Below are positions 1-64,000 of a stretch of 64,000 bases of DNA, piece after piece. The stretch comes from Psychroserpens ponticola. Lineage in GTDB: Bacteria; Bacteroidota; Bacteroidia; Flavobacteriales; Flavobacteriaceae. The first letter of the stretch is position 1. Each line of letters opens with the position of its first letter. Below the pieces are notes generated by a model. It was not told where the DNA came from, did not search any database, and saw only the letters and a program-made list of their open reading frames with translations. A program made the translations under genes and the position numbers. The DNA is taken from NCBI RefSeq assembly GCF_023556315.2, contig NZ_CP116221.1, positions 930,001 to 994,000 of the forward strand, given 5' to 3'.

Positions 1-152
1 CGTTGCCAACAGTGAAATCTCAAATACAACGCGGAAGAAAACTCATCGCTCAAGGTTTTATTGATTGTTGTGATTTTAAAGTCAATGATAATGGTTTTTT
101 GGTTGGAGAACTTAAAGAAAAGGCAGATTGCAAAGTTTGCACATCTACTTAA
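1..152 (+). CDS. C-terminal tail of an ECF-type RNA polymerase sigma factor (5' end outside window)
   Basis: The reading frame is open from the left edge (first full codon at 3) to a TAA at 150-152. It encodes about 49 residues beginning LPTVKSQIQRGRKLI, the end of sigma region 4 helix-turn-helix, where the recognition helix is followed by an arginine-rich stretch. After a short linker the protein ends in DCKVCTST. A terminal CxxC tail of this kind is known from SigZ-like ECF sigma factors. Only the tail is visible, so the subgroup and the regulon cannot be judged. The stop overlaps the convergent downstream gene by four bases. Confidence 0.7.
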   Translation, partial: LPTVKSQIQRGRKLIAQGFIDCCDFKVNDNGFLVGELKEKADCKVCTST

Positions 153-544
153 AGTGTCATCATCCAATGACGCTGTAAACGCTTGAATTTTTTCAATTCA
201 CTTTGTAGGATCGGTAAATAATCTTTACCATTACTATTGCAATGTTGCAAGCGGTTGCAATTTAAATGTAAACGATGTACTAATCGTTCTAAAGACATAA
301 AGTGTTTGTGTTTCTTATCAGAACAATATTCAGCTTGCGCTTTTTCAATTTCTGGAGCTAAAGATTCTGATTGTTGAATGATATCACCAGAAAAGTATAT
401 GTGAGTGTCTTCAGTACCATCTGATCTTAAATATGATAAATCCTGACCAATGTATGTCGAAATATTTCGCGACAGAACAATGATATCTATAGCCTTTTGA
501 TATATAGGCAGTTCAGAGAGGTGAGATGGGATATTATAATTCAT
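149..544 (-). CDS. Hypothetical helical protein
   Basis: I do not recognise this protein of about 131 residues. It has no signal peptide or membrane segment, and looks alpha-helical and basic toward the C-terminus (KKFKRLQRHW), with several His and Cys residues in the second half. I prefer the ATG at 544 (MNYNIPSHLSEL). An upstream in-frame ATG at 577 would add only a leucine-rich extension (MSLILLRLLLK) that lies close to the promoter of the divergent gene. The stop overlaps the sigma-factor stop by four bases in convergent orientation. Confidence 0.5.
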   Translation of the reverse strand: MNYNIPSHLSELPIYQKAIDIIVLSRNISTYIGQDLSYLRSDGTEDTHIYFSGDIIQQSESLAPEIEKAQAEYCSDKKHKHFMSLERLVHRLHLNCNRLQHCNSNGKDYLPILQSELKKFKRLQRHWMMTL

Positions 545-588
545 TTTCAATAGCAATCGTAACAAAATTAGTGACAAGTATTGATATT

Positions 589-622
589 TTGCTTTAGATA
601 TTAAAGTAAAATTGTATATTTG
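589..622 (+). promoter_or_regulatory. Bacteroidota-type promoter of the Lrp-family gene
   Basis: A TTG at 589-591 is followed after 23 nt by TATATTTG at 615-622, a full match to the TAnnTTTG -7 box used by the primary sigma factor of Bacteroidota. It sits 36 nt before the ATG at 659. Confidence 0.6.
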
Positions 623-658
623 ATTTAATTATTAATGTAGATTGTAAAAATACTTTAA

Positions 659-1102
659 ATGGATATTGATAGCCTAAATTGGAAGATTTTGAAATGCTTA
701 CAAACTAACGCTCGAGAGTCTAATGCTGAAATTGGTCGTCAAGTTGGTATTAGTTCGCCTGCAGTTTCAGAGCGAATTAAAAAAATGGAGGATGCTGGAA
801 TTATTCAGAGTTATAATACTTTAGTAAGTCCGTTTGAAGTTGGTTATCAATTAAAAGCATTAATTACTTTACGTGCTTTTATGGGCATGTTGAAACCCTT
901 TTTAGAAAAAGTGAAAACCTATAATGAAGTAATTAATTGTTATCGTATAACTGGTAATGAAAATATTGTAATGGAAGTCGTTTTAAAAAACCAAAAACAC
1001 TTAGAATCTTTTATTGATCAACTAATTGTTTATGGTGAAACAAAAACACAAATTGTATTATCACACGTTATAAAACATAATGAGGTTAAACCTTTGAAAT
1101 AA
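659..1102 (+). CDS. Lrp/AsnC family transcriptional regulator
   Basis: The 147-residue protein has the two-domain Lrp/AsnC layout and the usual length. An N-terminal helix-turn-helix (about residues 4-60, with NAEIGRQVGISSPAVSERIK as the DNA-binding part) is followed by a C-terminal RAM/AsnC effector-binding domain (about 65-145). Such proteins act as dimers or octamers and respond to amino acids or related small molecules. The effector and target genes are not visible here. It is convergent with the PfpI-like gene, with one base between stops, and has its own promoter. Family assignment is secure; the specific regulon is unknown. Confidence 0.88.
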   Translation: MDIDSLNWKILKCLQTNARESNAEIGRQVGISSPAVSERIKKMEDAGIIQSYNTLVSPFEVGYQLKALITLRAFMGMLKPFLEKVKTYNEVINCYRITGNENIVMEVVLKNQKHLESFIDQLIVYGETKTQIVLSHVIKHNEVKPLK

Positions 1103-1103
1103 A

Positions 1104-1865
1104 TTATCTTTCAATTATAGTATGCGGAATAGTTTCTAAGTTCCAATCAATCACTAAGCCACCAGCTAAACTTTCTGCGATATCTTTGCCGTAGAGAAAT
1201 TCGCATAAATACAAAGCTGCTTCAAAAGATTTTGCACCTCCTGCTGAGGTTATGTATTTTCCGTCGTGAACAAATAACACATCTTTTCTAATATCTAGAT
1301 TAGGAAAACGCTCTCGCATGGTATCAATATCACCTGGAAACGTTGTCGATACTGAATTATCAAGCAATCCAGCTTGCGCTAAAACAAAAGCACCATCACA
1401 ATGAGATGTTATAAACTGAGCTTGTGCATCAATTTTTCTTACAAATTTTATCATTGCTTCATCTTCTAAATCTGTATCCAAATGATGTTCGGCACTTGGC
1501 ACAACGAGAATATCAATTTTTGGTAAGTTGTCTTTCAGATAATTGAAATCGGGAATGATTCGCATGCCTTCAAATGTAACAATAGGTTCATCAGTATTAG
1601 CAACAGTAAAAACATTCATAGGTTTAATGCTATCTCTAAAAATAGTGTGCTGAAAGATATCAAAAGGTGCCGTTAATTCAGTATTAAAAACACCATCCAT
1701 AATAAGAAAAGCTACATTGTATCTGTTGGGTTCAAGCTTTGGAAATTCTTTTTCCTTCTGCTGAGCTTGTTTCAGTAGCTCATTATTTGAGTTCTTGTTT
1801 TTATCTTCGGACGTATTACAACTTATAAAGATTACTATGCTAAATATTAAGAGTATGTTTTTCAT
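1104..1865 (-). CDS. DJ-1/PfpI family lipoprotein
   Basis: The 253-residue protein starts with a lipoprotein signal peptide (hydrophobic stretch followed by FISCNTSE, Cys at about residue 16), so it is probably lipid-anchored outside the cytoplasm. The rest is a DJ-1/PfpI (class I glutamine-amidotransferase-like) domain. It includes a nucleophile elbow SHCDGAFVLAQAGLLD with the expected Cys, and later the SAGGAKSFEAAL segment typical of AraC-type PfpI proteins. Family members include amidases, chaperone-like proteins and glyoxalases, so the substrate cannot be given. An export signal on this fold is unusual but occurs in this group of bacteria. The neighbouring minus-strand genes (VOC protein, MFS transporter) may be co-transcribed. 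Confidence 0.82.
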   Translation of the reverse strand: MKNILLIFSIVIFISCNTSEDKNKNSNNELLKQAQQKEKEFPKLEPNRYNVAFLIMDGVFNTELTAPFDIFQHTIFRDSIKPMNVFTVANTDEPIVTFEGMRIIPDFNYLKDNLPKIDILVVPSAEHHLDTDLEDEAMIKFVRKIDAQAQFITSHCDGAFVLAQAGLLDNSVSTTFPGDIDTMRERFPNLDIRKDVLFVHDGKYITSAGGAKSFEAALYLCEFLYGKDIAESLAGGLVIDWNLETIPHTIIER

Positions 1866-1878
1866 AGTCTATAAATTA

Positions 1879-1909
1879 AACCTACAAGGTATTTAAAACC
1901 TTGCAGGTT
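1879..1909. other. Hairpin between VOC and DJ-1/PfpI genes
   Basis: AACCTACAAGG at 1879-1889 pairs with CCTTGCAGGTT at 1899-1909 with one mismatch and a 9-nt loop. It lies downstream of the VOC gene in transcription order and just upstream of the PfpI ATG. It could attenuate or terminate transcription on the minus strand, but there is no clear T-tract. Confidence 0.35.
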
Positions 1910-1919
1910 GAGTGGTATT

Positions 1920-2297
1920 TTATTTGATTCGCCAAGGCGGATTTGTTCTGTTTTTTCCAGCATTGAATAAAATGATATGGTTGCCATCTAAATCGTTTAA
2001 ATGTGCTTCTCGCCACAACCAGTCTTTATCTTCAGCTTCTGAAGTAAATATAATTCCTTTTTGCTGAAGTTGATCCACTAGTTCATCAAGATTATCATCT
2101 TCAAAGTAAATACTAATTCCATTTCCTTTTGGTACTTCATCTACCTTATGAATTGAGAACGTAGCATTTCCGTCAGGACATTCAAACCTAACATATCTAG
2201 GTAATGCATCTACGATGAGTTTCAGTCCGAACGTTTTATAAAACTCGGTCGCTTTTTCAACATCTAATGATGGTATGGTGATTTGGTTTAAATTCAT
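1920..2297 (-). CDS. VOC family (glyoxalase/dioxygenase fold) protein
   Basis: A 125-residue single-module vicinal-oxygen-chelate protein. Visible family features are the opening LNQITIPSLDVEKATEFYKT and the closing LNDLDGNHIILFNAG, where D-x-x-G-N is the usual end of the beta-alpha-beta-beta-beta module. Members bind a metal and act in glyoxalase, antibiotic-binding or dioxygenase reactions, so no substrate can be inferred. The start codon shares base 2297 with the stop of the upstream MFS gene, which indicates translational coupling. Confidence 0.8.
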   Translation of the reverse strand: MNLNQITIPSLDVEKATEFYKTFGLKLIVDALPRYVRFECPDGNATFSIHKVDEVPKGNGISIYFEDDNLDELVDQLQQKGIIFTSEAEDKDWLWREAHLNDLDGNHIILFNAGKNRTNPPWRIK

Positions 2298-3511
2298 TAT
2301 AAATTCTTTTTAATACGTTTTTGCAACCATATGGATAATAAAACTCCTATTAAGCCATAAGTACCAGTAATTAACCAATTAATTTGGTAGCCATAATTCT
2401 CTACAACACTTAGTCCAATTTTTGGACTGAAAATATGTGCTATTGAAAAAGCAATGGCGAATAAAGCCATATAACTCCCTTCAAGCCCTTCTTTTGCTCT
2501 ATTAAGTGCAAATTTATTAGTGTATGGAAAACCTAGCATTTCACCAATAGTCATCATAATCATATTTACGACAAGAATACCTATCCAAAAATTCTGAAAT
2601 ATTACAAAGAAACTCAATCCCATAAGTAAACAAGCGACAAGAATATGTTTGGTTATAGAAATATGTTTTTTTTCCAAGTAATTTATAAAAGGCATTTCAA
2701 AAACAACGATAATGCTTATGTTTATAACCCAGAACAAACTAATTTCAAATTCATTTAAGTTAAAAACTTCATTATAATATAATGGCATGGTCACAACGAG
2801 TTGAAAAAACGCCATTCCCATGAAGAAACAAATGCCGATAAAAATCCAATAGGTGAAGTCTTTGTAAACAAGATTATTATCCTTTTTTATGTCTAAGTCT
2901 TCATTAGTTTCAACACGTTTCTTTTTTGGTTCTTTCACTAAATAGTAAAACAATACGATAGCCAAAAGACAAGTTATTCCATCTATCCAAAACAATAAAC
3001 TATACCCTTTTGTTACAATAATTAAACCTGCAGCTGTTGGCCCAATTCCCATTCCTGCATTGATTGCCAAGCGAATTAGTGCCAGTGAACGTGTTTGGTT
3101 ATCTGGTTTGCTATATGCTTTAAGCGATACATAAATGGCAGGACGAAATGTGTCAGCTACAATCATAAGAAATAATATACCAAAACATAATCCCCAAAAC
3201 GACGTGATGTATTGTAACCCGATAAAACTAAGCCCAGTAATAAATAAACTTAAAATCATGACTTTATAAAACCCTATTTTATCAGTTAACTTTCCGCCTA
3301 ACCAGCCACCAATAACAGAACCAAGTCCGAAGAACACAAAAATCCATCCTACATCATCATTATTAAAATCGAGACTATTTTTAAAGTATAACGACAAAAA
3401 TGGGATTACCATAGTGCCAGCTCTATTTATAAGTGTTATTAAAGCTAAGTACCAGATTTCTTTAGATAAACCTTGGAATGATTCAATATAGTTTATGTAT
3501 AGTTTTTTCAT
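2297..3511 (-). CDS. Major facilitator superfamily transporter
   Basis: A 404-residue integral membrane protein with about twelve hydrophobic segments. The family A-loop signature GGWLGGKLTDKIG lies between helices 2 and 3, and a charged central loop (KEPKKKRVETNEDL, about residues 193-206) divides the two halves. MFS proteins of this length usually export drugs or metabolites by proton antiport; substrate unknown. It is first in a run with the VOC gene (1-nt overlap) and probably the PfpI lipoprotein gene. A 34-bp perfect palindrome lies directly upstream of its start. Confidence 0.85.
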   Translation of the reverse strand: MKKLYINYIESFQGLSKEIWYLALITLINRAGTMVIPFLSLYFKNSLDFNNDDVGWIFVFFGLGSVIGGWLGGKLTDKIGFYKVMILSLFITGLSFIGLQYITSFWGLCFGILFLMIVADTFRPAIYVSLKAYSKPDNQTRSLALIRLAINAGMGIGPTAAGLIIVTKGYSLLFWIDGITCLLAIVLFYYLVKEPKKKRVETNEDLDIKKDNNLVYKDFTYWIFIGICFFMGMAFFQLVVTMPLYYNEVFNLNEFEISLFWVINISIIVVFEMPFINYLEKKHISITKHILVACLLMGLSFFVIFQNFWIGILVVNMIMMTIGEMLGFPYTNKFALNRAKEGLEGSYMALFAIAFSIAHIFSPKIGLSVVENYGYQINWLITGTYGLIGVLLSIWLQKRIKKNL

Positions 3512-3529
3512 TTTGGTTGTTGTATAAAT

Positions 3530-3563
3530 ATAAAAAGTCCGACGATATCGTCGGACTTTTTAT
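3530..3563. terminator. 34-bp perfect palindrome, terminator-like or operator
   Basis: The two 17-nt arms are perfect reverse complements centred between 3546 and 3547. The core is AGTCCGACGAT/ATCGTCGGACT flanked by A and T runs, as in a bidirectional intrinsic terminator. However, it sits between two divergent genes, so neither neighbour needs a terminator there. It overlaps a possible -7 box (TATATTTA on the minus strand at 3524-3531) of the MFS gene. An operator is therefore an alternative. Confidence 0.55.
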
Positions 3564-3611
3564 GATTGATTGGTTATATAATTATATTATCATCGCATAT
3601 AGTAAGTCCGA

Positions 3612-3638
3612 CTCTTGAAACAAGAGGTTTGTCTTTTT
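3612..3638 (+). terminator. Small hairpin with T-run
   Basis: CTCTTG (3612-3617) pairs with CAAGAG (3621-3626) over a 3-nt loop. A T-rich stretch follows, ending in TTTTT at 3634-3638. The bases just before it (AGTCCGAC, 3605-3612) repeat the left arm of the palindrome at 3536-3543, so they could pair with its right arm instead. Confidence 0.35.
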
Positions 3639-3713
3639 GTATATAATACGACGCAATTTTGCATGGTTTGTTTTTTATTTACAGTCAAATCTATGAAAAA
3701 AAGGTTTAAGTTG

Positions 3714-3721
3714 TATTTTTG
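3714..3721 (+). promoter_or_regulatory. -7 box (TAnnTTTG) of the DUF1684 gene
   Basis: TATTTTTG matches the Bacteroidota -7 consensus fully and lies 19 nt before the ATG at 3741. No TTG was found at the expected -33 position. Confidence 0.5.
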
Positions 3722-3740
3722 AATACTGAAAACTATAATT

Positions 3741-4346
3741 ATGAAGCCATTTTTAATATTGATTGTATTGGTAAGTACATTTAGTTGTGCACAAGAAAAG
3801 AAACCTATTTTGGGTGAGACTGAATTTCAACGAGAGCTCAATTCAGAATATAAAGACGCAACAAGTTCTCCATTAAAAGACAAAGACAGAAAGCATTTTA
3901 AAGGTCTAGATTTCTTTAAATTTGATTCTTCATATGTTGTGACAGCACGTTTAAAGTTAACACCAGATACAGAATGGTTTGATATGAAAACAACGACTAG
4001 TCGTGTGTCTCCTGAACGTATTTATGGAATTTTGACCTTTGAACTGCAAGGACAAACTTATACATTAAACCTTTATCAAGGTAAAGATGTTATGAAAAGG
4101 GAAGGACTAGAAGATTATTTATTTCTTCCGTTTATTGATGATACTAATGGCGAAGAAAGTTATGGAGGTGGACGTTATATTGATTTGAGAATCCCAGAAG
4201 ATGACACCATTGAGATAGATTTCAACAAAGCTTATAATCCTTATTGCGCATATAACGATAAGTATTCTTGTCCGATTGTACCAAGAGTCAATTATTTAGC
4301 TTTAAGTGTTAGAGCAGGAGTGAAGGCATTTGAAAAACAGGAATGA
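3741..4346 (+). CDS. DUF1684 family lipoprotein
   Basis: The 201-residue protein has a lipoprotein signal peptide (STFSCAQEK, Cys at about residue 16). The body fits DUF1684: an F-x-R-E-L-N-x-E-Y start, a central beta-rich part, the YGGGRYIDLRIP stretch and the C-terminal signature DFNKAYNPYCAYNDKYSCPI with conserved N, P, Y and Cys residues. Its biochemical role is not established. The gene stands alone on the plus strand with its own -7 box and converges on crcB with one base between the stops. Confidence 0.85.
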   Translation: MKPFLILIVLVSTFSCAQEKKPILGETEFQRELNSEYKDATSSPLKDKDRKHFKGLDFFKFDSSYVVTARLKLTPDTEWFDMKTTTSRVSPERIYGILTFELQGQTYTLNLYQGKDVMKREGLEDYLFLPFIDDTNGEESYGGGRYIDLRIPEDDTIEIDFNKAYNPYCAYNDKYSCPIVPRVNYLALSVRAGVKAFEKQE

Positions 4347-4347
4347 T

Positions 4348-4716
4348 TTATTTTACCAAATACATTCCGAAGAAAACTGCTAAGAACCCTACAATAAAAC
4401 TAGCAATGGTGTAAATAGCAAATGAGGTAAAATCTCCTGATCTTAAAAAGATGTGATTCTCATAAGCAAAGGTTGAAAATGTCGTGAAACCACCACAGAA
4501 GCCAGTAGCAAGCAATAGGGTTTGATTAGAAGTTAAGGTGTTGTTTTTTGCAGCCATACCTAAAATGATTCCTATTAAAAGACTACCAATAATATTAGCA
4601 GCAAATGTGCCGTATGGAATGCCGTTTTCAGCATTGTTTAGATATTTTCCAATAATGAAACGAAGTACACTTCCCAAACCTCCACCAATAAAAACGAGTA
4701 TTAATTGTTTGATCAT
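4348..4716 (-). CDS. crcB: Fluoride-specific channel CrcB/Fluc
   Basis: A 122-residue protein with four transmembrane helices, the normal Fluc length. Family motifs are GGGLGSVLRF near the N-terminus, GTFAANIIGSLLIG in helix 2 and TGFCGGFTTFSTF in helix 3, the latter carrying the Phe/Thr/Ser residues of the fluoride pore and the sodium-binding break. Fluc proteins form dual-topology dimers and export toxic fluoride passively. The start shares base 4716 with the stop of the upstream SRPBCC gene (TAATG overlap), so it is translated from a bicistronic message. No fluoride riboswitch was seen upstream of that unit. Confidence 0.93.
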   Translation of the reverse strand: MIKQLILVFIGGGLGSVLRFIIGKYLNNAENGIPYGTFAANIIGSLLIGIILGMAAKNNTLTSNQTLLLATGFCGGFTTFSTFAYENHIFLRSGDFTSFAIYTIASFIVGFLAVFFGMYLVK

Positions 4717-5735
4717 TATTTAATAGCAATATAGATTTCAGTAATCCAATCTGCTGGATTAGGTGTTGCCATAGGATCAGTAAGATAAACTTCTAGCATT
4801 GGTCCTGCTTCAGTAAACTCTAAACTATGCGCTGGAATATAAGCCATTGTTTTATCCCAAGCTTCTTGTAGATTGGCATAATCTCCTTTAAGAACCGTTT
4901 TTACAGTTTTAAAGGGCTCAAGCTGACCAGTAATTATATCAGCTTCGTTTGCCATTATTTTTGAAGTTGTAGGTATACAACAAGAAAACATAACAGCATC
5001 ATTTTCAGTATCCCATTTGTGGTACATTACAAACGGTTTTCCAGCCATAGAGATATTGTTTGTTAATGCATAAGCACCAACCTTAGGTAACATCTCTTGC
5101 ATTTTTTCTTTAAAATTTGACATCTTACATGACGTTGTGTTGTACAAATAAAATCCACCACTATGTTGTGTTACGCCTTCAATATTGATGCTATATTTTT
5201 TCATGTCTGCAACTAGAATACTATCTAGTTTTTCTAATCCTCGTTCAAAATGTGGACCGATTTGTTTTTCCATTCCTCCCATAAAAGTTGAAAACATCTT
5301 AAATCCAAATGGCAAATCTTTGCCTGAAATAGTCCAATTGATTTCTGTTGAGCCATCATTGTTAGATTCTAGTTTCCAAGTAATATCAGATTTAGGGAAA
5401 TCTCCAAATTGCATTTCTTGTGTAATAGATGTGTTACGTTTTGTGTCAATAGTTTTCATTGTACCAACACCATCTTTATCTTTCCAAGAATAGGAACCTC
5501 CAATACCATTAGTTGTATCAGATAACGTAATAATGGTTTCTGGTTTTTCCTCAACCCAAGATGACCATGCTTCCCAGTTTTTGAAATCAATAATATTGTT
5601 ATAAACAACAGCTACTGGAGCTTGAATCGTTCTTGTGCGTTTGACTTCAAAAGAGTTTGGCTGAACTGCAATGTAAATAGCCAAACCTATGATGAGAATT
5701 AGGATTAAAAATAAAATGTATTTAAACGCTTTCAT
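4716..5735 (-). CDS. SRPBCC domain plus GyrI-like effector-binding domain protein
   Basis: I start the 339-residue protein at the ATG at 5735 (MKAFKYILFLILIL). An upstream in-frame ATG at 5768 is excluded because a perfect -7 box (5770-5777) would leave it at or before the transcript start. An N-terminal membrane segment is followed by an SRPBCC/polyketide-cyclase-like domain (about residues 25-180: NIIDFKNWEAWSSW, the family's P-x-x-V-x-x-x-I-x-x-x-x-x-W pattern). The C-terminal half (about 185-339) resembles the GyrI/AraC effector-binding fold. No DNA-binding part is present. The likely role is binding a hydrophobic ligand at the membrane. It is coupled to crcB. Confidence 0.78.
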   Translation of the reverse strand: MKAFKYILFLILILIIGLAIYIAVQPNSFEVKRTRTIQAPVAVVYNNIIDFKNWEAWSSWVEEKPETIITLSDTTNGIGGSYSWKDKDGVGTMKTIDTKRNTSITQEMQFGDFPKSDITWKLESNNDGSTEINWTISGKDLPFGFKMFSTFMGGMEKQIGPHFERGLEKLDSILVADMKKYSINIEGVTQHSGGFYLYNTTSCKMSNFKEKMQEMLPKVGAYALTNNISMAGKPFVMYHKWDTENDAVMFSCCIPTTSKIMANEADIITGQLEPFKTVKTVLKGDYANLQEAWDKTMAYIPAHSLEFTEAGPMLEVYLTDPMATPNPADWITEIYIAIK

Positions 5736-5769
5736 CTTTAGATTATTTGATTGATAATGATTGTACAAT

Positions 5770-5777
5770 CAAAGATA
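5770..5777 (-). promoter_or_regulatory. -7 box of the SRPBCC-crcB unit
   Basis: On the minus strand this reads TATCTTTG, a full TAnnTTTG match 34 nt upstream of the ATG at 5735. It decides the start of that gene and shows that the unit has its own promoter. Confidence 0.55.
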
Positions 5778-5829
5778 ATCAATTTAGCTAAAGCTTTGCG
5801 GAAATAAATATAAAGCTATATTAAACTAA

Positions 5830-5913
5830 TTATTGTCTGTATTTATTAATGCTAAACTTTAATAGTAATAGGTTGATAATAATTAGAGAAATGAAAATTG
5901 AAATAATGGTCAT
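5830..5913 (-). CDS. Putative 27-residue hydrophobic micropeptide
   Basis: ATG at 5913 opens a short frame to TAA at 5830-5832. The peptide starts MTIISIFISLIIINLLLLKF and ends in SINKYRQ: one hydrophobic helix followed by a short basic tail, as in many small membrane peptides. I would not call it on length alone. The support is that a copy of the locus-wide 16-nt palindrome lies 60 nt before its ATG, the same spacing as for three annotated genes in the locus, and that the next gene downstream has a separate promoter. A weak -7 box (TAGATTTT) lies between. It could still be a chance frame in a terminator/leader region. Confidence 0.4.
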   Translation of the reverse strand: MTIISIFISLIIINLLLLKFSINKYRQ

Positions 5914-5963
5914 GCTTATATTTTATAGAACATCTTATAAAATCTAAAATGTCATCAAGTCTA

Positions 5964-5999
5964 TACATACAAATCCCCAATTTTGGGTATTTGTATGTA
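5964..5999. promoter_or_regulatory. Palindromic site A (proposed response-regulator operator)
   Basis: The core TCCCCAATTTTGGGTA (5974-5989) is one of five copies of a 7-2-7 palindrome in this locus. Here it extends to a 36-nt near-perfect inverted repeat with one mismatch outside the central pair. It lies 17 nt after the stop of the LRR gene and 60 nt before the micropeptide ATG. A terminator role is the alternative, but no T-tract follows on the minus strand. Confidence 0.5.
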
Positions 6000-6016
6000 A
6001 GTTCAATATACTTTTT

Positions 6017-6710
6017 TTATTGTTTAATAAATCGTTTGGTAGCTGTTTTACCATCTATGTTGATGTGAATTAGATAAACACCAGAAGCTAATTGATCAAC
6101 AGCAATTGCTGTAACTTCAGAAGTTAATTGTTTTTCAAATAGTAATTTACCATCAATATCAAATACTTGTGCTAGAGCATTAGTTCCTGAGTTGGTTTTT
6201 ATCGATAACCAATTACTCGCTGGATTTGGGAATATTTTGAAGCTTTCATTTTCAAAATCTTCAGTGTTTAAATTACTATCTACAGTCACATTAATATCTG
6301 CTCTAACGACAGTGAGATCTGGAACTAAAGGATTAGTAATCTCACAATGGTAAACTCCACTATCAGATTCTTGAGCGTTTACAATGGTGTACGTGTTTGC
6401 ATTAGCACCACTAATGGCTACATTGTCTTTATGCCATTGGTATACATTATTTGGTGAAGGGGCTTGAGAATCTCTATTGATATCTGTGTTATTTACATCT
6501 AGAGAGATATCTACTCCAGGAGGTGATGTGATTTCTTCTTCATCGTCTAGTGTGTTTTGAGGCGAGTATTGTAATGAACCATAGGTAATACCATTATTTA
6601 CTAATGGTTCTAGATCACTGAAAGTATAGTAATTATTTCTCAAATCGATGCTAACATATTCTGGATTGTCAAATGATGTCCATTCTGGAAGTGGTCCTGA
6701 TAAATTATTA
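6017..6710 (-). repeat. Duplicated 3' segment of the LRR paralogues (copy 1)
   Basis: These 694 bases are nearly identical to 8911-9604 (constant offset 2894). They encode the last LRR flank, the Ig-like domain and the T9SS tail of both proteins. Differences cluster at about 6168-6195. Similarity falls sharply upstream of 6710, which suggests recent duplication or gene conversion restricted to the 3' end. Confidence 0.9.
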
Positions 6711-8863
6711 CTGTATACATCAAAAGACAAAGGAGATGTTAAATTGTCTAATTCAGAAGGAATTGTACCACTAAGGTTATTGTTGTCTAATCTTAAATAG
6801 TTTAACTCACTTAAGCTCCCTAAACTAGTTGGAATTTCACCTTCTAGCTGATTAACTCGTAAAGACAAAGTAATCAGTTGATTTAAGTTGTCTAAGTTTG
6901 AAGGTATACTGCCAGTCAATTGATTTTCGCTAAGATTTAGATATTTTAAATTTGATAAAGCACCAATTACTGCAGGTATTTCTCCAGTAAGACTATTAGC
7001 TTGTATTCTTAACCAGCTTAACTCTGTTAGATTACCAATAGTTATTGGTATTGGTCCAGTTAATGAATAATTGAAACTGATACTTAATTCTTTTAGGTAG
7101 ATTAAATCACCTATTTCATCAGGTAATTGTCCATTAAGATTTTGAAAAGTCAGATTTAAAGACACAACTTTATTTCCTAGAGTTTCAACACCAGTCCAAT
7201 TGTCAACATGCGCAGATGTTGTCCAATTCCAATCCTCATTATTTGTCCAGAAATCACCATTTGTAGCATTGTAAATGGCAATTAGTGCTTCTCTTTCAGT
7301 TTGAGATACAGGAGTTCTGAATTTTATTTTTTTACGTTCCAGAATTAATTCAGGGATAACAGAGCTTGTTACAATACAAGAATAGGTTAACAAATCCTCT
7401 TCTTGGAAATTAGTAATTGTATATTCGGAGTTTGTAGCTCCTGAAATTTCTTCAATTTCTATATTATTAAGACCCATTACTTCTTTAATCCATTGATAAC
7501 TTAAATTAGTGCCTTGCGTTATAGCGGTTAAAGTGTAATCATCACCATAGACAGGATTATCAATTTCTATCAAATCATTAAATGAATTTTGCGGATAGTA
7601 ATTAAACACGTTTGATGCAGTATTTGCAATAAAATTAGGCTCAAAATCAGCAAAAGAAAAGTCATTTTGTCGTAGGTTAATAAACTCAAGACTTGTTATA
7701 CTTGAAAAGTCAGGGATAGTTCCGCTTAAATGATTATTAGACATACTAAGCGATTCTAAAAAAGTTAAGTTAAGTATGGAATTTGGAATTTCACCTGTAA
7801 GATTTTTACTGCCTAACTGTAATGAAACTACATGTCCATTTTCAACTGTAACACCTTGCCAAGAACTAACAGGATCATATACTGAAAGCCAATTTATATT
7901 TGAAGTCCAATAAGGACCTTCGGTTGCATTGAATAAATCAATTAATGCTTGTTTTTCACTATTTGGTGGTTCTAAATCAAATGTAAATACAGATTCCTCA
8001 AATTCATCAGGTCTATGAATTAGTATATAATAAGACTGTCCACTAGTGATATCATAATCTACATAATTTTGAGTTGAACAAGATAAACTTGATGCTAGAG
8101 TTAATTCTGATTCCGATGTAACGTTTAGATTGGGAGCTTCATAAATCATGACAAAAGATAAGTCAGAAAGACTACCTGATGGACCATTGTCATTGTAAAG
8201 AGTTGTAATAAGTCTTGTATCTGATGCTGCAGTAAATTTATAATAGAGACCTTTTGTGTCAGGAGTACTGCATCCAATTTGTCCACCAGGACTTTCTTCT
8301 GCATAATCTATTCTTAAATTTTCATCCGAAAAAATTGAAGTAGTAATTTCTGTAGCATTTAATAATGAACCATTAATTGGAGGTATAACTTCTTCTATGT
8401 TTATTTCGACTCTTGACACTGCATTAGTTTCTGATCTACTTATTACTAGATAATATGATTGACCAGTTTCTACGTAAGCATTTCTAAATGAACTAGAAAC
8501 ACATCCAGATATATTTTCAATCAACTCTGACTCAGATGTAACATTGAGGTTAGGAGCAGAATAAAACAAAACTAAGCTATTACTATTTGGAATATCCGAG
8601 CCATCTTGATTTTTTATAATTGCGGAAACATCACCAGTAAATGAAGTGGTGAATTTGTAATAAATAGATTTATATCCATTAGAACCACAAATACCGCTAG
8701 AAAATCCTGAAGCTTCCGAAGCTAAATCAAGACGAAGATTGTCATCTATAAATGAAGTTTCAGTAATTTCTATGGCATTCTCAATAGTATCATTTATTGG
8801 AACTTGACATAAAGAAGTGAAAGATATCAAAAGGGCTAGCAGAAAAAGTGAATATGTTTTCAT
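6017..8863 (-). CDS. Leucine-rich-repeat T9SS cargo protein (long paralogue)
   Basis: A 948-residue secreted protein. A Sec signal peptide ends in SFTSLCQ (about residue 20). Two tandem copies of a beta-rich module follow (about 22-155 and 165-297, each opening with an A-x-E-I-T motif and carrying NLNVTSESEL). Then come plant-type LRRs (about 310-400), an Ig-like segment (about 420-515, ending YSCIVTS), a second LRR block (about 530-760, LTGEIPxxIG type) and a second Ig-like domain (about 775-865, YHCEITN). The protein ends with a type A T9SS sorting domain (FKIFPNPAS to KRFIKQ). It should be exported and attached to the surface or released, with the LRRs likely binding a partner. It lies 47 nt downstream of its shorter paralogue and probably shares its promoter. 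Confidence 0.9.
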   Translation of the reverse strand: MKTYSLFLLALLISFTSLCQVPINDTIENAIEITETSFIDDNLRLDLASEASGFSSGICGSNGYKSIYYKFTTSFTGDVSAIIKNQDGSDIPNSNSLVLFYSAPNLNVTSESELIENISGCVSSSFRNAYVETGQSYYLVISRSETNAVSRVEINIEEVIPPINGSLLNATEITTSIFSDENLRIDYAEESPGGQIGCSTPDTKGLYYKFTAASDTRLITTLYNDNGPSGSLSDLSFVMIYEAPNLNVTSESELTLASSLSCSTQNYVDYDITSGQSYYILIHRPDEFEESVFTFDLEPPNSEKQALIDLFNATEGPYWTSNINWLSVYDPVSSWQGVTVENGHVVSLQLGSKNLTGEIPNSILNLTFLESLSMSNNHLSGTIPDFSSITSLEFINLRQNDFSFADFEPNFIANTASNVFNYYPQNSFNDLIEIDNPVYGDDYTLTAITQGTNLSYQWIKEVMGLNNIEIEEISGATNSEYTITNFQEEDLLTYSCIVTSSVIPELILERKKIKFRTPVSQTEREALIAIYNATNGDFWTNNEDWNWTTSAHVDNWTGVETLGNKVVSLNLTFQNLNGQLPDEIGDLIYLKELSISFNYSLTGPIPITIGNLTELSWLRIQANSLTGEIPAVIGALSNLKYLNLSENQLTGSIPSNLDNLNQLITLSLRVNQLEGEIPTSLGSLSELNYLRLDNNNLSGTIPSELDNLTSPLSFDVYSNNLSGPLPEWTSFDNPEYVSIDLRNNYYTFSDLEPLVNNGITYGSLQYSPQNTLDDEEEITSPPGVDISLDVNNTDINRDSQAPSPNNVYQWHKDNVAISGANANTYTIVNAQESDSGVYHCEITNPLVPDLTVVRADINVTVDSNLNTEDFENESFKIFPNPASNWLSIKTNSGTNALAQVFDIDGKLLFEKQLTSEVTAIAVDQLASGVYLIHINIDGKTATKRFIKQ

Positions 8864-8910
8864 TTGAGGTAACAGAATTGATTAATAATAGTTTGAATCC
8901 GATTTTTAGT

Positions 8911-9604
8911 TTATTGTTTAATAAATCGTTTGGTAGCTGTTTTACCATCTATGTTGATGTGAATTAGATAAACACCAGAAGCTAATTGATCAACAGCAAT
9001 TGCTGTAACTTCAGAAGTTAATTGTTTTTCAAACAGTAATTTACCATTAATATCAAATACTTTTGCATTAGTATTTATATTTGAGTTGGTTTTTATCGAT
9101 AACCAATTACTCGCTGGATTTGGGAATATTTTGAAGCTTTCATTTTCAAAATCTTCAGTGTTTAAATTACTATCTACAGTCACATTAATATCTGCTCTAA
9201 CGACAGTGAGATCTGGAACTAAAGGATTAGTAATCTCACAATGGTAAACTCCGCTATCAGATTCTTGAGCGTTTACAATGGTGTACGTGTTTGCATTAGC
9301 ACCACTAATGGCTACATTGTCTTTATGCCATTGGTATACATTATTTGGTGAAGGGGCTTGAGAATCTCTATTGATATCTGTGTCATTTACATCTAGAGAG
9401 ATATCTACTCCAGGAGGTGATGTGATTTCTTCTTCATCGTCTAGTGTGTTTTGAGGCGAGTATTGTAATGAACCATAGGTAATACCATTATTTACTAATG
9501 GTTCTAGATCACTGAAAGTATAGTAATTATTTCTCAAATCGATGCTAACATATTCTGGATTGTCAAATGATGTCCATTCTGGAAGTGGTCCTGATAAATT
9601 ATTA
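8911..9604 (-). repeat. Duplicated 3' segment of the LRR paralogues (copy 2)
   Basis: Partner of 6017-6710. The copies differ in a short block that codes for the turn before VFDI(D/N)GKLLFEKQL and in scattered single bases. Direct orientation means recombination between the two copies would delete about 2.9 kb and fuse the two genes. Confidence 0.9.
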
Positions 9605-11352
9605 TTGAATACTTCAAAAGAATAAAGAGATGTTAAATTGCTTAGTTCAGAAGGAATTGTACCTGATAAAATATTGTTCCCTAAACTTAGACTATTTAAG
9701 CTACTTAGGTTCCCAATACTTGCTGGAATTTCACCCGATAATTGATTGTTTTCTAGAATTAATTGAATCAATTCAGTAGCATTTCCTAAACTAGAAGGTA
9801 AATTTCCAGTTAATTGATTGTAACTAAGGTAAAGTCTATTTAGTAGAGGAAGATTCCCTATTGACGCAGGTATCTCTCCTGAATGACCATTATTTTGTAA
9901 TCTTAGCCATTGTAATTCAGTAAGGTTACCTAATGATGATGGAATTGGTCCAATTAAGTCAGGATTAGCACTTACTCTCAATTCATTTAAATGAATTAAA
10001 TCTCCAATTTCTTCAGGTAATTGGCCATTGAGATTTCTGAAATTTAGATTCAAATAGACCACTTTATTACCTAAAGTCTCCACACCAGTCCAAGTGTCGA
10101 CATGGGCAGAAGTATTCCAGTTCTCAATGATAACACCAGTTCCTATCGTATCATACCAATTGTCTCCATCTGTAGCGATGTAAAGTGCAATAAGTGCATC
10201 TCTTTCAGATTGTGAAATTGGAACTCTAAATTCGATACTTTTTCTTTCAATTGTTAAGCCAGGTACTAATGGACTTGTAACAAAACAAGAATACGTTGAG
10301 CCATTTTCTAATTGAAAGTTTGAAATTATATAATCACTGCTATTTGCTCCTACAACGTTTTCAATAATTGGATCGTATAAATTTGCAGCCCTTTTTACCC
10401 ATTGATAGTTAATATTTGTACCTTCTTGAGGCGTCATGCTAAGAGTATAGTCTTGACCAACTACTGGGTTTTCTATTAATATATATTCATCTACTGTATT
10501 TTGAGGAGAGAATCCAAAAAAATCAATTGTTGAATTAGCTACAAAATTAGTTTCAAAATCAAGTATCGAATAGTTATTATTATTTAGTCTTAAATCATCA
10601 AAGTTTGATAATGTTGAAAAATCAGGAATAATTCCACTTAGATTGTTATAAGTGCAGTTAAATGAATTTAAAAACTCAAGATTTAAAATGGAATTTGGTA
10701 TCTCACCAGTTAAATTTTTATTCCAAAAAGATAATCTAATGACATGGCCTTCTTCAACTGATACATACTCCCAATCTTTAATTGGAACATTATTAGAGAG
10801 CCAATTATCAGAAGAAGTCCATAAAGGGCCATTAGTAGCATTATAGAAATCAATTAAAGCTTGTCTTTCAATTTGTGGAGGATCTTGTTCAAAAGTGAAA
10901 GTGCTTCTAGCAAATTCACGATCTCTGTTTAACAAGATATAATAATTTTGTCCATTTATAATGTCGATATTTACTGTAGACTGTAGACCACAAACAAAAC
11001 CAGTAACTGCGGTTAATTCACTTTCTGAAGTAATATTGAGGTTAGGAGCTTCATATATATTAATAAAAGTACTACCACTTCCTGAAATAGGATTATCAGT
11101 ATCATCAGTAAGTTTTGTGAAAATTTTAGTATCTGCATCAGCAGTGAATTTATAGTAAACAACCTTATCTGTTGTAGGACATCCAACTTGTCCACCAGAA
11201 CTTTCACTAGCTAAATCTAAACGAAGATTTTCATCAACAAAGGAGTTCTCTGTAATTTCAATGGCATTTTCTATAGTATCGTTTATTGGAACCTGAGAAA
11301 ATGCTGTTGTATAAATAAATAAAGCAATGAGGGAAAGTAAAATTCTTTTCAT
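8911..11352 (-). CDS. Leucine-rich-repeat T9SS cargo protein (short paralogue)
   Basis: An 813-residue secreted protein with a signal peptide ending TTAFSQ (about residue 20) and one copy of the N-terminal beta-rich module (about 22-157). It then has a first LRR block, an Ig-like segment (YSCFVTS), a second LRR block, a second Ig-like domain and a type A T9SS sorting tail. It differs from its neighbour in having one N-terminal module instead of two and in its diverged LRR surface residues, while the tails are almost identical. It is the first gene of the pair and carries a TATATTTG box and palindromic site B upstream, so it probably drives both genes. Confidence 0.9.
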   Translation of the reverse strand: MKRILLSLIALFIYTTAFSQVPINDTIENAIEITENSFVDENLRLDLASESSGGQVGCPTTDKVVYYKFTADADTKIFTKLTDDTDNPISGSGSTFINIYEAPNLNITSESELTAVTGFVCGLQSTVNIDIINGQNYYILLNRDREFARSTFTFEQDPPQIERQALIDFYNATNGPLWTSSDNWLSNNVPIKDWEYVSVEEGHVIRLSFWNKNLTGEIPNSILNLEFLNSFNCTYNNLSGIIPDFSTLSNFDDLRLNNNNYSILDFETNFVANSTIDFFGFSPQNTVDEYILIENPVVGQDYTLSMTPQEGTNINYQWVKRAANLYDPIIENVVGANSSDYIISNFQLENGSTYSCFVTSPLVPGLTIERKSIEFRVPISQSERDALIALYIATDGDNWYDTIGTGVIIENWNTSAHVDTWTGVETLGNKVVYLNLNFRNLNGQLPEEIGDLIHLNELRVSANPDLIGPIPSSLGNLTELQWLRLQNNGHSGEIPASIGNLPLLNRLYLSYNQLTGNLPSSLGNATELIQLILENNQLSGEIPASIGNLSSLNSLSLGNNILSGTIPSELSNLTSLYSFEVFNNNLSGPLPEWTSFDNPEYVSIDLRNNYYTFSDLEPLVNNGITYGSLQYSPQNTLDDEEEITSPPGVDISLDVNDTDINRDSQAPSPNNVYQWHKDNVAISGANANTYTIVNAQESDSGVYHCEITNPLVPDLTVVRADINVTVDSNLNTEDFENESFKIFPNPASNWLSIKTNSNINTNAKVFDINGKLLFEKQLTSEVTAIAVDQLASGVYLIHINIDGKTATKRFIKQ

Positions 11353-11384
11353 TTGAAAAAATGATTAAATGATTAATAGTTAGA

Positions 11385-11433
11385 CAAATATAGAAAATAA
11401 TTTATATTTAAAATCCCCAATTAAGGGGATTTT
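11385..11433 (-). promoter_or_regulatory. Promoter with palindromic site B upstream of the LRR genes
   Basis: On the minus strand a TATATTTG box (plus 11385-11392) lies 32 nt before the ATG at 11352. The palindrome core TCCCCAATTAAGGGGA (11414-11429, hairpin 11410-11433) is 21 nt upstream of that box. It thus occupies the place of the missing -33 element, as expected for an activator site. The hairpin followed by TTTT could also end transcription of the upstream lipoprotein gene. Confidence 0.5.
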
Positions 11434-11525
11434 TCTAAGTTGGCTATAATTGATTCTCCCTATAGAGTATTAGTATACCAACTCTAAATAATTAGCGTTT
11501 TGCCTATTTTTTTGTTGTCAGGAGT

Positions 11526-12374
11526 TTATTCTGGACAATTCACAGCAATATCCCAAGCTGTACTGCCTCCAATACATCCAGAAACGTAAATGTCTAACTC
11601 TTTACCATTTGAAGGATTGTATTGAAACTCAAAGTATCCAGATTGTCCAACATAGCCATCTTCAACGGCATCAAAACAATTCATTATTGGAGGGAATTCG
11701 TTTTGACCAAGAGGAGAACCTGTTCCATCAATCCATTGTCCTGCATAAAATAAATCGATTCGATCTACAATACTATAAGTGTCATAGCTTATGATAACGT
11801 TTCCACTATTTTCTCCCATGTCATAAGTGAAAATAGTTAATCCGTCACTTCCGCTTTCAAATCCAGGACAGGTTTGTGGTGGTGCAATGGTAACATAGGT
11901 TTGTAATACATTACTAATATTTCCCTGACTATCATATAAGCAATATGCTAGTGTGAAATTTCCTTCTAAAATATTGTTTGGAATTCCAACAGGAATTATT
12001 AACTGACCACTGCTATTATTACTAGGTAAATTAATATCCCAATAAATATTTGCACCTACGACTTGTACATAACATCCTGCATAAAAATTATTAGCACCTG
12101 TTGTAGCAAAATTAAATGGAAGGTATAACGTGTTATCTACAGTAGTTGTTGCTGAAGTTTGATTGTTGGTAGCTGCTGGAGCATTTCCGTTTTGAGATGT
12201 AGGAGGAGGATTACCATTTGTGACATCTCCAGTAATAATTAAAGCACGAGCTAATGCGTTAGAATTTGAAGGGTCGATAAATTCCTTTTCTTCTGAATCA
12301 CTTCCGTCAGAACTACAATGGATTAATGAAAAACCCATAAATAGTAAAACGAGAATAGTTTTGATTTTTTTCAT
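11526..12374 (-). CDS. Surface-type lipoprotein of unknown function
   Basis: I do not recognise a family in this 282-residue protein. It has a lipoprotein signal peptide with SLIHC and Cys at about residue 21. The Cys is followed by SSDGSDSEEKE, an acidic patch like the lipoprotein export signal that sends Bacteroidota lipoproteins to the outside of the outer membrane. A low-complexity Pro/Asn/Thr linker (about residues 52-82) precedes a beta-rich region with six Cys residues that could form disulfides. The palindromic site C lies 84 nt before its ATG, which groups it with the LRR and outer-membrane genes. Confidence 0.65.
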   Translation of the reverse strand: MKKIKTILVLLFMGFSLIHCSSDGSDSEEKEFIDPSNSNALARALIITGDVTNGNPPPTSQNGNAPAATNNQTSATTTVDNTLYLPFNFATTGANNFYAGCYVQVVGANIYWDINLPSNNSSGQLIIPVGIPNNILEGNFTLAYCLYDSQGNISNVLQTYVTIAPPQTCPGFESGSDGLTIFTYDMGENSGNVIISYDTYSIVDRIDLFYAGQWIDGTGSPLGQNEFPPIMNCFDAVEDGYVGQSGYFEFQYNPSNGKELDIYVSGCIGGSTAWDIAVNCPE

Positions 12375-12455
12375 AATTAAATAATTTGTTGGTTAATATT
12401 AATTCTCGCTATAAATTAATAGCTTTATAAAAATAGGAAAATTAATGTTAAAGAA

Positions 12456-12477
12456 AAATACCTAATATTGGGTATTT
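12456..12477. promoter_or_regulatory. Palindromic site C (proposed response-regulator operator)
   Basis: The core TACCTAATATTGGGTA (12459-12474), inside a 22-nt palindrome with one G-T wobble, is the best match to the consensus. On the minus strand a TATTTTTA box follows after 23 nt. It lies 20 nt after the stop of the outer-membrane gene and 84 nt before the lipoprotein ATG. Confidence 0.55.
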
Positions 12478-12497
12478 ATGATATCAGTTAGGCCAGG

Positions 12498-13814
12498 TTA
12501 TTTCCTATAGATAGGTACTTTTAAACCAAAAAATACATCAGTAGTTTTTGAGCTATCTGATAAGAGATTACTAAAAATTGAACCAGAACCAACACTTAAT
12601 GGTCCAAGTCTAAAGCCTCCTCCAAAAGCAAAATCACCATATTGCCTGAAACTTAATGGTGTATAAAAACTAAACCATTTCGTTTCTAATCTTGGAGCTA
12701 TAGTTACTGTATTGATTATAGAACTAGCAAGATCATTTTCTTTTTTTACTAGAGATAAATTTGCTTGAGCACTCACCAGCCATTTTTTTGCTAATCTATA
12801 ATCTACTAGCAAATGCAAAGCTGTTGGTAGTTGAATTTTGGTATCTTCAATAACATCTGTATTATTATAGTTATCATCAAGAAACTCTTCTAAATCATCA
12901 AATGAAGAAGCATCAACGGTGTTATTCATATTGTAAGTTGTTCGTTCTGCATTTTTATATTTAATCGACCCTATGTCAGTTATAGCAATACCTGCTTTTA
13001 GTTTGTAATGATCTTTATAAATTGGCGTGCTATCATCTTCTCTATTAGGATGCCATTGGTATGTGAATCCTAAATCTAAGCCAAAACCAGCAGTTAGATT
13101 GTCGAACCCTAAATCATCTGAATCAAAATCCTCAGTAGTACCATAATTAAGTTCACCTTGCGTCGTTAAAGTTTCGGTTACATTATTATATTGTCCCGTT
13201 AATCCTGGGCTATTTGTGAATAAAGCACCTGCACCTTGCAGATATTTTAGAGTTACACCACCTTTTAAGATATGATTTTGTTTGTCCATTAATAGTCTTC
13301 CATAGGCAATTCCAATTTCTGTCCAAGCATGAATAGTTCCGTTCAAATTTTGTGAACCAAATGCAACATTGCTATCCGATTCGAAATCATCTTCAATAGC
13401 CTCAAAGAGTTCTCCATTGATATTATTTAAATTAAAAAAAACTCTAGCTCTTGTAATAATACCAATGCTACTCTTTTTATTAATGTTAAACATAAATGAA
13501 GGGCCTAAAATATCTGTATTCAAAAAGAAATTATTCTTATCACTAACAAAGCGTTCAGAATCTTCATCGACATCAAAATTACCACTTAGTATACTACTAA
13601 AGTTAATTCCAAAATAATCACTACCAGTAAATCCACTAACTGATATTAAATTTACATCAGTTTTGAAGTTTGAACCAAAAATATTGGATGGATTATGAGT
13701 AACGCCATGAATACCAGAGTAATTATCGGCATTATATCCAATGTAACTTTGTGAAAAACTCTCATTAAAGAGAAGTACTGATAATAATAAGAAAAGCGAT
13801 TTAAATATTTTCAT
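12498..13814 (-). CDS. Outer-membrane beta-barrel-type protein (DUF5723/PorP-like)
   Basis: A 438-residue protein with a cleavable signal peptide (ending NESFSQ, about residue 22). It then has alternating hydrophobic and polar strands with many Gly and aromatic residues, and ends in a short strand FFGLKVPIYRK, as outer-membrane barrels do. The opening GYNADNYSGIHGVTHNPSNI fits the DUF5723 type, in which a mature N-terminal H-x-P-x-N-I motif is common. PorP/SprF relatives anchor or assist T9SS surface structures, so a role with the neighbouring LRR cargo is plausible but inferred. It has a degenerate copy of the palindrome 64 nt upstream. Confidence 0.6.
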   Translation of the reverse strand: MKIFKSLFLLLSVLLFNESFSQSYIGYNADNYSGIHGVTHNPSNIFGSNFKTDVNLISVSGFTGSDYFGINFSSILSGNFDVDEDSERFVSDKNNFFLNTDILGPSFMFNINKKSSIGIITRARVFFNLNNINGELFEAIEDDFESDSNVAFGSQNLNGTIHAWTEIGIAYGRLLMDKQNHILKGGVTLKYLQGAGALFTNSPGLTGQYNNVTETLTTQGELNYGTTEDFDSDDLGFDNLTAGFGLDLGFTYQWHPNREDDSTPIYKDHYKLKAGIAITDIGSIKYKNAERTTYNMNNTVDASSFDDLEEFLDDNYNNTDVIEDTKIQLPTALHLLVDYRLAKKWLVSAQANLSLVKKENDLASSIINTVTIAPRLETKWFSFYTPLSFRQYGDFAFGGGFRLGPLSVGSGSIFSNLLSDSSKTTDVFFGLKVPIYRK

Positions 13815-13878
13815 ATTAGAGTTTAGTTTGTTAATTAATATTTATGATAAAAACAGATAGTTTTTGTGCTTTTGAATA

Positions 13879-13894
13879 TGCATAATATAAGGTA
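13879..13894. promoter_or_regulatory. Degenerate palindromic site E
   Basis: TGCATAATATAAGGTA matches 13 of 16 consensus positions. One half-site is intact (AAGGTA); the other is weak. It lies 64 nt before the outer-membrane gene start and 15 nt after the response-regulator stop. It forms no stable hairpin, so it is unlikely to be a terminator. Confidence 0.35.
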
Positions 13895-13909
13895 TATTTT
13901 TTTGATATT

Positions 13910-14533
13910 TTAAAATTTATATTTCTTTTCCAAAGCATATCTCATCAGCTCTCCTTTACCTTGAAGACCTAAAATACGTGCCATGTTTTTGCGATGGGTA
14001 TCAACGGTGTGAATACCTATAAACAATTCATCAGCTATTTCCCTTGAGGTTTTACCTAATGCGATTAGTTGAAGAATTTCAATTTGCCGTTTTGTTAAAA
14101 GTCCCTTTTTTTTCGAATTGTTTTCAGGATTGAGGACATTGGTATTGATGTTAGCATCAAAATAGATTTCTCCTTTTGCTACGGTTCTTATAGCCTTCAA
14201 AACTTCTTTGAGTGAAGAGTTTTTTAAGACATAGCCTGTTGCTCCAGCGTCTAGCATTTGTTGGATGGCTTCAGTTTGTTCAAACATAGAAAATGACAAG
14301 ATTTTGATTTCAGGATGCGCCTTTTTTATTCGTTTTGCGGCTTCTATTCCATCTAATTTTGGCATTCTTATATCTGTAAGTACAACAGTAGGACGCTTTT
14401 TTTCTACAATTTTTAATAGAGCTTCGCCATCATTAGCTGTGCCAACAATGGAAATGTCTTCTTCATATTCTAATAGAAGTGAAATGCCATCAATTAGCGA
14501 TTGGTGATCTTCTGCAATGGCTAGTCGTATCAT
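13910..14533 (-). CDS. NarL/LuxR-type response regulator
   Basis: 207 residues, standard NarL-family length. The receiver domain (about 1-120) has acidic pocket E8-D9, phospho-acceptor D54 in VVLTDIRMP, the conserved Ser/Thr region SFSMF and Lys in YVLKNSS. A LuxR-type helix-turn-helix follows (about 142-205: LTKRQIEILQLIALGKTSRE, then HTVDTHRKNM as recognition helix). It is phosphorylated by the kinase encoded just upstream, whose stop overlaps its start by four bases (ATGA). It is the best candidate to bind the 7-2-7 palindromes in this locus, one of which precedes its own operon. Confidence 0.92.
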   Translation of the reverse strand: MIRLAIAEDHQSLIDGISLLLEYEEDISIVGTANDGEALLKIVEKKRPTVVLTDIRMPKLDGIEAAKRIKKAHPEIKILSFSMFEQTEAIQQMLDAGATGYVLKNSSLKEVLKAIRTVAKGEIYFDANINTNVLNPENNSKKKGLLTKRQIEILQLIALGKTSREIADELFIGIHTVDTHRKNMARILGLQGKGELMRYALEKKYKF

Positions 14534-16392
14534 ATTGGAATATCTATTATTATGGTTGTTCCTTGATTTTTATCAGATTCAATAGTCATTGTGCCATCCA
14601 AATGTGCAACACGTTTATCAATACTGCTAATTCCCATACCTTTATTTGTTTTGGTAATCTGATTTGGATTAAAACCTATACCGTTATCTTCAACCATGAT
14701 GTTTAAGCTTTCATCATGATTAGTAATGTGGACTGTAGTTTCATTGGCTTCTGCATGTTTTATAACATTTGTAACAAGTTCTTGAATAATTCTAAAAATG
14801 GTAAGTTCTAAGCTGTTTTCTAAGCGATTTTCTAATCCATGATCTATAACATCTATAGTGATTTTGTTAGATGCTGAAACTTTTTCTGCCATTTGTTGAA
14901 CAGCTAACAATAAACCTTGTTTAGCAATAACACCAGAGTTTTTTGCATGAGCAACGGATCTTACTTTTTGATATGCTTCATCAATTAGAGTATTTGTTTT
15001 ATCATAGAGTTCAGGTGTGTTTTTTTCTTTTAGTGCATTAAAATGAAGTTTTACAGTTGCGATTAAACCACCTAAATCATCATGTAAATCGTTAGCAATA
15101 CGTTGCCGTTCTTTTTCTTGACCTTCAATCATGGCATCAATAGTGGTAAGTTCTTGTTCTTTTAAAACTGTTGCGAGTTTTTGAGTTTCTAGTTCTTTTT
15201 CTTTCTCTGCTAGATTCTGTTTGCGTTTGGTGTTTTTGAAAAGGAGGAAAGCGATGATACTCACTAATGCCAGACCTACTGCCAAACCTATTGAGATGTT
15301 TTGATTTTGTTTCCTTTTGGCTTCGCTTTCTAAATTTGAAGCTTTTAGTAATAAATTTTCTTTCTCTTTTTTTTCGGTTTGGTATTTGGTTTCAATTTCA
15401 GTTAGCTGCAATGCGTTTTCGTATTCTTTATGTTGTTTTATTGCTTCCTTTTCCATATTCAAATAGAAATAAGCGCTGTCGTAATTTTTTAAATTTTTAT
15501 GAGTTTGTGCTAAAGCTAAATATAAATATGATTGTTGTAAAAAACCATTTTTAGGAATGTCTTGTTGAATTGCTTTATCAAAATAATATAAAGCTTTTAT
15601 CGGTTCATTATTATAATTATGAGCTGCAGCTAGATTATTATAAATACCAAACATACTGCGTTTGCCTAAAACTCCTGGTACTTTTGTGAAGTAATTTTTG
15701 GCTTTTTGAAAATGCTTAATTGCAGAATCATTTTGTTTATTAAAATGACTTTCTTGATTGCCAAGCATAACATTGAGTTTACCTTTTAAAAAGTCGTTAT
15801 CAATGTTTTCAAGTAATTTTAGTCCATTTAAATATATTGGAATGCATGGCTTATTTTCAATAAAGGACTTAGTTGTATATTTATAATAATCATAAACCAC
15901 CTGGTCACTTGGAGTTTTTATATAATTACTGTATATATTATTGTATTGGTTCAATACATCATAAGATTTTCTTTTATAAAATAAATACTTCAATATTTTA
16001 TTCAAAGAATATTTAACTAATATGCTATCGTTTTGGTGTTTTGAAAGCTCTACAGCTTTTTTGTACTTTTCAAAAATGATTGAATCTTTATTGATATAAA
16101 ATTCATTATAGATATCTGCTTCTTTTATTTCATTTAACACAACTCCAAAATGGGATTCATCTTTACTTTTGGTTTGGTCAACTAGACTATCTTTTATTCC
16201 GTAATAGAATGCATCGAGATGCCAAATTAAGTTCTTACGTTCTTGAGATTCTGGTATTGTTTTAATTTTATCATAAGCTTTTTCAATATTGTTGTATAAA
16301 AGGTACTCAAGTGTTTGATGTAACTTTTGAGTGTTTTGAGAGTCACAAGCTACACTGTACATTAGAACTGAAATTAGTAAGATGAGTCTCAT
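14530..16392 (-). CDS. TPR-containing sensor histidine kinase (HisKA_3 type)
   Basis: I start at the ATG at 16392 (620 residues), because MRLILLISVLMYSVACDSQ is a lipoprotein-like signal peptide. An in-frame ATG at 16422 would add ten residues and overlap the upstream gene. A long TPR-like helical region (about 40-350) is probably outside the cytoplasm. One membrane helix (GLAVGLALVSIIAFLLF, about 368-386) leads to a coiled coil. The HisKA_3 domain has ERQRIANDLHDDLGG with the phospho-acceptor His. A HATPase domain follows with N box (ELVTNVIKHAEA), G1 (VEDNGIGF) and G2 (GMGISSI). This is the kinase class that pairs with NarL-type regulators. There is no PAS or known ligand domain; the TPR part or the Cys-rich partner may sense the signal. 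Confidence 0.88.
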   Translation of the reverse strand: MRLILLISVLMYSVACDSQNTQKLHQTLEYLLYNNIEKAYDKIKTIPESQERKNLIWHLDAFYYGIKDSLVDQTKSKDESHFGVVLNEIKEADIYNEFYINKDSIIFEKYKKAVELSKHQNDSILVKYSLNKILKYLFYKRKSYDVLNQYNNIYSNYIKTPSDQVVYDYYKYTTKSFIENKPCIPIYLNGLKLLENIDNDFLKGKLNVMLGNQESHFNKQNDSAIKHFQKAKNYFTKVPGVLGKRSMFGIYNNLAAAHNYNNEPIKALYYFDKAIQQDIPKNGFLQQSYLYLALAQTHKNLKNYDSAYFYLNMEKEAIKQHKEYENALQLTEIETKYQTEKKEKENLLLKASNLESEAKRKQNQNISIGLAVGLALVSIIAFLLFKNTKRKQNLAEKEKELETQKLATVLKEQELTTIDAMIEGQEKERQRIANDLHDDLGGLIATVKLHFNALKEKNTPELYDKTNTLIDEAYQKVRSVAHAKNSGVIAKQGLLLAVQQMAEKVSASNKITIDVIDHGLENRLENSLELTIFRIIQELVTNVIKHAEANETTVHITNHDESLNIMVEDNGIGFNPNQITKTNKGMGISSIDKRVAHLDGTMTIESDKNQGTTIIIDIPI

Positions 16393-16396
16393 CAAA

Positions 16397-16972
16397 CTAA
16401 TTGATATCAACAATTTTTCCAAAGCATATGAATGGTGGGTAAATACCTTCGGCTGGAGTTACTATTCGTGGATCATCATCAGACGTTATTCTAATATTAA
16501 AATCATCTCCAATTTCAAATTCGAAACTAGTATTTAGATCTGCGTGATTGGGTGTTCCATTTTCATGGTATTTATTTATTTTATACTCAATATTATGCCC
16601 GTTTGAATCTTTCAGATAGCTAACACTCTCAATTTTCCAGCGGTTACATTTACCTACTTCTAATAATTCAAAATCAATCTTAGAAATCTTTTTTGAGTTG
16701 TTTTCATCTAGATATATTTGCCCAAGAATTCCATAACTATTCAATATATCATATTGAAAAGGTTGAAAATTGGAAGTGTCTGCACTATTGATTTTAAAAG
16801 TTAAATCACTGTTTAAAGGCATGTTTATTTCTCTGACTTCTTCACCTTTACAAGGTTCACAATACGTGCAATCAGTTTGAGTGTCGTCGCATTCTACATT
16901 ACATAATTTGTAACCTAAATAAAGGGAAATAATGACTAATGCAATTGTAATTAGTAACATTTTTGATTTCAT
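16397..16972 (-). CDS. Cys-rich membrane-anchored protein of unknown function, first gene of the kinase operon
   Basis: I do not recognise this 191-residue protein. An N-terminal membrane anchor (about residues 5-21) is followed by five closely spaced Cys (24, 28, 35, 38, 41, including CTYCEPC), and then a predicted beta-rich domain with two more Cys. The short Cys cluster just outside the membrane could bind metal or form disulfides. Its stop is four bases before the kinase start, so the two are co-translated. A sensory or accessory role for the kinase is inferred from position only. Palindromic site D lies 60 nt before its ATG. Confidence 0.65.
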   Translation of the reverse strand: MKSKMLLITIALVIISLYLGYKLCNVECDDTQTDCTYCEPCKGEEVREINMPLNSDLTFKINSADTSNFQPFQYDILNSYGILGQIYLDENNSKKISKIDFELLEVGKCNRWKIESVSYLKDSNGHNIEYKINKYHENGTPNHADLNTSFEFEIGDDFNIRITSDDDPRIVTPAEGIYPPFICFGKIVDIN

Positions 16973-17032
16973 AAGGATCGAATTTAGTTGGTATTTGATA
17001 TCAAAGATGCGAAATAGGAAAACATCATAACA

Positions 17033-17048
17033 TACCCAATTCTAGGTA
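17033..17048. promoter_or_regulatory. Palindromic site D upstream of the two-component operon
   Basis: TACCCAATTCTAGGTA has both outer half-sites (TACC and GGTA) intact and an imperfect centre. On the minus strand a near -7 box (CATCTTTG) follows after 23 nt, the same geometry as sites B and C. It implies that the response regulator controls its own operon. Confidence 0.5.
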
Positions 17049-17125
17049 TATCAACCTAATTTACTGAAAAATGTAGTATTTACAGGGGAAATAGGAAAGA
17101 AATAATATAAAAACAGAGAGTTGCT

Positions 17126-17311
17126 TTAAACAAAAATTGATTTAATTGTAGCAATCATAGCTAAAAAAGAAACAAAAGCAATTAAAATCCAGATACTACC
17201 TTTGTAATATTTTTTATGGATCTTGATATCTTTTCTATATGCAAAAAAAATAATTACAATAAATGCAATTGCAAATAAAATCCCAAAAATCAATTGACCA
17301 TTACTAAACAT
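17126..17311 (-). CDS. Small membrane protein with two transmembrane helices
   Basis: Sixty-one residues from the ATG at 17311 (MFSNGQLIFG). There are two hydrophobic helices (about 8-23 and 38-57) with a basic loop between (YRKDIKIHKKYYKG), so the loop is likely cytoplasmic. A longer frame from 17350 is rejected because a perfect -7 box (minus-strand TATTTTTG, plus 17327-17334) lies inside it. No family function is known to me. Confidence 0.6.
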   Translation of the reverse strand: MFSNGQLIFGILFAIAFIVIIFFAYRKDIKIHKKYYKGSIWILIAFVSFLAMIATIKSIFV

Positions 17312-17448
17312 ATAGCTATTTTTATACAAAAATAAATAATACGACTGCAAATTTCACATAAATCACGTTAATGTTTGTGAATTTTGTAATTTAAATGGTA
17401 ACATAATAAGGCATAGATATTTAATTTTAAAAAAAATAGAATCAAAAA

Positions 17449-17835
17449 ATGAAAAACAAAATAGAAGCAGTAAAAGCATTTCATACGGCATTTAAAATTG
17501 GTCATAGAGAAACACCAAAAGCGAGTTTGGGTATTGATAAAAACATGTTGCGCTATAAATTGATGCGAGAGGAAAATGAAGAATACCTTGAGGCCGCAAA
17601 TAATGATGATTTAGTTGAGGTTGCTGACGCGTTAGGTGATATGCTCTATATTTTATGTGGCACCATCATTGAACATGGTTTGCAATATAAAATTGAAGAA
17701 GTTTTTGATGAGATTCAACGTAGTAATATGAGTAAACTTGGTGAAGATGGAGAACCTATTTATAGAGCAGATGGAAAAGTATTAAAAGGACCAAACTACT
17801 TTAAGCCAAAGATTCAAGAGATTTTAGAGTCATAA
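17449..17835 (+). CDS. MazG-like nucleoside triphosphate pyrophosphohydrolase
   Basis: 128 residues of the all-alpha NTP-PPase (MazG/phosphoribosyl-ATP pyrophosphohydrolase-like) fold. The metal-binding signature is visible as LMREENEEYLEA (EExxE) near residue 45 and VADALGDMLYILCG (ExxD-type second helix) near residue 65. It probably hydrolyses a nucleoside triphosphate to the monophosphate and pyrophosphate for pool cleaning; the substrate is unknown. It is a single gene ending directly in a strong bidirectional terminator shared with ilvE. Confidence 0.83.
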   Translation: MKNKIEAVKAFHTAFKIGHRETPKASLGIDKNMLRYKLMREENEEYLEAANNDDLVEVADALGDMLYILCGTIIEHGLQYKIEEVFDEIQRSNMSKLGEDGEPIYRADGKVLKGPNYFKPKIQEILES

Positions 17836-17862
17836 AAAAAGCAGCCAATTGGCTGCTTTTTT
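17834..17862. terminator. Bidirectional intrinsic terminator between the MazG-like gene and ilvE
   Basis: GCAGCCAATTGGCTGC (17841-17856) is a perfect palindrome with A7 before and T6 after, placed between two convergent stop codons. It serves both strands. Confidence 0.9.
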
Positions 17863-17863
17863 A

Positions 17864-18934
17864 TTATATTTCATACCTCCAACCATGTTTGTCCTCGGCA
17901 AGATTATGCTGTATGTTTAGCATTTTTTGTTTTAGAATGCTTGAATAAGAATGTTCATTTATTTCGGGCAGATTGTAAATAGTGTTTTGATATTCGAAAT
18001 CTGAAATCGGACTAATAACAGCTGCTGTTCCAGCACCAAAAATTTCCTTTAAGCTACCATTTTTAGATGCTTCAACGATTTCTTGAACCTTAATTGGTCG
18101 TACTTCACATTTTATTGCGTTGTCATCTGCCAATTGAATTAAACTTTTTCGTGTTACACCATCCAAAATACGGTCACTAGTAGGCGCTGTAATTAAGGTG
18201 TCTCCAATTCTAAAAAACACATTCATAGTTCCTGCTTCTTCTAAAAATGTATGTGTATCAGCATCTGTCCAAATCACTTGTTGAAAGCCTTTATTTTGAG
18301 CTAAACTTGTTGGATAGAATTGTGCTGCATAATTTCCGGCTGCTTTTGCAAAACCAACACCTCCATTTGCAGAACGGCTATATTCTTCGGCAATTAATAC
18401 CTTTACAGTTCCTTTGTAATATGCTTTTGCAGGTGAGCAAATAATCATAAATCGATAGTTGTCTGAAGGTGCTGCAGCAATTGCAGAATCTGTAGCAATT
18501 ACAAATGGTCGAATGTATAAAGAGTTGCCTTCTCCACTTTTTACCCAAGCTTTATCAAGGTTTAATAAGGTTGTAAGACCTTCAAAGAAATAGTTTTTTG
18601 GAAACTCAGGAATTGCTAATCGCTTAGCCGATTTATTTATTCGTGCAAAGTTTTCATCTGGTCTAAATAAAAACACATCTCCATGATCGTCTTTATAAGC
18701 TTTCATGCCTTCAAAAACTGCCTGACCATAATGAAATACCCGAGCTGATGGATCAATACTCATTGGACCATAAGGTTCAATTTTTGGTTGTTGCCATTCG
18801 CCATCAATATAATCACAGTAAAACATATGATCTGTAAATACGCGACCAAATGTAAGGTTGTCAAAATCTACATCATGAATCTTAGTGTTTTTTGATTTTA
18901 CTATATCGATTTCGTGAGTTGAAACTTTAGTCAT
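17864..18934 (-). CDS. ilvE: Branched-chain amino acid aminotransferase
   Basis: A 356-residue fold-type IV PLP enzyme of the long (BCAT) form. It transfers the amino group between glutamate and the 2-oxo acids of Leu, Ile and Val. Visible signatures are FHYGQAVFEGMKAY near residue 85, RPFVIATD, the catalytic Lys in GFAKAAGNYAAQ, LEEAGTMNVFF and the C-terminal IFGAGTAAVISPI. Length and motifs agree with family norms. It is a single gene with a shared terminator downstream and its own promoter. Confidence 0.94.
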   Translation of the reverse strand: MTKVSTHEIDIVKSKNTKIHDVDFDNLTFGRVFTDHMFYCDYIDGEWQQPKIEPYGPMSIDPSARVFHYGQAVFEGMKAYKDDHGDVFLFRPDENFARINKSAKRLAIPEFPKNYFFEGLTTLLNLDKAWVKSGEGNSLYIRPFVIATDSAIAAAPSDNYRFMIICSPAKAYYKGTVKVLIAEEYSRSANGGVGFAKAAGNYAAQFYPTSLAQNKGFQQVIWTDADTHTFLEEAGTMNVFFRIGDTLITAPTSDRILDGVTRKSLIQLADDNAIKCEVRPIKVQEIVEASKNGSLKEIFGAGTAAVISPISDFEYQNTIYNLPEINEHSYSSILKQKMLNIQHNLAEDKHGWRYEI

Positions 18935-18957
18935 TTTTTTGTATAAATTTGATTATG

Positions 18958-18965
18958 CAAAATTA
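18958..18965 (-). promoter_or_regulatory. -7 box of ilvE
   Basis: The minus strand reads TAATTTTG, a full TAnnTTTG match, 23 nt before the ilvE ATG. Confidence 0.5.
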
Positions 18966-19011
18966 GTCATTTCAGCTTAAAAAAACGCATAAAAATCAGC
19001 TAAAAAATATG

Positions 19012-19019
19012 TACCTTTG
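19012..19019 (+). promoter_or_regulatory. -7 box of the DUF4920 unit
   Basis: TACCTTTG fits TAnnTTTG and lies 34 nt before the ATG at 19054. Because an in-frame ATG at 19009 is upstream of this box, it cannot be the start. Confidence 0.55.
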
Positions 19020-19053
19020 TATTACAAATAATTATTTTAAAATCACACCAATT

Positions 19054-19578
19054 ATGAAACGTATTTTTTTACTATTAATGCTTGCTGTTTTTGTTTTTTC
19101 TTGTAAAAATGAAAATAAACAAACTGAAAAACATATAGATGTCGCTCAAGATATGCCTGATACAGAAGCTGTTTCTTATAGCTCTTTTGGAAAAGAGATT
19201 AACGATACTGATGCTCTTTCATCTAAAAAAATGGCTGCTAAATTTGAAAGTATGACTATTGGAGATTCTATAAATACCAAAATGATTGCAAAAGTTGATG
19301 AAGTGTGTCAAGCAAAAGGATGTTGGATGAAAGTAGATCTTGGGAACGGAGAGCAAGCAATGGTGAAATTTAAAGATTATGGATTTTTTATGCCAATGGA
19401 CATTGCAGGTAAAGACGTTGTATTAAATGGTAAAGCTTTTGTAAATGAAGTTCCTGTTGATGAACAACGTCACTACGCTGAAGATGCTGGAAAATCAGCT
19501 GAAGAAATTGCAAAAATCACTGAGCCTAAAAAGACATTCTCATTTGTTGCAGATGGTGTCTTGTTAAAAGAGGAGTAA
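19054..19578 (+). CDS. DUF4920 family lipoprotein
   Basis: 174 residues from the ATG at 19054, giving a lipoprotein signal peptide MKRIFLLLMLAVFVFSC (Cys at 17). The body fits DUF4920: YSSFGKEI, then a small beta-barrel with KVDEVCQAKGCWMKV (two conserved Cys), and FKDYGFFMPMDIAGK with GKAFVNEVPV. The fold resembles OB-type domains that may bind metal or heme, but the function is not established. It overlaps the next gene by one base (TAATG), so the two lipoproteins are made together. Confidence 0.82.
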   Translation: MKRIFLLLMLAVFVFSCKNENKQTEKHIDVAQDMPDTEAVSYSSFGKEINDTDALSSKKMAAKFESMTIGDSINTKMIAKVDEVCQAKGCWMKVDLGNGEQAMVKFKDYGFFMPMDIAGKDVVLNGKAFVNEVPVDEQRHYAEDAGKSAEEIAKITEPKKTFSFVADGVLLKEE

Positions 19579-20033
19579 TGCTAAAACACGTTAGTTACAT
19601 ATTTTTAATTGCTTTAGTTTTTAGTTGTAATTCTTCAGGTAAATCAGATGAAACTGAAAAAAAGGTTAGTATAGTTGATGGCACAGAACGTTATGATGTG
19701 TATCAAGGTTCTGAAATGGCGAATTTAATGAGAGGCATGCATGCTTTTAATTTACAGCTGAAAAAAGAAGTTGAAAATGGAAAGGTTGTTACCGAATTTC
19801 CAGAAGAGTTTTTGAAAATTCATACTGCTGAATTCACGAAAGCAAAGTCAAGAAACCAAACCTTCGACCATTATTCAGGGAAATTTATTGAAGCTCAGAA
19901 AATGATTTTTGTTCAAGATTCTACCATACCACTTTCTGAACGCTATAATAATGCAATTAACTTATGCTTGTCTTGTCATCAAACTGAATGTACAGGACCA
20001 ATTCCTAAGATTAAAAAATTGCTGATTAAATAA
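19578..20033 (+). CDS. Lipoprotein with a cytochrome c-type CxxCH motif
   Basis: 151 residues. A signal peptide leads to a lipobox Cys (ALVFSCNSS, about residue 17). The C-terminus holds CLSCHQTEC near residue 136, a c-type heme attachment motif (CxxCH) in a helix-rich domain. One heme is expected, bound outside the cytoplasm. The axial second ligand is not obvious. Coupling with the DUF4920 lipoprotein by a one-base overlap suggests a joint redox or metal role, which is inference. Confidence 0.68.
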   Translation: MLKHVSYIFLIALVFSCNSSGKSDETEKKVSIVDGTERYDVYQGSEMANLMRGMHAFNLQLKKEVENGKVVTEFPEEFLKIHTAEFTKAKSRNQTFDHYSGKFIEAQKMIFVQDSTIPLSERYNNAINLCLSCHQTECTGPIPKIKKLLIK

Positions 20034-20038
20034 CCATT

Positions 20039-20752
20039 GTGCAACGAAAAATAATTACCACTGCAGACGGTTCTAAAACCATTCAAATTGAAGACTGGAA
20101 TGAACAATATCATTCTGTGCATGGTGCAATCCAAGAAGCAAACCACGTATATATAAAACAGGGTTTGCTTTTTTTTTATAATGAACATATTTTAGGCGTT
20201 TCTGAAACCATTTGTCATTCTGAACCGAATTCAGAATCTCATCCAATCTCAATCTTAGAAATAGGTTTTGGCACTGGCTTAAATGCTATTCTAACGTTAT
20301 TAGTTTCTGAAGAACTCAAGCTAAATATTAACTACTGTGGAGTTGAAGCGTATCCCGTTTCTACTGAGGAATTGTCGCAACTTAATTATGCTGAAGCATT
20401 AAAAATTCAGAGTAGCGCTTTTGTAGATATTCATAAGTCAGATTGGGAAACATCGCATAAAGTTACCAAACAATTTCGGTTGACTAAACAGCAGAAGTTT
20501 TTTAACGATATTGTTGATGTTAACTGTTATGATGTCATTTATTTTGATGCTTTTGGCGCACGTGTACAACCAGAATTATGGACAGAAGTCATATTCAAAA
20601 AAATGTATGATGCGCTAAAACCAAATGGTGTTTTAGTCACCTATTCAGCTAAAGGAAGTGTGAAACGAGCGCTAAGAGCTGTGGGTTTTTCTATCAAACG
20701 TCTCGAAGGTCCTCCTGGAAAACGACACATGCTTAGAGCCATTAAAAGTTAA
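20039..20752 (+). CDS. mnmD: tRNA 5-methylaminomethyl-2-thiouridine methyltransferase MnmD
   Basis: 237 residues starting with GTG at 20039. The SAM-binding motif LEIGFGTGLNAILTLL (near residue 78), DVIYFDAFGARVQPELW and the C-terminal GPPGKRHMLRA are typical of the methyltransferase part of MnmC. The oxidase half of MnmC is absent, as in stand-alone MnmD of Bacteroidota. It completes mnm5s2U at the wobble position of tRNA. It follows the heme-lipoprotein stop by five bases; this may be read-through transcription rather than a functional link. Confidence 0.85.
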   Translation: MQRKIITTADGSKTIQIEDWNEQYHSVHGAIQEANHVYIKQGLLFFYNEHILGVSETICHSEPNSESHPISILEIGFGTGLNAILTLLVSEELKLNINYCGVEAYPVSTEELSQLNYAEALKIQSSAFVDIHKSDWETSHKVTKQFRLTKQQKFFNDIVDVNCYDVIYFDAFGARVQPELWTEVIFKKMYDALKPNGVLVTYSAKGSVKRALRAVGFSIKRLEGPPGKRHMLRAIKS

Positions 20753-20806
20753 ACCATTCCCAAATATTTAGTTCTTATATTTGAGTATCATTATCTTTGT
20801 AGTATC

Positions 20807-21715
20807 ATGAAAATAGTATTAATTACAGGTGCTACAGGATTAATCGGACAAGAAATTGTTAGAGTTTGTCATGAAAAAAACTGGACGGTTCATTACTTAA
20901 CGACGTCAAGACAAAAACTTAACAATCATGACGCATATAAAGGGTTTTATTGGAATCCTAAAACGAATGAAATTGATAGCTCTTGTTTTGAAGGTGTTGA
21001 TACTATCATAAATTTAGTTGGAGCTTCTATTTCAAAAAGATGGACTCCAGATTACAAAAATGAAATTATCAAAAGTAGAACAGCAACTGCAAAGTTGCTA
21101 TTTGACACCATTAAAACTAATAATTTTCCTATAGAACAGATTGTTTCTGCAAGTGCAATTGGTATGTATCCAAGTTCTCAAACCAATTACTATGAAGAAG
21201 ATTTTGAACCCATTTCAACATCGTTTTTAGGTCATGTAGTCGATAAATGGGAAGACGCAATTGACCAATTTTCTTCTCTAGGAATTATAGTTTCAAAAAT
21301 TAGAATTGGTTTAGTGCTTTCAGAAGATGGAGGAGCGCTTCCCGAAATTATAAAACCAATGCGCTTTTGCGCTGGTGCAGCTTTTGGAAATGGACAGCAA
21401 TGGCAGTCATGGATTCATATTGAAGATTTATCAGCATTATTTGTCTATGTGGCAGATAATCGTCTTGATGGTATTTTTAATGGCGTGTCACCAAATCCAG
21501 TGAGTAATTCAGAACTTACAAAAATAGCAGCTAAAGTTTTAAAGAAACCACTTGTTTTACCTAACATACCAAAATTTGTTATGAAACTAATTTTAGGCGA
21601 CATGCATATATTGTTATTTGAAAGTCAACGCGTAAGTTCGCAAAAGATTGAAGAGGCTGGTTTTAACTTTACACACCATCATTTAGAACCAGCTCTTGAA
21701 GATTTGTTAGGCTAA
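20807..21715 (+). CDS. TIGR01777-type NAD(P)-dependent epimerase (SDR39U1/YfcH-like)
   Basis: 302 residues. The Rossmann motif ITGATGLIGQEIV lies at residues 6-18, followed by NLVGASIS and SASAIGMYPSS in the active-site region. The DUF1731-like C-terminal part contains HILLFESQRVSSQKIEEAGF. These are the marks of the TIGR01777 branch of atypical short-chain dehydrogenases, whose substrate is not known. It ends seven bases before the convergent S74-type gene. Confidence 0.85.
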   Translation: MKIVLITGATGLIGQEIVRVCHEKNWTVHYLTTSRQKLNNHDAYKGFYWNPKTNEIDSSCFEGVDTIINLVGASISKRWTPDYKNEIIKSRTATAKLLFDTIKTNNFPIEQIVSASAIGMYPSSQTNYYEEDFEPISTSFLGHVVDKWEDAIDQFSSLGIIVSKIRIGLVLSEDGGALPEIIKPMRFCAGAAFGNGQQWQSWIHIEDLSALFVYVADNRLDGIFNGVSPNPVSNSELTKIAAKVLKKPLVLPNIPKFVMKLILGDMHILLFESQRVSSQKIEEAGFNFTHHHLEPALEDLLG

Positions 21716-21722
21716 CAAAATA

Positions 21723-23135
21723 TTATTTAGATTCGATATTTAAAAGAGCTTCTATTTTAGAAAGCCTAGTTTTTAAATCTTCTATTTCTTTTTGTTGCTC
21801 TTGTAAAGCCTTAACAAGATGAGGTACTAAACCTACATAACTAACAGATTTGAATTCTACTTTATCAGAAGTTTTAATATTCTCACCTTTATCATTTTCG
21901 CTGTATGCTTCCGGATGAATTGTATTTGTAACGAGCATTGGAAATTCAACTTCTAACTCTTCAGCAATAAAGCCAGTCTGTAAACCTTCTGGCAGATTCA
22001 TAAAATCATACTCAGTGGTTCTGTAATTATAGCTTTTCACATCAAGCTTCATTAATTTTTTTATAACAGCATCTGCAGGTGTAATATTTCTTTTTAAAAA
22101 TCGTGCTGACGGATTTGTCAAGATACCAGATACATACACATCACCCAAAAAATAACCAGCATCTCCATTTGCTGCATCTACATTTGCGTAAACACCATAA
22201 TGAGTCCCTCCAGAACCAGTAAACCTATTGTAACAACCATATTTATTTCCGGTTCCTGCACCTGATATCCAGTTGTATGAAGCGTAATGTCTGCCATTTC
22301 CATTAGTATCAATTCGACTAAATGTACCACGTTGTTCTCCAGAAGATGCTCCTGTTATGTAGTGAGAAGCTGCAAAATGACTTCCAGAACCAGTATTACT
22401 TATTTCTACATCGCTTCCAACTTGTGGTCCAGTTCCAGTACCACCTAACACAACTCTAGAACCCAAATGTATTCCATTACCAGAATTATTCATTAATGTT
22501 TGAATACCATAGTGAATGCCATCTCCATCGTGAAAAAACGAATTGTATACTCCCGTTTGATTTCCTGTTCCAGAGCCATAAAACAAATTATATAACCCAG
22601 TAGCAGATCCAGTACTTGTATTACCTGTTGCTATATATCGAGTACCAATACTCGCTCCAGTTGAATTACCTGAAATATCTATATTAATGGCTCTTCTACC
22701 AGCTATAGTTGCTATATCTAACGGATAACTTGCGGTGTTTTTTCCAATGGCAACATTGCCTTGCGTATAAATATCATCATTTATGCTAGTTGGAGCTATA
22801 GTTGTACTTTCAGTATACCAATCATGATCTCCAGAACTAGCTCCACTAGAAAGCGCTACCCAAGAAGATCCTGTATTATCCCAATAGTAAAATCCTTTTC
22901 CAGGAGTTACATCTCCCGTAAGATAAACCATCATGCCATCTTGAAGCGCTGTTGGGCTTGTTGAAGGAAACTCATCTATTTTTGGTATGAGGATACCATC
23001 AGTATTTGCTGGTGCACTTTCATTAGATGATCGTATATCTAATTGTGCATTAGGACTTGTAGTACCAATTCCTACTTGAGCAAAAGTTGTGCCTGTGAAA
23101 ATTAAAAATAATAGAATGTGAATATGCGTTTTCAT
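21723..23135 (-). CDS. Secreted fibre-like protein with peptidase S74/chaperone-type C-terminus
   Basis: 470 residues with a Sec signal peptide (ending GTTFAQ) followed by VGIGTTSPNAQLDI, a common start of trimeric fibre-like surface proteins in this group. The middle (about 150-335) is made of imperfect Gly/Ser/Thr-rich repeats of about 20 residues with a G-x-G-x-x-Y-G pattern, likely a beta-helix. The C-terminus has SARFLKRNITPADAVIKKL and TGFIAEELE, as in phage tail-fibre S74 auto-chaperones, and ends in a coiled coil (LQEQQKEIEDLKTRLSKIEA) for trimerisation. No T9SS tail is present. The role is probably structural or adhesive. Confidence 0.78.
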   Translation of the reverse strand: MKTHIHILLFLIFTGTTFAQVGIGTTSPNAQLDIRSSNESAPANTDGILIPKIDEFPSTSPTALQDGMMVYLTGDVTPGKGFYYWDNTGSSWVALSSGASSGDHDWYTESTTIAPTSINDDIYTQGNVAIGKNTASYPLDIATIAGRRAINIDISGNSTGASIGTRYIATGNTSTGSATGLYNLFYGSGTGNQTGVYNSFFHDGDGIHYGIQTLMNNSGNGIHLGSRVVLGGTGTGPQVGSDVEISNTGSGSHFAASHYITGASSGEQRGTFSRIDTNGNGRHYASYNWISGAGTGNKYGCYNRFTGSGGTHYGVYANVDAANGDAGYFLGDVYVSGILTNPSARFLKRNITPADAVIKKLMKLDVKSYNYRTTEYDFMNLPEGLQTGFIAEELEVEFPMLVTNTIHPEAYSENDKGENIKTSDKVEFKSVSYVGLVPHLVKALQEQQKEIEDLKTRLSKIEALLNIESK

Positions 23136-23369
23136 GTATTACGGTATTGATTGGTAACAGTAAGTTCTTCATTGGTAGTTAAATAATCAAAAAAATGTCG
23201 CGAACTAAGTATTCATGGTATTGAAATCTATTATTTGTGGTATGAACAACATTACGTTTACCTTTGATGCCTTTTTGTAAGAGACTCATGTCTGTATTTT
23301 ATGCATTCATGTCATTTTTTTGGTATATATTCATATTTTCAATTTCTTAGATTTATTAATTCAAAGTGA

Positions 23370-25367
23370 ATGAGAATTATTGCAGTTATACTGTTTTGCC
23401 TTTTTAACACTAACCTTTGTGCTCAATCTTTTCAAATTGAAGCAATTGAAAGTGCTTTGGCTAATAGTATTTCTGAAAGTGAAGAGCGTTATAAATTGAC
23501 TGTAGAATTAGGACAAATGCTACGACCTTATGATTCTGAAGTTGAAAAAAAAGGCTATCCAACTGAATATTTCGATTACATTAATGATGCTTTAATTTGG
23601 TCAAATAAAAACGGAAGTCTAAAACAAATAGCAGCAGCTAAGCGCTTTGAAATAGATTATTATTTATCGCATAGAGAAATAGTTAAGTTCATAGCCCTTG
23701 CAAACGAAATGATTACTAAAGATTCATTTGCAACACTACAAGACAAGCATTTTATATATACATATCTTTGTTTTGAATATTATTCAGCTGGATATTTAAC
23801 GAATTACATTGAGTTAATTCCGGAAAAATACAGAATTCTAAAAGCCTTAAATAAAGAACCTGAAGCTTCACAAAACGAATTTAGCGATATAGCTTCTGCA
23901 TATTATGCTATGAGCCAGTATGAAAGAGCAAGAGCCTATTATAAAAAAGCAATTGTTTCAGTAAAAGAAAAAAACAGACCATTTTTTAAAGCGAGTATAA
24001 ATAATAATATCGGACTTTCATTTTCTAGAGAAGAACAAGCAGATAGTGCAGAGGTCTATTTTAAAAAAGCACTACAATTAGTGTCTATTTCAAATGTTAA
24101 ACAAGAAGGCTTTAAACCAAACTATAATGAGCATTTTAAAAATGTTATTAACTTAAATATCGCTGAATTAGAATTAAATAAAAACAATTATAATAATGCT
24201 ATAAACGCATTAAAAAAAGAATCAATTTCGGCACTTGATTTAGGAGAAATAAACCTCTACATTGAGGCGAATAATACTTTATCACATATTTATTTTTTAA
24301 AAAAAGAATACCTTAAAGCTTTGTTTTATATCAATAAGGCAAGAGAAGCAATTCCTTATAAACAGTTTACTACATTATTGATTAGTAATTTACAATTAGA
24401 AAGTAAAATTCTACTTGCATTAGATAAACAAGAGGAGAGTGAAAAGGTCTACAATAAGATGAATCATTTGCAGGATTCTATTGCAATTAATAAAACCAAA
24501 AGAAGCTCTGAAATAGCAGCTATTTTATATGAGAAAAATAAAAATGATTTAGAGATTCAAATCCAAAAATTGAAACTATTAGAAAAGAATAACAAAATTT
24601 CTAGCCAAAAGCAACAACAAATTTTTTACTTACTTTTTATAGTAACACTGTTACTTTTATTGTTTATGTTATATGCTTTTTTAAGAAAAACGAAAATACA
24701 AAAAGCTGAAATTGAAACACAAAAATTAGCAGTAGATCAATCTTTAATAGAAAAAGAAATATTATTAAAAGAAGTACATCATCGTGTAAAAAACAACCTT
24801 CAAGTAGTATCGAGCTTACTTAGCAAACAAGCTAAAACTTCAAATGATGAATCTGTAAAAAAACTAATGGATGATGGTCAAAATAGAATTAATGCTATGG
24901 CAATGATTCATCAGCAATTATATAAAACTGAGAATCTTGAGCGTATTAATTTAAAAGAATATACAACTTTATTAGTTGATAATATTTCAGACTACACTGA
25001 GTTTAAAGCCAATATTAAAATTGATATCCCTGAAACTACATTTCATGTTGACGTTGCTGTTCCATATGGGCTTATTTTAAACGAATTATTGAGCAATAGT
25101 TTTCAGTATGGTTTTAAAGGAAAAAAGAGTGGAACAATAAATATAACAATCACTAAGTTAGAAGAGCATACTTACCTATTATGTGTTGAAGATAATGGAA
25201 TTGGGCTTCCTAGTAATATGGAAGAAAAATCAAAAAAAACTTATGGTTTAAGTCTAATTAAAGGCCTTGCTTGGCAATTAAGAGGCAATGTGAAATATTA
25301 TAATAAAAAACCAGAAGGATGTGCTTTTGAAATAACGTTTAGTGATAACCTAAAGGAAAACGTATGA
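23370..25367 (+). CDS. TPR-containing sensor histidine kinase (HisKA_2 type)
   Basis: 665 residues. A signal peptide (ending NTNLCAQS) and TPR repeats (about 150-370) form an extracytoplasmic sensor. One membrane helix (FYLLFIVTLLLLLFMLYAFL, about 415-435) follows. The kinase part has EVHHRVKNNLQVVSSLLSKQ, the HisKA_2 phospho-acceptor motif, and a HATPase domain with LNELLSNSFQYGF (N box) and CVEDNGIGLP (G1). It overlaps the LytTR regulator gene by four bases and must phosphorylate it. The architecture matches the second TPR kinase/LytTR pair at 49.5-52.2 kb. Confidence 0.88.
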   Translation: MRIIAVILFCLFNTNLCAQSFQIEAIESALANSISESEERYKLTVELGQMLRPYDSEVEKKGYPTEYFDYINDALIWSNKNGSLKQIAAAKRFEIDYYLSHREIVKFIALANEMITKDSFATLQDKHFIYTYLCFEYYSAGYLTNYIELIPEKYRILKALNKEPEASQNEFSDIASAYYAMSQYERARAYYKKAIVSVKEKNRPFFKASINNNIGLSFSREEQADSAEVYFKKALQLVSISNVKQEGFKPNYNEHFKNVINLNIAELELNKNNYNNAINALKKESISALDLGEINLYIEANNTLSHIYFLKKEYLKALFYINKAREAIPYKQFTTLLISNLQLESKILLALDKQEESEKVYNKMNHLQDSIAINKTKRSSEIAAILYEKNKNDLEIQIQKLKLLEKNNKISSQKQQQIFYLLFIVTLLLLLFMLYAFLRKTKIQKAEIETQKLAVDQSLIEKEILLKEVHHRVKNNLQVVSSLLSKQAKTSNDESVKKLMDDGQNRINAMAMIHQQLYKTENLERINLKEYTTLLVDNISDYTEFKANIKIDIPETTFHVDVAVPYGLILNELLSNSFQYGFKGKKSGTINITITKLEEHTYLLCVEDNGIGLPSNMEEKSKKTYGLSLIKGLAWQLRGNVKYYNKKPEGCAFEITFSDNLKENV

Positions 25368-26113
25368 GTGAAACCATTAGTGTGTTAATTGTTGAAGATG
25401 AATTTTTAACAGTTGATGCTATAAAAGACAATTTAGAAGACGTAGGTTATAGAATTTCTGGTATAGCAAGAGATGCAAAAGAAGCGTTATCAATTTTAGA
25501 TGAAGGAGAAACTGATATTGCTATTTTAGATATGAATATACAAGGGGCTAGAGATGGAATATGGCTAGCAAAACGAATAAAAGAATCTTATAAAATTCCA
25601 TTTATATTTTTAACAGCCTATAGTGATAAGAAAACTGTAAAAAGTGCTGTGGAAACTCAACCTTTTGGATATTTAATAAAACCATTCAAGAAAATGGATT
25701 TATTTACATCTATTGAAGTCGCGCTTAGAAATTTTGTTGATTTTCAATTCAACACCGAATTAGATATACAATCTACCATTAAAGAAAAGCCCTTAGCTAT
25801 TGAAGATTATATTTTTATAAAAGAGAAAAATATCTATAAGAAAATTGCAATGAAAGATATACTCTATATAAAATCAGAATTAAAGTATATAGAGGTTTAC
25901 GTCGGAACTAAAAAATACTTATTACGTTATGGACTTTCAGAGTTTTTAAAAACCTTACCTGAAAATCATTTTATTCAAGTACATCGTTCATATATAGTTA
26001 ATAAAAATGCAGTAGATCAAATAGGTATAAATTATTTAGTCATAAAAGAGAACGAAATCCCATTTAGTAATCAGCGAAAAGAGGAAATTATTAAGATGTT
26101 TCATTTTTTATAA
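25364..26113 (+). CDS. LytTR family response regulator
   Basis: 249 residues. The receiver domain (about 1-120) has VEDEF at the acidic pocket, phospho-acceptor Asp in IAILDMNIQG and Lys in YLIKPFKKMD. After a linker, a LytTR DNA-binding domain (about 150-249) shows IKSELKYIEVYVG and FIQVHRSYIVN. It is translated with the kinase through an ATGA overlap. LytTR proteins bind as dimers to direct repeats; I did not find a clear site nearby. Confidence 0.9.
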   Translation: MSETISVLIVEDEFLTVDAIKDNLEDVGYRISGIARDAKEALSILDEGETDIAILDMNIQGARDGIWLAKRIKESYKIPFIFLTAYSDKKTVKSAVETQPFGYLIKPFKKMDLFTSIEVALRNFVDFQFNTELDIQSTIKEKPLAIEDYIFIKEKNIYKKIAMKDILYIKSELKYIEVYVGTKKYLLRYGLSEFLKTLPENHFIQVHRSYIVNKNAVDQIGINYLVIKENEIPFSNQRKEEIIKMFHFL

Positions 26114-26171
26114 GAATACAAAAAAACCACTCTTAAAAAGAATGGCCTTTTCAATATTAAAGTACTAACGT

Positions 26172-26846
26172 TTAAGCCTTTTTAGCTTTAATACGTATTT
26201 TTAATTCAAAATCGTCATTTATAAATTTATCTCCTAAACCTTCAAAGATAGATTTTGAACCATAATTTACATTCCATTTTGTTCTGTCAATTTTAAAAGG
26301 TTCACTTTCAATTGTCATTTCATCTCCATTATTAGTAATATTTACTGGGAAAGAAATATTATGCTTTTGACCTTTAATGTCTAAGTTTCCAGATAATCTT
26401 GTTTTTCCTGCTGCTAAAGATTCAGTTCCTGTAATTTCAAAAGCAGCAGTAGGGAATTTTTTAACATCAAAGAAATGATTCTCTTTTCCTTCAACAGTCC
26501 CTTTTAAATGTGCTTCAAGATCTTCTTTGCCATCACCAGATTCCATATCTGTAACAGTAATACTATTCATGTCTATTAAAAATGTACCACTTTGAAGTTT
26601 GCCGTCATCAGTTTTAAATACACCATTGTCAAGGCTTATTGTCCCACTATGAGTTCCTGTTGGCTTAAATCCGATCCACTCAATCGTAGATTCAGAAACG
26701 TTAACAGTAAATTTTTCAGAAGTACTCTTGCTTATTGCAGCAGCTTCAGCGTCACTAGTATTAGCTTCTTTAGCATTATCTTTGCATCCAGTAATTGAAA
26801 GAGTAAAAATCAGTGATAATGTAAGATATAATGTTTTCTTAATCAT
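26172..26846 (-). CDS. YceI family lipoprotein
   Basis: 224 residues with a lipoprotein signal peptide (LSITGCKDN, Cys at about residue 21). The YceI lipocalin-like barrel starts at about residue 48 (VNVSESTIEWIGFKPTGTHSG) and includes IDMNSITVTD, HLKG, NHFFDVKKFPTAAFEIT and the closing INDDFELKIRIK. YceI proteins bind isoprenoid-like lipids. It is divergent from grpE with a good promoter. Confidence 0.87.
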   Translation of the reverse strand: MIKKTLYLTLSLIFTLSITGCKDNAKEANTSDAEAAAISKSTSEKFTVNVSESTIEWIGFKPTGTHSGTISLDNGVFKTDDGKLQSGTFLIDMNSITVTDMESGDGKEDLEAHLKGTVEGKENHFFDVKKFPTAAFEITGTESLAAGKTRLSGNLDIKGQKHNISFPVNITNNGDEMTIESEPFKIDRTKWNVNYGSKSIFEGLGDKFINDDFELKIRIKAKKA

Positions 26847-26875
26847 TTAAAATAGTTTTAGTGTTATTATGAATT

Positions 26876-26905
26876 CAAAAATAATGATTTCTGAAGAGAC
26901 CTCAA
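26876..26905 (-). promoter_or_regulatory. Promoter of the YceI gene
   Basis: On the minus strand TTG (plus 26903-26905), 19 nt, then TATTTTTG (plus 26876-26883). The -7 box is 29 nt before the ATG. Confidence 0.6.
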
Positions 26906-26929
26906 ATGATTAATTTTTTTGATGACATT

Positions 26930-26961
26930 TTGACATTTTAATAATAATGGCAGTACTTTTG
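26930..26961 (+). promoter_or_regulatory. Promoter of grpE-dnaJ
   Basis: TTG at 26930-26932, 21 nt, then TACTTTTG at 26954-26961, a complete Bacteroidota promoter 38 nt before the grpE ATG. No CIRCE-type inverted repeat was seen. Confidence 0.65.
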
Positions 26962-26999
26962 CAAATCCTAAATCGAAGATTTATAAAAATGACCAAATA

Positions 27000-27536
27000 A
27001 TGGGTAAAAAGGATAAAAGTGAAACTATAAAAGATACTGAAGTTAATGAAACTTCAAATCAAGATACACAAGTAGAAGAGATTTCTGTGGAAGAACAATT
27101 AAAAGAAGAACTTGCTAAAGAAAAAGATAAGTTTTTGCGTTTGTTTGCAGAGTTTGAAAATTATAAGAGACGAACGTCGAAAGAACGTATTGATTTATTT
27201 AAAACAGCAAGCGAAGATGTCATGTTGGCAATGCTTCCGGTTTTAGATGATTTTGAACGCGCTTTAGCACATATTGAAGACGATAAAGAAGCTGAAGAAC
27301 TTAGAAAAGGCGTGCTTTTAATTTATAATAAACTGTTGACGACTTTGAATCAAAAAGGTTTAGAGAAGTTAGAAGTTAATGCTGGTGATGTATTTGATGC
27401 AGATATTCATGAGGCTATTACTCAAATTCCTGCGCCAACTGATGATCTTAAAGGTAAAATTGTAGATGTTGTAGAAAAGGGATATAAGTTAGGAGAGAAA
27501 GTAATTCGTTTTCCAAAAGTGGTTATCGGACAATAA
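27000..27536 (+). CDS. grpE: Nucleotide exchange factor GrpE
   Basis: 178 residues. An acidic disordered start is followed by a long helix (about 35-85) with FLRLFAEFENYKRRTSKER, a four-helix part, and the C-terminal beta domain ending KGYKLGEKVIRFPKVVIG, the GrpE signature. It releases ADP from DnaK; dnaK itself is not in the window. It is first in an operon with dnaJ (53-nt gap). Confidence 0.95.
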   Translation: MGKKDKSETIKDTEVNETSNQDTQVEEISVEEQLKEELAKEKDKFLRLFAEFENYKRRTSKERIDLFKTASEDVMLAMLPVLDDFERALAHIEDDKEAEELRKGVLLIYNKLLTTLNQKGLEKLEVNAGDVFDADIHEAITQIPAPTDDLKGKIVDVVEKGYKLGEKVIRFPKVVIGQ

Positions 27537-27589
27537 AATATTAATTAAAAAGACACCTGTTTTTTAATATTAAGAATAGATAAAACAAT

Positions 27590-28717
27590 ATGGCAAAAAG
27601 AGATTATTACGAGATATTAGGTATAGATAAAAATGCTTCTGCAGCTGAAATTAAGAAAGCTTATCGTAAGATGGCAATTAAATTTCATCCAGATAAAAAT
27701 CCAGATGACAAAGATGCTGAAGCAAAATTCAAAGAAGCAGCTGAGGCCTATGAAATATTGAGTAATGCTGACAAAAAAGCAAAATACGATCAATTTGGTC
27801 ATCAAGCTTTTGATGGAGCTGGAGGCTTTGGTGGTGGAGGCGGAATGAATATGGATGACATATTCAGTCAGTTTGGAGATATTTTTGGTGGTGGCTTTGG
27901 AGGTGGAGGTTTCTCTGGCTTTGGAGGCGGTTTTGGTGGAGGTCAAAGACGAGTAAAAGGAAGTAATCTTCGTATTCGTGTTACACTTACCTTAGAAGAG
28001 ATTGCTAATGGTGTTGAAAAGAAAATTAAAGTAAAACGAAAAATTCAAGCATCTGGAACTACTTATAAAACCTGTAGTACCTGTAATGGTGCTGGTCAAG
28101 TTACTAGAGTTACAAATACTATTTTAGGAAGAATGCAAACAGCAGCTGCCTGCCCAACTTGTGGTGGAGCTGGACAAAGTATTGACAAAAAACCTAGTGA
28201 TGCAGATGCTCAAGGCCTTAAAGTTCAAGAAGAAACTGTTTCTGTAAAGATTCCCGCTGGTGTTGTTGATGGTATGCAATTAAAAGTCACTGGTAAAGGT
28301 AATGATGCTCCAGGAAATGGTATTTCTGGAGATTTATTAGTAGTTATAGAAGAGAAAGAACATGACACGCTTAAGCGCGAAGGAGATAATCTACATTATG
28401 ATCTTTATATTAGCCTTCCTGATGCTGTTTTAGGGACTTCAAAAGAAATTGATACAGTTACAGGTAAAGTTAGAATTAAAGTAGAAGCTGGTGTGCAATC
28501 TGGAAAGATTTTACGTCTACGTGGAAAAGGGATTTCTAGCATCAATGGATATGGTACTGGAGATTTATTAGTACATGTGAATGTATGGACACCAAAAACA
28601 CTAAATAAGGAGCAAAAACAATTTTTTGAAAGTATGAAAAATGATGAACACTTCAATCCTAAACCAGAGAGTAGTGATAAATCTTTTTTTGAAAAAGTTA
28701 AAGATATGTTTTCTTAA
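27590..28717 (+). CDS. dnaJ: Chaperone DnaJ with a reduced zinc-binding domain
   Basis: 375 residues. The J domain (1-70) has the HPD motif in [13 protein letters not shown]. It is followed by a Gly/Phe-rich region (about 75-120) and a central domain. I count only two CxxCxGxG motifs (CSTCNGAG and CPTCGGAG) where type I DnaJ has four, so one zinc site at most can form. The C-terminal substrate-binding domains follow ([15 protein letters not shown] and later). Flavobacterial DnaJ proteins commonly look like this. It works with GrpE and DnaK and is followed by two terminators. Confidence 0.94.
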
Positions 28718-28751
28718 AAAACTGTTATTTACAAAAAAAAAACTATATTTG

Positions 28752-28790
28752 ATTATCACTAATTTATTTTAGTGGTAATTTTTCTTTTTC
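28752..28790 (+). terminator. Intrinsic terminator after dnaJ (first of two)
   Basis: ATTATCACTAA (28752-28762) pairs with TTAGTGGTAAT (28769-28779), eleven base pairs with one G-T wobble, then a T-rich run to 28790. Confidence 0.65.
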
Positions 28791-28803
28791 ATAGCAATTT
28801 TTT

Positions 28804-28839
28804 CCCATCCTTAATTTATTAAGGGTGGGTTTTGTTTTT
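28804..28839 (+). terminator. Intrinsic terminator after dnaJ (second of two)
   Basis: CCCATCCTTAA (28804-28814) pairs with TTAAGGGTGGG (28819-28829) with one G-T wobble and a 4-nt loop, followed by TTTTGTTTTT. Confidence 0.75.
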
Positions 28840-28994
28840 CAAGTCATTTTTAGTGAGTTGATTAGCGACTTTTTAACTTTTTTAATATTTTTATATTCAA
28901 GTGATTTTATTAAAAATAATTAGGTATAAGCCTTATTCATCATTAACATTTTTATCTTTACACGTTATAATATTTAATTTTTCAATTTATAGTT

Positions 28995-29921
28995 ATGAAT
29001 AACCTCTTAGTTGCCGATTCAGTGTCTAAAAACTTTGGAGATTTTAGAGCGCTAAACGCTGTCTCAGTATCTGTGCCCAAAGGAAGTATTTTCGGGTTGC
29101 TAGGACCTAATGGAGCTGGTAAAACTACCCTTATTCGTATTATCAATCAAATTACAATGCCAGATTCTGGTCAAGTGTTATTAGATGGTCAACCGTTACA
29201 ACCTGAAGACATTCAAAATATTGGTTATTTACCTGAAGAACGTGGCTTATACAAATCAATGAAAGTTGGTGAGCAAGTTTTGTATTTGGCACAACTTAAA
29301 GGCTTAACAAAACAAGAAGCAAAAAAACGATTAAAATATTGGTTTGAAAAGTTAGAAATAGGAGATTGGTGGAATAAGAAAATTCAAGAACTTAGTAAAG
29401 GACAAGCACAAAAAATTCAGTTTATTGTTACAGTCTTACATCAGCCAAAATTATTAATTTTTGATGAGCCTTTTTCAGGTTTTGATCCTATTAATGCTAA
29501 TTTAATTAAGGATGAAATTCTTCAGCTAAGAGATGAAGGTGCAACAGTGATATTTTCTACCCATAGAATGGAGTCTGTAGAAGAACTTTGCGATCATATT
29601 GCTTTAATTCATAAGTCAAATAAAATTTTAGACGGAAAGTTAACAGACATTAAACGTCAATATAAAACGAATACTTTTGAAGTCGGTCTTCAAACAAATA
29701 CTATTGAGAACGTTTCAAATGCCATTAAAGATAAATTTGAAGTGTTGCCAGCAACATTTAGAAATTTAAATGATGATGTTAAAATGAATATTAAATTAAA
29801 TGCTAACGATTCGTCTAACGATTTGTTATCATTTTTAACATCTAAAGCAGAAGTGCACCACTTTACTGAAGTGATTCCTAGCGCAAGCGATATTTTTATT
29901 CAAACGGTCAAAAACAATTAA
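28995..29921 (+). CDS. ABC transporter ATP-binding protein (NatA-like)
   Basis: 308 residues. Walker A GLLGPNGAGKTT, Q-loop in NIGYLPEERGLY, signature LSKGQAQKIQ, Walker B LLIFDEPFSGFDP and H-loop FSTHRM are all present. A C-terminal extension of about 85 residues fits the DUF4162 type found in sodium/drug efflux ATPases such as NatA. It pairs with the ABC-2 permease that starts two bases later. First gene of a close-packed run to ppk2. Confidence 0.9.
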   Translation: MNNLLVADSVSKNFGDFRALNAVSVSVPKGSIFGLLGPNGAGKTTLIRIINQITMPDSGQVLLDGQPLQPEDIQNIGYLPEERGLYKSMKVGEQVLYLAQLKGLTKQEAKKRLKYWFEKLEIGDWWNKKIQELSKGQAQKIQFIVTVLHQPKLLIFDEPFSGFDPINANLIKDEILQLRDEGATVIFSTHRMESVEELCDHIALIHKSNKILDGKLTDIKRQYKTNTFEVGLQTNTIENVSNAIKDKFEVLPATFRNLNDDVKMNIKLNANDSSNDLLSFLTSKAEVHHFTEVIPSASDIFIQTVKNN

Positions 29922-29922
29922 G

Positions 29923-31239
29923 ATGAATCATTTGCCACTTATTATAAAAAGAGAATACCTAACTAAGGTTAAAAACAAATCATTCATCATAATGACGTTT
30001 GTAAGTCCATTAATTATGGTGGCGTTATTTGTGGTTGTTGGTTATTTAGCTCAATTAAATAACGATAAAGAACGCACTATTGCCATTTTGGATGAAACAG
30101 GCATGTTGAGTGATGAGTTTAAAAACACTGAACATACAACTTACACCATTTTAACAAAGGATACCAATTTAGAAACTGCCAAAGAGCTTACAAAAGCCAA
30201 AGAGGATTTTGGATTACTATATATCGAAAAAAGCACTGATACAACAAACATTTACTCAAGTGTTCAGTTCTTCTCAGATGAGTCACCTTCTGTTGGGATC
30301 ATGAATAGTTTAGAAGAGAAAATTGAAAAGAAATTAGAAGGCACTAAATTAGTTAAAAACGGAGTGGATATAGAACAAATAGAAGCTTCTAAGACAAATA
30401 TAACGATTGCTCAAGAAACATTTTCAGGTGAAAAAACATCTAAGCTTGATAGTTGGTTGAAACTTATTTTTGGAGGTGCAGCAGGTTACTTATTGTTCAT
30501 GTTTATTATCATTTATGGAAATATGATTATGCGTAGCGTCATTGAAGAAAAAACAAGTAGAATTATTGAAATCATAATTTCGTCAGTAAAACCTATTCAA
30601 TTAATGATGGGCAAAATTATTGGGACATCATTAGCAGGCATTACGCAATTTGCTATTTGGGTAGTTTTGGGTAGCGTTTTAATGTTGGCAGGATCTGCAG
30701 TTCTTGGTATTAATTTGGCAGAAATACAAACACCACAGCAAGAAATGGTGACCGAAGTGATGCAAAATCCTGATTTTGCGAATGATGTCCAAATGGGATT
30801 ACAATCCTTTTTAAATCTACCAATTGCCAATCTCGTCTTCGCATTCATGTTCTTCTTCATTGGAGGATTTCTATTGTATAGCTCATTATATGCAGCAGTA
30901 GGTGCAGCTGTAGATAATGAAACTGATACGCAACAGTTTATGATGCCAATCCTAATGCCTTTAATTTTAGCTGTATATGTTGGTATTTTTACAGTAATTG
31001 AAGATCCTCATGGAACCGTATCTACAGTGTTTTCATTTATTCCGTTTACGTCTCCAGTTGTGATGTTAATGCGTATTCCATTTGGAGTGCCTATTTGGCA
31101 ACAAGTAGTATCCTTTTTAATTTTAGTTGGTACATTTGTGTTTACAGTTTGGTTTGCAGCCAAAATTTATCGAGTAGGTATTTTGATGTATGGTAAAAAA
31201 CCTAGTTATAAAGAACTATTTAAATGGATTAAATATTAA
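29923..31239 (+). CDS. ABC-2 type permease (NatB-like)
   Basis: 438 residues. One membrane helix near the N-terminus (about 22-45) precedes a large extracytoplasmic domain (about 50-175), and five to six helices fill the C-terminal half. The segment RSVIEEKTSRIIEIIISSVKP after the second helix is characteristic of NatB/ABC-2 exporters. With the preceding ATPase it forms an exporter; the substrate is unknown. One base separates the genes, and the MscS gene follows two bases after the stop. Confidence 0.88.
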   Translation: MNHLPLIIKREYLTKVKNKSFIIMTFVSPLIMVALFVVVGYLAQLNNDKERTIAILDETGMLSDEFKNTEHTTYTILTKDTNLETAKELTKAKEDFGLLYIEKSTDTTNIYSSVQFFSDESPSVGIMNSLEEKIEKKLEGTKLVKNGVDIEQIEASKTNITIAQETFSGEKTSKLDSWLKLIFGGAAGYLLFMFIIIYGNMIMRSVIEEKTSRIIEIIISSVKPIQLMMGKIIGTSLAGITQFAIWVVLGSVLMLAGSAVLGINLAEIQTPQQEMVTEVMQNPDFANDVQMGLQSFLNLPIANLVFAFMFFFIGGFLLYSSLYAAVGAAVDNETDTQQFMMPILMPLILAVYVGIFTVIEDPHGTVSTVFSFIPFTSPVVMLMRIPFGVPIWQQVVSFLILVGTFVFTVWFAAKIYRVGILMYGKKPSYKELFKWIKY

Positions 31240-31241
31240 TT

Positions 31242-32123
31242 GTGACACAGAAATTATCTAATATCGAACATAAGATTACCGAAAGTTCTGCTTGGCAAAA
31301 AGTAAAAGATTTTCTGAACCTCCATTTAGATATTACTGAGAATATAAGCATATCAATCTTGGATATCTTAATCATAATCACAGTAATATTCATAACCACA
31401 ATTGTTTTAAGACTTTTGCTTAAAGCGTTTACAAGACATTTGCCTAATGAAGAAAAAGGGAAGTTTAATGTCGTATTTAGTTATTTTAGATGGCTTATTT
31501 ATGTTGTTATTTTATTGATAACATTACATACAGTAGGCGTTGATGTTACAGCTGTTTTTGCTGCATCAGCAGCATTACTTATAGGTATTGGTTTAGCATT
31601 ACAAACTTTATTTCAAGATATAATTTCAGGAGTATTTATTTTAATTGATCAATCTGTTCATGTTGGAGATATTATCGAATTAGATGGTAAAATTGGCAGA
31701 GTAGAAGAAATTAAATTAAGAACGACAAGAGCAACTACTGCAGATAATAAAGTGTTAGTAATACCAAATCATCTTTATTTAACCAATAGTCTCTATAATT
31801 GGACTCAAAATGGAACAACAACAAGAGAAGGTGTAGCTGTAGGTGTAGCATATGGAAGTGATGTCGAGTTAGTGAAGGCATTATTGATGCAAGCAGCTAA
31901 CGAACATCCAAAAGTATTAGCAAAAGCAGAAACTAGAGTTTTGTTTACAGATTTTGGCGAGAGTTCATTAAATTTTAAAGTAGTTTTTACATTAAACGAT
32001 AGTTTTAATGCACGCTTTCCTCAAAGTGATATTCGATTCAAAATCGATAAGTTATTTAGAGAGAACAATATTTCAATCCCATTTCCTCAGAGAGATATTC
32101 ATATCAAACAGCAACCAAAATAA
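31242..32123 (+). CDS. Small-conductance mechanosensitive channel (MscS family)
   Basis: 293 residues with a GTG start. Membrane helices lie at about 42-62, 83-100 and the pore helix at about 105-125 (ASAALLIGIGLALQTLFQDIISG). The MscS beta domain follows (VGDIIELDGKIGRVEEI, VIPNHLYLTNSLYNW), then the C-terminal alpha/beta part. It opens under membrane tension to release solutes after hypo-osmotic shock. Its tight placement after the ABC permease shows co-transcription. Confidence 0.9.
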   Translation: MTQKLSNIEHKITESSAWQKVKDFLNLHLDITENISISILDILIIITVIFITTIVLRLLLKAFTRHLPNEEKGKFNVVFSYFRWLIYVVILLITLHTVGVDVTAVFAASAALLIGIGLALQTLFQDIISGVFILIDQSVHVGDIIELDGKIGRVEEIKLRTTRATTADNKVLVIPNHLYLTNSLYNWTQNGTTTREGVAVGVAYGSDVELVKALLMQAANEHPKVLAKAETRVLFTDFGESSLNFKVVFTLNDSFNARFPQSDIRFKIDKLFRENNISIPFPQRDIHIKQQPK

Positions 32124-32164
32124 TTCAATTTATTTAAGAATAAGATTTAATTTAAAATATAGTT

Positions 32165-33328
32165 ATGTCAAAGATTTTAGTGATAGAAGATGAAGCGGCA
32201 ATTCGAAGAGTTTTAGTAAAAATACTGTCTGAAGAAAGTGATAGCTACCAAGTTGAAGAAGCCGAAGATGGCCTTGTTGGTATTGAAAAAATTAAGAAAG
32301 AAGATTACGATTTAGTGCTCTGTGACATAAAAATGCCAAAGATGGATGGTGTTGAGGTTTTAGAAGCTGTCAAAAAAATTAAACCTGAAATTCCAATGGT
32401 CATGATTTCTGGTCATGGAGATCTTGATACAGCTGTAAATACTATGCGTTTAGGAGCTTTCGATTATATTTCTAAACCACCAGATTTAAACAGGTTGCTC
32501 AATACAGTTCGTATTGCATTAGACACAAAAACATTGGTTGTTGAGAATAAAATGCTCAAAAAGAAAGTCAGCAAGAAATACGAAATGATTGGTGATAGTG
32601 ATGCTATTTCTCATATTAAGGATATGATTGAAAAAGTTTCTGCTACAGATGCTAGAGTATTAATTACTGGGCCAAATGGAACAGGTAAAGAACTTGTTGC
32701 ACATTGGTTACACCAAAAAAGTGCACGTTCAAAAGGTCCTTTAATAGAAGTGAATTGTGCTGCTATTCCTTCAGAATTGATTGAAAGCGAATTGTTTGGT
32801 CATGTTAAAGGGGCTTTTACGAGTGCTGTTAAAGATCGAGCAGGTAAGTTTGAAGCTGCAAATTCTGGAACTATATTTCTTGATGAAATTGGAGATATGA
32901 GTTTGTCTGCTCAAGCGAAAGTATTGAGGGCTTTGCAAGAAAATAAAATTCAGCGTGTTGGTAATGATAAGGATATTAAAGTTGATGTTCGTGTTGTTGC
33001 TGCGACTAATAAAGACTTAAAAAAGGAAATTTCTGAAGGTAGATTTAGAGAAGATTTATACCATAGATTAGCCGTAATTCTCATAAAAGTTCCAGCTTTA
33101 AATGACAGAAGAGAAGATATTCCGTTGTTGATTAACCATTTTACATCTAAAATAGCTACAGAACAAGGGACAGCTAAAAAAGAGTTTTCTGATAAAGCCA
33201 TTAAATTACTCCAAGATTATGATTGGACTGGCAATATTCGTGAATTGCGCAATGTTGTAGAACGTCTTATTATTTTGGGTGGAATTGAAGTAAGTGAAAA
33301 GGACGTGAAGTTATTCGCATCAAAATAA
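32165..33328 (+). CDS. Sigma-54-type (NtrC-like) response regulator lacking a DNA-binding domain
   Basis: 387 residues. The receiver (about 1-120) has VIEDEAA, phospho-acceptor Asp in LVLCDIKMP and Lys in YISKPPDL. The AAA+ domain (about 140-375) has Walker A TGPNGTGKEL, a sigma-54 contact loop reading GAFTSA instead of GAFTGA, Walker B GTIFLDEIGDMS and VAATNKDLK. It ends soon after NIRELRNVVERLI, with no Fis-type helix-turn-helix, about 60-90 residues shorter than standard NtrC. It may act on sigma-54 without site-specific DNA binding, or not be a transcription factor. Six bases before ppk2. Confidence 0.88.
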   Translation: MSKILVIEDEAAIRRVLVKILSEESDSYQVEEAEDGLVGIEKIKKEDYDLVLCDIKMPKMDGVEVLEAVKKIKPEIPMVMISGHGDLDTAVNTMRLGAFDYISKPPDLNRLLNTVRIALDTKTLVVENKMLKKKVSKKYEMIGDSDAISHIKDMIEKVSATDARVLITGPNGTGKELVAHWLHQKSARSKGPLIEVNCAAIPSELIESELFGHVKGAFTSAVKDRAGKFEAANSGTIFLDEIGDMSLSAQAKVLRALQENKIQRVGNDKDIKVDVRVVAATNKDLKKEISEGRFREDLYHRLAVILIKVPALNDRREDIPLLINHFTSKIATEQGTAKKEFSDKAIKLLQDYDWTGNIRELRNVVERLIILGGIEVSEKDVKLFASK

Positions 33329-33334
33329 AGGGTT

Positions 33335-34213
33335 ATGAAAGAGATTAAGATTAATGAGTTTAAGGTAACCGAAAATATTCAGTTAAGTAACATATCTACG
33401 ACTTTCAATTTAGGAGCCAATAAAAATACTGTAGAAGACGAATTAGAAGAGGTTCGTGAAAAACTTGGCGATTTTCAAAACACCATCTATGCACATGGTA
33501 AATATGCCATCTTAATTTGCATTCAAGGCATGGATACTGCTGGAAAAGACAGTATGATTAGAGAAGTGTTTAAAGATTTCAATACCAGAGGAATTGTAGT
33601 TCATAGCTTTAAAGTTCCAACCGAAAACGAACTAAATCACGATTATTTATGGCGACATTATATTGCACTTCCTGCACGAGGAAAGTTTAGTGTTTTTAAT
33701 AGAACACATTATGAAAATGTATTAGTGACTCGAGTGCATCCAGGTTATATTTTAGGTGAAAATTTGCCTGATGTGAATTCTGTTGATGATATCAATGATG
33801 CATTTTGGGATCAACGTTTTAATCAGATTAACGATTTTGAAAAACACATTGCTGAAAATGGAACCATCATATTTAAATTTTTCCTTCATTTATCTAAAGA
33901 AGAACAAAAGAATCGATTATTACGTCGTTTAGAAAAACCGAATAAAAATTGGAAATTCTCTCCAGGCGATTTAAAAGAACGTAAACTTTGGGACAAATAC
34001 CAAGACTGTTACGAAGATGCTTTAAATAGAACATCTAAACCTCATGCGCCTTGGTTTGCAATTCCTGCAGATGATAAACCAACAGCGCGTTATATTGTAG
34101 CTAAAATTTTATACGATACTCTAATTCAATATAAGGATATTGTTGAACCTGAGCTTGATGATGATATTAAAGCGAATCTTGATGTTTATATTAAACAACT
34201 TGAAAATGAATAG
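33335..34213 (+). CDS. ppk2: Polyphosphate kinase 2 family protein
   Basis: 292 residues of the one-domain PPK2 type. Walker A is CIQGMDTAGKDSMIREV. The lid region holds PTENELNHDYLWRHY, and Walker B lies near FSVFNRTHYENVLVTRVHP. The C-terminal half includes DRTSKPHAPWFAIPADDK-like residues (NRTSKPHAPWFAIPADDKP). PPK2 enzymes use polyphosphate to phosphorylate AMP, ADP or other nucleotides; the exact class is not decided here. It is last of the run of five genes, directly after the NtrC-like regulator. Confidence 0.9.
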   Translation: MKEIKINEFKVTENIQLSNISTTFNLGANKNTVEDELEEVREKLGDFQNTIYAHGKYAILICIQGMDTAGKDSMIREVFKDFNTRGIVVHSFKVPTENELNHDYLWRHYIALPARGKFSVFNRTHYENVLVTRVHPGYILGENLPDVNSVDDINDAFWDQRFNQINDFEKHIAENGTIIFKFFLHLSKEEQKNRLLRRLEKPNKNWKFSPGDLKERKLWDKYQDCYEDALNRTSKPHAPWFAIPADDKPTARYIVAKILYDTLIQYKDIVEPELDDDIKANLDVYIKQLENE

Positions 34214-34283
34214 TTTTTTTATGATTTCTTTATAAATCCTCATTATTATAAGTAGTATATTTAGCTTCAATAAAAAATCTTAC

Positions 34284-35687
34284 ATGAAGCAATTAATCCT
34301 ATTACTTTCTATTGTAATTACATGTCAACTTTCAGCACAAACTGATACAGAAAATCTAAAAAAAATATATGATAATTCGCTCACTAATGGTATGAGTTAT
34401 CAATGGTTAGATCATTTGTCTAATCAAATTGGAGGACGACTTTCAGGATCTTTAAATGCCGAAATAGCTGTTCAATATACTAAAGAACAATTTGAAACTC
34501 TAGGTTTAGATAAAGTTTGGTTGCAACCAGTAATGGTACCACGTTGGATTAGAGGAGCTCCTGAATTTGCTTATATTGAAACGTCACCTGGAAAAACTAC
34601 TAGCGTAAATATTTGCGCACTTGGCGGATCAATTGCTACACCAACTGGAGGCGTTAAAGCAAATCTTATTGAAGTTGAAACATACAAAGATCTTGAAGCC
34701 CTAGGTGAAACTAAAATTAAAGGTAAAATTGTATTTATTAACAGACCAATGCAAGCCAATTTAATCAATACGTTTGAAGCGTATGGTGGTTGTTCAAGTG
34801 AACGTTATAATGGCGCGAAAGAAGCTGCCAAATATGGTGCACTTGCTGTTATTGTACGTTCATTGAATTTGAGATTAGACGATTATCCACATACAGGTAG
34901 TATGAGTTATGGAGATTTGCCAAATTCACAGCGTATTCCTTCTGCTGCAATAAGTACAAACGATGCAGAATTGCTAAGTGGAATGATAGCTCTTAATAAG
35001 GATCTTAAATTTTACTTTAGTCAGAATTGTAAACAATTAGCAGATGTACAATCCTATAATGTGATTGGAGAAATTACTGGAAGCGAGTTTCCAAATGAAG
35101 TTATTGTGGTTGGTGGTCACCTTGATTCATGGGATTTAGGTGATGGTTCTCATGATGATGGAGCAGGAGTTGTGCAATCTATGGATGTATTACGCTTATT
35201 AAAAGAAAGTGGTATTCGTCCTAAACGAACCATTCGAGCAGTGTTATTTATGAATGAGGAAAATGGTTTACGTGGTGGTAAAAAGTATGCTGAAGTCGCT
35301 AAAAAGAAAGGTGAGAATCACATCTTTGCCTTAGAAAGTGATTCTGGTGGATTTACACCAAGAGGATTTAGTTTTCAATCTAGTGAAGCTATGTTGGCTA
35401 AAGTTCAAAGTTGGAGATCCTTATTCAAACCGTATTTAATTCATTATTTTGAAGCAGGTTACAGTGGAGCAGATATTGGTCCGTTGAAAAATGATAACAT
35501 CGTTCTAGCTGGTTTACGTCCAGATTCGCAACGTTATTTTGATCATCATCATGCAGCAAATGACACCTTTGAACATGTGAATAAACGAGAATTAGAACTT
35601 GGTGCAGCATCAATGACAGCTTTGATTTATTTGATAGACAAGTATGGAACTGATACCATAACTAATGATACTGAATTGAAAGACTAA
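34284..35687 (+). CDS. M28 family zinc metallopeptidase (carboxypeptidase Q-like)
   Basis: 467 residues with a Sec signal peptide (ending TCQLSAQ). A PA-type insert domain (about 110-240) is followed by the M28 catalytic domain. Visible zinc ligands and catalytic residues are GGHLDSWDLGDGSHDDGAG (His, Asp), NEENGLRGG (Glu-Glu) and ALESDSGG (Asp), with a late His in the DHHHAANDT stretch. It should cleave peptides in the periplasm. It has no T9SS tail. A DinB-like gene follows 46 bases later. Confidence 0.9.
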   Translation: MKQLILLLSIVITCQLSAQTDTENLKKIYDNSLTNGMSYQWLDHLSNQIGGRLSGSLNAEIAVQYTKEQFETLGLDKVWLQPVMVPRWIRGAPEFAYIETSPGKTTSVNICALGGSIATPTGGVKANLIEVETYKDLEALGETKIKGKIVFINRPMQANLINTFEAYGGCSSERYNGAKEAAKYGALAVIVRSLNLRLDDYPHTGSMSYGDLPNSQRIPSAAISTNDAELLSGMIALNKDLKFYFSQNCKQLADVQSYNVIGEITGSEFPNEVIVVGGHLDSWDLGDGSHDDGAGVVQSMDVLRLLKESGIRPKRTIRAVLFMNEENGLRGGKKYAEVAKKKGENHIFALESDSGGFTPRGFSFQSSEAMLAKVQSWRSLFKPYLIHYFEAGYSGADIGPLKNDNIVLAGLRPDSQRYFDHHHAANDTFEHVNKRELELGAASMTALIYLIDKYGTDTITNDTELKD

Positions 35688-35733
35688 ACAGGTTATTTTC
35701 CCTATAAGAATAGAATTTTAGAACCAAAATAAG

Positions 35734-36309
35734 ATGAAACAAATTACACTTATTCTTGCTTTATTATTATCAATTGTTATTCAAGCACAAACTGAAGAGC
35801 AAGAACTTCCTTATTATGAAATTCCAGAATATTCCGAAACATTTACTGCTGGTACTGTAGCAGCAAGACTAGTTGATGCATTAGGATTTCGGTTTTATTG
35901 GGCTACAGAACATTTATCTGAACATGATTTGGGATATAAACCGAATGATTCAGTACGAACAACTGGAGAAACTGTGAAACACATCTATAATTTGTCTAAA
36001 ACTATCGTTAATTCTACATTAAAAAAAGCTAATATTAGAGGTCAAAAGACTCCTGAAATGAGTTTTGAAGAACAACGTAGACAAACTCTTATCAACTTAA
36101 AAACAGCAGCAGATATTTTAAGACAAAGTGATGATATTTCACAATTTAAAATTATTTCTGGTAAACGTGAAACTCCGTTTTGGAATCAAATTAATGGGCC
36201 AATTGCTGATGCTATTTGGCATTGTGGACAGATTGCATCTTTCCGTAGAACTTCTGGGAATGCTATAAATCCTAAGGTGAATCATTTTTACGGAACAATA
36301 AAAGAGTAA
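35734..36309 (+). CDS. Exported DinB-like four-helix protein
   Basis: 191 residues with a signal peptide (ending SIVIQAQ). The body fits the DinB/YfiT four-helix bundle: metal-binding His residues appear in GETVKHIYNLSK and IWHCGQIASFRRTSG. Cytoplasmic DinB relatives include thiol-dependent transferases. The export signal places this one outside the cytoplasm; activity unknown. Probably transcribed with the M28 peptidase. Confidence 0.75.
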   Translation: MKQITLILALLLSIVIQAQTEEQELPYYEIPEYSETFTAGTVAARLVDALGFRFYWATEHLSEHDLGYKPNDSVRTTGETVKHIYNLSKTIVNSTLKKANIRGQKTPEMSFEEQRRQTLINLKTAADILRQSDDISQFKIISGKRETPFWNQINGPIADAIWHCGQIASFRRTSGNAINPKVNHFYGTIKE

Positions 36310-36321
36310 GCTTAGCAGCAA

Positions 36322-36450
36322 TTATTCGACAGTGTTATCGTCTTCATCTTTAGTTTCTTTTTGCATTTTGATATAGCCAGTTACTAGACGAACACCTAAT
36401 CTTGCACAAAGAATTATGGCAATGACCATAACAATATCGAACCCACTCAT
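36322..36450 (-). CDS. 42-residue single-pass membrane protein
   Basis: ATG at 36450 to TAA at 36322-36324. The peptide starts MSGFDIVMVIAIILCARLGV and continues with a basic then acidic tail (KMQKETKDEDDNTVE). One N-terminal membrane helix is followed by a charged cytoplasmic-like tail. A perfect -7 box (TAAATTTG on the minus strand, plus 36474-36481) lies 23 nt upstream, which supports it as a real gene. It is convergent with the DinB-like gene (12 nt between). Function unknown. Confidence 0.65.
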   Translation of the reverse strand: MSGFDIVMVIAIILCARLGVRLVTGYIKMQKETKDEDDNTVE

Positions 36451-36594
36451 AACATCACTTTTGAATACAACACCAAATTTAAAACATTGAATTCAGCTTA
36501 AAGTATTTTTAACAAGAATTGTGATTTATACTAATAATGTAAGTTCTATATAAGCTTTTGTTATTTTATACAAATAACCAATAAAACAATAAGT

Positions 36595-36668
36595 TGTCAC
36601 CTTGAGCTCAGTCGAAAGGTCTTAGAATTTATAGTTTTTAATAGGTCTCGACTGCGCTCGACCTGACA
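36595..36668. repeat. Intergenic inverted repeat with GAGC(T/G)CAGTCGA arms
   Basis: The left arm starts TGTCACCTTGAGCTCAGTCG (36595-36614). The right arm (36644-36668) ends GCGCTCGACCTGACA, and the two are imperfect reverse complements with a 20-30 nt AT-rich loop. GAGCGCAGTCGA-type inverted repeats recur between genes in many flavobacterial genomes, so this is probably one member of a dispersed family. Its GC content is higher than that of the surroundings. Confidence 0.65.
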
Positions 36669-36734
36669 GACATTATAGAATATCTATATTCAAATAAAAA
36701 ACTGCTTATATAAGACTCAAGTTAATATGTTTAA

Positions 36735-37127
36735 TTATTTCGGTTCAACAATCAAAAACACAGCAGTACTATCGCCAATATTTAAAACTTCATGCCATTC
36801 AATTTTGTCGTTATAAAATGAATAGCCAGAAGGTACATTCACTTCTCTAGTTCCAGTTGTGTCTTTAATTCTGAACTTACTTCCAGAAACCGTATAACCA
36901 TAATGTGCATTATGATAATGACGTTCATGACCAACACCAGGAGGAAAGGTACATTTTAAGGTTCGTAATTTGTCGTTATCTTCTACAACTTCACAAATCA
37001 CTTGATTGTTCCATCCTGCTTCATGAGGATCTGGCAGTTCTGGTTGGTTTTTACAATTCCATAACAGTAAAAAGAGACTAATTGAACTTATGATTTTAAA
37101 AGTAAATGTTGTATTTGATATGCGCAT
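36735..37127 (-). CDS. Cupin-fold lipoprotein
   Basis: 130 residues. A membrane/lipoprotein signal (FLLLWNCKNQ, Cys at about residue 25) precedes a single cupin barrel with the first metal motif HERHYHNAHYGYTVSG (three His) and a second motif ending in IEWHEVLNIG. Metal binding outside the cytoplasm is likely; the reaction is unknown. It is last in the long minus-strand DUF6090 array, four bases after a DUF6090 gene. Confidence 0.7.
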   Translation of the reverse strand: MRISNTTFTFKIISSISLFLLLWNCKNQPELPDPHEAGWNNQVICEVVEDNDKLRTLKCTFPPGVGHERHYHNAHYGYTVSGSKFRIKDTTGTREVNVPSGYSFYNDKIEWHEVLNIGDSTAVFLIVEPK

Positions 37128-37131
37128 ATAA

Positions 37132-37842
37132 TTATTCTTTTAGCACTTTAATTTCTTTGTCGAGAGCTGTAATAAGTGACAAGATACTGCTCTCAACACG
37201 TTCTGCTCTATTTTTAACTGAGGAATTTTCAAAAGCTATGGCAGATACTACTTTAATAAATGCTTTATCTTTTTTTAGAATGCTAAAGTCTTCTTGTGAA
37301 ATTTCATGCATCACATAATACGTTTGGTTTGCATCATAAGAAGGCGAGAAGTGTTCTATGAGTTTTGGTTCGCTATGTAAGGCATGAAATTGTATACGTT
37401 CTTCTTCATAACGTTTGTAATAGTTATAGAGTCTTTCATAATGTAGTGAAATATCATTTCTTAAGCTATCACTAGAAATGACACCAATGCCTTTAGAAAC
37501 TAAAAGTCCGTAACCACTTGTATTCGGATCAAAATGTGGTGTTACTCTAAGTAAACCAGCAGTTATAAACAATTCTTCTGACGGAATTTCTTGAGTGTTA
37601 ATATAAGTTTTTAAGGCATCACAAGCCGAATTGATATCTGCCATTATTGCAATATCTTCTTGAATTTCGTCTAAATCATGGTTTAGATTAGAGCGTATTT
37701 CTTCAATGATTTTTAATTCTAATTGATGTTCTTCTTGTTGTTTATTCCAAGTATTAATCTGCAAGGCGATGAGAATTCCAATGACTACAAGAATAATTTC
37801 ACCAATAGCATATTTGAAATATTTAGAGGTTTTGTTTTCCAT
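37132..37842 (-). CDS. DUF6090 family membrane protein (copy 1)
   Basis: 236 residues. Like the four other copies in this array it has a conserved N-terminal block, NKTSKYFKYAIGEIILVVIG, with one membrane helix ending ALQINTWN, then an acidic helical extracytoplasmic-type domain ending in KEIKVLKE. The other copies begin about 15 residues earlier with MIKxFR. Here the matching upstream DNA exists (ATG at 37872-37874 in homologous position) but has lost one base, so the frame stops and translation must use the ATG at 37842. Function of the family is unknown. Confidence 0.8.
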   Translation of the reverse strand: MENKTSKYFKYAIGEIILVVIGILIALQINTWNKQQEEHQLELKIIEEIRSNLNHDLDEIQEDIAIMADINSACDALKTYINTQEIPSEELFITAGLLRVTPHFDPNTSGYGLLVSKGIGVISSDSLRNDISLHYERLYNYYKRYEEERIQFHALHSEPKLIEHFSPSYDANQTYYVMHEISQEDFSILKKDKAFIKVVSAIAFENSSVKNRAERVESSILSLITALDKEIKVLKE

Positions 37843-37881
37843 AATTAAGCTTTGTCTAATAGCCTGAAGAATTTAATCATA

Positions 37882-38663
37882 CTACTGTTTTTTGTTCAAT
37901 TCTTCATTTATTATCTTAATCGTAATGTTTATGAAATCTCGAGTGTTGAGATCGTTTATAACTATATAATCATGATTGTGTTTGTGATGCCACACTTGAT
38001 TTTCAAACTCCATCAGGTCTTTTTCCGATAAATTGTATTCAAATGGCGATTTTTCTTTATAGTCTTCAAATAGTTTTTCTTATCAAATGGTAGCTTTTTT
38101 GTAAGTTCTCCATTAGCTAAAGGAAATCGTTTCATTAAAAATGGCATCAAGTTCATGGTATAATGATCAGATCTAAAAAGGATATCTTCTTCAGAATCTC
38201 TTAAAAGTGTAAGCCAATTACCCAATTGTGTGCGTAACGTGTCATTTTTTAGAATACTTATTTTTCCAGAATTAACAATTTCATCAGAAATCCCTGTTCG
38301 AGCATCGAAAGATTGAAATGTTCCAAGCGTAACCAGTAATTCATCAGTTAGTTTAGTGTCCTTGTCTATGGTGCCTGATCTAATCATTTGAGTAAGGCTA
38401 ATGCAAGCTTGACTTACTTTTTCATTAACGATAAGTCCTTCTTCAAGCGTGCCTAAATTATATTGAAACTCATCTAATAGACCAATTAGTAATTCTTCTT
38501 CCTTTTTGTTTTCAATACGTTGTAGGTTCCAAGTGTTAATTTGTAATGCAATTAAAATTCCAATGACGACAAGTACAATTTCACCTATAGCATATTTGAA
38601 ATATTTTGGGGTTTTACCTTCTGCTAAAAGGGTTTTACGAATATTTCGAAAGAGTTTAATCAT
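37882..38663 (-). pseudogene. DUF6090 family gene (copy 2), frameshifted
   Basis: The frame from 38663 reads a normal DUF6090 protein (MIKLFRNIRKTL, membrane helix, helical domain) but stops at 38013 after an unrelated tail. The next frame down to TAG at 37882-37884 encodes the missing C-terminus, starting EDYKEKSPFEYN and ending NITIKIINEELNKKQ, which resembles the end of copy 3. A single missing base in the T run at 38074-38078 (A run on the coding strand) explains it; adding one restores a DKKKLFEDYKEK reading. This may be a real frameshift, a phase-variable homopolymer or a sequencing error. Confidence 0.75.
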
Positions 38664-39412
38664 AGTTGTAATTCTCGATTGGTTTCGATGATAATTCTAT
38701 CTATAGTTTTCTCAAGATTTTTAAGTATTATTATATAATTTTTTATATCCCAAGCATGGGCATCCATTACATTTTCAAATTCAATATCCTGAAACATTTT
38801 GTAATTGGAATGTTTGAGTTTTGTTTTATTATGCCATTCCAGAATGCCATAACTATCGATATTTTTTAATGAAGCATGCTTTATTAAATAGGGTAACACG
38901 ATACTCTGACTAATTTCATCTAATGTTTTATAATTTTCTTCGTTTTCTTCTAAATTGACAGACCAATCAAAAAGTTGTAATCGCAATGAATCTGAAGTAA
39001 TTAAATTGAGCTTGCCAGAAGAAATAATATCTGAGACCACAGATTGACTTGGTTTATACGTCCAATAATCTATGCTTCGCGATATTAAACTATCCAGATT
39101 ATATTTGTTTAGAACGTCTTCAGGTTCACCTACCAAATTCATAATATCTCTAATGTCTGATAAAATGCTTTCATAATTTTTAATGTACTTCTCAATACTT
39201 ACTTTATTCTTTTTAAATTCTAAATTTAGGTTTTTAACGATTAGATGTTCATCTTGTTTATAGCCTAATTCCTGATTCCAATTGTTAATCTGCAGCGCGA
39301 TTAAAATCCCAATAACCACAAGTATAATTTCTCCAACAGCATATTTAAAATACTTCGAAGTCTTGTTTTTCATAATTAAGTTTTGTCTAATATGTCTGAA
39401 AAATTTAATCAT
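38660..39412 (-). CDS. DUF6090 family membrane protein (copy 3)
   Basis: 250 residues, full-length type: MIKFFRHIRQNLIMKNKTSK, one membrane helix (IILVVIGILIALQI), then an acidic helical domain rich in Lys/Glu and Tyr. It overlaps the APC permease gene upstream by eight bases and copy 2 downstream by four, so it is translated in a coupled chain. Confidence 0.82.
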   Translation of the reverse strand: MIKFFRHIRQNLIMKNKTSKYFKYAVGEIILVVIGILIALQINNWNQELGYKQDEHLIVKNLNLEFKKNKVSIEKYIKNYESILSDIRDIMNLVGEPEDVLNKYNLDSLISRSIDYWTYKPSQSVVSDIISSGKLNLITSDSLRLQLFDWSVNLEENEENYKTLDEISQSIVLPYLIKHASLKNIDSYGILEWHNKTKLKHSNYKMFQDIEFENVMDAHAWDIKNYIIILKNLEKTIDRIIIETNRELQL

Positions 39413-40706
39413 TGCTTTTCTTTTTCATTTTATTAATAAGCATAAAAAGAAGCGATAGTACTGCAATGAAAATTCCTGTACCAATGAGTTCTTCCGAAGA
39501 CAAGTTAGAAAGAAAATAAATGATAATTCCTATAGATAATAAAGGAACAAAATTACCTCCAGGTATTTTAAAGTCTCCAGGTTCAGCCTTTTGAGTTTTT
39601 CGTAATTTAATAACAGAACAAGCAACGCCTAAATAGATCAATAGAATAGATGACGTTGCAAGAATAACCAATTGCTCAAAACTTCCTGTTGTAGCCAATA
39701 TAAACGTTAACGCTGTATGTGTAATGATGGCAATATGAGGTGTGGCAAATTTTGAATGTACTTTTGATAATTTTTTAATTGGAATGACTCTATCTCTTGA
39801 TAGTGCAAATAAAATCCGTGGTGAGTTTAATAAATCTCCACTAATAAGTCCGAACATAGATACTGCAGCACCAACTGTTAATAAAATATATCCAAAAGGA
39901 CCCAATATAACTTTAGCAGTTTCAGCTAGAGGAGCTGCTTTATAATCGACTAAATTAGAACCTAAAACACCTTGACAAACCGTTTGAATAAGGATATACA
40001 AAATAACGACAGAGCCAATACTAATTAAAATGGCACGTGGAATGGTTCGCTTTGGATTTTTGATTTCGCCACCAACAATCAATCCTGTTTCGCAACCTAA
40101 AAACGCGAAAAATAAGATTAATGATGATTCTCCAAGCTGATTGATACTTGGTAAAGCTTCGATGTGTAGATTGTCAAATGAGATATGACTTAATCCAAAG
40201 AGGACTAAAATAAGTAACGGACTTACTTTTAAAATGGTATTAAGTTTTATCAAACCAATCCCTTGTTTGACACCTCTTATATTAATAAAAGCAAGACATA
40301 AATACATTAGAAACAGAAAGCTTGTACGAACCCAAGGTATTTCGAAAACAGGATTGATAGTTGCCAAGATATTTACAAGAGCAATAGCTACAGCTGCACT
40401 TGCAATCATATTGCTACCAGACGCAAAAATGCCAGCTATAAATCCAGCGTAGTCTCCAAAAGCGGTTTCAATATAGGTGTAAGGACCTCCAGTATTATTG
40501 ACTTTACTACCTGCTTCAGCAAAACAGAGCACGACTAGTGCAATTAGAATTCCGCAAAAGATGTATGAAAATATACTTGCAACTCCCATGATTCCTGTAA
40601 TAATTGCAGGTAAGGCAAAAATGCCTGCGCCAATCATGATGTTTACAATATTAGCTGATAAGCCAAATATACCAATACTACGTTTTAAGCCTTTGTCTTC
40701 ATTCAT
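39405..40706 (-). CDS. APC family amino acid permease
   Basis: 433 residues with about twelve membrane helices. Helix 1 carries the substrate-binding break NIMIGAGIFALPAI, helix 3 region has NNTGGPYTYIETAFGDYAG, and helix 6 has FFAFLGCETGLIVGGEIKNP, all typical of APC transporters (amino acid/proton symport or exchange). Substrate not decided. It is embedded between DUF6090 copies and the TerB-like gene with short gaps or overlap, which suggests one transcript. Confidence 0.88.
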   Translation of the reverse strand: MNEDKGLKRSIGIFGLSANIVNIMIGAGIFALPAIITGIMGVASIFSYIFCGILIALVVLCFAEAGSKVNNTGGPYTYIETAFGDYAGFIAGIFASGSNMIASAAVAIALVNILATINPVFEIPWVRTSFLFLMYLCLAFINIRGVKQGIGLIKLNTILKVSPLLILVLFGLSHISFDNLHIEALPSINQLGESSLILFFAFLGCETGLIVGGEIKNPKRTIPRAILISIGSVVILYILIQTVCQGVLGSNLVDYKAAPLAETAKVILGPFGYILLTVGAAVSMFGLISGDLLNSPRILFALSRDRVIPIKKLSKVHSKFATPHIAIITHTALTFILATTGSFEQLVILATSSILLIYLGVACSVIKLRKTQKAEPGDFKIPGGNFVPLLSIGIIIYFLSNLSSEELIGTGIFIAVLSLLFMLINKMKKKSND

Positions 40707-40726
40707 TTTTAAGTGTTTTTAATTGT

Positions 40727-41062
40727 TTAGTAAAGGATATTGTCTAAAATGCGATTTAAGTTTTGTTCCATTTGCATAAATTTTCCATCACTGAAAAATA
40801 TGTGGTGAGCTTCTTGACGAAATTTAGCGAGTTCCATATTAGTGTATTCATGTTGATGAATATTATCATCTATTTTCTCGAGTTGTTCGTCTTCAGTATC
40901 AGCTTTAAATTCGTTGTAGATTTTGTTAAATGTGTCTGTATCAACTTTCGATGTAATCATTTCAATTTCTAGATCTGTTTCTTCTGAATCTGCATTGGCA
41001 CATAGAAGAAGGATGTAGATTTGAAGTTCTAATTTGGTCCATTGGTCAATTTTTGATGTCAT
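40727..41062 (-). CDS. Small acidic helical protein (TerB-like?)
   Basis: 111 residues, no signal peptide or membrane segment. The sequence is acidic and helical, with LQIYILLLCANADSEETDLE near the start and IFFSDGKFMQMEQNLNRILD near the end. The spacing of acidic residues in two helical halves resembles TerB-type domains that bind divalent metal, but the similarity is too weak to be sure. It lies between the permease and DUF6090 copy 4. Confidence 0.55.
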   Translation of the reverse strand: MTSKIDQWTKLELQIYILLLCANADSEETDLEIEMITSKVDTDTFNKIYNEFKADTEDEQLEKIDDNIHQHEYTNMELAKFRQEAHHIFFSDGKFMQMEQNLNRILDNILY

Positions 41063-41097
41063 AATAGTATTGATTGTTTGGTTAAAGGTCTGTTTTA

Positions 41098-41853
41098 TTA
41101 AGATTTTAATGTATTGATTTCGTTGTCTATAGTTTTAATTAATGTCTCAAGTTTTATTATTGATCCGTTAAGCCATTTTAAGCGTAATAATCTAAAATTA
41201 TAGAGTTCTACAGATGTGTTTTTAAAAGCTTCATTCTGTTTTAAATTTGATAAATTTATAGGAGTATTTACTGCTAGTTTAACATCTTCAAGCCATTTGT
41301 CGACGACAGGTGAAGTTTTGAAATTTTTTAATAATTCTTCCTGATAGTTAGGTAAATAATCTTCATAAAACATTTTTTCACGTCTATGAATATTTGCAAA
41401 GTCAAGTTCATACATTAAAGTAATTTGTAATCGAATCGAATCATTTGAAATAATGTTGTCATTACTGTTTTCAAGGTTTTTATAGGTTGTGTTGGCATTA
41501 TTAAATATGTTAGTATTGCTAAAACTTTCAACCCAATATTTTAAAGAATCTGTGACTTGATTGCTTGTGTTTAAATGGTCAAGCATCTGTTGACCACTTT
41601 TATTACTGAGTAGCATTAATTCATGTATTTCAGTTATTTCTTTATAGTTTTCTCTAAGATCAACATTTAATTGGGTAAGTGTTTTTATCTCATTGGATTT
41701 GGTTTTTCGGTGTTCATTCCAAGTGTTGATTTGTACAGCAATTAAAATTCCAATGACAACTAGTAGTATTTCACCAATAGCATATTTGAAGTACTTTGAA
41801 GTCTTATTTTCCATAATTAAGGTTTGTCTGAAACGTCTAAAAACTTTTATCAT
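41098..41853 (-). CDS. DUF6090 family membrane protein (copy 4)
   Basis: 251 residues: MIKVFRRFRQTLIMENKTSK, membrane helix ILLVVIGILIAVQI, then a helical domain with a Leu/Asn-rich end. Its first 45 residues are almost identical to copy 5 and close to all other copies, whereas the rest has diverged. The start overlaps copy 5's stop by four bases. Confidence 0.82.
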   Translation of the reverse strand: MIKVFRRFRQTLIMENKTSKYFKYAIGEILLVVIGILIAVQINTWNEHRKTKSNEIKTLTQLNVDLRENYKEITEIHELMLLSNKSGQQMLDHLNTSNQVTDSLKYWVESFSNTNIFNNANTTYKNLENSNDNIISNDSIRLQITLMYELDFANIHRREKMFYEDYLPNYQEELLKNFKTSPVVDKWLEDVKLAVNTPINLSNLKQNEAFKNTSVELYNFRLLRLKWLNGSIIKLETLIKTIDNEINTLKS

Positions 41854-42605
41854 TTAAGTTCACTATTAACGAGTTCTAGTATTTCTTTTTGCATGTCGTA
41901 AATTCCATTCAACTGACTTATAATCATTTTGTTATAATAGAACCTTTGAGCAATATAAGTTGCTAATAAATTTGAGTTGTTTACAAGCGAAGACGTGTTA
42001 ATCTTCACCTTATTATCACGATCTATAGTATATGCATACGTGTTTTCATATTCATTAATTAAATCACTTTTCTGACTTAATAAAGGAGCTAGTTGATCAT
42101 TTGCCATTGTTCGTACATCATATTCATCTTCATTTAAATCTGCAAGTTCTCGTTTAAAGCGACTAATCGTTGTTTTTAAGGTTTCGTTTTTTATCAAATC
42201 AATGTTTCCAGTAGATATGATGACATCAATTGTTGATGTTGTAGGAATATATGTTGGTGCAGCAATTGCAGCCATCGTTAAGGTATCTGGAATTTGGATT
42301 GTTGTCTCTTTTGGTGATGATTTTAGAAGTTTAATAAATTGATTTAGATTGCGATGGTATTTTTGATTAGCAAATATCAGGACCTCGATTTCTTGTTGGT
42401 TTTTAATAAAATCTTCTTTTAGATTAGTGAGAATGGATTGTTCTACTATTCTATAATTTTTTTCTTGTTTCCAACTGTTAATTTGCAACGCAATTAAAAT
42501 ACCTATAACGACTAGCAGTATTTCACCAATGGCATATTTGAAGTATTTGCCTGTTTTGTTTTCCATAATCAAGGATTGTCTGAGGTGTCTGAAGACTTTT
42601 ATCAT
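41850..42605 (-). CDS. DUF6090 family membrane protein (copy 5)
   Basis: 251 residues: MIKVFRHLRQSLIMENKTGK, membrane helix, then a helical domain containing a Pro/Thr-rich stretch (TMAAIAAPTYIPTTS) found at this place only in this copy. It begins nine bases after the AtoE-like transporter stop, so it is probably co-transcribed. Confidence 0.82.
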   Translation of the reverse strand: MIKVFRHLRQSLIMENKTGKYFKYAIGEILLVVIGILIALQINSWKQEKNYRIVEQSILTNLKEDFIKNQQEIEVLIFANQKYHRNLNQFIKLLKSSPKETTIQIPDTLTMAAIAAPTYIPTTSTIDVIISTGNIDLIKNETLKTTISRFKRELADLNEDEYDVRTMANDQLAPLLSQKSDLINEYENTYAYTIDRDNKVKINTSSLVNNSNLLATYIAQRFYYNKMIISQLNGIYDMQKEILELVNSELK

Positions 42606-42614
42606 AAATTCTAT

Positions 42615-44012
42615 TTATAAAGGAATGTAGGTGATTAACAAAGATTGGATGATGAAAAATAAAATAAACGGAATTACAAAATAACCCATGACATCACGCG
42701 CTTGAATTTTGATTCCTTTTCCCATAATAGGAAACACGAGTAGTAAGAAAAATGGTTGTAATAGGTTGGTTAAACTTTCACCATAAGCAATAGATAAAGA
42801 AGCTCTAGAAATCATTGCTGTAACCTCTTGATCTGGAAGTCCAGCGCCAATATCTGTAACAGCATTAATAATACTTGGACCAACAACGGCAAATTCACCA
42901 CCAGCAGAAGGAATAGCAAAATTAATTAAGCCACCTGTGAGATAAGCGAAAAAAGGATACGAATCAATCGTGGCTACTGAAGCTATAATATTCGCGAGTT
43001 CTTCGCCAAGACCAGTATAAATCATAATGCCCATAATGCCAGCGTAAAATGGATATTGATATAAAATCCCTGACACATTACTACTCGAACGTTTCATCGC
43101 AATCACATATCGCATTGGAGTTTTGTGTAGTGCTAAACCAATAATCAAGAAAATGAATATCATGATATTGAAATTGAGTTCAAAACCGAAAGTCGCAAAG
43201 TAGTACACGATATAACTTAATCCCATTAAAACGATAATGTACTGAAGTATAATACTATTATTTAATTTGTCAGATACTGAAGGGTAGTCTAAATTTTGAT
43301 TTAAAGCTTCTTCTTTTACAGAGCTTTTATTTGTTGGTTCTGTGCCATCTGTCATGTCTTTTAGCTCTTTGAAATTTTTAATTTTTGGAATGATTAAAAG
43401 CATCATCAATGGCGCAACTACTAAATAAAAAATCATCATAGCAATATTTAAAGAAGACCCTAAAGTGTAAGTGGTAGGAATGATTTCAGATAGAATTCCT
43501 GTTTCAATTAAATAGTTGTTTTTTGTGCCTAATAACAATGGAATAGAACTTGACAATCCAGTAACCCAACCTCCATTACTAAAATAAACACAAGCTACTA
43601 AAAAAGGATAATTGATTCCTTTGATTCTAAGCGCTAATTCTCTAGCTAAAACACAAGTGATTACAACCCAACCAAAGCTAACAAAAGATAATAAAACACC
43701 TATTAAAGTCACAAAAAAGTAAACTTGTTTCGGCGTTTTTATATAAATGGCCAATTTGTCTATGCCTTTATTTATAATAGGAGATAAGGCGATAGCAAAA
43801 CCAGTAATTATAATTAAAACGATTTGCATTCCAAATTCTAAGAGAGACCAAAATCCATCATACCATGATTGTACAATTTTTAGAGGTGTTGCATCAAGCC
43901 AAATAAAAGCAGATAAGGCTGTAATAAGTGTAAGTATTAGAGCAAAAACAAATGCATTAGGCATATATTTTTGAAATAGAATTGTAAACTTTTCTCCGAA
44001 TTTAGTAATCAT
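42615..44012 (-). CDS. Short-chain fatty acid transporter (AtoE-like)
   Basis: 465 residues with about ten to twelve membrane helices. Features of the AtoE/TIGR00366 family are the opening KYMPNAFVFALILTLI, GGWVTGLSSSIPLLLGT, and the C-terminal GGLINFAIPSAGGEFAVVGP. The likely substrates are short-chain fatty acids such as acetoacetate or butyrate. It heads the chain of genes with DUF6090 copies 5 and 4. Confidence 0.87.
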   Translation of the reverse strand: MITKFGEKFTILFQKYMPNAFVFALILTLITALSAFIWLDATPLKIVQSWYDGFWSLLEFGMQIVLIIITGFAIALSPIINKGIDKLAIYIKTPKQVYFFVTLIGVLLSFVSFGWVVITCVLARELALRIKGINYPFLVACVYFSNGGWVTGLSSSIPLLLGTKNNYLIETGILSEIIPTTYTLGSSLNIAMMIFYLVVAPLMMLLIIPKIKNFKELKDMTDGTEPTNKSSVKEEALNQNLDYPSVSDKLNNSIILQYIIVLMGLSYIVYYFATFGFELNFNIMIFIFLIIGLALHKTPMRYVIAMKRSSSNVSGILYQYPFYAGIMGIMIYTGLGEELANIIASVATIDSYPFFAYLTGGLINFAIPSAGGEFAVVGPSIINAVTDIGAGLPDQEVTAMISRASLSIAYGESLTNLLQPFFLLLVFPIMGKGIKIQARDVMGYFVIPFILFFIIQSLLITYIPL

Positions 44013-44064
44013 CAGTGGTTGGTTTTTGAAATCTTTAGTTTGTTCCTATATCTACATTTTTTAT

Positions 44065-45417
44065 TTAATCATCTATAACATGTGGAGCAACTAACGTGTG
44101 ATCTAAAACTTTAAAGCTATCTACTTTTGCTTTGTGACTTTTAAAGTTAATGAATTGTACCATAATTCCCATTAGTAATGGTATGGTAGCAGCAAAGATG
44201 AAAACGTATTCCCAACTGAAATTTTCTTTTAAAACACCAACTAATGCTGATCCTAATGCTCGTCCCATATTAGACAATGCCATATACAATGTAAATTGTG
44301 TTGCAGCTACAGTTTTCCAGCAAAGATTCATTCCTGCGGCAAATACAGCAATGGTAAGAAATATGTATAATACATAATAGCTGAAAATGAAACCGCATAT
44401 AAAAACAACACTTGTCCAAAACCCTGTCGCAAATGCAAAGGCAGTGATAATTACAGTGGTTAAACCTAAGTAAATGGTTAACATTTTTATGTTTCCGAAG
44501 TAATCTACCAAGTAGCCACCAACGAGCATTCCAAAAATCCCAGCTACGATATTTATGATTGAGAAGAGTTCTGAAAATTCAGTATTTGTCCAATTTAATT
44601 CTTGAATTGTAAAAATGGGCAGAATCGTATCCATGAGACCAAACAAAATACCACCAATAAACGAAATGACAATAAAAATGAGACTTGAACGTAATTTCGT
44701 TACGCGATAGAGGCTTTTTAGTATTTCAGACCAACTTCTTAACTGACTCTCCTTAGATTCGAGATTAGCTTCCCCTTTTGACCAAGGCATGATTTTTTCG
44801 CCAGGACGTTCGGTGAAATAAATAGGAACAATCATAATGATTGCTACTGCAATGGATAATAATGAGATAGCTGTTGTAAATCCTAAACTATTGATTAAAT
44901 ATGTTCCTGCTAATAAGGAAAGTGAGGTGCCTATAATTTTTGTTCCCCACATTAAACCATTTGCTCTGGCTTTTTCATCATCAGGAATGACATCAACAGC
45001 CATTCCATCTGTCGCAACATCTTGAAAAGCGCCAAAAAAACTAATACAGAAACCAACAACCATCAAACCTGAAATATTATTCAGTGGATCAGGTACAAAT
45101 CCGATACTCAAAAAACTTAGAATTAAACCTAATTGACCAAAAATAACCCAAGGTCGTTTTCGTCCCATAGAAAGAATTGTAAAGCGATCCATTAAAGGCG
45201 CAACTACCAATTTAAAACTCCAGGGAATAAGAATTACGCCAATAAAAGCAGCTATTTCTGTAGCTGATTTACCATTCATAGCTAACCATGCTGGCATTGC
45301 AAAAAAGAGAATGCCTTCAGGAATCCCTTGAGCAATATATAGTGCTGAAAACGAAAAATAACGAGATAGAGGACTTTCTGTAAGACTTCGGCTAAATTTA
45401 AGTTTAGATATTTTCAT
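44065..45417 (-). CDS. MFS transporter (AmpG/PAT-like)
   Basis: 450 residues with about twelve membrane helices. LYIAQGIPEGILFFAMPAWL and KLVVAPLMDRF followed by MGRKRPWVI agree with the AmpG/acetyl-CoA transporter branch of the MFS. AmpG relatives import muropeptides, but in this group of bacteria the substrate is uncertain. It lies between the thioesterase and AtoE-like genes on the same strand with short gaps. Confidence 0.83.
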   Translation of the reverse strand: MKISKLKFSRSLTESPLSRYFSFSALYIAQGIPEGILFFAMPAWLAMNGKSATEIAAFIGVILIPWSFKLVVAPLMDRFTILSMGRKRPWVIFGQLGLILSFLSIGFVPDPLNNISGLMVVGFCISFFGAFQDVATDGMAVDVIPDDEKARANGLMWGTKIIGTSLSLLAGTYLINSLGFTTAISLLSIAVAIIMIVPIYFTERPGEKIMPWSKGEANLESKESQLRSWSEILKSLYRVTKLRSSLIFIVISFIGGILFGLMDTILPIFTIQELNWTNTEFSELFSIINIVAGIFGMLVGGYLVDYFGNIKMLTIYLGLTTVIITAFAFATGFWTSVVFICGFIFSYYVLYIFLTIAVFAAGMNLCWKTVAATQFTLYMALSNMGRALGSALVGVLKENFSWEYVFIFAATIPLLMGIMVQFINFKSHKAKVDSFKVLDHTLVAPHVIDD

Positions 45418-45423
45418 TTATTT

Positions 45424-45963
45424 TTAGGTTATTGAATTAGCTTTTAAAAGACTATAATCATTATCAAATATTAATTGTATGTTTTCAGATATTTTCATCT
45501 CTTTTTGTTGAACATCACAATTTTTAAAAATGCCACTTATATCTTGCGCTTTTTTATGTTTCCAAAAGGCTGCTTTAGTATATCCAATTGCACAAACTTG
45601 ATCTTTTTGTTTAAAAACTTGTTTGTGGTATACCCATTTTTCATCCCATCCTTCTAGAACTAAGGTTATTGTGAATGTTGACCATCTTTTGAGTGGTTTT
45701 TTGTAAATGATTTTCTGAGATCCTAAAACAGCATACATTCCTTTTTTAACAGTGTTTCCGTATAATTTTGAGCGAAACATTTTTTCAAACCGAATAAAAT
45801 CCATGTAATAGGAATACTTGGAATTCGCCATATACCTAAAGGTGTCGCAATCTAGTATGTTAACACGTTGTTTTCTAGTAAGATCAGAAGTTAAGTCGGT
45901 CTTGCTCCAAAATAATTTTGATCCAATGAATAGGTATATAAGATGTATCCAGTAATAAATCAT
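45424..45963 (-). CDS. Membrane-anchored hotdog thioesterase (THEM6-like)
   Basis: 179 residues. An N-terminal hydrophobic segment (IYYWIHLIYLFIG) is followed by a hotdog domain with RVNILDCDTFRYMANSKYSYYMDFIRFEKMF, where the D-x-x-x-x-N-S-K-Y pattern corresponds to the active-site helix of acyl-CoA thioesterases. It probably hydrolyses an acyl thioester. It ends six bases before the AmpG-like gene. Confidence 0.7.
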   Translation of the reverse strand: MIYYWIHLIYLFIGSKLFWSKTDLTSDLTRKQRVNILDCDTFRYMANSKYSYYMDFIRFEKMFRSKLYGNTVKKGMYAVLGSQKIIYKKPLKRWSTFTITLVLEGWDEKWVYHKQVFKQKDQVCAIGYTKAAFWKHKKAQDISGIFKNCDVQQKEMKISENIQLIFDNDYSLLKANSIT

Positions 45964-45982
45964 TTAATAATTTTTTAGTTTA

Positions 45983-46858
45983 TTATTTTTCAGAATCTGC
46001 CAGCTTTTTGGTATCAACATATTGTTGAAAAGCAATCACTTTTCCATCTTTGAGAGTCCATAAGTGAGCTGCTTGAGCATTATAAACTTTACCAGTTGCT
46101 TTGTTTTTGGCATCATAGCGTAACGTTGCTAATACTTGATTGTTACTCATCTCATGAAGTTCAATATCAGCTAATTTGAAATACTCATGGTTAGCTCCAA
46201 GACGAGCAAAAACACCATTTAAAATGGCATCAGGACCAACATACGGATTGCCATCAGCTAATGAATTACTTTCCGCTTCGTTCCATTCAATTTTTGTATC
46301 CATTCCAGCAAGTACTGTAGGAATATCACCTTTTTCAAAAGCCTGGTAAAGTCCATTAATAATTGAAATGTTTTCAGGATTAGAAACCAAACCTAGTTGT
46401 TGCATAAAAACAGCATTATCCATAAAATCCTGTTCTTGAGCTATTTTGCCATCTTTCATTTTTGTTATAGTGACACCTTGAATATCAACCGTTCGATTGG
46501 TCGCAGGAATACCAAAAAAATCGCCAGTATGCATGCCTTTGAAATTCCAATGTTTTACAATTTTATTGTCAACACCAAAGACGTCTATTATTGTAAATTC
46601 GATATTTGAAAAACCAGTAATAAAGTTCTGATAATAGGCTTTGAAATTTTCAATACCAACAATGTTTTCTGGACTTTGAATAGCAGTAATGTTTGTGTCA
46701 AAATAGGTTGAATTGATTTTGTCAATGTCACCTTTATTTACAATATCATCCCAAACTTGAGTATACATTTTGATATCTTTTTCAATAGTGTTTTTTTGAG
46801 CAAAAGTTGATGTGATGCTCAAAATAGTAACTGCTAGTACTAGTCTTGTTGTCTTCAT
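45983..46858 (-). CDS. Exported protein with two SnoaL/NTF2-like domains
   Basis: 291 residues, with a signal peptide (ending TSTFAQ, about residue 20). Two NTF2-like cone folds follow (about 25-155, with FSNIEFTIIDVFGVDNKIV and GIPATNRTVDIQGVT as in ester cyclases, and about 160-288). The active site is not defined. It follows the epimerase gene by 19 bases and may share a pathway with it. Confidence 0.75.
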   Translation of the reverse strand: MKTTRLVLAVTILSITSTFAQKNTIEKDIKMYTQVWDDIVNKGDIDKINSTYFDTNITAIQSPENIVGIENFKAYYQNFITGFSNIEFTIIDVFGVDNKIVKHWNFKGMHTGDFFGIPATNRTVDIQGVTITKMKDGKIAQEQDFMDNAVFMQQLGLVSNPENISIINGLYQAFEKGDIPTVLAGMDTKIEWNEAESNSLADGNPYVGPDAILNGVFARLGANHEYFKLADIELHEMSNNQVLATLRYDAKNKATGKVYNAQAAHLWTLKDGKVIAFQQYVDTKKLADSEK

Positions 46859-46877
46859 TTTTAATTTTTAGTTTATT

Positions 46878-47816
46878 TTAATTAGAATATTCATTTAAAG
46901 TGGATTGTACTGATTGAAAAGGAAGACCTAATTCACGTTCAGCTTTTTGATTTTGGTAAATAACTTTAGGTTGGTTTTTAGGTGTTTGATGGTTTAGCAT
47001 TAATGAAATATCAGAAACAGCATAAGTTTCACTACTGAGTAAGTAGTTTTTGCCATGTAAACTAGGAATGGTAGCTGCTTTAAATACAGCATTTGCAACA
47101 TCTTTAACATTGACTATAGCAAACTCAGCATCTGTGTCATACAGCATTTGAATAAATGGGTTAGGAGCAAGGTTGTTTTTAAATAAAAATTGTAAGCCTG
47201 TTGATGTGGAATCTTCCCTGTTAGACATTGATTTTCCCATTACAAAAACAGGAGACACACTTGTGATTTCAAAATCTAATTGCGGATGGTTTTCTATAAA
47301 TGCATTGACAGCTTGATTCGCCATAAATTTTGCTTGTGCATAAGGATGACTTTCGTTGCTTATGAAAGGAGTATCAGTTTCACTAAAAGTATCTGTTGCT
47401 AACTTTTCACCTGCTGGCATTGGGAAATTTGTATTCCAAGCAGCAACTGAAGCAATAAGAACGACCTTTTTTACAGTTGGTGTTGATTTGATTGCATCTA
47501 AAAAGTTTTCTGTGCCTTTAATGGTTGGGTCAAATAATTCAGATTGTGGATCTGTAACATCTAATTGAAAAGGTGTGCCACCATGAATGACAATGTCACA
47601 GTCTTTTACAAATTCTTTTAATTGTGTTTTGTCTACAACATTAAGTTCACTAATGTATAAATGATCAGCATGATCTAACTCCATTAAATGTTGATATTTT
47701 TCTTGTTTTGAAATGTTTGTAGATGAGACCTTTACTTCAAAACCATTTTCTAAAAATTGTTTGGTGATGTGACTTCCTATAAAGCCAGAACCTCCAATGA
47801 TGCCTACTTTTTTCAT
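46878..47816 (-). CDS. NAD-dependent epimerase/dehydratase (extended SDR)
   Basis: 312 residues. Nucleotide-binding GIIGGSGFIGSHI is at the N-terminus. The catalytic Tyr-x-x-x-Lys appears in HPYAQAKFMAN (Y-A-Q-A-K), with the upstream Ser in VLIASVAAWN. Substrate unknown. It is first of a pair with the SnoaL-like gene and is preceded by a 105-nt region bounded by inverted repeats. Confidence 0.82.
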   Translation of the reverse strand: MKKVGIIGGSGFIGSHITKQFLENGFEVKVSSTNISKQEKYQHLMELDHADHLYISELNVVDKTQLKEFVKDCDIVIHGGTPFQLDVTDPQSELFDPTIKGTENFLDAIKSTPTVKKVVLIASVAAWNTNFPMPAGEKLATDTFSETDTPFISNESHPYAQAKFMANQAVNAFIENHPQLDFEITSVSPVFVMGKSMSNREDSTSTGLQFLFKNNLAPNPFIQMLYDTDAEFAIVNVKDVANAVFKAATIPSLHGKNYLLSSETYAVSDISLMLNHQTPKNQPKVIYQNQKAERELGLPFQSVQSTLNEYSN

Positions 47817-47846
47817 GATTGATGCTTATAATAAGTTGGAAGAAAA

Positions 47847-47951
47847 AACAGGCAGATGATAAACTCGTTGGTTGGTTTACTTTTTAAAACACTAAATAGA
47901 AAACCTTTTAGTAATATCACGATCCTCTCCACAAAAACCGTTCTGCCTGTT
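47847..47951. other. 105-nt intergenic segment bounded by a 10-bp inverted repeat
   Basis: AACAGGCAGA (47847-47856) and TCTGCCTGTT (47942-47951) are perfect reverse complements enclosing 85 nt between the SnoaL-like gene at 48008 and the epimerase start at 47816. No confident frame lies inside. It may be a folded 5' leader of the epimerase message, a small RNA, or the remains of a small mobile unit. Confidence 0.4.
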
Positions 47952-48007
47952 AGAAATAATTATTCAAGTTGAAGTTTTTATATTTCAATTGAATATGAAA
48001 GTACTTT

Positions 48008-48544
48008 TTATTCTTTCTTTTTTGGAGGAGTTAGTGTATAACCCATAGCTTTAGCAATAGCCAAATTATCATAATATATTACTGATTTTTGTATTTTACC
48101 ATTTTCAACCATTGCGGTGTATTGATATGGTAAAATGATGTCTGCTCCATCTTGTGTAAACGTATAGGTTCCCCAAATAGACACCCAATGACCTTTGTAA
48201 TCACCTTCTAGTACTCTCCAAGTATTAACTACATACTCATTTTTTTGATTAGTACGAATTTTATGTATGTCTTTCCAACTTGCTATTTCTTCAGCTTTTG
48301 TTGAACTTTCACCATTACTAGGGCCATTATTTACATATGTATCTGATAATAAATTATCTACGATATCCATTTTGTTGTTTATTACGGCATCAAGGTAATC
48401 TGTAACGATCTTAAGGTCTTCTTCGGCAGTAGGATTTTGTGTAACGACTTCATTGAAACTTTTCGTTTCCTGTTCTTGGGCAGTAGTGATTTGTCCTATG
48501 AAAAGGAATACTACTAGTGCTATTGTTTTTAATATTGTTTTCAT
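48008..48544 (-). CDS. Exported SnoaL/NTF2-like protein
   Basis: 178 residues, with a signal peptide (ending GQITTAQ). One NTF2-like domain (about 38-165) contains NNKMDIVDNLLSDTYVNNGP and WVSIWGTYTF with a buried Trp/Tyr cluster. It is a relative of the two-domain protein at 45983-46858. Function unknown. It follows the next upstream gene by 59 bases. Confidence 0.65.
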   Translation of the reverse strand: MKTILKTIALVVFLFIGQITTAQEQETKSFNEVVTQNPTAEEDLKIVTDYLDAVINNKMDIVDNLLSDTYVNNGPSNGESSTKAEEIASWKDIHKIRTNQKNEYVVNTWRVLEGDYKGHWVSIWGTYTFTQDGADIILPYQYTAMVENGKIQKSVIYYDNLAIAKAMGYTLTPPKKKE

Positions 48545-48603
48545 AATTGTTGTTTTATAAGGTTAATGTTTTTTTAATTCTCTATAATGAATAGACCTAA
48601 ATT

Positions 48604-49338
48604 TTAGTTCATACTTAAGTCTTCTACTAACGTATAAGTATAGCTCCAAGCATCTTCTAAGGATGCATTAAATTTTTTGCGGATATCTTGAGCTTTTGAT
48701 TTGCCATGTACACTTTCATATACTTTCCATACACTGTCTGTGTCTTTATCTAAATCGGCAAAATCTTTAAAAGGTGTTGAAATAAAATAATCAGCGCCTT
48801 CTCCACCCATGATGCTGTACCAATAGCCTCTATTAGCTCCTTCTTTTTTTGCAATGGTTGATGTCACCTCTTTTAAGACTTCATTAAAAGCTACAAAGTC
48901 GTTCACTTTAAAGCTATTTACCCAAACAATACTCATGCCTTCCATATTGGCTTTGCGACTTGGTTCTGGCATATATCTAGTAACATTATATTCAGAACTT
49001 TCTATGTGAGGTATAATAGAGCTTATTGCGATTGTTCTACATTCTTTTGCTGCAGCATCTTTTTTGTCCATGTCAGCCCAATTAGCTAATCTTGATGACA
49101 ATACATAAACATTCCCTTTTCCTTGTAGGCGATGCCAAACATTCCAAGTATTTGTTCCTTTGCTGTCTTTGTAACATTTGTTCCACTTTTTTACACCATC
49201 TGTGAAGTTAGTGTCTTGTCCTTGTTTAATTGTAAATTCTGTGAGATCAAGAATAAAACTTTCTTCTGCATCTTGGGCTTGAGTAATTGTAGGTAGCATT
49301 AATAAAAAGCAAGCTGTTAATAAAATTGTTTTACACAT
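48604..49338 (-). CDS. Exported protein of unknown function
   Basis: I start at the ATG at 49338 (244 residues) since MCKTILLTACFLLMLPTITQ gives a proper signal peptide; the in-frame ATG at 49386 would bury it behind 16 polar residues. I do not recognise a family. It has aromatic-rich segments (WNVWHRLQGKGNVYVLS and RGYWYSIMGGEGADYF) that look like two similar halves, which suggests a duplicated ferredoxin-like (dimeric alpha/beta barrel) fold. It may be regulated by the adjacent LytTR system. Confidence 0.6.
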   Translation of the reverse strand: MCKTILLTACFLLMLPTITQAQDAEESFILDLTEFTIKQGQDTNFTDGVKKWNKCYKDSKGTNTWNVWHRLQGKGNVYVLSSRLANWADMDKKDAAAKECRTIAISSIIPHIESSEYNVTRYMPEPSRKANMEGMSIVWVNSFKVNDFVAFNEVLKEVTSTIAKKEGANRGYWYSIMGGEGADYFISTPFKDFADLDKDTDSVWKVYESVHGKSKAQDIRKKFNASLEDAWSYTYTLVEDLSMN

Positions 49339-49531
49339 GTCACTTGTATTGATTAAGTGTTCGTGAAATTGTTTTGAAATTTTCATGATTAATAGTTTTA
49401 ATGGTTAATTAATATTGAATCTGTATTGATTCTATTACTAAATAACTGATAATCATGATAAAAAAGAAACAATATAGGACGAATGGATGCTTTTACTGTC
49501 CGAAGGATAGCATCTAATTATCGAAGAAGAA

Positions 49532-50281
49532 TTAGATGGTCTGTAATCTTTTGAGTAATTCTTCTTTTAAAGTTTTACTTACAGGTATAGCTTTTTTAGC
49601 AATAACAATATGACTTGTTGCAATTTCATCTATTTGAGATAGATTGACAATAAATGAACGATGTACTCTTAAGAAGTGTTTGTTTGGTAGTTTCTCATCC
49701 ATATCTTTTAAGGTTATTACCAATAAATATTCTTTGCCTTTTGAATAGATGCGACAATAATTACGTTCGGCTTCAATATAGAAAATGTCATTGATATGGA
49801 CTTTTACCATTTTGTCATTATGTCGCACAAAAATACAGTCACTAAGCATAAACGGAGATGATTCAGCAACTGAAGAACTGATCTCTACATTATCATTGTT
49901 TTCTTGCTGAAGACGATCTACTGTTAGTTCAATAGCACGTTGAAGGTCTAATTTTTTAAAAGGCTTAGAAATAAACGCATGAGGATGTGTGCTTTTTGCA
50001 CGATTAAAATTAGTTTCATCTGCATTTGCAGTTAAATATATAACTGCAATTTCATGCTCTTTTTGAATGCGTTTTACGGTGTCTATTCCATCCAAATCGC
50101 CTTTCAAATTTATATCCATTAAAACAATATCTGGAAGGTCATGTTTAACGCATGTTATTGCTTCTTCTGCTCTTGGTACAATTCCAATAATATCGTAACC
50201 AAGTGTAGTAAGTTGTAAAGAGATATTTGCTGCGATTATCATTTCATCCTCAACAATCAATATTTTTATAGGTGTACTCAT
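49532..50281 (-). CDS. LytTR family response regulator
   Basis: 249 residues. Receiver: VEDEM, phospho-acceptor Asp in IVLMDINLKGD, and Lys in FISKPFKKLD. LytTR domain (about 150-249): IEAERNYCRIYSKG and FLRVHRSFIVN. It directly follows the TPR kinase gene with no spacing between stop and start. The same layout occurs at 23.4-26.1 kb on the plus strand, a paralogous system. Confidence 0.9.
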   Translation of the reverse strand: MSTPIKILIVEDEMIIAANISLQLTTLGYDIIGIVPRAEEAITCVKHDLPDIVLMDINLKGDLDGIDTVKRIQKEHEIAVIYLTANADETNFNRAKSTHPHAFISKPFKKLDLQRAIELTVDRLQQENNDNVEISSSVAESSPFMLSDCIFVRHNDKMVKVHINDIFYIEAERNYCRIYSKGKEYLLVITLKDMDEKLPNKHFLRVHRSFIVNLSQIDEIATSHIVIAKKAIPVSKTLKEELLKRLQTI

Positions 50282-52174
50282 TTATGCAGCAGATTTAATT
50301 TTAAATTCAAATACAACTGACGTTCCGTTTTCATGGTTCTCTTGCATATTTCCATTGAGTTGTTGGGTGAGTAATTTAATAAGTTGCGTTCCAAAACCTG
50401 TCCCTTTTGGAGTTGCTTCAGTGGTTTTTCCAATCCCATTATCGACTACTTTTAATGTCAAAATTTCTGAATTTGATCGTGTTAAACAGATTTCAATTTT
50501 CCCTTTACTATCTTCTGGGAAAGCATATTTTAAAGCGTTTGTTATAAGTTCATTTACAATAAGTCCGATAGGAACAGCAGTGTCTACATCAAGTTCTAAT
50601 TGCTCCATAGCACATTCAATTTTCACTTTATCATCAGCATCAAATGTATCTAAAATACCATCGCCTAAATTAATGAAATAGTCTTTCATATCGATACAGC
50701 CTAAGTTTTCACCTTGATATAATTTTTGATGAATAATTCCCATGGATTGGACTCTGTTCTGGCTAGCAATCATGGCATCTTTTGTTGCAGAATCTTCTAA
50801 CTCGGCAGATTGTAATGCAATTAGGCTTTTAACCAATTCAAGATTGTTTTTTACACGATGATGAATCTCTCTTAGTAGTAATTCGTTTTGGGTATTCTTG
50901 TTGTCTAATTCGTTATTTAATAGTTCTAATTGCTGATTTCGCTTTTGGTTTTTCCTAGAATAATAAAATAATCCGAATAGTATCGTTGCTAATAAAGCTG
51001 TTAAAACTAAATATAAAATCTTAGTACGTTTTTGTTGACTGATTTTCTCATCCTGAAATTTAATTGTAGCATTTTTTTGACCAACTTCATATTTTGATTG
51101 CGCTTCATTTTCTAAACTTAAGATGATATTGTCTTTAAAAGATTCTAATTCTGAAGTATATAACTGATGGTAATACAATGCCTTTTTATGGTCACTAAGT
51201 GATTCATATATTTCAGAAACATGCATGTAGTTTTCCCATAAATTTCGAGTTCTCCCAGTTTTTTTGATGAGATCAATAGCTTTTAAGTTATAAGGTAAAG
51301 CTTCTTTATATCGTCCTTGCATAAGATAAACATGACCAATATTTGCTAACGAAGGGATGAGGTAGCACTCAAGTCCCATTTGTTTTGAATTATCAAAATT
51401 TGTTTGATAATCTACTATGGCTTCATCGTAATGCTCCATATATTTATAAATGTTGCCTCTCCAATTAACAGAAGCCATCATAGGTATACCAGTTTCACCT
51501 AATTGCCTATAAAGTTCTATTGATGCGTTTATTGATTTCAATGCGTTTTCTGAATCAAATCCAGTAAATAACTGGCTGCTAGCTTTAAAGCGATAGGTAA
51601 GTGCTAGGTCTTCATTTGCATTAATGTTTTTCTGAATGATGATGGCTTTATCACAATATTTAATGGCTTCATTATAATTGTTTTCATAATATAATAAATC
51701 GCCAACATGTGCAAACGATAATGCTATTCCTCTTTGGTTATCTAGTTTTTCGTAAAGTTCTAAGGCCTTGTAAACAAACTTTTTTGCTTGATTGTAATTT
51801 GCTTTTACAGTGTAAAACCCTTTAATGTCCATATAAATATTAGCAAGGCTGAGGTCTTCATTTATATTGCTATAAATGTCTTTAGCTTTATTAAAATAAT
51901 ATAAGGAAGAATCTAATTTTGAGTATTCTTTATGATATATAGCTAAATAACGATAAGATTGAGCAAGTGAAATTTGATTATTAACTTGCTTTGAAAGTTG
52001 AATTGCTTTTTGGGAATTTAAACCAATTAAAGTTGAGTCTTTTGGCTTATCTACATGCGTTTCCAGCCAATCCATTATATCATTTATTGATGATGGATTC
52101 GCATCTGAAGTTTGAGCATGACTATTAATTACACAAAATAGTGTAAGTAATATTAGGGTTAGTTTTTTAGTCAT
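50282..52174 (-). CDS. TPR-containing sensor histidine kinase (HisKA_2 type)
   Basis: 630 residues. Signal peptide (ending VINSHAQ), six or more TPR units (about 45-340), one membrane helix (ILYLVLTALLATILFGLFYY, about 383-402), and a HisKA_2 domain with LLREIHHRVKNNLELVKSLI (phospho-acceptor His). The HATPase has VNELITNALKYAF (N box) and KVVDNGIGKT (G1). Sequence and layout resemble the kinase at 23370-25367; both signal to LytTR regulators. Confidence 0.88.
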   Translation of the reverse strand: MTKKLTLILLTLFCVINSHAQTSDANPSSINDIMDWLETHVDKPKDSTLIGLNSQKAIQLSKQVNNQISLAQSYRYLAIYHKEYSKLDSSLYYFNKAKDIYSNINEDLSLANIYMDIKGFYTVKANYNQAKKFVYKALELYEKLDNQRGIALSFAHVGDLLYYENNYNEAIKYCDKAIIIQKNINANEDLALTYRFKASSQLFTGFDSENALKSINASIELYRQLGETGIPMMASVNWRGNIYKYMEHYDEAIVDYQTNFDNSKQMGLECYLIPSLANIGHVYLMQGRYKEALPYNLKAIDLIKKTGRTRNLWENYMHVSEIYESLSDHKKALYYHQLYTSELESFKDNIILSLENEAQSKYEVGQKNATIKFQDEKISQQKRTKILYLVLTALLATILFGLFYYSRKNQKRNQQLELLNNELDNKNTQNELLLREIHHRVKNNLELVKSLIALQSAELEDSATKDAMIASQNRVQSMGIIHQKLYQGENLGCIDMKDYFINLGDGILDTFDADDKVKIECAMEQLELDVDTAVPIGLIVNELITNALKYAFPEDSKGKIEICLTRSNSEILTLKVVDNGIGKTTEATPKGTGFGTQLIKLLTQQLNGNMQENHENGTSVVFEFKIKSAA

Positions 52175-52311
52175 AAGTCTTTATATAGCTATTAAAAGAC
52201 TTTAGGGAAAGCTAAAGGTAGTAAAAAAATCCTTACAATTTTAACATTGTCTTAACGAAGCGAAACTTAAGATCTATAAAAAGAATACAGAGTTCTTATC
52301 GTTTTTTTAAT

Positions 52312-53517
52312 TTAGAGTGTTATTTCAATCTGATTGTTAAGAATATCATCAAAAGTTTCACGTTTGCGAATTAAATAAGCTGAATTGTTGTGCCAAAGTA
52401 CTTCAGCAGGACGATAACGAGAATTGTAATTTGAAGCCATAGAATAACAATATGCACCAGCATTTTTGAAAGCTAGAATGTCATCTTCACTAATTTCGTT
52501 AATTCGTCTGTTATTAGCAAACGTATCCGTTTCACAGATGTAACCTACGACTGAATAAAAACGCTCACGACCATTTGGATTAGAAATATTACTAATTTCA
52601 TGTTGCGAACCATAAAGCATAGGTCGTATTAAATGATTAAAGCCAGTATCTACTTGAGCAAAAACTGTAGAAGTAGTTTGTTTTACAACATTTACTTTTG
52701 TTAAAAAGTATCCAGCTTCGCTCACTAAAAATTTACCTGGTTCAAAGGCTAAAGTTAATGGCTTACCATAATTTTTACAGAACTCATTAAAACGGTTAGA
52801 TAATTTTTCTCCGAGTTCTTCAACATTGGTTTCAATATCTCCAACTTTGTATGGGACTTTAAATCCTGAGCCAAAATCTATAAATTCTAAGTTTTTAAAG
52901 TTTTTAGCAGTATCAAATAAAATTTCGCTTGCATATAAAAACACATCAATATCTAAGATGTCACTACCAGTATGCATGTGAATTCCATTAATAGTCATGT
53001 TGGTATTTTCGACAATGCGAAGTAAATGTGGAATTTGATGAATTGAAATTCCAAATTTACTATCAATATGACCTACGGAAATATTAGTATTTCCTCCTGC
53101 CATAACATGTGGATTGATGCGAATACACACAGGAGTTTTAGGGTGTTTCGTTCCGAATTGTTCTAAAATAGAAAGGTTGTCAATATTGATTTGAACTCCT
53201 AATTCTGCTGCATTTTCTATTTCTTCAAGAGAGACTCCATTAGGTGTAAAAATAATCGCGTCAGGTTTAAAACCAGCTTTGAGTCCGAGTTGTACTTCTT
53301 GAATAGAAACAGTATCTAAGCCAGAGCCTAAGCTATTAAATAATTTTAAAACAGAAATATTTGATAACGCTTTTACAGCATAATTTAATTTTAAATGCTT
53401 CACCTTACAAAATGCAGACGTTAATCGTTTATACTGAAATTGAATTTTTTCAGCATCATAAACATAAACAGGACTTCCAAAGTCTTTAGCTATCTGTATT
53501 AATGTGTTTTGTTCCAT
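52312..53517 (-). CDS. lysA: Diaminopimelate decarboxylase
   Basis: 401 residues from the ATG at 53517 (MEQNTLIQIAKDFGSPVYVY). A longer frame from 53583 is excluded because a perfect -7 box lies inside it. PLP Lys is in LKLNYAVKALSN; GSGLDTVSIQEVQLGLKAGF, HMHTGSDI, DFGSGFKVPY and the C-terminal CETDTFANNR and GAYCYSMASNYNSR are all family features. It makes lysine from meso-diaminopimelate, the last step of lysine synthesis. Single gene. Confidence 0.93.
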   Translation of the reverse strand: MEQNTLIQIAKDFGSPVYVYDAEKIQFQYKRLTSAFCKVKHLKLNYAVKALSNISVLKLFNSLGSGLDTVSIQEVQLGLKAGFKPDAIIFTPNGVSLEEIENAAELGVQINIDNLSILEQFGTKHPKTPVCIRINPHVMAGGNTNISVGHIDSKFGISIHQIPHLLRIVENTNMTINGIHMHTGSDILDIDVFLYASEILFDTAKNFKNLEFIDFGSGFKVPYKVGDIETNVEELGEKLSNRFNEFCKNYGKPLTLAFEPGKFLVSEAGYFLTKVNVVKQTTSTVFAQVDTGFNHLIRPMLYGSQHEISNISNPNGRERFYSVVGYICETDTFANNRRINEISEDDILAFKNAGAYCYSMASNYNSRYRPAEVLWHNNSAYLIRKRETFDDILNNQIEITL

Positions 53518-53540
53518 TAGATTAAAATTTAAATATGTTA

Positions 53541-53548
53541 CAAATTTA
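53541..53548 (-). promoter_or_regulatory. -7 box of lysA
   Basis: The minus strand reads TAAATTTG, a full TAnnTTTG match, 23 nt before the ATG at 53517. It decides the start. Confidence 0.5.
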
Positions 53549-53639
53549 CTTGCTTTTACGTCACGAAATGATGGTGATATCATAAAAATACGAGGCTTTT
53601 ATTAAAGAATTCTGAATAAATATTATCTCTTTAAAAATA

Positions 53640-53670
53640 TTGGTAAAAACTTTAAGTATGTTTATTTTTG
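53640..53670 (+). promoter_or_regulatory. Promoter of sucC
   Basis: TTG at 53640-53642, 20 nt, TATTTTTG at 53663-53670. The leader to the ATG at 53730 is about 55 nt. Confidence 0.65.
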
Positions 53671-53729
53671 TAGATGAATAAAGACACTTCGAATGCATAT
53701 TCGGAGCTAACAATAAATTTCAAGACCAA

Positions 53730-54920
53730 ATGGATTTACACGAATATCAAGGAAAAGAATTATTAAACAGTTTTGGCGTACGTATTCAGCGAGGTATCGT
53801 TGCACAAAATGCTGATGAAGCAGTTGCAGCAGCTAAGAAATTAACTGAAGATACTGGTACAGGTTGGCACGTAATTAAAGCTCAAGTTCACGCAGGAGGA
53901 CGTGGAAAAGGTGGTGGAGTTAAGCTTGCTAAAAATTTAGATGAAGTAAAAACAATTGCTGGGCAAATAATAGGAATGGATTTGGTTACACCTCAAACTT
54001 CTGCAGATGGGAAGCGAGTACATCAAGTGTTAGTCACTGAAGATGTGTATTATCCTGGAGATTCTGAACCAGAAGAATATTATATGTCTGTTTTATTAAA
54101 TAGAGGCAATGGTCGTAACATGATTATGTATTCTACTGAAGGTGGAATGGATATTGAAACTGTTGCTGAGGAAACACCTCATTTAATTTTTAATGAAGAA
54201 ATTGATCCAGCAACTGGTATTTTACCTTTTCAAGCTCGAAAAATCGCTTTTAACTTAGGATTGTCTGGAGCTGCATTTAAAGATATGACGAAATTTGTAA
54301 CGTCACTATATAAAGCATATTCAGAATCTGATTCTTCTTTATTTGAAATTAATCCAGTACTGAAAACTAGTGACGATAAAATTATGGCTGTTGATGCTAA
54401 AGTATCTTTAGATGATAACGCCTTATTTAGACATAAAGATTTAGCGGCATTACGTGATTTACGTGAAGAAAATCCAATTGAAGTTGAAGCAGGTGAACAT
54501 GGATTAAACTATGTTGACCTTGACGGAAACGTTGGTTGTATGGTAAATGGAGCAGGTTTAGCAATGGCAACGATGGACTTGATTAAACAAGCAGGAGGAG
54601 AGCCAGCTAACTTTCTAGATGTTGGTGGTACTGCTGATGCTGCAAGAGTAGAAATTGCTTTTGAGCTTATTTTAAGAGATCCAGCTGTGAAAGCTATTTT
54701 AATAAACATCTTTGGTGGAATTGTGCGTTGTGATCGTGTTGCTCAAGGTGTTATTGATGCGTATAAAAACATGGGTAATATTGAAGTGCCAATTATTGTA
54801 CGTTTACAAGGTACCAATGCAGATATTGCTAAAGAATTAATTGATAGTTCTGGCTTAGATGTTATGAGTGCTACAGAATTTCAAGAAGCAGCTGATAAAG
54901 TACAAGAAGTTTTGTCTTAA
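53730..54920 (+). CDS. sucC: Succinate-CoA ligase (ADP-forming) beta subunit
   Basis: 396 residues, normal length. It opens [17 protein letters not shown] and contains the ATP-grasp region [28 protein letters not shown] and [11 protein letters not shown], and the CoA/phospho-His-handling end [35 protein letters not shown]. In the citric acid cycle it joins the alpha subunit (sucD, not in the window) to make succinate and a nucleoside triphosphate. It ends in a strong terminator, so sucD is not co-transcribed here. Confidence 0.95.
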
Positions 54921-54960
54921 AAACTGACATTCATAGCGCAAGCGAAGAATCATAAATAAA

Positions 54961-54990
54961 AAAAGCTCTCATATTGAGAGCTTTTTTTTA
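54961..54990 (+). terminator. Intrinsic terminator of sucC
   Basis: GCTCTCA (54966-54972) pairs with TGAGAGC (54976-54982) over a 3-nt loop, with an A run before and T8 after. Confidence 0.9.
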
Positions 54991-55087
54991 TAGATTTAAT
55001 ACCAATTTATTGTTAATTCTAACGAATATGAGTGCTCTCATTTTTTTTTCATAGAGACTTTTTTCGTTTATGCGATAATAATATTAT

Positions 55088-55792
55088 TTATAAATGTAAT
55101 CCACACTCTGTTTTAGGATTGTTATTCCAGCGACCACTACGATCATCACCTCCTGGAACAGTACAATGTTTACAACCAATTGAATTGTAACCTTTAGAAA
55201 CTAATGGATGAAACGGTAAATTGTGTTCTTTTATATACGCATCACGTTGTGCTTTTGTAATGTCTAATAAAGGATAGAATTTTAAGATGTCTCCACGAAG
55301 TTCAAAAATATCTAAAGTTGCACGATGGTCACTTTGCCATTCCATAAGTCCAGAAACCCATACTTTATAGTTGTTTTTAATACTATCTAAAGGTTTTACC
55401 TTATTAATAGAGCAACAGAAATCAGGATTTTTTTTCCAAGTCTCATCTTTTGTTGTAAACTCATGCTCCTTTTTTAATGCGCTTATTGAAGTCACATTAA
55501 GTCCGTATTGTTTACTAAGTTGATCTTTGTATGTAATTGTATCCTCAAAATGATAACCTGTATCAATAAAGAACACTTTTTGCTTTTTATTAACTTGAGA
55601 AAATAGTTTTAATAAAAAAGCTGAGGTTGCAGCAAAAGAACTTGTCAGCATGACTTCTGTAACATCAAAATCGTTGTACAGTTCTTGAATACGTTGTGTT
55701 GCAGAAAGCTTTTTGTATTTAGCGTTAAGTGCTTTTATTTCAGCTTTTGAAATATTAGGAATGACTTTAGTCGCATTTGAAATCTCAAACAT
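55088..55792 (-). CDS. cysH: Assimilatory adenylylsulfate (APS/PAPS) reductase
   Basis: 234 residues. The PAPS-reductase fold with FIDTGYHFEDTI. Cys residues occur as FCCSINKVKPL and GCKHCTVPGG, the CC...CxxC pattern that holds a [4Fe-4S] cluster in APS reductases, plus the catalytic Cys in the terminal TECGLHL. So APS is the likely substrate, reduced to sulfite with thioredoxin. No other sulfate-assimilation gene is in the window. Confidence 0.9.
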   Translation of the reverse strand: MFEISNATKVIPNISKAEIKALNAKYKKLSATQRIQELYNDFDVTEVMLTSSFAATSAFLLKLFSQVNKKQKVFFIDTGYHFEDTITYKDQLSKQYGLNVTSISALKKEHEFTTKDETWKKNPDFCCSINKVKPLDSIKNNYKVWVSGLMEWQSDHRATLDIFELRGDILKFYPLLDITKAQRDAYIKEHNLPFHPLVSKGYNSIGCKHCTVPGGDDRSGRWNNNPKTECGLHL

Positions 55793-55874
55793 AAGTATGA
55801 TTTAATCAACATGCAATTTACAGCCTTAAATCTAAAACTACTGTTAATACTATTATAATTACGATATTGATAAT

Positions 55875-56117
55875 TTAGGACTTCTTTTTTTGTGGTTTTG
55901 GCATAGGACCTCGTAAATGTATGATTAATCCGTTAAGGAAATTCCGTAAAATCTGATCTCCACATTCCATATAGTTGGGATGATCTTCACGTCTGAACAT
56001 GGCATTTAACTCACTTTTAGTAACTCTAAAGTCGACGAGTTCTAAAATCTTTACAATATCATCATCGCGAAGTTTGTGTGCTACTCTTAGTTTTTTAAAT
56101 ATGTCGTTGTTAGTCAT
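55875..56117 (-). CDS. DUF1456 family protein, single-repeat form
   Basis: 80 residues: TNNDIFKKLRVAHKLRDDDI followed by ILELVDFRVTKSELNAMFRR and NYMECGDQILRNFLNGLI. This matches one unit of DUF1456 (YehS) proteins, which usually have two such units and about 150 residues. The C-terminus is a basic tail (GPMPKPQKKKS). Function unknown. Looks intact rather than truncated, since the tail is charged and the stop is clean. Confidence 0.7.
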   Translation of the reverse strand: MTNNDIFKKLRVAHKLRDDDIVKILELVDFRVTKSELNAMFRREDHPNYMECGDQILRNFLNGLIIHLRGPMPKPQKKKS

Positions 56118-56437
56118 TCACTAAAAATTAAAAAGTTGAAAGTTGAAAGTTTAAAGGTAGTACTTTGTGTATTAATATGTATCGAAATAACTGTTGTAAA
56201 ATTTAATAATTAATCATAGTGTATTTCATCGATAATAATTTTCAAAGACTGAATAATCGATGAACGACACTATCTTTTTAAGATGCTGAAAATCAATATA
56301 TTGCATTTTTATTCTATGTAAAAGTAGGAAAAAACCGATGAAATGTAGATTATTTTTCGATGAGCTACAATTTATCAAGGATTATAGCCACATTAAACTT
56401 ATTAAATTTAAATAATTAAAAATCATAATCCCTCGTC
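56118..56437. other. 320-nt intergenic region with four YCGATGA elements
   Basis: No gene is seen. Near the left end there is a short direct repeat AAGTTGAAAGTTGAAAG. TTCATCGAT (56225-56233) and ATCGATGAA (56256-56264) form a 9-bp inverted repeat with a 22-nt spacer. Further CGATGA copies occur at 56336-56341 and 56358-56363. They could be operators for the divergent DUF1456 and TerB-like genes. Confidence 0.4.
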
Positions 56438-56839
56438 ATGATAAATCGCGTTGAAAAATTGAGCTTGCTTTCAGAAATGATTGCTTTTGCACAGAAAAAT
56501 GAAAATATAAAATCCATAGAATATAGATTTCTTTTTGGAGTTGCCAAACAATTGGACATTTCAAAAGAAGATTTTGAATACTTAATAGAACATCCTGTAA
56601 CGTATGTTAATCTTAAATCTCATAGCGAACGTATCGTTCAGTTTCATAGATTAGTCTTATTAATGAATTTAGATCATGAGATAAGTTCTAAGGAACTAGT
56701 TAAACTTCATAATTTCGGACTAAGAATGGGTTTGAGTCATGAATCTATAAATAGAGTTCTTGATTTAATGGATAGTTTTCCAAATAAAATTGTTCCACCA
56801 GATTTCTTAATTGATATTTTTAAAGTACAGTATAATTAA
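56438..56839 (+). CDS. TerB-like helical protein
   Basis: 133 residues, all-helical and soluble. Two similar halves: LLSEMIAFAQKNENIKSIEY with FGVAKQLDISKEDFEYLI, and VLLMNLDHEISSKELVKLHN with MGLSHESINRVLDLM. The pattern (acidic loop followed by EF-like helix) resembles TerB/DjlA-type domains. Role unknown. It is convergent with the SRPBCC gene without spacing. Confidence 0.6.
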   Translation: MINRVEKLSLLSEMIAFAQKNENIKSIEYRFLFGVAKQLDISKEDFEYLIEHPVTYVNLKSHSERIVQFHRLVLLMNLDHEISSKELVKLHNFGLRMGLSHESINRVLDLMDSFPNKIVPPDFLIDIFKVQYN

Positions 56840-57274
56840 TTATTGTTTGAAATAATTCATTAAACTCGTCTTGATAAAATAATTCCAGCCAGCTATACAG
56901 CTTTCTCTTTTAAACTCAGGTATGTTGTCTGGAAAATCCTCAATAACTTTTGTTATTAAAGTCAATTGTGTGTGGTTGTCAACTTTAGACAATTCAAAAG
57001 TTACAAAGGAATCCCCTTGATAGCCATCATATTTCCAATTGAGAACAATTTTATGATATGGAATGACCTCAGTTATTTCCCAAAGATGAAGGAATATGCG
57101 ATCTTCAGATGTTACTGAAAATCGAGTTTTAAATCCAACTGTTGGTTCAAATTCAGGAATGTTATCAAAAAACCATTGTCTCATTACATGAACATCTGTT
57201 AAAGCGTTCCACACACTTTTTATAGGTTGTTCATAATGTTGCGTTATTTGAATTATTGGTTCGCTAACTTTCAT
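56840..57274 (-). CDS. SRPBCC (AHSA1/START-like) protein
   Basis: 144 residues with the START/AHSA1 fold: ITQHYEQPIKSVWNALTDVHVMRQW at the N-terminus, VLNWKYDGYQGDSFVTFEL in the middle and SCIAGWNYFIKTSLMNYF at the end. Such domains bind hydrophobic ligands or activate Hsp90; the ligand is unknown. It begins directly after uvrB, so it is in the same transcript. Confidence 0.83.
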   Translation of the reverse strand: MKVSEPIIQITQHYEQPIKSVWNALTDVHVMRQWFFDNIPEFEPTVGFKTRFSVTSEDRIFLHLWEITEVIPYHKIVLNWKYDGYQGDSFVTFELSKVDNHTQLTLITKVIEDFPDNIPEFKRESCIAGWNYFIKTSLMNYFKQ

Positions 57275-59281
57275 TTATGTCATATTTACTTTTTCTAATT
57301 TTTCCTGATAGCTTTTAATTTCATCACGAAGTTGAGCTGCTATAATAAAGTCTAATGCTTTAGCAGCTTGTTCCATAAGCTTACGTTTTTCACGAATTTT
57401 CTTTTCTAATTGATTTTTAGTCAAGTATTCACTTTCTGGTTCTGCTGCTTTCGCAGCTTCCAACTCATAACTATAAGTGCTAACCGAATTTTCAGTTAAA
57501 GCGTTGTCTAAACTCTTATTAAGCGCTCTTGGAGTTACATTATGTTTGGTGTTATAAGCAATTTGTTTTTCACGTCTATATTCAGTTTCATCAATCGTTT
57601 TTTGCATGCTTTTAGTAATTTTATCTGCATACATTATGGCTTTTCCATTAAGATGTCGTGCTGCTCTTCCAACGGTTTGAGTAAGAGATCGTGTAGATCT
57701 TAAAAACCCTTCTTTATCAGCATCAAGGATAGCAACTAAAGATACTTCTGGTAAATCTAAACCTTCACGAAGTAAATTAACACCAACTAATACATCAAAT
57801 ACACCTTTACGTAGATCTTGCATGATTTGAACACGTTCAAGGGTGTCGACATCACTGTGAATATATCGACAACGAATTTGAATGCGATCTAAATATTTTG
57901 TCAATTCTTCAGCCATACGTTTGGTTAACGTTGTGACTAAAGTCCGTTCATCTTTTTCTATACGTTGATGAATCTCTTCGATTAAATCATCGATCTGATT
58001 CAAACTTGGTCGCACTTCAATAATAGGATCTAAAAGTCCAGTAGGTCTAATGACTTGTTCTACATAGATTCCATCTGTTTTTTGTAATTCATAATCAGCA
58101 GGAGTGGCACTTACATAAATCACCTGATTTTGCAAGACTTCAAATTCTTCAAATTTTAATGGTCTATTATCCATAGCAGCTGGTAATCTAAAACCATATT
58201 CTACTAAATTTTCTTTACGACTTCGATCGCCACCATACATGGCATGAACTTGGGAAATGGTAACATGACTTTCATCAACAACCATTAAAAAATCATCTGG
58301 AAAATAATCCAATAAACAGAAAGGACGTGTTCCAGGTAATCGTCCATCTAAATATCTAGAATAATTTTCAATTCCAGAACAATAGCCTAATTCACGAATC
58401 ATTTCTAAATCAAATTCGGTACGTTCTTTCAAACGTTTTGCTTCTAAATGTTTTCCAATGTCTTTGAAGTAATCGTATTGTTTTACTAGATCATCTTGAA
58501 TGTCTCGAATTGCACCTTGGAGTACATCTGGTGAGGTTACAAACATGTTAGCAGGATAAATATTCAATCGGTCATAATGCTCGATAACTTCATTAGTTTG
58601 AATATTGAATTGTTCTATATCTTCGATTTCATCTCCAAAAAAATGAATGCGGAATGCATCATCTGCATAACTAGGAAATACATCAACTGTATCGCCTTTT
58701 ATTCTGAAATTACCATGATTAAAATCGGCTTCAGTTCTTGAGTATAAACTTTGCACAAGTCGATGTAATAAATCGGTTCTAGAAATTTGTTGATCGATTT
58801 CTATTGAAATCACATTCTTTTGAAATTCAACAGGATTTCCAATACCATATAAACAAGATACAGAAGCCACAACAATCACATCACGTCGTCCTGACAATAG
58901 AGATGAAGTTGTACTCAAACGCATTTTCTCAATTTCTTCGTTTATTGACAAATCCTTTTCTATGTAAACTCCAGAAACTGGAATGTATGCTTCTGGTTGA
59001 TAGTAGTCATAATACGACACAAAATACTCAACAGCATTTTCTGGAAAAAACTGTTTAAATTCTGAATACAATTGTGCAGCCAAAGTTTTATTGTGAGCTA
59101 AAACCAACGTAGGTTTTTGTACTTCTTGAATGACGTTTGCAACTGTAAACGTTTTTCCAGAACCAGTTACGCCAAGTAAAGTTTGGTATTTTTCGTTGGT
59201 GTTTATTCCATCAACTAATTGCTGAATGGCTTGAGGTTGATCACCTGTAGGTTTGAATTCGGATTGTACTTTAAAACGCAT
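57275..59281 (-). CDS. uvrB: Excinuclease ABC subunit B
   Basis: 668 residues, full length. Walker A GVTGSGKTFTVANV, the beta-hairpin YYDYYQPEAYIP that clamps DNA, helicase motifs VDESHVTIS and SATPADYEL, QTVGRAARH, and the C-terminal UVR motif (LMEQAAKALDFIIAAQLRDE) that binds UvrC. It verifies lesions handed over by UvrA in nucleotide excision repair. It lies 35 nt downstream of the giant surface-protein gene on the same strand. Confidence 0.96.
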   Translation of the reverse strand: MRFKVQSEFKPTGDQPQAIQQLVDGINTNEKYQTLLGVTGSGKTFTVANVIQEVQKPTLVLAHNKTLAAQLYSEFKQFFPENAVEYFVSYYDYYQPEAYIPVSGVYIEKDLSINEEIEKMRLSTTSSLLSGRRDVIVVASVSCLYGIGNPVEFQKNVISIEIDQQISRTDLLHRLVQSLYSRTEADFNHGNFRIKGDTVDVFPSYADDAFRIHFFGDEIEDIEQFNIQTNEVIEHYDRLNIYPANMFVTSPDVLQGAIRDIQDDLVKQYDYFKDIGKHLEAKRLKERTEFDLEMIRELGYCSGIENYSRYLDGRLPGTRPFCLLDYFPDDFLMVVDESHVTISQVHAMYGGDRSRKENLVEYGFRLPAAMDNRPLKFEEFEVLQNQVIYVSATPADYELQKTDGIYVEQVIRPTGLLDPIIEVRPSLNQIDDLIEEIHQRIEKDERTLVTTLTKRMAEELTKYLDRIQIRCRYIHSDVDTLERVQIMQDLRKGVFDVLVGVNLLREGLDLPEVSLVAILDADKEGFLRSTRSLTQTVGRAARHLNGKAIMYADKITKSMQKTIDETEYRREKQIAYNTKHNVTPRALNKSLDNALTENSVSTYSYELEAAKAAEPESEYLTKNQLEKKIREKRKLMEQAAKALDFIIAAQLRDEIKSYQEKLEKVNMT

Positions 59282-59316
59282 CTTACAAAGTTACATAAAA
59301 CTTATGTGTAAAGGAA

Positions 59317-62300
59317 CTACCGTTTTAAAGTGAAATGACCTTTTATTTGTTTACCAGTCCTTAAATTTATAATGTACCAATAATCATTAGTTCCTAGAGC
59401 TTTTCCGTTATAAGTACCATTCCAAGCTACAGCATTTCCTATGATATGTTTCAGAAGCTTACCATATCTGTCAAAAATATAGACATCTTTGATGATGTTA
59501 TTTCGGTCGATAATTTTCCATGTATCTTTAAAACCATCTTCGTTTGGTGTTAAAAACTTCGGAATAAATAAATCTATTGTTATTTCAAAAAATATAGATT
59601 TTGTAATACATCCACCAATTTCTCTAACATATAAAATATAAGTGCCTTCAGGTAAATTTGAAAACACATTACTAGTTTGAAAGTCTAAACCATTCAATGA
59701 ATATTCATAAGTAACAGAAGGGTCATTCATATTAACTGTAAGAGTTTCATTTAAGGTTTCAATATTCGATTCAGTAAGACTGAAGTCTGAAGATGAAATA
59801 ATCGTAACCGTAAAACTCGTTTCGTTAGTACAAATATCAGGAGCCGTTCCTGTTTCATTATAGATAAAAATAGTCTGATCAGAACTGATTACATCACCAG
59901 CATTAAACGTTGTTCCATTTCCACCAGTAAGAGAAAAATAAGTTCCATTAGTAAGCACAGGTAAGGTGTAATCTGTACACACAATTTGATTGGCAATGGT
60001 ATCCACTAAAGGCAATCCAAGAATGGTAATTGTAAAACTCGTTTCGTTAGTACAAATATCAGGAGCCGTTCCGATTTGATTGTAAATGAATATGGTTTGC
60101 GTTGCATTTATGACATCACCAGCATTAAAGGTAGTTCCATTTCCTCCAGTTAGAGAAAAGTAGTTTCCATTAGTAAGTGTAGGCAAGGTATAATCGATAC
60201 AAACATTCTGATTCGCAATGGTGTCTACTAAAGGTGTTCCGATAATCGTAACCGTAAAACTCGTTTCGTTAGTACAAATATCAGGAGCCGTTCCGATTTG
60301 ATTGTAAATGAATATGGTTTGCGTTGTATTTATGACATCACCAGCATTAAAGGTAGTTCCATTTCCTCCAGTAAGAGAAAAGTAGTTTCCGTTAGTAAGT
60401 GTAGGCAAGGTATAATCGACACAAACATTCTGATTTGCAATGGTGTCTACTAAAGGTGTTCCGATAATTGTAACCGTAAAACTCGTTTCGTTAGTGCAAA
60501 TATCAGGAGCCGTTCCTGTTTCATTATAGATAAAAATAGTCTGATCAGAACTGATTACATCACCAGCATTAAACGTTGTTCCATTTCCACCAGTAAGAGA
60601 AAAATAAGTTCCATTGGTAAGTGCAGGTAAGGTGTAATCTGTACACACAATTTGATTGGCAATGGTATCCACTAAAGGCAATCCAAGAATGGTAATTGTA
60701 AAACTCGTTTCGTTAGTACAAATATCAGGAGTCGTTCCGATTTGATTGTAAATGAATATGGTTTGCGTTGTATTTATGACATCACCAGCATTAAAGGTAG
60801 TTCCATTTCCTCCAGTTAGAGAAAAGTAGTTTCCATTAGTAAGTGTAGGCAAGGTATAATCGACACAAACATTCTGATTTGCAATGGTGTCCACTAAAGG
60901 CGTTCCAACAACAGTAACCGTAAAACTCGTTTCGTTAGTGCAAATATCAGGAGCCGTTCCTGTTTCATTATAGATAAAAATAGTCTGATCAGAACTGATT
61001 ACATCACCAGTATTAAACGTTGTTCCATTTCCACCAGTAAGAGAAAAATAAGTTCCATTAGTAAGCACAGGTAAGGTGTAATCTGTACACACAATTTGAT
61101 TGGCAATGGTATCCACTAAAGGCAATCCAAGAATGGTAATTGTAAAACTCGTTTCGTTAGTACAAATATCAGGAGCCGTTCCGATTTGATTGTAAATAAA
61201 TATGGTTTGCGTTGCATTTATGACATCACCAGCATTAAAGGTAGTTCCATTTCCTCCAGTAAGAGAAAAGTAGTTTCCGTTAGTAAGTGTAGGCAAGGTA
61301 TAATCGACACAAACATTCTGATTTGCAATGGTGTCTACTAAAGGTGTTCCGATAATTGTAACCGTAAAACTCGTTTCGTTAGTGCAAATATCAGGAGCCG
61401 TTCCTGTTTCATTATAGATAAAAATAGTCTGATCAGAACTGATTACATCACCAGCATTAAACGTTGTTCCATTTCCACCAGTAAGAGAAAAATAGTTTCC
61501 ATTGGTTAGTGCAGGTAAGGTGTAATCTGTACACACGATTTGATTGGAAATGGTATCCACTAAAGGCAATCCAAGAATGGTAATTGTAAAACTCGTTTCG
61601 TTAGTACAAATATCAGTAGCCGTTCCGATTTGATTGTAAATGAATATGGTTTGCGTTGTATTTATGACATCACCAGCATTAAAGGTAGTTCCATTTCCAC
61701 CAGTAAGAGAAAAGTAGTTTCCGTTAGTAAGTGTAGGCAAGGTATAATCGACACAAACATTCTGATTTGCAATGGTGTCCACTAAAGGTGTTCCGATAAT
61801 TGTAACCGTAAAACTCGCTTCGTTAGTGCAAATATCAGGAGCCGTTCCTGTTTCATTATAGATAAAAATAGTCTGATCTGAACTGATTACATCACCAGCG
61901 TTAAACGTTGTTCCATTTCCACCAGTAAGAGAAAAATAAGTTCCATTGGTAAGTGCAGGCAAGGTATAATCTGTACACACAATTTGATTGGCAATGGTAT
62001 CCACTAAAGGCAATCCAAGAATGGTAATTGTAAAACTCGTTTCGTTAGTACAAATATCAGGAGCCGTTCCGATTTGATTGTAAATGAATATGGTTTGCGT
62101 TGTATTTATGACATCACCAGCATTAAATGCTGTTCCATTTCCACCAGTAAGAGAAAAGTAGTTTCCGTTAGTAAGTGTAGGCAAGGTATAATCGACACAT
62201 ACATTCTGATTTGCAATGGTGTCTACTAAAGGCGTTCCAACAACAGTAACCGTAAAACTCGTTTCGTTAGTGCAAATATCAGGAGCCGTTCCAGTTTCAT

Positions 62301-64000
62301 TGTAAATGAATATGGTTTGGGTTGAATTAATGACATCACCAGCGTTAAACGTTGTTCCATTTCCACCAGTAAGAGAAAAATAAGTTCCATTGGTAAGTGC
62401 AGGCAAGGTATAATCTGTACACACAATTTGATTGGCAATGGTATCTACCAAAGGCAATCCAAGAATGGTAATTGTAAAACTCGTTTCGTTAGTACAAATA
62501 TCAGGAGCCGTTCCGATTTGATTGTAAATGAATATGGTTTGCGTTGCATTAATGACATCACCAGCATTAAATGCTGTTCCATTTCCACCAGTAAGAGAAA
62601 AGTAGTTTCCGTTAGTAAGTGTAGGCAAGGTATAATCGACACATACATTCTGATTTGCAATGGTGTCTACTAAAGGCGTTCCAACAACAGTAACCGTAAA
62701 ACTCGTTTCGTTAGTGCAAATATCAGGAGCCGTTCCTGTTTCATTATAGATAAAAATAGTCTGATCAGAACTGATTACATCACCAGCATTAAACGTTGTT
62801 CCATTTCCACCAGTAAGAGAAAAATAGTTTCCATTGGTTAGTGCAGGCAATGTGAAATCCGTACACACATCTTGATCAGCAATTGTATCTACCAAAGGCA
62901 GCGGAAGAATTGTGATCGTAAAACTACTCTCATTAGTACAGGTATCTGTAGTGACTCCATTTTCATTGTAAATAAATATGGTTTGCGTTGTATTGATAAC
63001 ATCACCAGCATTAAATGCTGTTCCATTTCCACCAGTTAAAGAGAAATAGTTTCCGTTGGTGAGAGGAGGTAAGGTGTATTCTGAACAAATATTTTGGTCA
63101 GGTATTGTATCTACTGCAGGTATACCAGTTATGGTTACTAAAAAACTAGATTCGTTATAACATATATCAGGAGCAACTCCGGTTTCGTTATAAATATAGA
63201 TTGTCCTTGTAATTCCAACACCATCTCCAGCAAATAAAATTGCTCCACCACCATTAGGAGCTAAGAAATAATTACCATTAGTAAGAGGAGGTAAGATATA
63301 TTGTGTACAAAACGTTTGATCTGCTAATGTATCAACTTCAGGATTGTTAACTACAAGTTGTACAGCAACACTTAACAAATCGCAATTACCAGAAGTCATC
63401 TCACAATAATATTGATTGCCATCAAAATTTCCAGGTATATTGTTTAGCATTAATGTCGCTGTAGTCGCACCTGAATAGTTTGCATTGTTAATAATATCTA
63501 TCCAGTTTCCAGAAGCATCAAGAACTTTCCATTGATAGGTATAGGTTCCTGTGTCAACAGAAACAGTAAACATTGTGTTTCCATTCACACAAACATTCTG
63601 AGATACAGGTTGTGTTATATTTGGCAAGATGAAAGGATCTTCTGTATGCGTATTAAGATTTGAACAAATTTCATTATCTGAAAATGCCCAATCGTTAATG
63701 TCAAATGTACTTGAAGGTACAACAGCATCAGGATTTCTAACATATGTATAACCAATATTAACATCAGTATATAAAACATCAATTTGAATACCATTTTTAA
63801 GAAGTACTATTTCATCATTTGCATTAATACCAGCGCCAAGACTTAAATCAGGAACTATGCCAGGACATACATTTCCTGTGCTTCCCATTTCAATTATAAA
63901 TGTATCAAATGGATTTATAGTACCTGTTAACAGAATTGAATAACTTGGTGTAGCGTTTCCAATATCACCATATCGATCAATTTGATAAACTCCATCTAAA
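59317..64000 (-). CDS. Giant tandem-repeat T9SS surface protein (5' end outside window)
   Basis: The frame is open to the right edge, so the start is not seen; more than 1,550 residues are visible. At the N-terminal side there is a lamin-tail-like domain (GDIGNATPSYSILLTG, NANDEIVLLKNG, FDINDWAFSD), followed by an Ig-like segment (YTYQWKVLD to YYCEMTS). Sixteen repeats of 74 residues follow, each with VDTI, a Cys, LTNGNYFSLTGGNGT and a TNETSFT end with a second Cys. A SprB-type unit (SLNGLDFQTSNVFSNLPEGT) and a T9SS type B sorting domain (FLTPNEDGFKDTWKI to the end) close the protein. It is probably a surface adhesin or filament. Confidence 0.9.
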   Translation of the reverse strand, partial: LDGVYQIDRYGDIGNATPSYSILLTGTINPFDTFIIEMGSTGNVCPGIVPDLSLGAGINANDEIVLLKNGIQIDVLYTDVNIGYTYVRNPDAVVPSSTFDINDWAFSDNEICSNLNTHTEDPFILPNITQPVSQNVCVNGNTMFTVSVDTGTYTYQWKVLDASGNWIDIINNANYSGATTATLMLNNIPGNFDGNQYYCEMTSGNCDLLSVAVQLVVNNPEVDTLADQTFCTQYILPPLTNGNYFLAPNGGGAILFAGDGVGITRTIYIYNETGVAPDICYNESSFLVTITGIPAVDTIPDQNICSEYTLPPLTNGNYFSLTGGNGTAFNAGDVINTTQTIFIYNENGVTTDTCTNESSFTITILPLPLVDTIADQDVCTDFTLPALTNGNYFSLTGGNGTTFNAGDVISSDQTIFIYNETGTAPDICTNETSFTVTVVGTPLVDTIANQNVCVDYTLPTLTNGNYFSLTGGNGTAFNAGDVINATQTIFIYNQIGTAPDICTNETSFTITILGLPLVDTIANQIVCTDYTLPALTNGTYFSLTGGNGTTFNAGDVINSTQTIFIYNETGTAPDICTNETSFTVTVVGTPLVDTIANQNVCVDYTLPTLTNGNYFSLTGGNGTAFNAGDVINTTQTIFIYNQIGTAPDICTNETSFTITILGLPLVDTIANQIVCTDYTLPALTNGTYFSLTGGNGTTFNAGDVISSDQTIFIYNETGTAPDICTNEASFTVTIIGTPLVDTIANQNVCVDYTLPTLTNGNYFSLTGGNGTTFNAGDVINTTQTIFIYNQIGTATDICTNETSFTITILGLPLVDTISNQIVCTDYTLPALTNGNYFSLTGGNGTTFNAGDVISSDQTIFIYNETGTAPDICTNETSFTVTIIGTPLVDTIANQNVCVDYTLPTLTNGNYFSLTGGNGTTFNAGDVINATQTIFIYNQIGTAPDICTNETSFTITILGLPLVDTIANQIVCTDYTLPVLTNGTYFSLTGGNGTTFNTGDVISSDQTIFIYNETGTAPDICTNETSFTVTVVGTPLVDTIANQNVCVDYTLPTLTNGNYFSLTGGNGTTFNAGDVINTTQTIFIYNQIGTTPDICTNETSFTITILGLPLVDTIANQIVCTDYTLPALTNGTYFSLTGGNGTTFNAGDVISSDQTIFIYNETGTAPDICTNETSFTVTIIGTPLVDTIANQNVCVDYTLPTLTNGNYFSLTGGNGTTFNAGDVINTTQTIFIYNQIGTAPDICTNETSFTVTIIGTPLVDTIANQNVCIDYTLPTLTNGNYFSLTGGNGTTFNAGDVINATQTIFIYNQIGTAPDICTNETSFTITILGLPLVDTIANQIVCTDYTLPVLTNGTYFSLTGGNGTTFNAGDVISSDQTIFIYNETGTAPDICTNETSFTVTIISSSDFSLTESNIETLNETLTVNMNDPSVTYEYSLNGLDFQTSNVFSNLPEGTYILYVREIGGCITKSIFFEITIDLFIPKFLTPNEDGFKDTWKIIDRNNIIKDVYIFDRYGKLLKHIIGNAVAWNGTYNGKALGTNDYWYIINLRTGKQIKGHFTLKR
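59790..63343 (-). repeat. Sixteen-unit 222-bp tandem repeat in the giant surface protein
   Basis: Each unit is 222 bp (74 residues). Two subtypes alternate: type A (IANQNVCVDYTLP, YNQIGTA) and type B (IANQIVCTDYTLP, YNETGTA), giving a 444-bp higher-order period over most of the array. The two or three units at the N-terminal end are more diverged. The alternation breaks at about 60013-60455, where two type A units are adjacent. Near identity at DNA level indicates recent unequal recombination. Confidence 0.93.

Follow-up and report, generated by a model that had tools for sequence, protein, structure and literature searches.

The question raised by this locus is whether the short palindromes around a two-component gene pair of Psychroserpens ponticola are operators of the regulator encoded among them and, if so, what that system controls. 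Comparison of the window (the whole stretch of DNA analysed, 64,000 nt of contig NZ_CP116221.1, numbered from its first letter) with related loci makes it highly probable that we are dealing with a two-component signalling island that regulates itself and uses one particular operator geometry; our literature searches turned up no previous account of this system. Its genes, which are simple ORF calls, are the following:

16397..16972, minus strand: Cys-rich accessory protein of 191 aa without a Pfam family; leads the operon, predicted part of the input cassette
14530..16395, minus strand: histidine kinase with a variable helical TPR-like sensor, a membrane helix and a HisKA_3/HATPase transmitter
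13910..14533, minus strand: NarL-type response regulator, 207 aa, receiver and GerE HTH
12498..13814, minus strand: DUF5723 protein (PF18990, 1.4e-37), predicted target
11526..12374, minus strand: probable surface lipoprotein, 282 aa, called from sequence, predicted target
8911..11352, minus strand: T9SS-sorted LRR/Ig protein, 813 aa (PF18962, 3e-14; LRR_14, 5.7e-17), predicted target
6017..8863, minus strand: T9SS-sorted LRR/Ig protein, 948 aa (PF18962, 2.7e-13; LRR)

The kinase gene lies upstream of the regulator gene and overlaps it; an alternative start at a TTG (16422) is possible. Its architecture was drawn from Pfam (HisKA_3, 5.4e-7; HATPase_c, 8.1e-16; TPR matches below the cut-off), an AlphaFold2 model and the conservation profile, and Foldseek with the model gave DesK as the best matches, with VraS among the top 50. 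In the regulator, the receiver (PF00072, 1.7e-26) is followed by a GerE HTH (PF00196, 2.5e-14), and VraR (E = 1.2e-33), DesR and NarL are the closest solved relatives in the PDB. D54 and K104, which we take to be the phospho-acceptor Asp and the conserved receiver Lys, are invariant across 18 aligned regulators. Neither the Cys-rich protein nor the 282-aa lipoprotein has a tblastn match in 80 related loci, and the best profile match of the former to the accessory classes reaches only 11% probability, which left it without an assigned class. The DUF5723 protein is probably located in the outer membrane, and the two T9SS LRR genes, the second of which starts 47 nt behind the first, are probably co-transcribed.

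The first-pass annotation had described five shared palindromes before these genes, marking D as weaker. All five 16-nt stretches are present, and the distances it gave from sites A to E to the next minus-strand ATG (60, 61, 84, 64 and 60 nt) are correct:

17033..17048, minus strand: site E, predicted operator, TACCTAGAATTGGGTA; fronts the accessory gene/kinase/regulator operon
17002..17009, minus strand: -7 box of site E, CATCTTTG, offset 23 nt, box score 9.8
13879..13894, minus strand: site D, predicted decayed operator, 15 nt past the regulator stop and ahead of the DUF5723 gene
12459..12474, minus strand: site C, predicted operator, TACCCAATATTAGGTA on the minus strand
12428..12435, minus strand: -7 box of site C, TATTTTTA, offset 23 nt, box score 6.0
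11414..11429, minus strand: site B, likely operator of TCCC form with A- and T-tracts, TCCCCTTAATTGGGGA
11385..11392, minus strand: -7 box of site B, TATATTTG, offset 21 nt, 2 nt short of the rule, box score 8.8
5974..5989, minus strand: site A, operator-like core embedded in a long hairpin, lacking both a -7 box and a credible gene

A weight matrix derived from 167 distinct sites of 80 other, related loci, and hence independent of the window, scored site C highest (22.9 on the plus and 21.3 on the minus strand), followed by E (21.6, the second-best position), A (20.3) and B (19.7). These four stand 9 bits above the best position outside the sites (10.4), which upholds that part of the claim, whereas site D scores 1.8 (rank 25, background) and is degenerate, and site A has a long hairpin and no -7 box at 22–24 nt; equivalence of the five is not supported. 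Against the earlier consensus, site C shows no mismatch, A and E one on the better strand, D three and B more than three; when up to three mismatches are allowed, the window has 15 matches, compared with 5.8 expected, and one of 100 shuffles reached at least 15. The -7 boxes placed 21–23 nt downstream of B, C and D were borne out for C and B, but that of D is weak (TGTTTTTA). A micropeptide had been suggested as a further target: the 27-codon ORF after site A has no promoter support, and site A was rejected as its promoter since it lacks a -7 box.

Based on these comparisons, we regard sites C and E as firm predicted operators. Counterparts of site E occur at the same place in relatives, one of which (L052) carries the identical 16-mer. 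Site B is the sole TCCCC-N6-GGGGA in the genome; TCCC forms like it also stand behind the regulator in relatives, and this T-tract-flanked form went beyond what the annotation had seen, as did the unlinked members and the apparent exchange of sensor cassettes. Good sites with a box within 40 nt past the regulator, the position of site D, number 39 in the 80 related loci, and, judged from this comparison, D is the decayed counterpart of a site that relatives have kept in good form. The window's genome deviates from the family in the centre of site E (GA instead of TA), the box of C (A for G) and the spacing of B (2 nt short), and none of its own sites fits the strict family pattern.

The geometry itself is defined by the 80 related loci; the conserved operator, its spacing and positions, and its co-occurrence with the regulator across genomes are computational results. 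TACC-N8-GGTA occurs 152 times, compared with 17.7 expected and with 6–35 cases for every other gap in the range 0–30, an excess corresponding to inverted heptamers with a 2-bp spacer (7-2-7). Within the heptamer, TACC followed by C or T is kept, the sixth base is A in 58% and T in 23%, and the seventh T in 37% and G in 36%; the palindrome centre is T in 87% and A in 94%. The heptamer consensus of the NarL family is TACYYMT. A TAnnTTTG-like -7 box starts 22–24 nt away, on either side, at 130 of the 152 sites. Boxes lie at exactly offset 23 in 123 places, the next commonest offset being 0 (34), where T-tracts lie, and a control palindrome (ATGG-N8-CCAT) had no box at 23 in the same loci. Only one of 76 operon-zone sites passes the strict form TAnnTTT[GA], because operon boxes mostly begin with CA. 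Although ORFs make up 84% of the DNA, 140 of the 152 sites lie outside them, and 140 fall into two zones, 5–2 kb before and 0–3 kb after the regulator end, with only two in 290 kb of upstream flank. The operator recurs ahead of orthologous operons with constant spacing to the -7 box. The annotation had proposed such a comparison of orthologous loci as a check, and its central claim of an autoregulated NarL-type system with a 7-2-7 operator before adjoining surface-protein genes is well supported by the comparative data.

Beyond the locus, the operator was followed by pattern searches. In this genome, exact consensus matches are restricted to site C and G000:C1:2442216; the latter (its 5-of-6 box is some 500 nt away from the next gene) and a candidate at 2424520 (no box seen) were not retained as confident distal targets, and TACC-N3-TA-N3-GGTA alone yields five sites and five reversed controls. 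Across 199 genomes of the family, operator plus box was found 42 times in 28 genomes, with no reversed control, and in 24 of 43 genomes with the regulator compared with 4 of 156 without it (p = 1.9e-15). No strict site is present in 19 of the 43 regulator-bearing genomes, and three of the 28 pattern-positive genomes (G055, G090, G198) have no close regulator. Within the genus (23 genomes), the unfiltered pattern was not enriched (82 matches, 98 reversed controls). A filter chosen after the consensus had been seen, TACCY-N6-RGGTAT, gave 50 site directions, spread over 14 of the 15 regulator-bearing genomes, and none in the seven that lack the regulator; these 50 include four palindromes counted both ways and nine from paralogous pairs (G010, G013, G015). 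The operator is concentrated in the island and is also found at some unlinked genes. Elsewhere, the outputs behind it vary and include T9SS LRR, DUF5723 (8 of 72 genes) and LuxR-HTH proteins.

How would such a site act? The flavobacterial -7 box is described at -12 to -5 (PMC9723704); with a box offset of 23, the operator centre is therefore near -43.5. In Escherichia coli, a single NarL site at -44.5 is reported to activate at ogt1052 (PMC9314961), and NarL binds an engineered 7-2-7 site, TACCCCTAAAGGGGTA (PMC4549865). The E. coli 7-2-7 operators (ogt1052, yeaR and the engineered narG -89 site) share with the palindromes described here the TACC/GGTA outer bases, the inverted heptamers, the 2-bp spacer and a NarL-type regulator. 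In contrast, the promoters of the island have a Bacteroidota sigma-A -7 box instead of -35/-10 elements and a strongly kept TA spacer, the sensor is helical and TPR-like, and the targets are surface proteins. NarX and NarQ are nitrate sensors. We read the palindrome as a NarL-type 7-2-7 operator that is probably activating. The same operator and regulator could also serve repression, the bound dimer abutting or overlapping the -33 region and blocking polymerase, and NarL itself represses at some promoters (PMC4549865). A TTG within 9 nt after the palindrome is present at 37 of 67 operon sites, where polymerase might need no help, but at only 23 of 94 non-operon sites; the lack of a -33 TTG, which the annotation gave for B, C and D, is correct only in part. 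As a centre at about -43.5 is a usual class II activator position, close to that of ogt1052, we consider repression improbable, though it is the strongest of the competing readings.

Somewhat less probable still is that the operators are real but belong to a paralogous NarL-type regulator or to an island LuxR-HTH protein. Paralogous pairs do carry TACC-N8-GGTA sites with the same spacing: L066–L068 and L222 have TACCTAA-N2-TTAGGTA or near forms, several with two-sided boxes, L070 in this genome has TACCATAATTATGGTA beside a T9SS gene, and at least one strict family site (G138:C1:1508858) adjoins a paralogous kinase/regulator pair. In addition, GerE-HTH proteins are encoded by 11 of 72 target genes. 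However, the paralogues' sites depart in their inner bases from the consensus found here, the sites described here cluster around the gene of this regulator (79 of 80 loci) and track the regulator in the family, and this island showed no gene for a LuxR-HTH-only protein.

The palindromes might instead mark gene ends, as intrinsic terminators or RNA hairpins of another kind, and take no part in initiation; for the set as a whole, we regard this as quite unlikely. By the ORFs, sites A, C and D sit 27, 23 and 15 nt past stop codons, with E and B at 77 and 96 nt, which corrects the 15–20 nt given earlier for A, C and E. Sites A and B fold well (-18.1 kcal/mol, computed with 14-nt flanks, and -13.3 kcal/mol), and distal in-island sites carry a T-run of at least five in 36 of 52 cases, with a median fold of -13.1 kcal/mol. 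Such a role leaves unexplained the constant 23-nt distance to the -7 box, the boxes that flank some sites on both sides and the co-occurrence of sites with the regulator across genomes; moreover, T-runs accompany only 17 of 65 operon, 7 of 40 post-regulator and 2 of 15 unlinked site directions. A GC stem followed by a T-run is lacking at E and D; the stem of B is strong and followed by TTTT, that of C weak (-5.2 kcal/mol) and followed by TTTTT, and that of A long and without a T-run. We propose that site A is probably a transcript end or a relic, a terminator role being likely, and that termination is a possible second role of site B. T-runs differ by context (distal tandem versus other distal and unlinked sites, p = 0.004), but a double role as operator and terminator is only suggestive because distal sites of either kind have T-runs (29 of 39 and 7 of 13). 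Chance palindromes in AT-rich intergenic DNA can practically be dismissed: although the three-mismatch consensus shows no genome-wide enrichment (forward, 154 matches against 262 for the reversed control; reverse, 147 against 271) and this test was given up, the independent matrix ranks A, B, C and E above every other position of the window and the operator is conserved in 80 loci. These results count against chance for B, C and E; this reading may apply to site D as a present-day site.

The input side of the island is far more variable than the core. Median identity is 18% in the kinase sensor and 80% in the transmitter; transmitter and regulator are conserved, and sensor and accessory genes change together. 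Accessory class changes number 21 on the core tree and five on the sensor tree, a count that left out 22 of 75 loci with no called accessory gene or a rare one. In L127, L145 and L178, the ORF calls took a kinase piece as accessory. It appears that the sensor half and the helper genes were swapped repeatedly around a constant core. The chromosomal address itself is mostly fixed, with MazG and BCAT genes upstream in 58 of 70 full-length loci. Of 110 accessory proteins collected from relatives, 11 were scanned, of which nine had no hit above the Pfam cut-off, one was trypsin-like and one papain-like. A tail motif whose form was chosen after the tails had been seen, [STN]x[IVL]xGxP, occurs in 16 of 63 last accessory proteins and 1 of 73 targets; it is absent from the rest of those accessory proteins and from the Cys-rich protein of the window.

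Variable upstream genes and a variable kinase sensor half, with a conserved remainder, are also described for Bacillus ComQXPA (PMC6334282), and the island resembles that system in its variable accessory genes and sensor half and its conserved transmitter and regulator. In contrast to ComQXPA, the sensor here is a helical solenoid, the accessory proteins include trypsin-like and papain-like proteases and lipoprotein-like proteins, and the comparison is between species rather than strains. ComA is a NarL/LuxR-type regulator. No match to the ComQ isoprenyl transferase or the ComX pre-peptide was found in the few accessory proteins scanned (the window's and 11 of relatives). A bolder reading, which we hold less likely than not, is that Flavobacteriaceae have in this island a pherotype-like system, with recombined input cassettes, an invariant kinase-core/regulator/operator, equally changeable surface-protein outputs and tract-flanked operators doubling as terminators that would insulate each inserted gene; the cassettes would then consist of accessory proteins (in some species a protease and a small protein whose conserved C-terminal tail is G-N-I-L-V-G-N-P-like) and a matching helical sensor. 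Other systems were also compared. VraSR and DesKR share a HisKA_3 kinase and a NarL-type regulator but differ in sensor, operators and hosts. Porphyromonas gingivalis FimS/FimR, whose regulator is reported to bind and activate a fimbrial promoter (PMC1974823), is likened to the island as a Bacteroidota two-component system, not by regulator or operator sequence. PorY/PorX/SigP, a Bacteroidota two-component control linked to T9SS (PMC4800418), acts on the secretion machinery via a sigma factor, whereas the targets here are T9SS cargo and the box is sigma-A-like.

Considering the activating operator as the preferred reading, we infer direct binding, phosphorylation, activation rather than repression, and a signal, and propose the following hypothetical mechanism, in which (i) the membrane kinase would read a signal via its helical TPR-like domain, probably outside the inner membrane; (ii) it would phosphorylate the NarL-type regulator; (iii) a regulator dimer would bind the 7-2-7 site TACCYNN-TA-NNRGGTA, whose centre would lie some 43.5 bp ahead of the start site; (iv) the bound regulator would help sigma-A RNA polymerase at the TAnnTTTG -7 box starting 23 nt after the palindrome. 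According to this scenario, site E would drive the system's own operon, site C the lipoprotein and site B the two T9SS LRR proteins, while site D would have driven the DUF5723 gene formerly or do so weakly. The input cassette of sensor and accessory genes would be exchanged around the constant transmitter/regulator/operator core.

Our analysis offers a specific geometry of operator and promoter for a Bacteroidota regulator of NarL type. Of the 199 family genomes sampled, 43 carry this regulator, and members of its regulon would be predictable from sequence. The island would represent a signalling node that varies both input and output at one mostly fixed chromosomal address, and how bacteria may alter their sensing without rewiring the core becomes testable by comparing neighbouring species.

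The signalling operon lies on the minus strand of the window (G000:C1:930001-994000). It codes for a 191-aa protein rich in Cys, a histidine kinase and a NarL-type regulator of 207 aa; behind it on the same strand come a DUF5723 gene, a gene for a probable lipoprotein and two genes for LRR/Ig proteins with T9SS sorting (domains by Pfam). The features concerned are:

4716-5733, minus strand, outside the island: fusion of a polyketide-cyclase-like and a GyrI-like domain; 36 of 80 loci have a homologue downstream of the regulator
5974-5989: palindrome A
11414-11429: palindrome B
12459-12474: palindrome C
13879-13894: palindrome D
13910-14533, minus strand: NarL-type regulator
14530-16395, minus strand: histidine kinase
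16397-16972, minus strand: Cys-rich accessory protein
17033-17048: palindrome E
17126-17350, minus strand: small membrane protein adjoining MazG, median conservation 63%, in 58 of 70 full-length loci

The nearest relatives of the regulator with solved structures are VraR, DesR and NarL. Relatives with 81-90% identity were found in 14 of the 21 other genus genomes searched, the other seven lacking such a regulator (best E values 1e-25 to 1e-35), and at 66-90% identity they extend across Psychroserpens, Winogradskyella, Algibacter, Maribacter, Leeuwenhoekiella and other Flavobacteriaceae. From 407 relatives, 80 named loci (1.39 Mb) were retained for comparison. The address of the island is mostly fixed: MazG and BCAT genes precede it in 58 of the 70 full-length loci. 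No prior description of operator or island was found by title or abstract in the open-licence literature searched.

In a first sample of 18 sequences (the first 20 kb of the window and 17 related loci), 39 TACC-N8-GGTA sites carried TANNTTTG (at least 5 of 6 bases) on one or both sides, at an offset from the palindrome of 23 nt in 36 cases and 22 nt in three; any other offset occurred at most four times. Across the 80 loci, the palindrome was observed 152 times against 17.7 expected, with at least one copy in 79 loci, while other gaps from 0 to 30 gave 6 to 35 occurrences each. Although ORFs cover 84% of this DNA, 140 of the 152 palindromes lie outside them, and 130 have a -7 box (TAnnTTTG-like) at offset 22-24. 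The consensus is AAATA-TACC[C/T]NNTANN[G/A]GGTA-TTTTTT with the box next; this box is often imperfect (first base T in 54%, C in 31%), and the strict form TAnnTTT[GA] occurs in only 1 of 76 operon-zone sites. Of a second form, TCCC-N8-GGGA, 60 copies were counted where 2.8 would be expected; 57 of them fall between genes, the box stands at 22-24 in 33, and 55 lie 0-8 kb behind the regulator. A T-run with a strong stem is frequent at distal in-island sites (36 of 52, against 2 of 15 unlinked site directions), which would fit sites that serve as both terminator and operator, but is no more than suggestive. A subset of palindromes with TTGAC immediately after them, resembling a -33/-35 element (G090:C9:74060, G123:C1:466473, G138:C1:1875507, G149:C1:408554, G198:C27:17676), may belong to another regulator.

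The shared-operator regulon under the NarL-type regulator, as proposed in the first-pass annotation, is borne out comparatively: the operator is conserved in related loci and tracks the regulator. Among 199 genomes (198 genera), a strict pattern found 42 sites in 28 genomes and none in reversed controls. With presence called at E<=1e-60 and the best 15 candidates scored per genome, the regulator is present in 43 genomes, including 24 of the 28 pattern-positive ones (Fisher p=1.9e-15). Also pattern-positive are G148, whose regulator gene is broken off at the edge of a contig (101 residues at 73% identity), and G055, G090 and G198, with relatives of 34-42% identity at best. The strict pattern has no site in P. 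ponticola (G000) itself, nor in 18 others of the 43 regulator-bearing genomes. Within the genus (23 genomes), plain TACC-N8-GGTA with TTTG 26-28 nt on was not enriched (82 matches vs 98 in reversed controls). Hand-filtering to TACCY-N6-RGGTAT, a filter chosen after the consensus was seen, left 50 site directions in 14 of 15 regulator-bearing genomes (G011 being the exception) and none in the seven without regulator; four palindromes are counted both ways, nine entries come from paralogous pairs (G010:C9, G013:C20, G015:C14), and many sites sit at the regulator locus itself. G037, outside the regulator search, has no filtered site. On this comparative evidence the regulon is real, and binding by the regulator is predicted.

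Not all five proposed window sites stood up. With a matrix built from related loci, none from G000, sites C (22.9), E (21.6), A (20.3) and B (19.7) are the window's top scores, the next position reaching 10.4 and D 1.8. Sites C and E, with boxes at 23, are firm; B is likely, with a box at 21, and has the TCCC form, being the sole TCCCC-N6-GGGGA in the genome. The box also claimed for D is poor, and because relatives have good boxed sites right after the regulator (39 within 40 nt), D is probably a decayed copy. Site A is doubtful: it has no -7 box at the expected spacing, lies within a long stem (-18.1 kcal/mol with 14-nt flanks) and has nothing credible behind it.

Since the sigma-A -7 box of F. 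psychrophilum spans -12 to -5 (PMC9723704), an offset of 23 would place the palindrome at -51 to -36, centred at -43.5. E. coli NarL binds inverted heptamers in the 7-2-7 layout, as in the engineered site TACCCCTAAAGGGGTA (PMC4549865), and alone activates from a site at -44.5 (PMC9314961). The regulator would thus act NarL-like at a class II position, but with a different polymerase holoenzyme. A TTG near -33 occurs at only 23 of 94 non-operon sites, which makes activation more likely than repression, but 37 of 67 operon sites have it. P. gingivalis FimR binds the mfa1 promoter, for which passages of the source give no operator sequence (PMC1974823).

The 72 genes behind such operators include 11 with a T9SS sorting tail, 8 DUF5723, 8 LRR_4 and 11 GerE-HTH; neither the lipoprotein nor the Cys-rich protein of the window gave a tblastn match in the 80 loci. 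LuxR-HTH proteins are frequent targets (11 of 72), for example L055:5109-5537 (-) and L058:7406-7813 (+), both without a receiver domain, and are perhaps a second tier of control. Outside the island, an operator with box at G000:C1:2476866 precedes a gene for a protein of 562 aa that begins with a signal-like segment and matches no Pfam family. This gene occurs in 5 of 23 genus genomes, all regulator-bearing; the operator precedes it in G000 and G013, heads the operon that contains it in G012, and was not found upstream of it in G019 or G015. In relatives, operators also occur at a gene with a thioredoxin-like WCGPC motif (G001, G018, G014), and at a variable slot next to a HAD-phosphatase-like gene (G001:C22:35691, G009:C1:46011, G007:C11:4314; L197, L200, L202), where the operator is conserved but the gene behind it differs between genomes.

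Palindromes of paralogous kinase/regulator pairs keep core and spacing but differ in the inner bases (TACCTAA-N2-TTAGGTA or close, boxes often on both sides), which suggests a wider rule whereby the inner eight bases would set identity. At a second kinase/NarL-type pair of G000, TACCATAATTATGGTA (L070:3243-3258; G000:C1 about 873242), with a -7 box 23 nt off, sits between 2584-3204 (-) and 3288-5171 (+) and points at the gene of a protein of 206 aa that ends in a T9SS-like tail.

Compared with the window kinase, transmitters (431-630) have 80% identity and sensors (1-370) 18% (median of 76); for the 13 nearest loci the values are 85% and 19%. The kinase model (mean pLDDT 81, pTM 0.55, 36 sequences) has a helical solenoid at about 37-300 and a long helix that crosses the presumed membrane segment; for its transmitter, DesK gives the best Foldseek matches. 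The sensor is called TPR on the strength of its helical pairs and of weak, sub-threshold Pfam matches. Between operator and kinase, 8, 32, 13 and 17 of 70 loci have 0, 1, 2 and 3 accessory genes, respectively, of these classes, the proteases being found in some species:

small membrane protein, trypsin-like protease (L062:3478-4515, plus strand) and small protein with conserved tail
lipoprotein-like family
another family, with a Cys-containing tail at its end
papain-like C70 protease (L065:15938-17158, minus strand)

Otherwise unlike last pre-kinase proteins share a short C-terminal tail, e.g. KKGNILVGNP or KKKSEVQGLP (L062:4533-4952, equivalent region L113:4533; L118, L124, L158 and others); the strict form [STN]x[IVL]xGxP ends 16 of 63 and is absent from the remainder of those proteins.

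Between loci that share an accessory class, sensors average 155 bits, against 37 where the class differs (none of 500 shuffles came as high), and the gap persists in all three regulator-identity bins. On quick trees built under a simple model, accessory class changes 5 times over the sensor tree and at least 21 times over the core tree, made from transmitter and regulator of 75 loci, of which 53 were labelled; shuffled labels on the core tree give a mean of 26.5 (sd 1.9, minimum 21 of 200), so class follows the core only weakly. In Bacillus ComQXPA pherotype systems, variable upstream genes and a variable sensor half of the kinase likewise sit beside a conserved remainder (PMC6334282). Because no ComQ- or ComX-like protein occurs among the few accessory proteins scanned, the island resembles ComQXPA rather than being a member. 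We propose that sensor cassettes, accessory genes together with the kinase sensor half, have been exchanged around a constant core, which would be the more surprising part of the finding.
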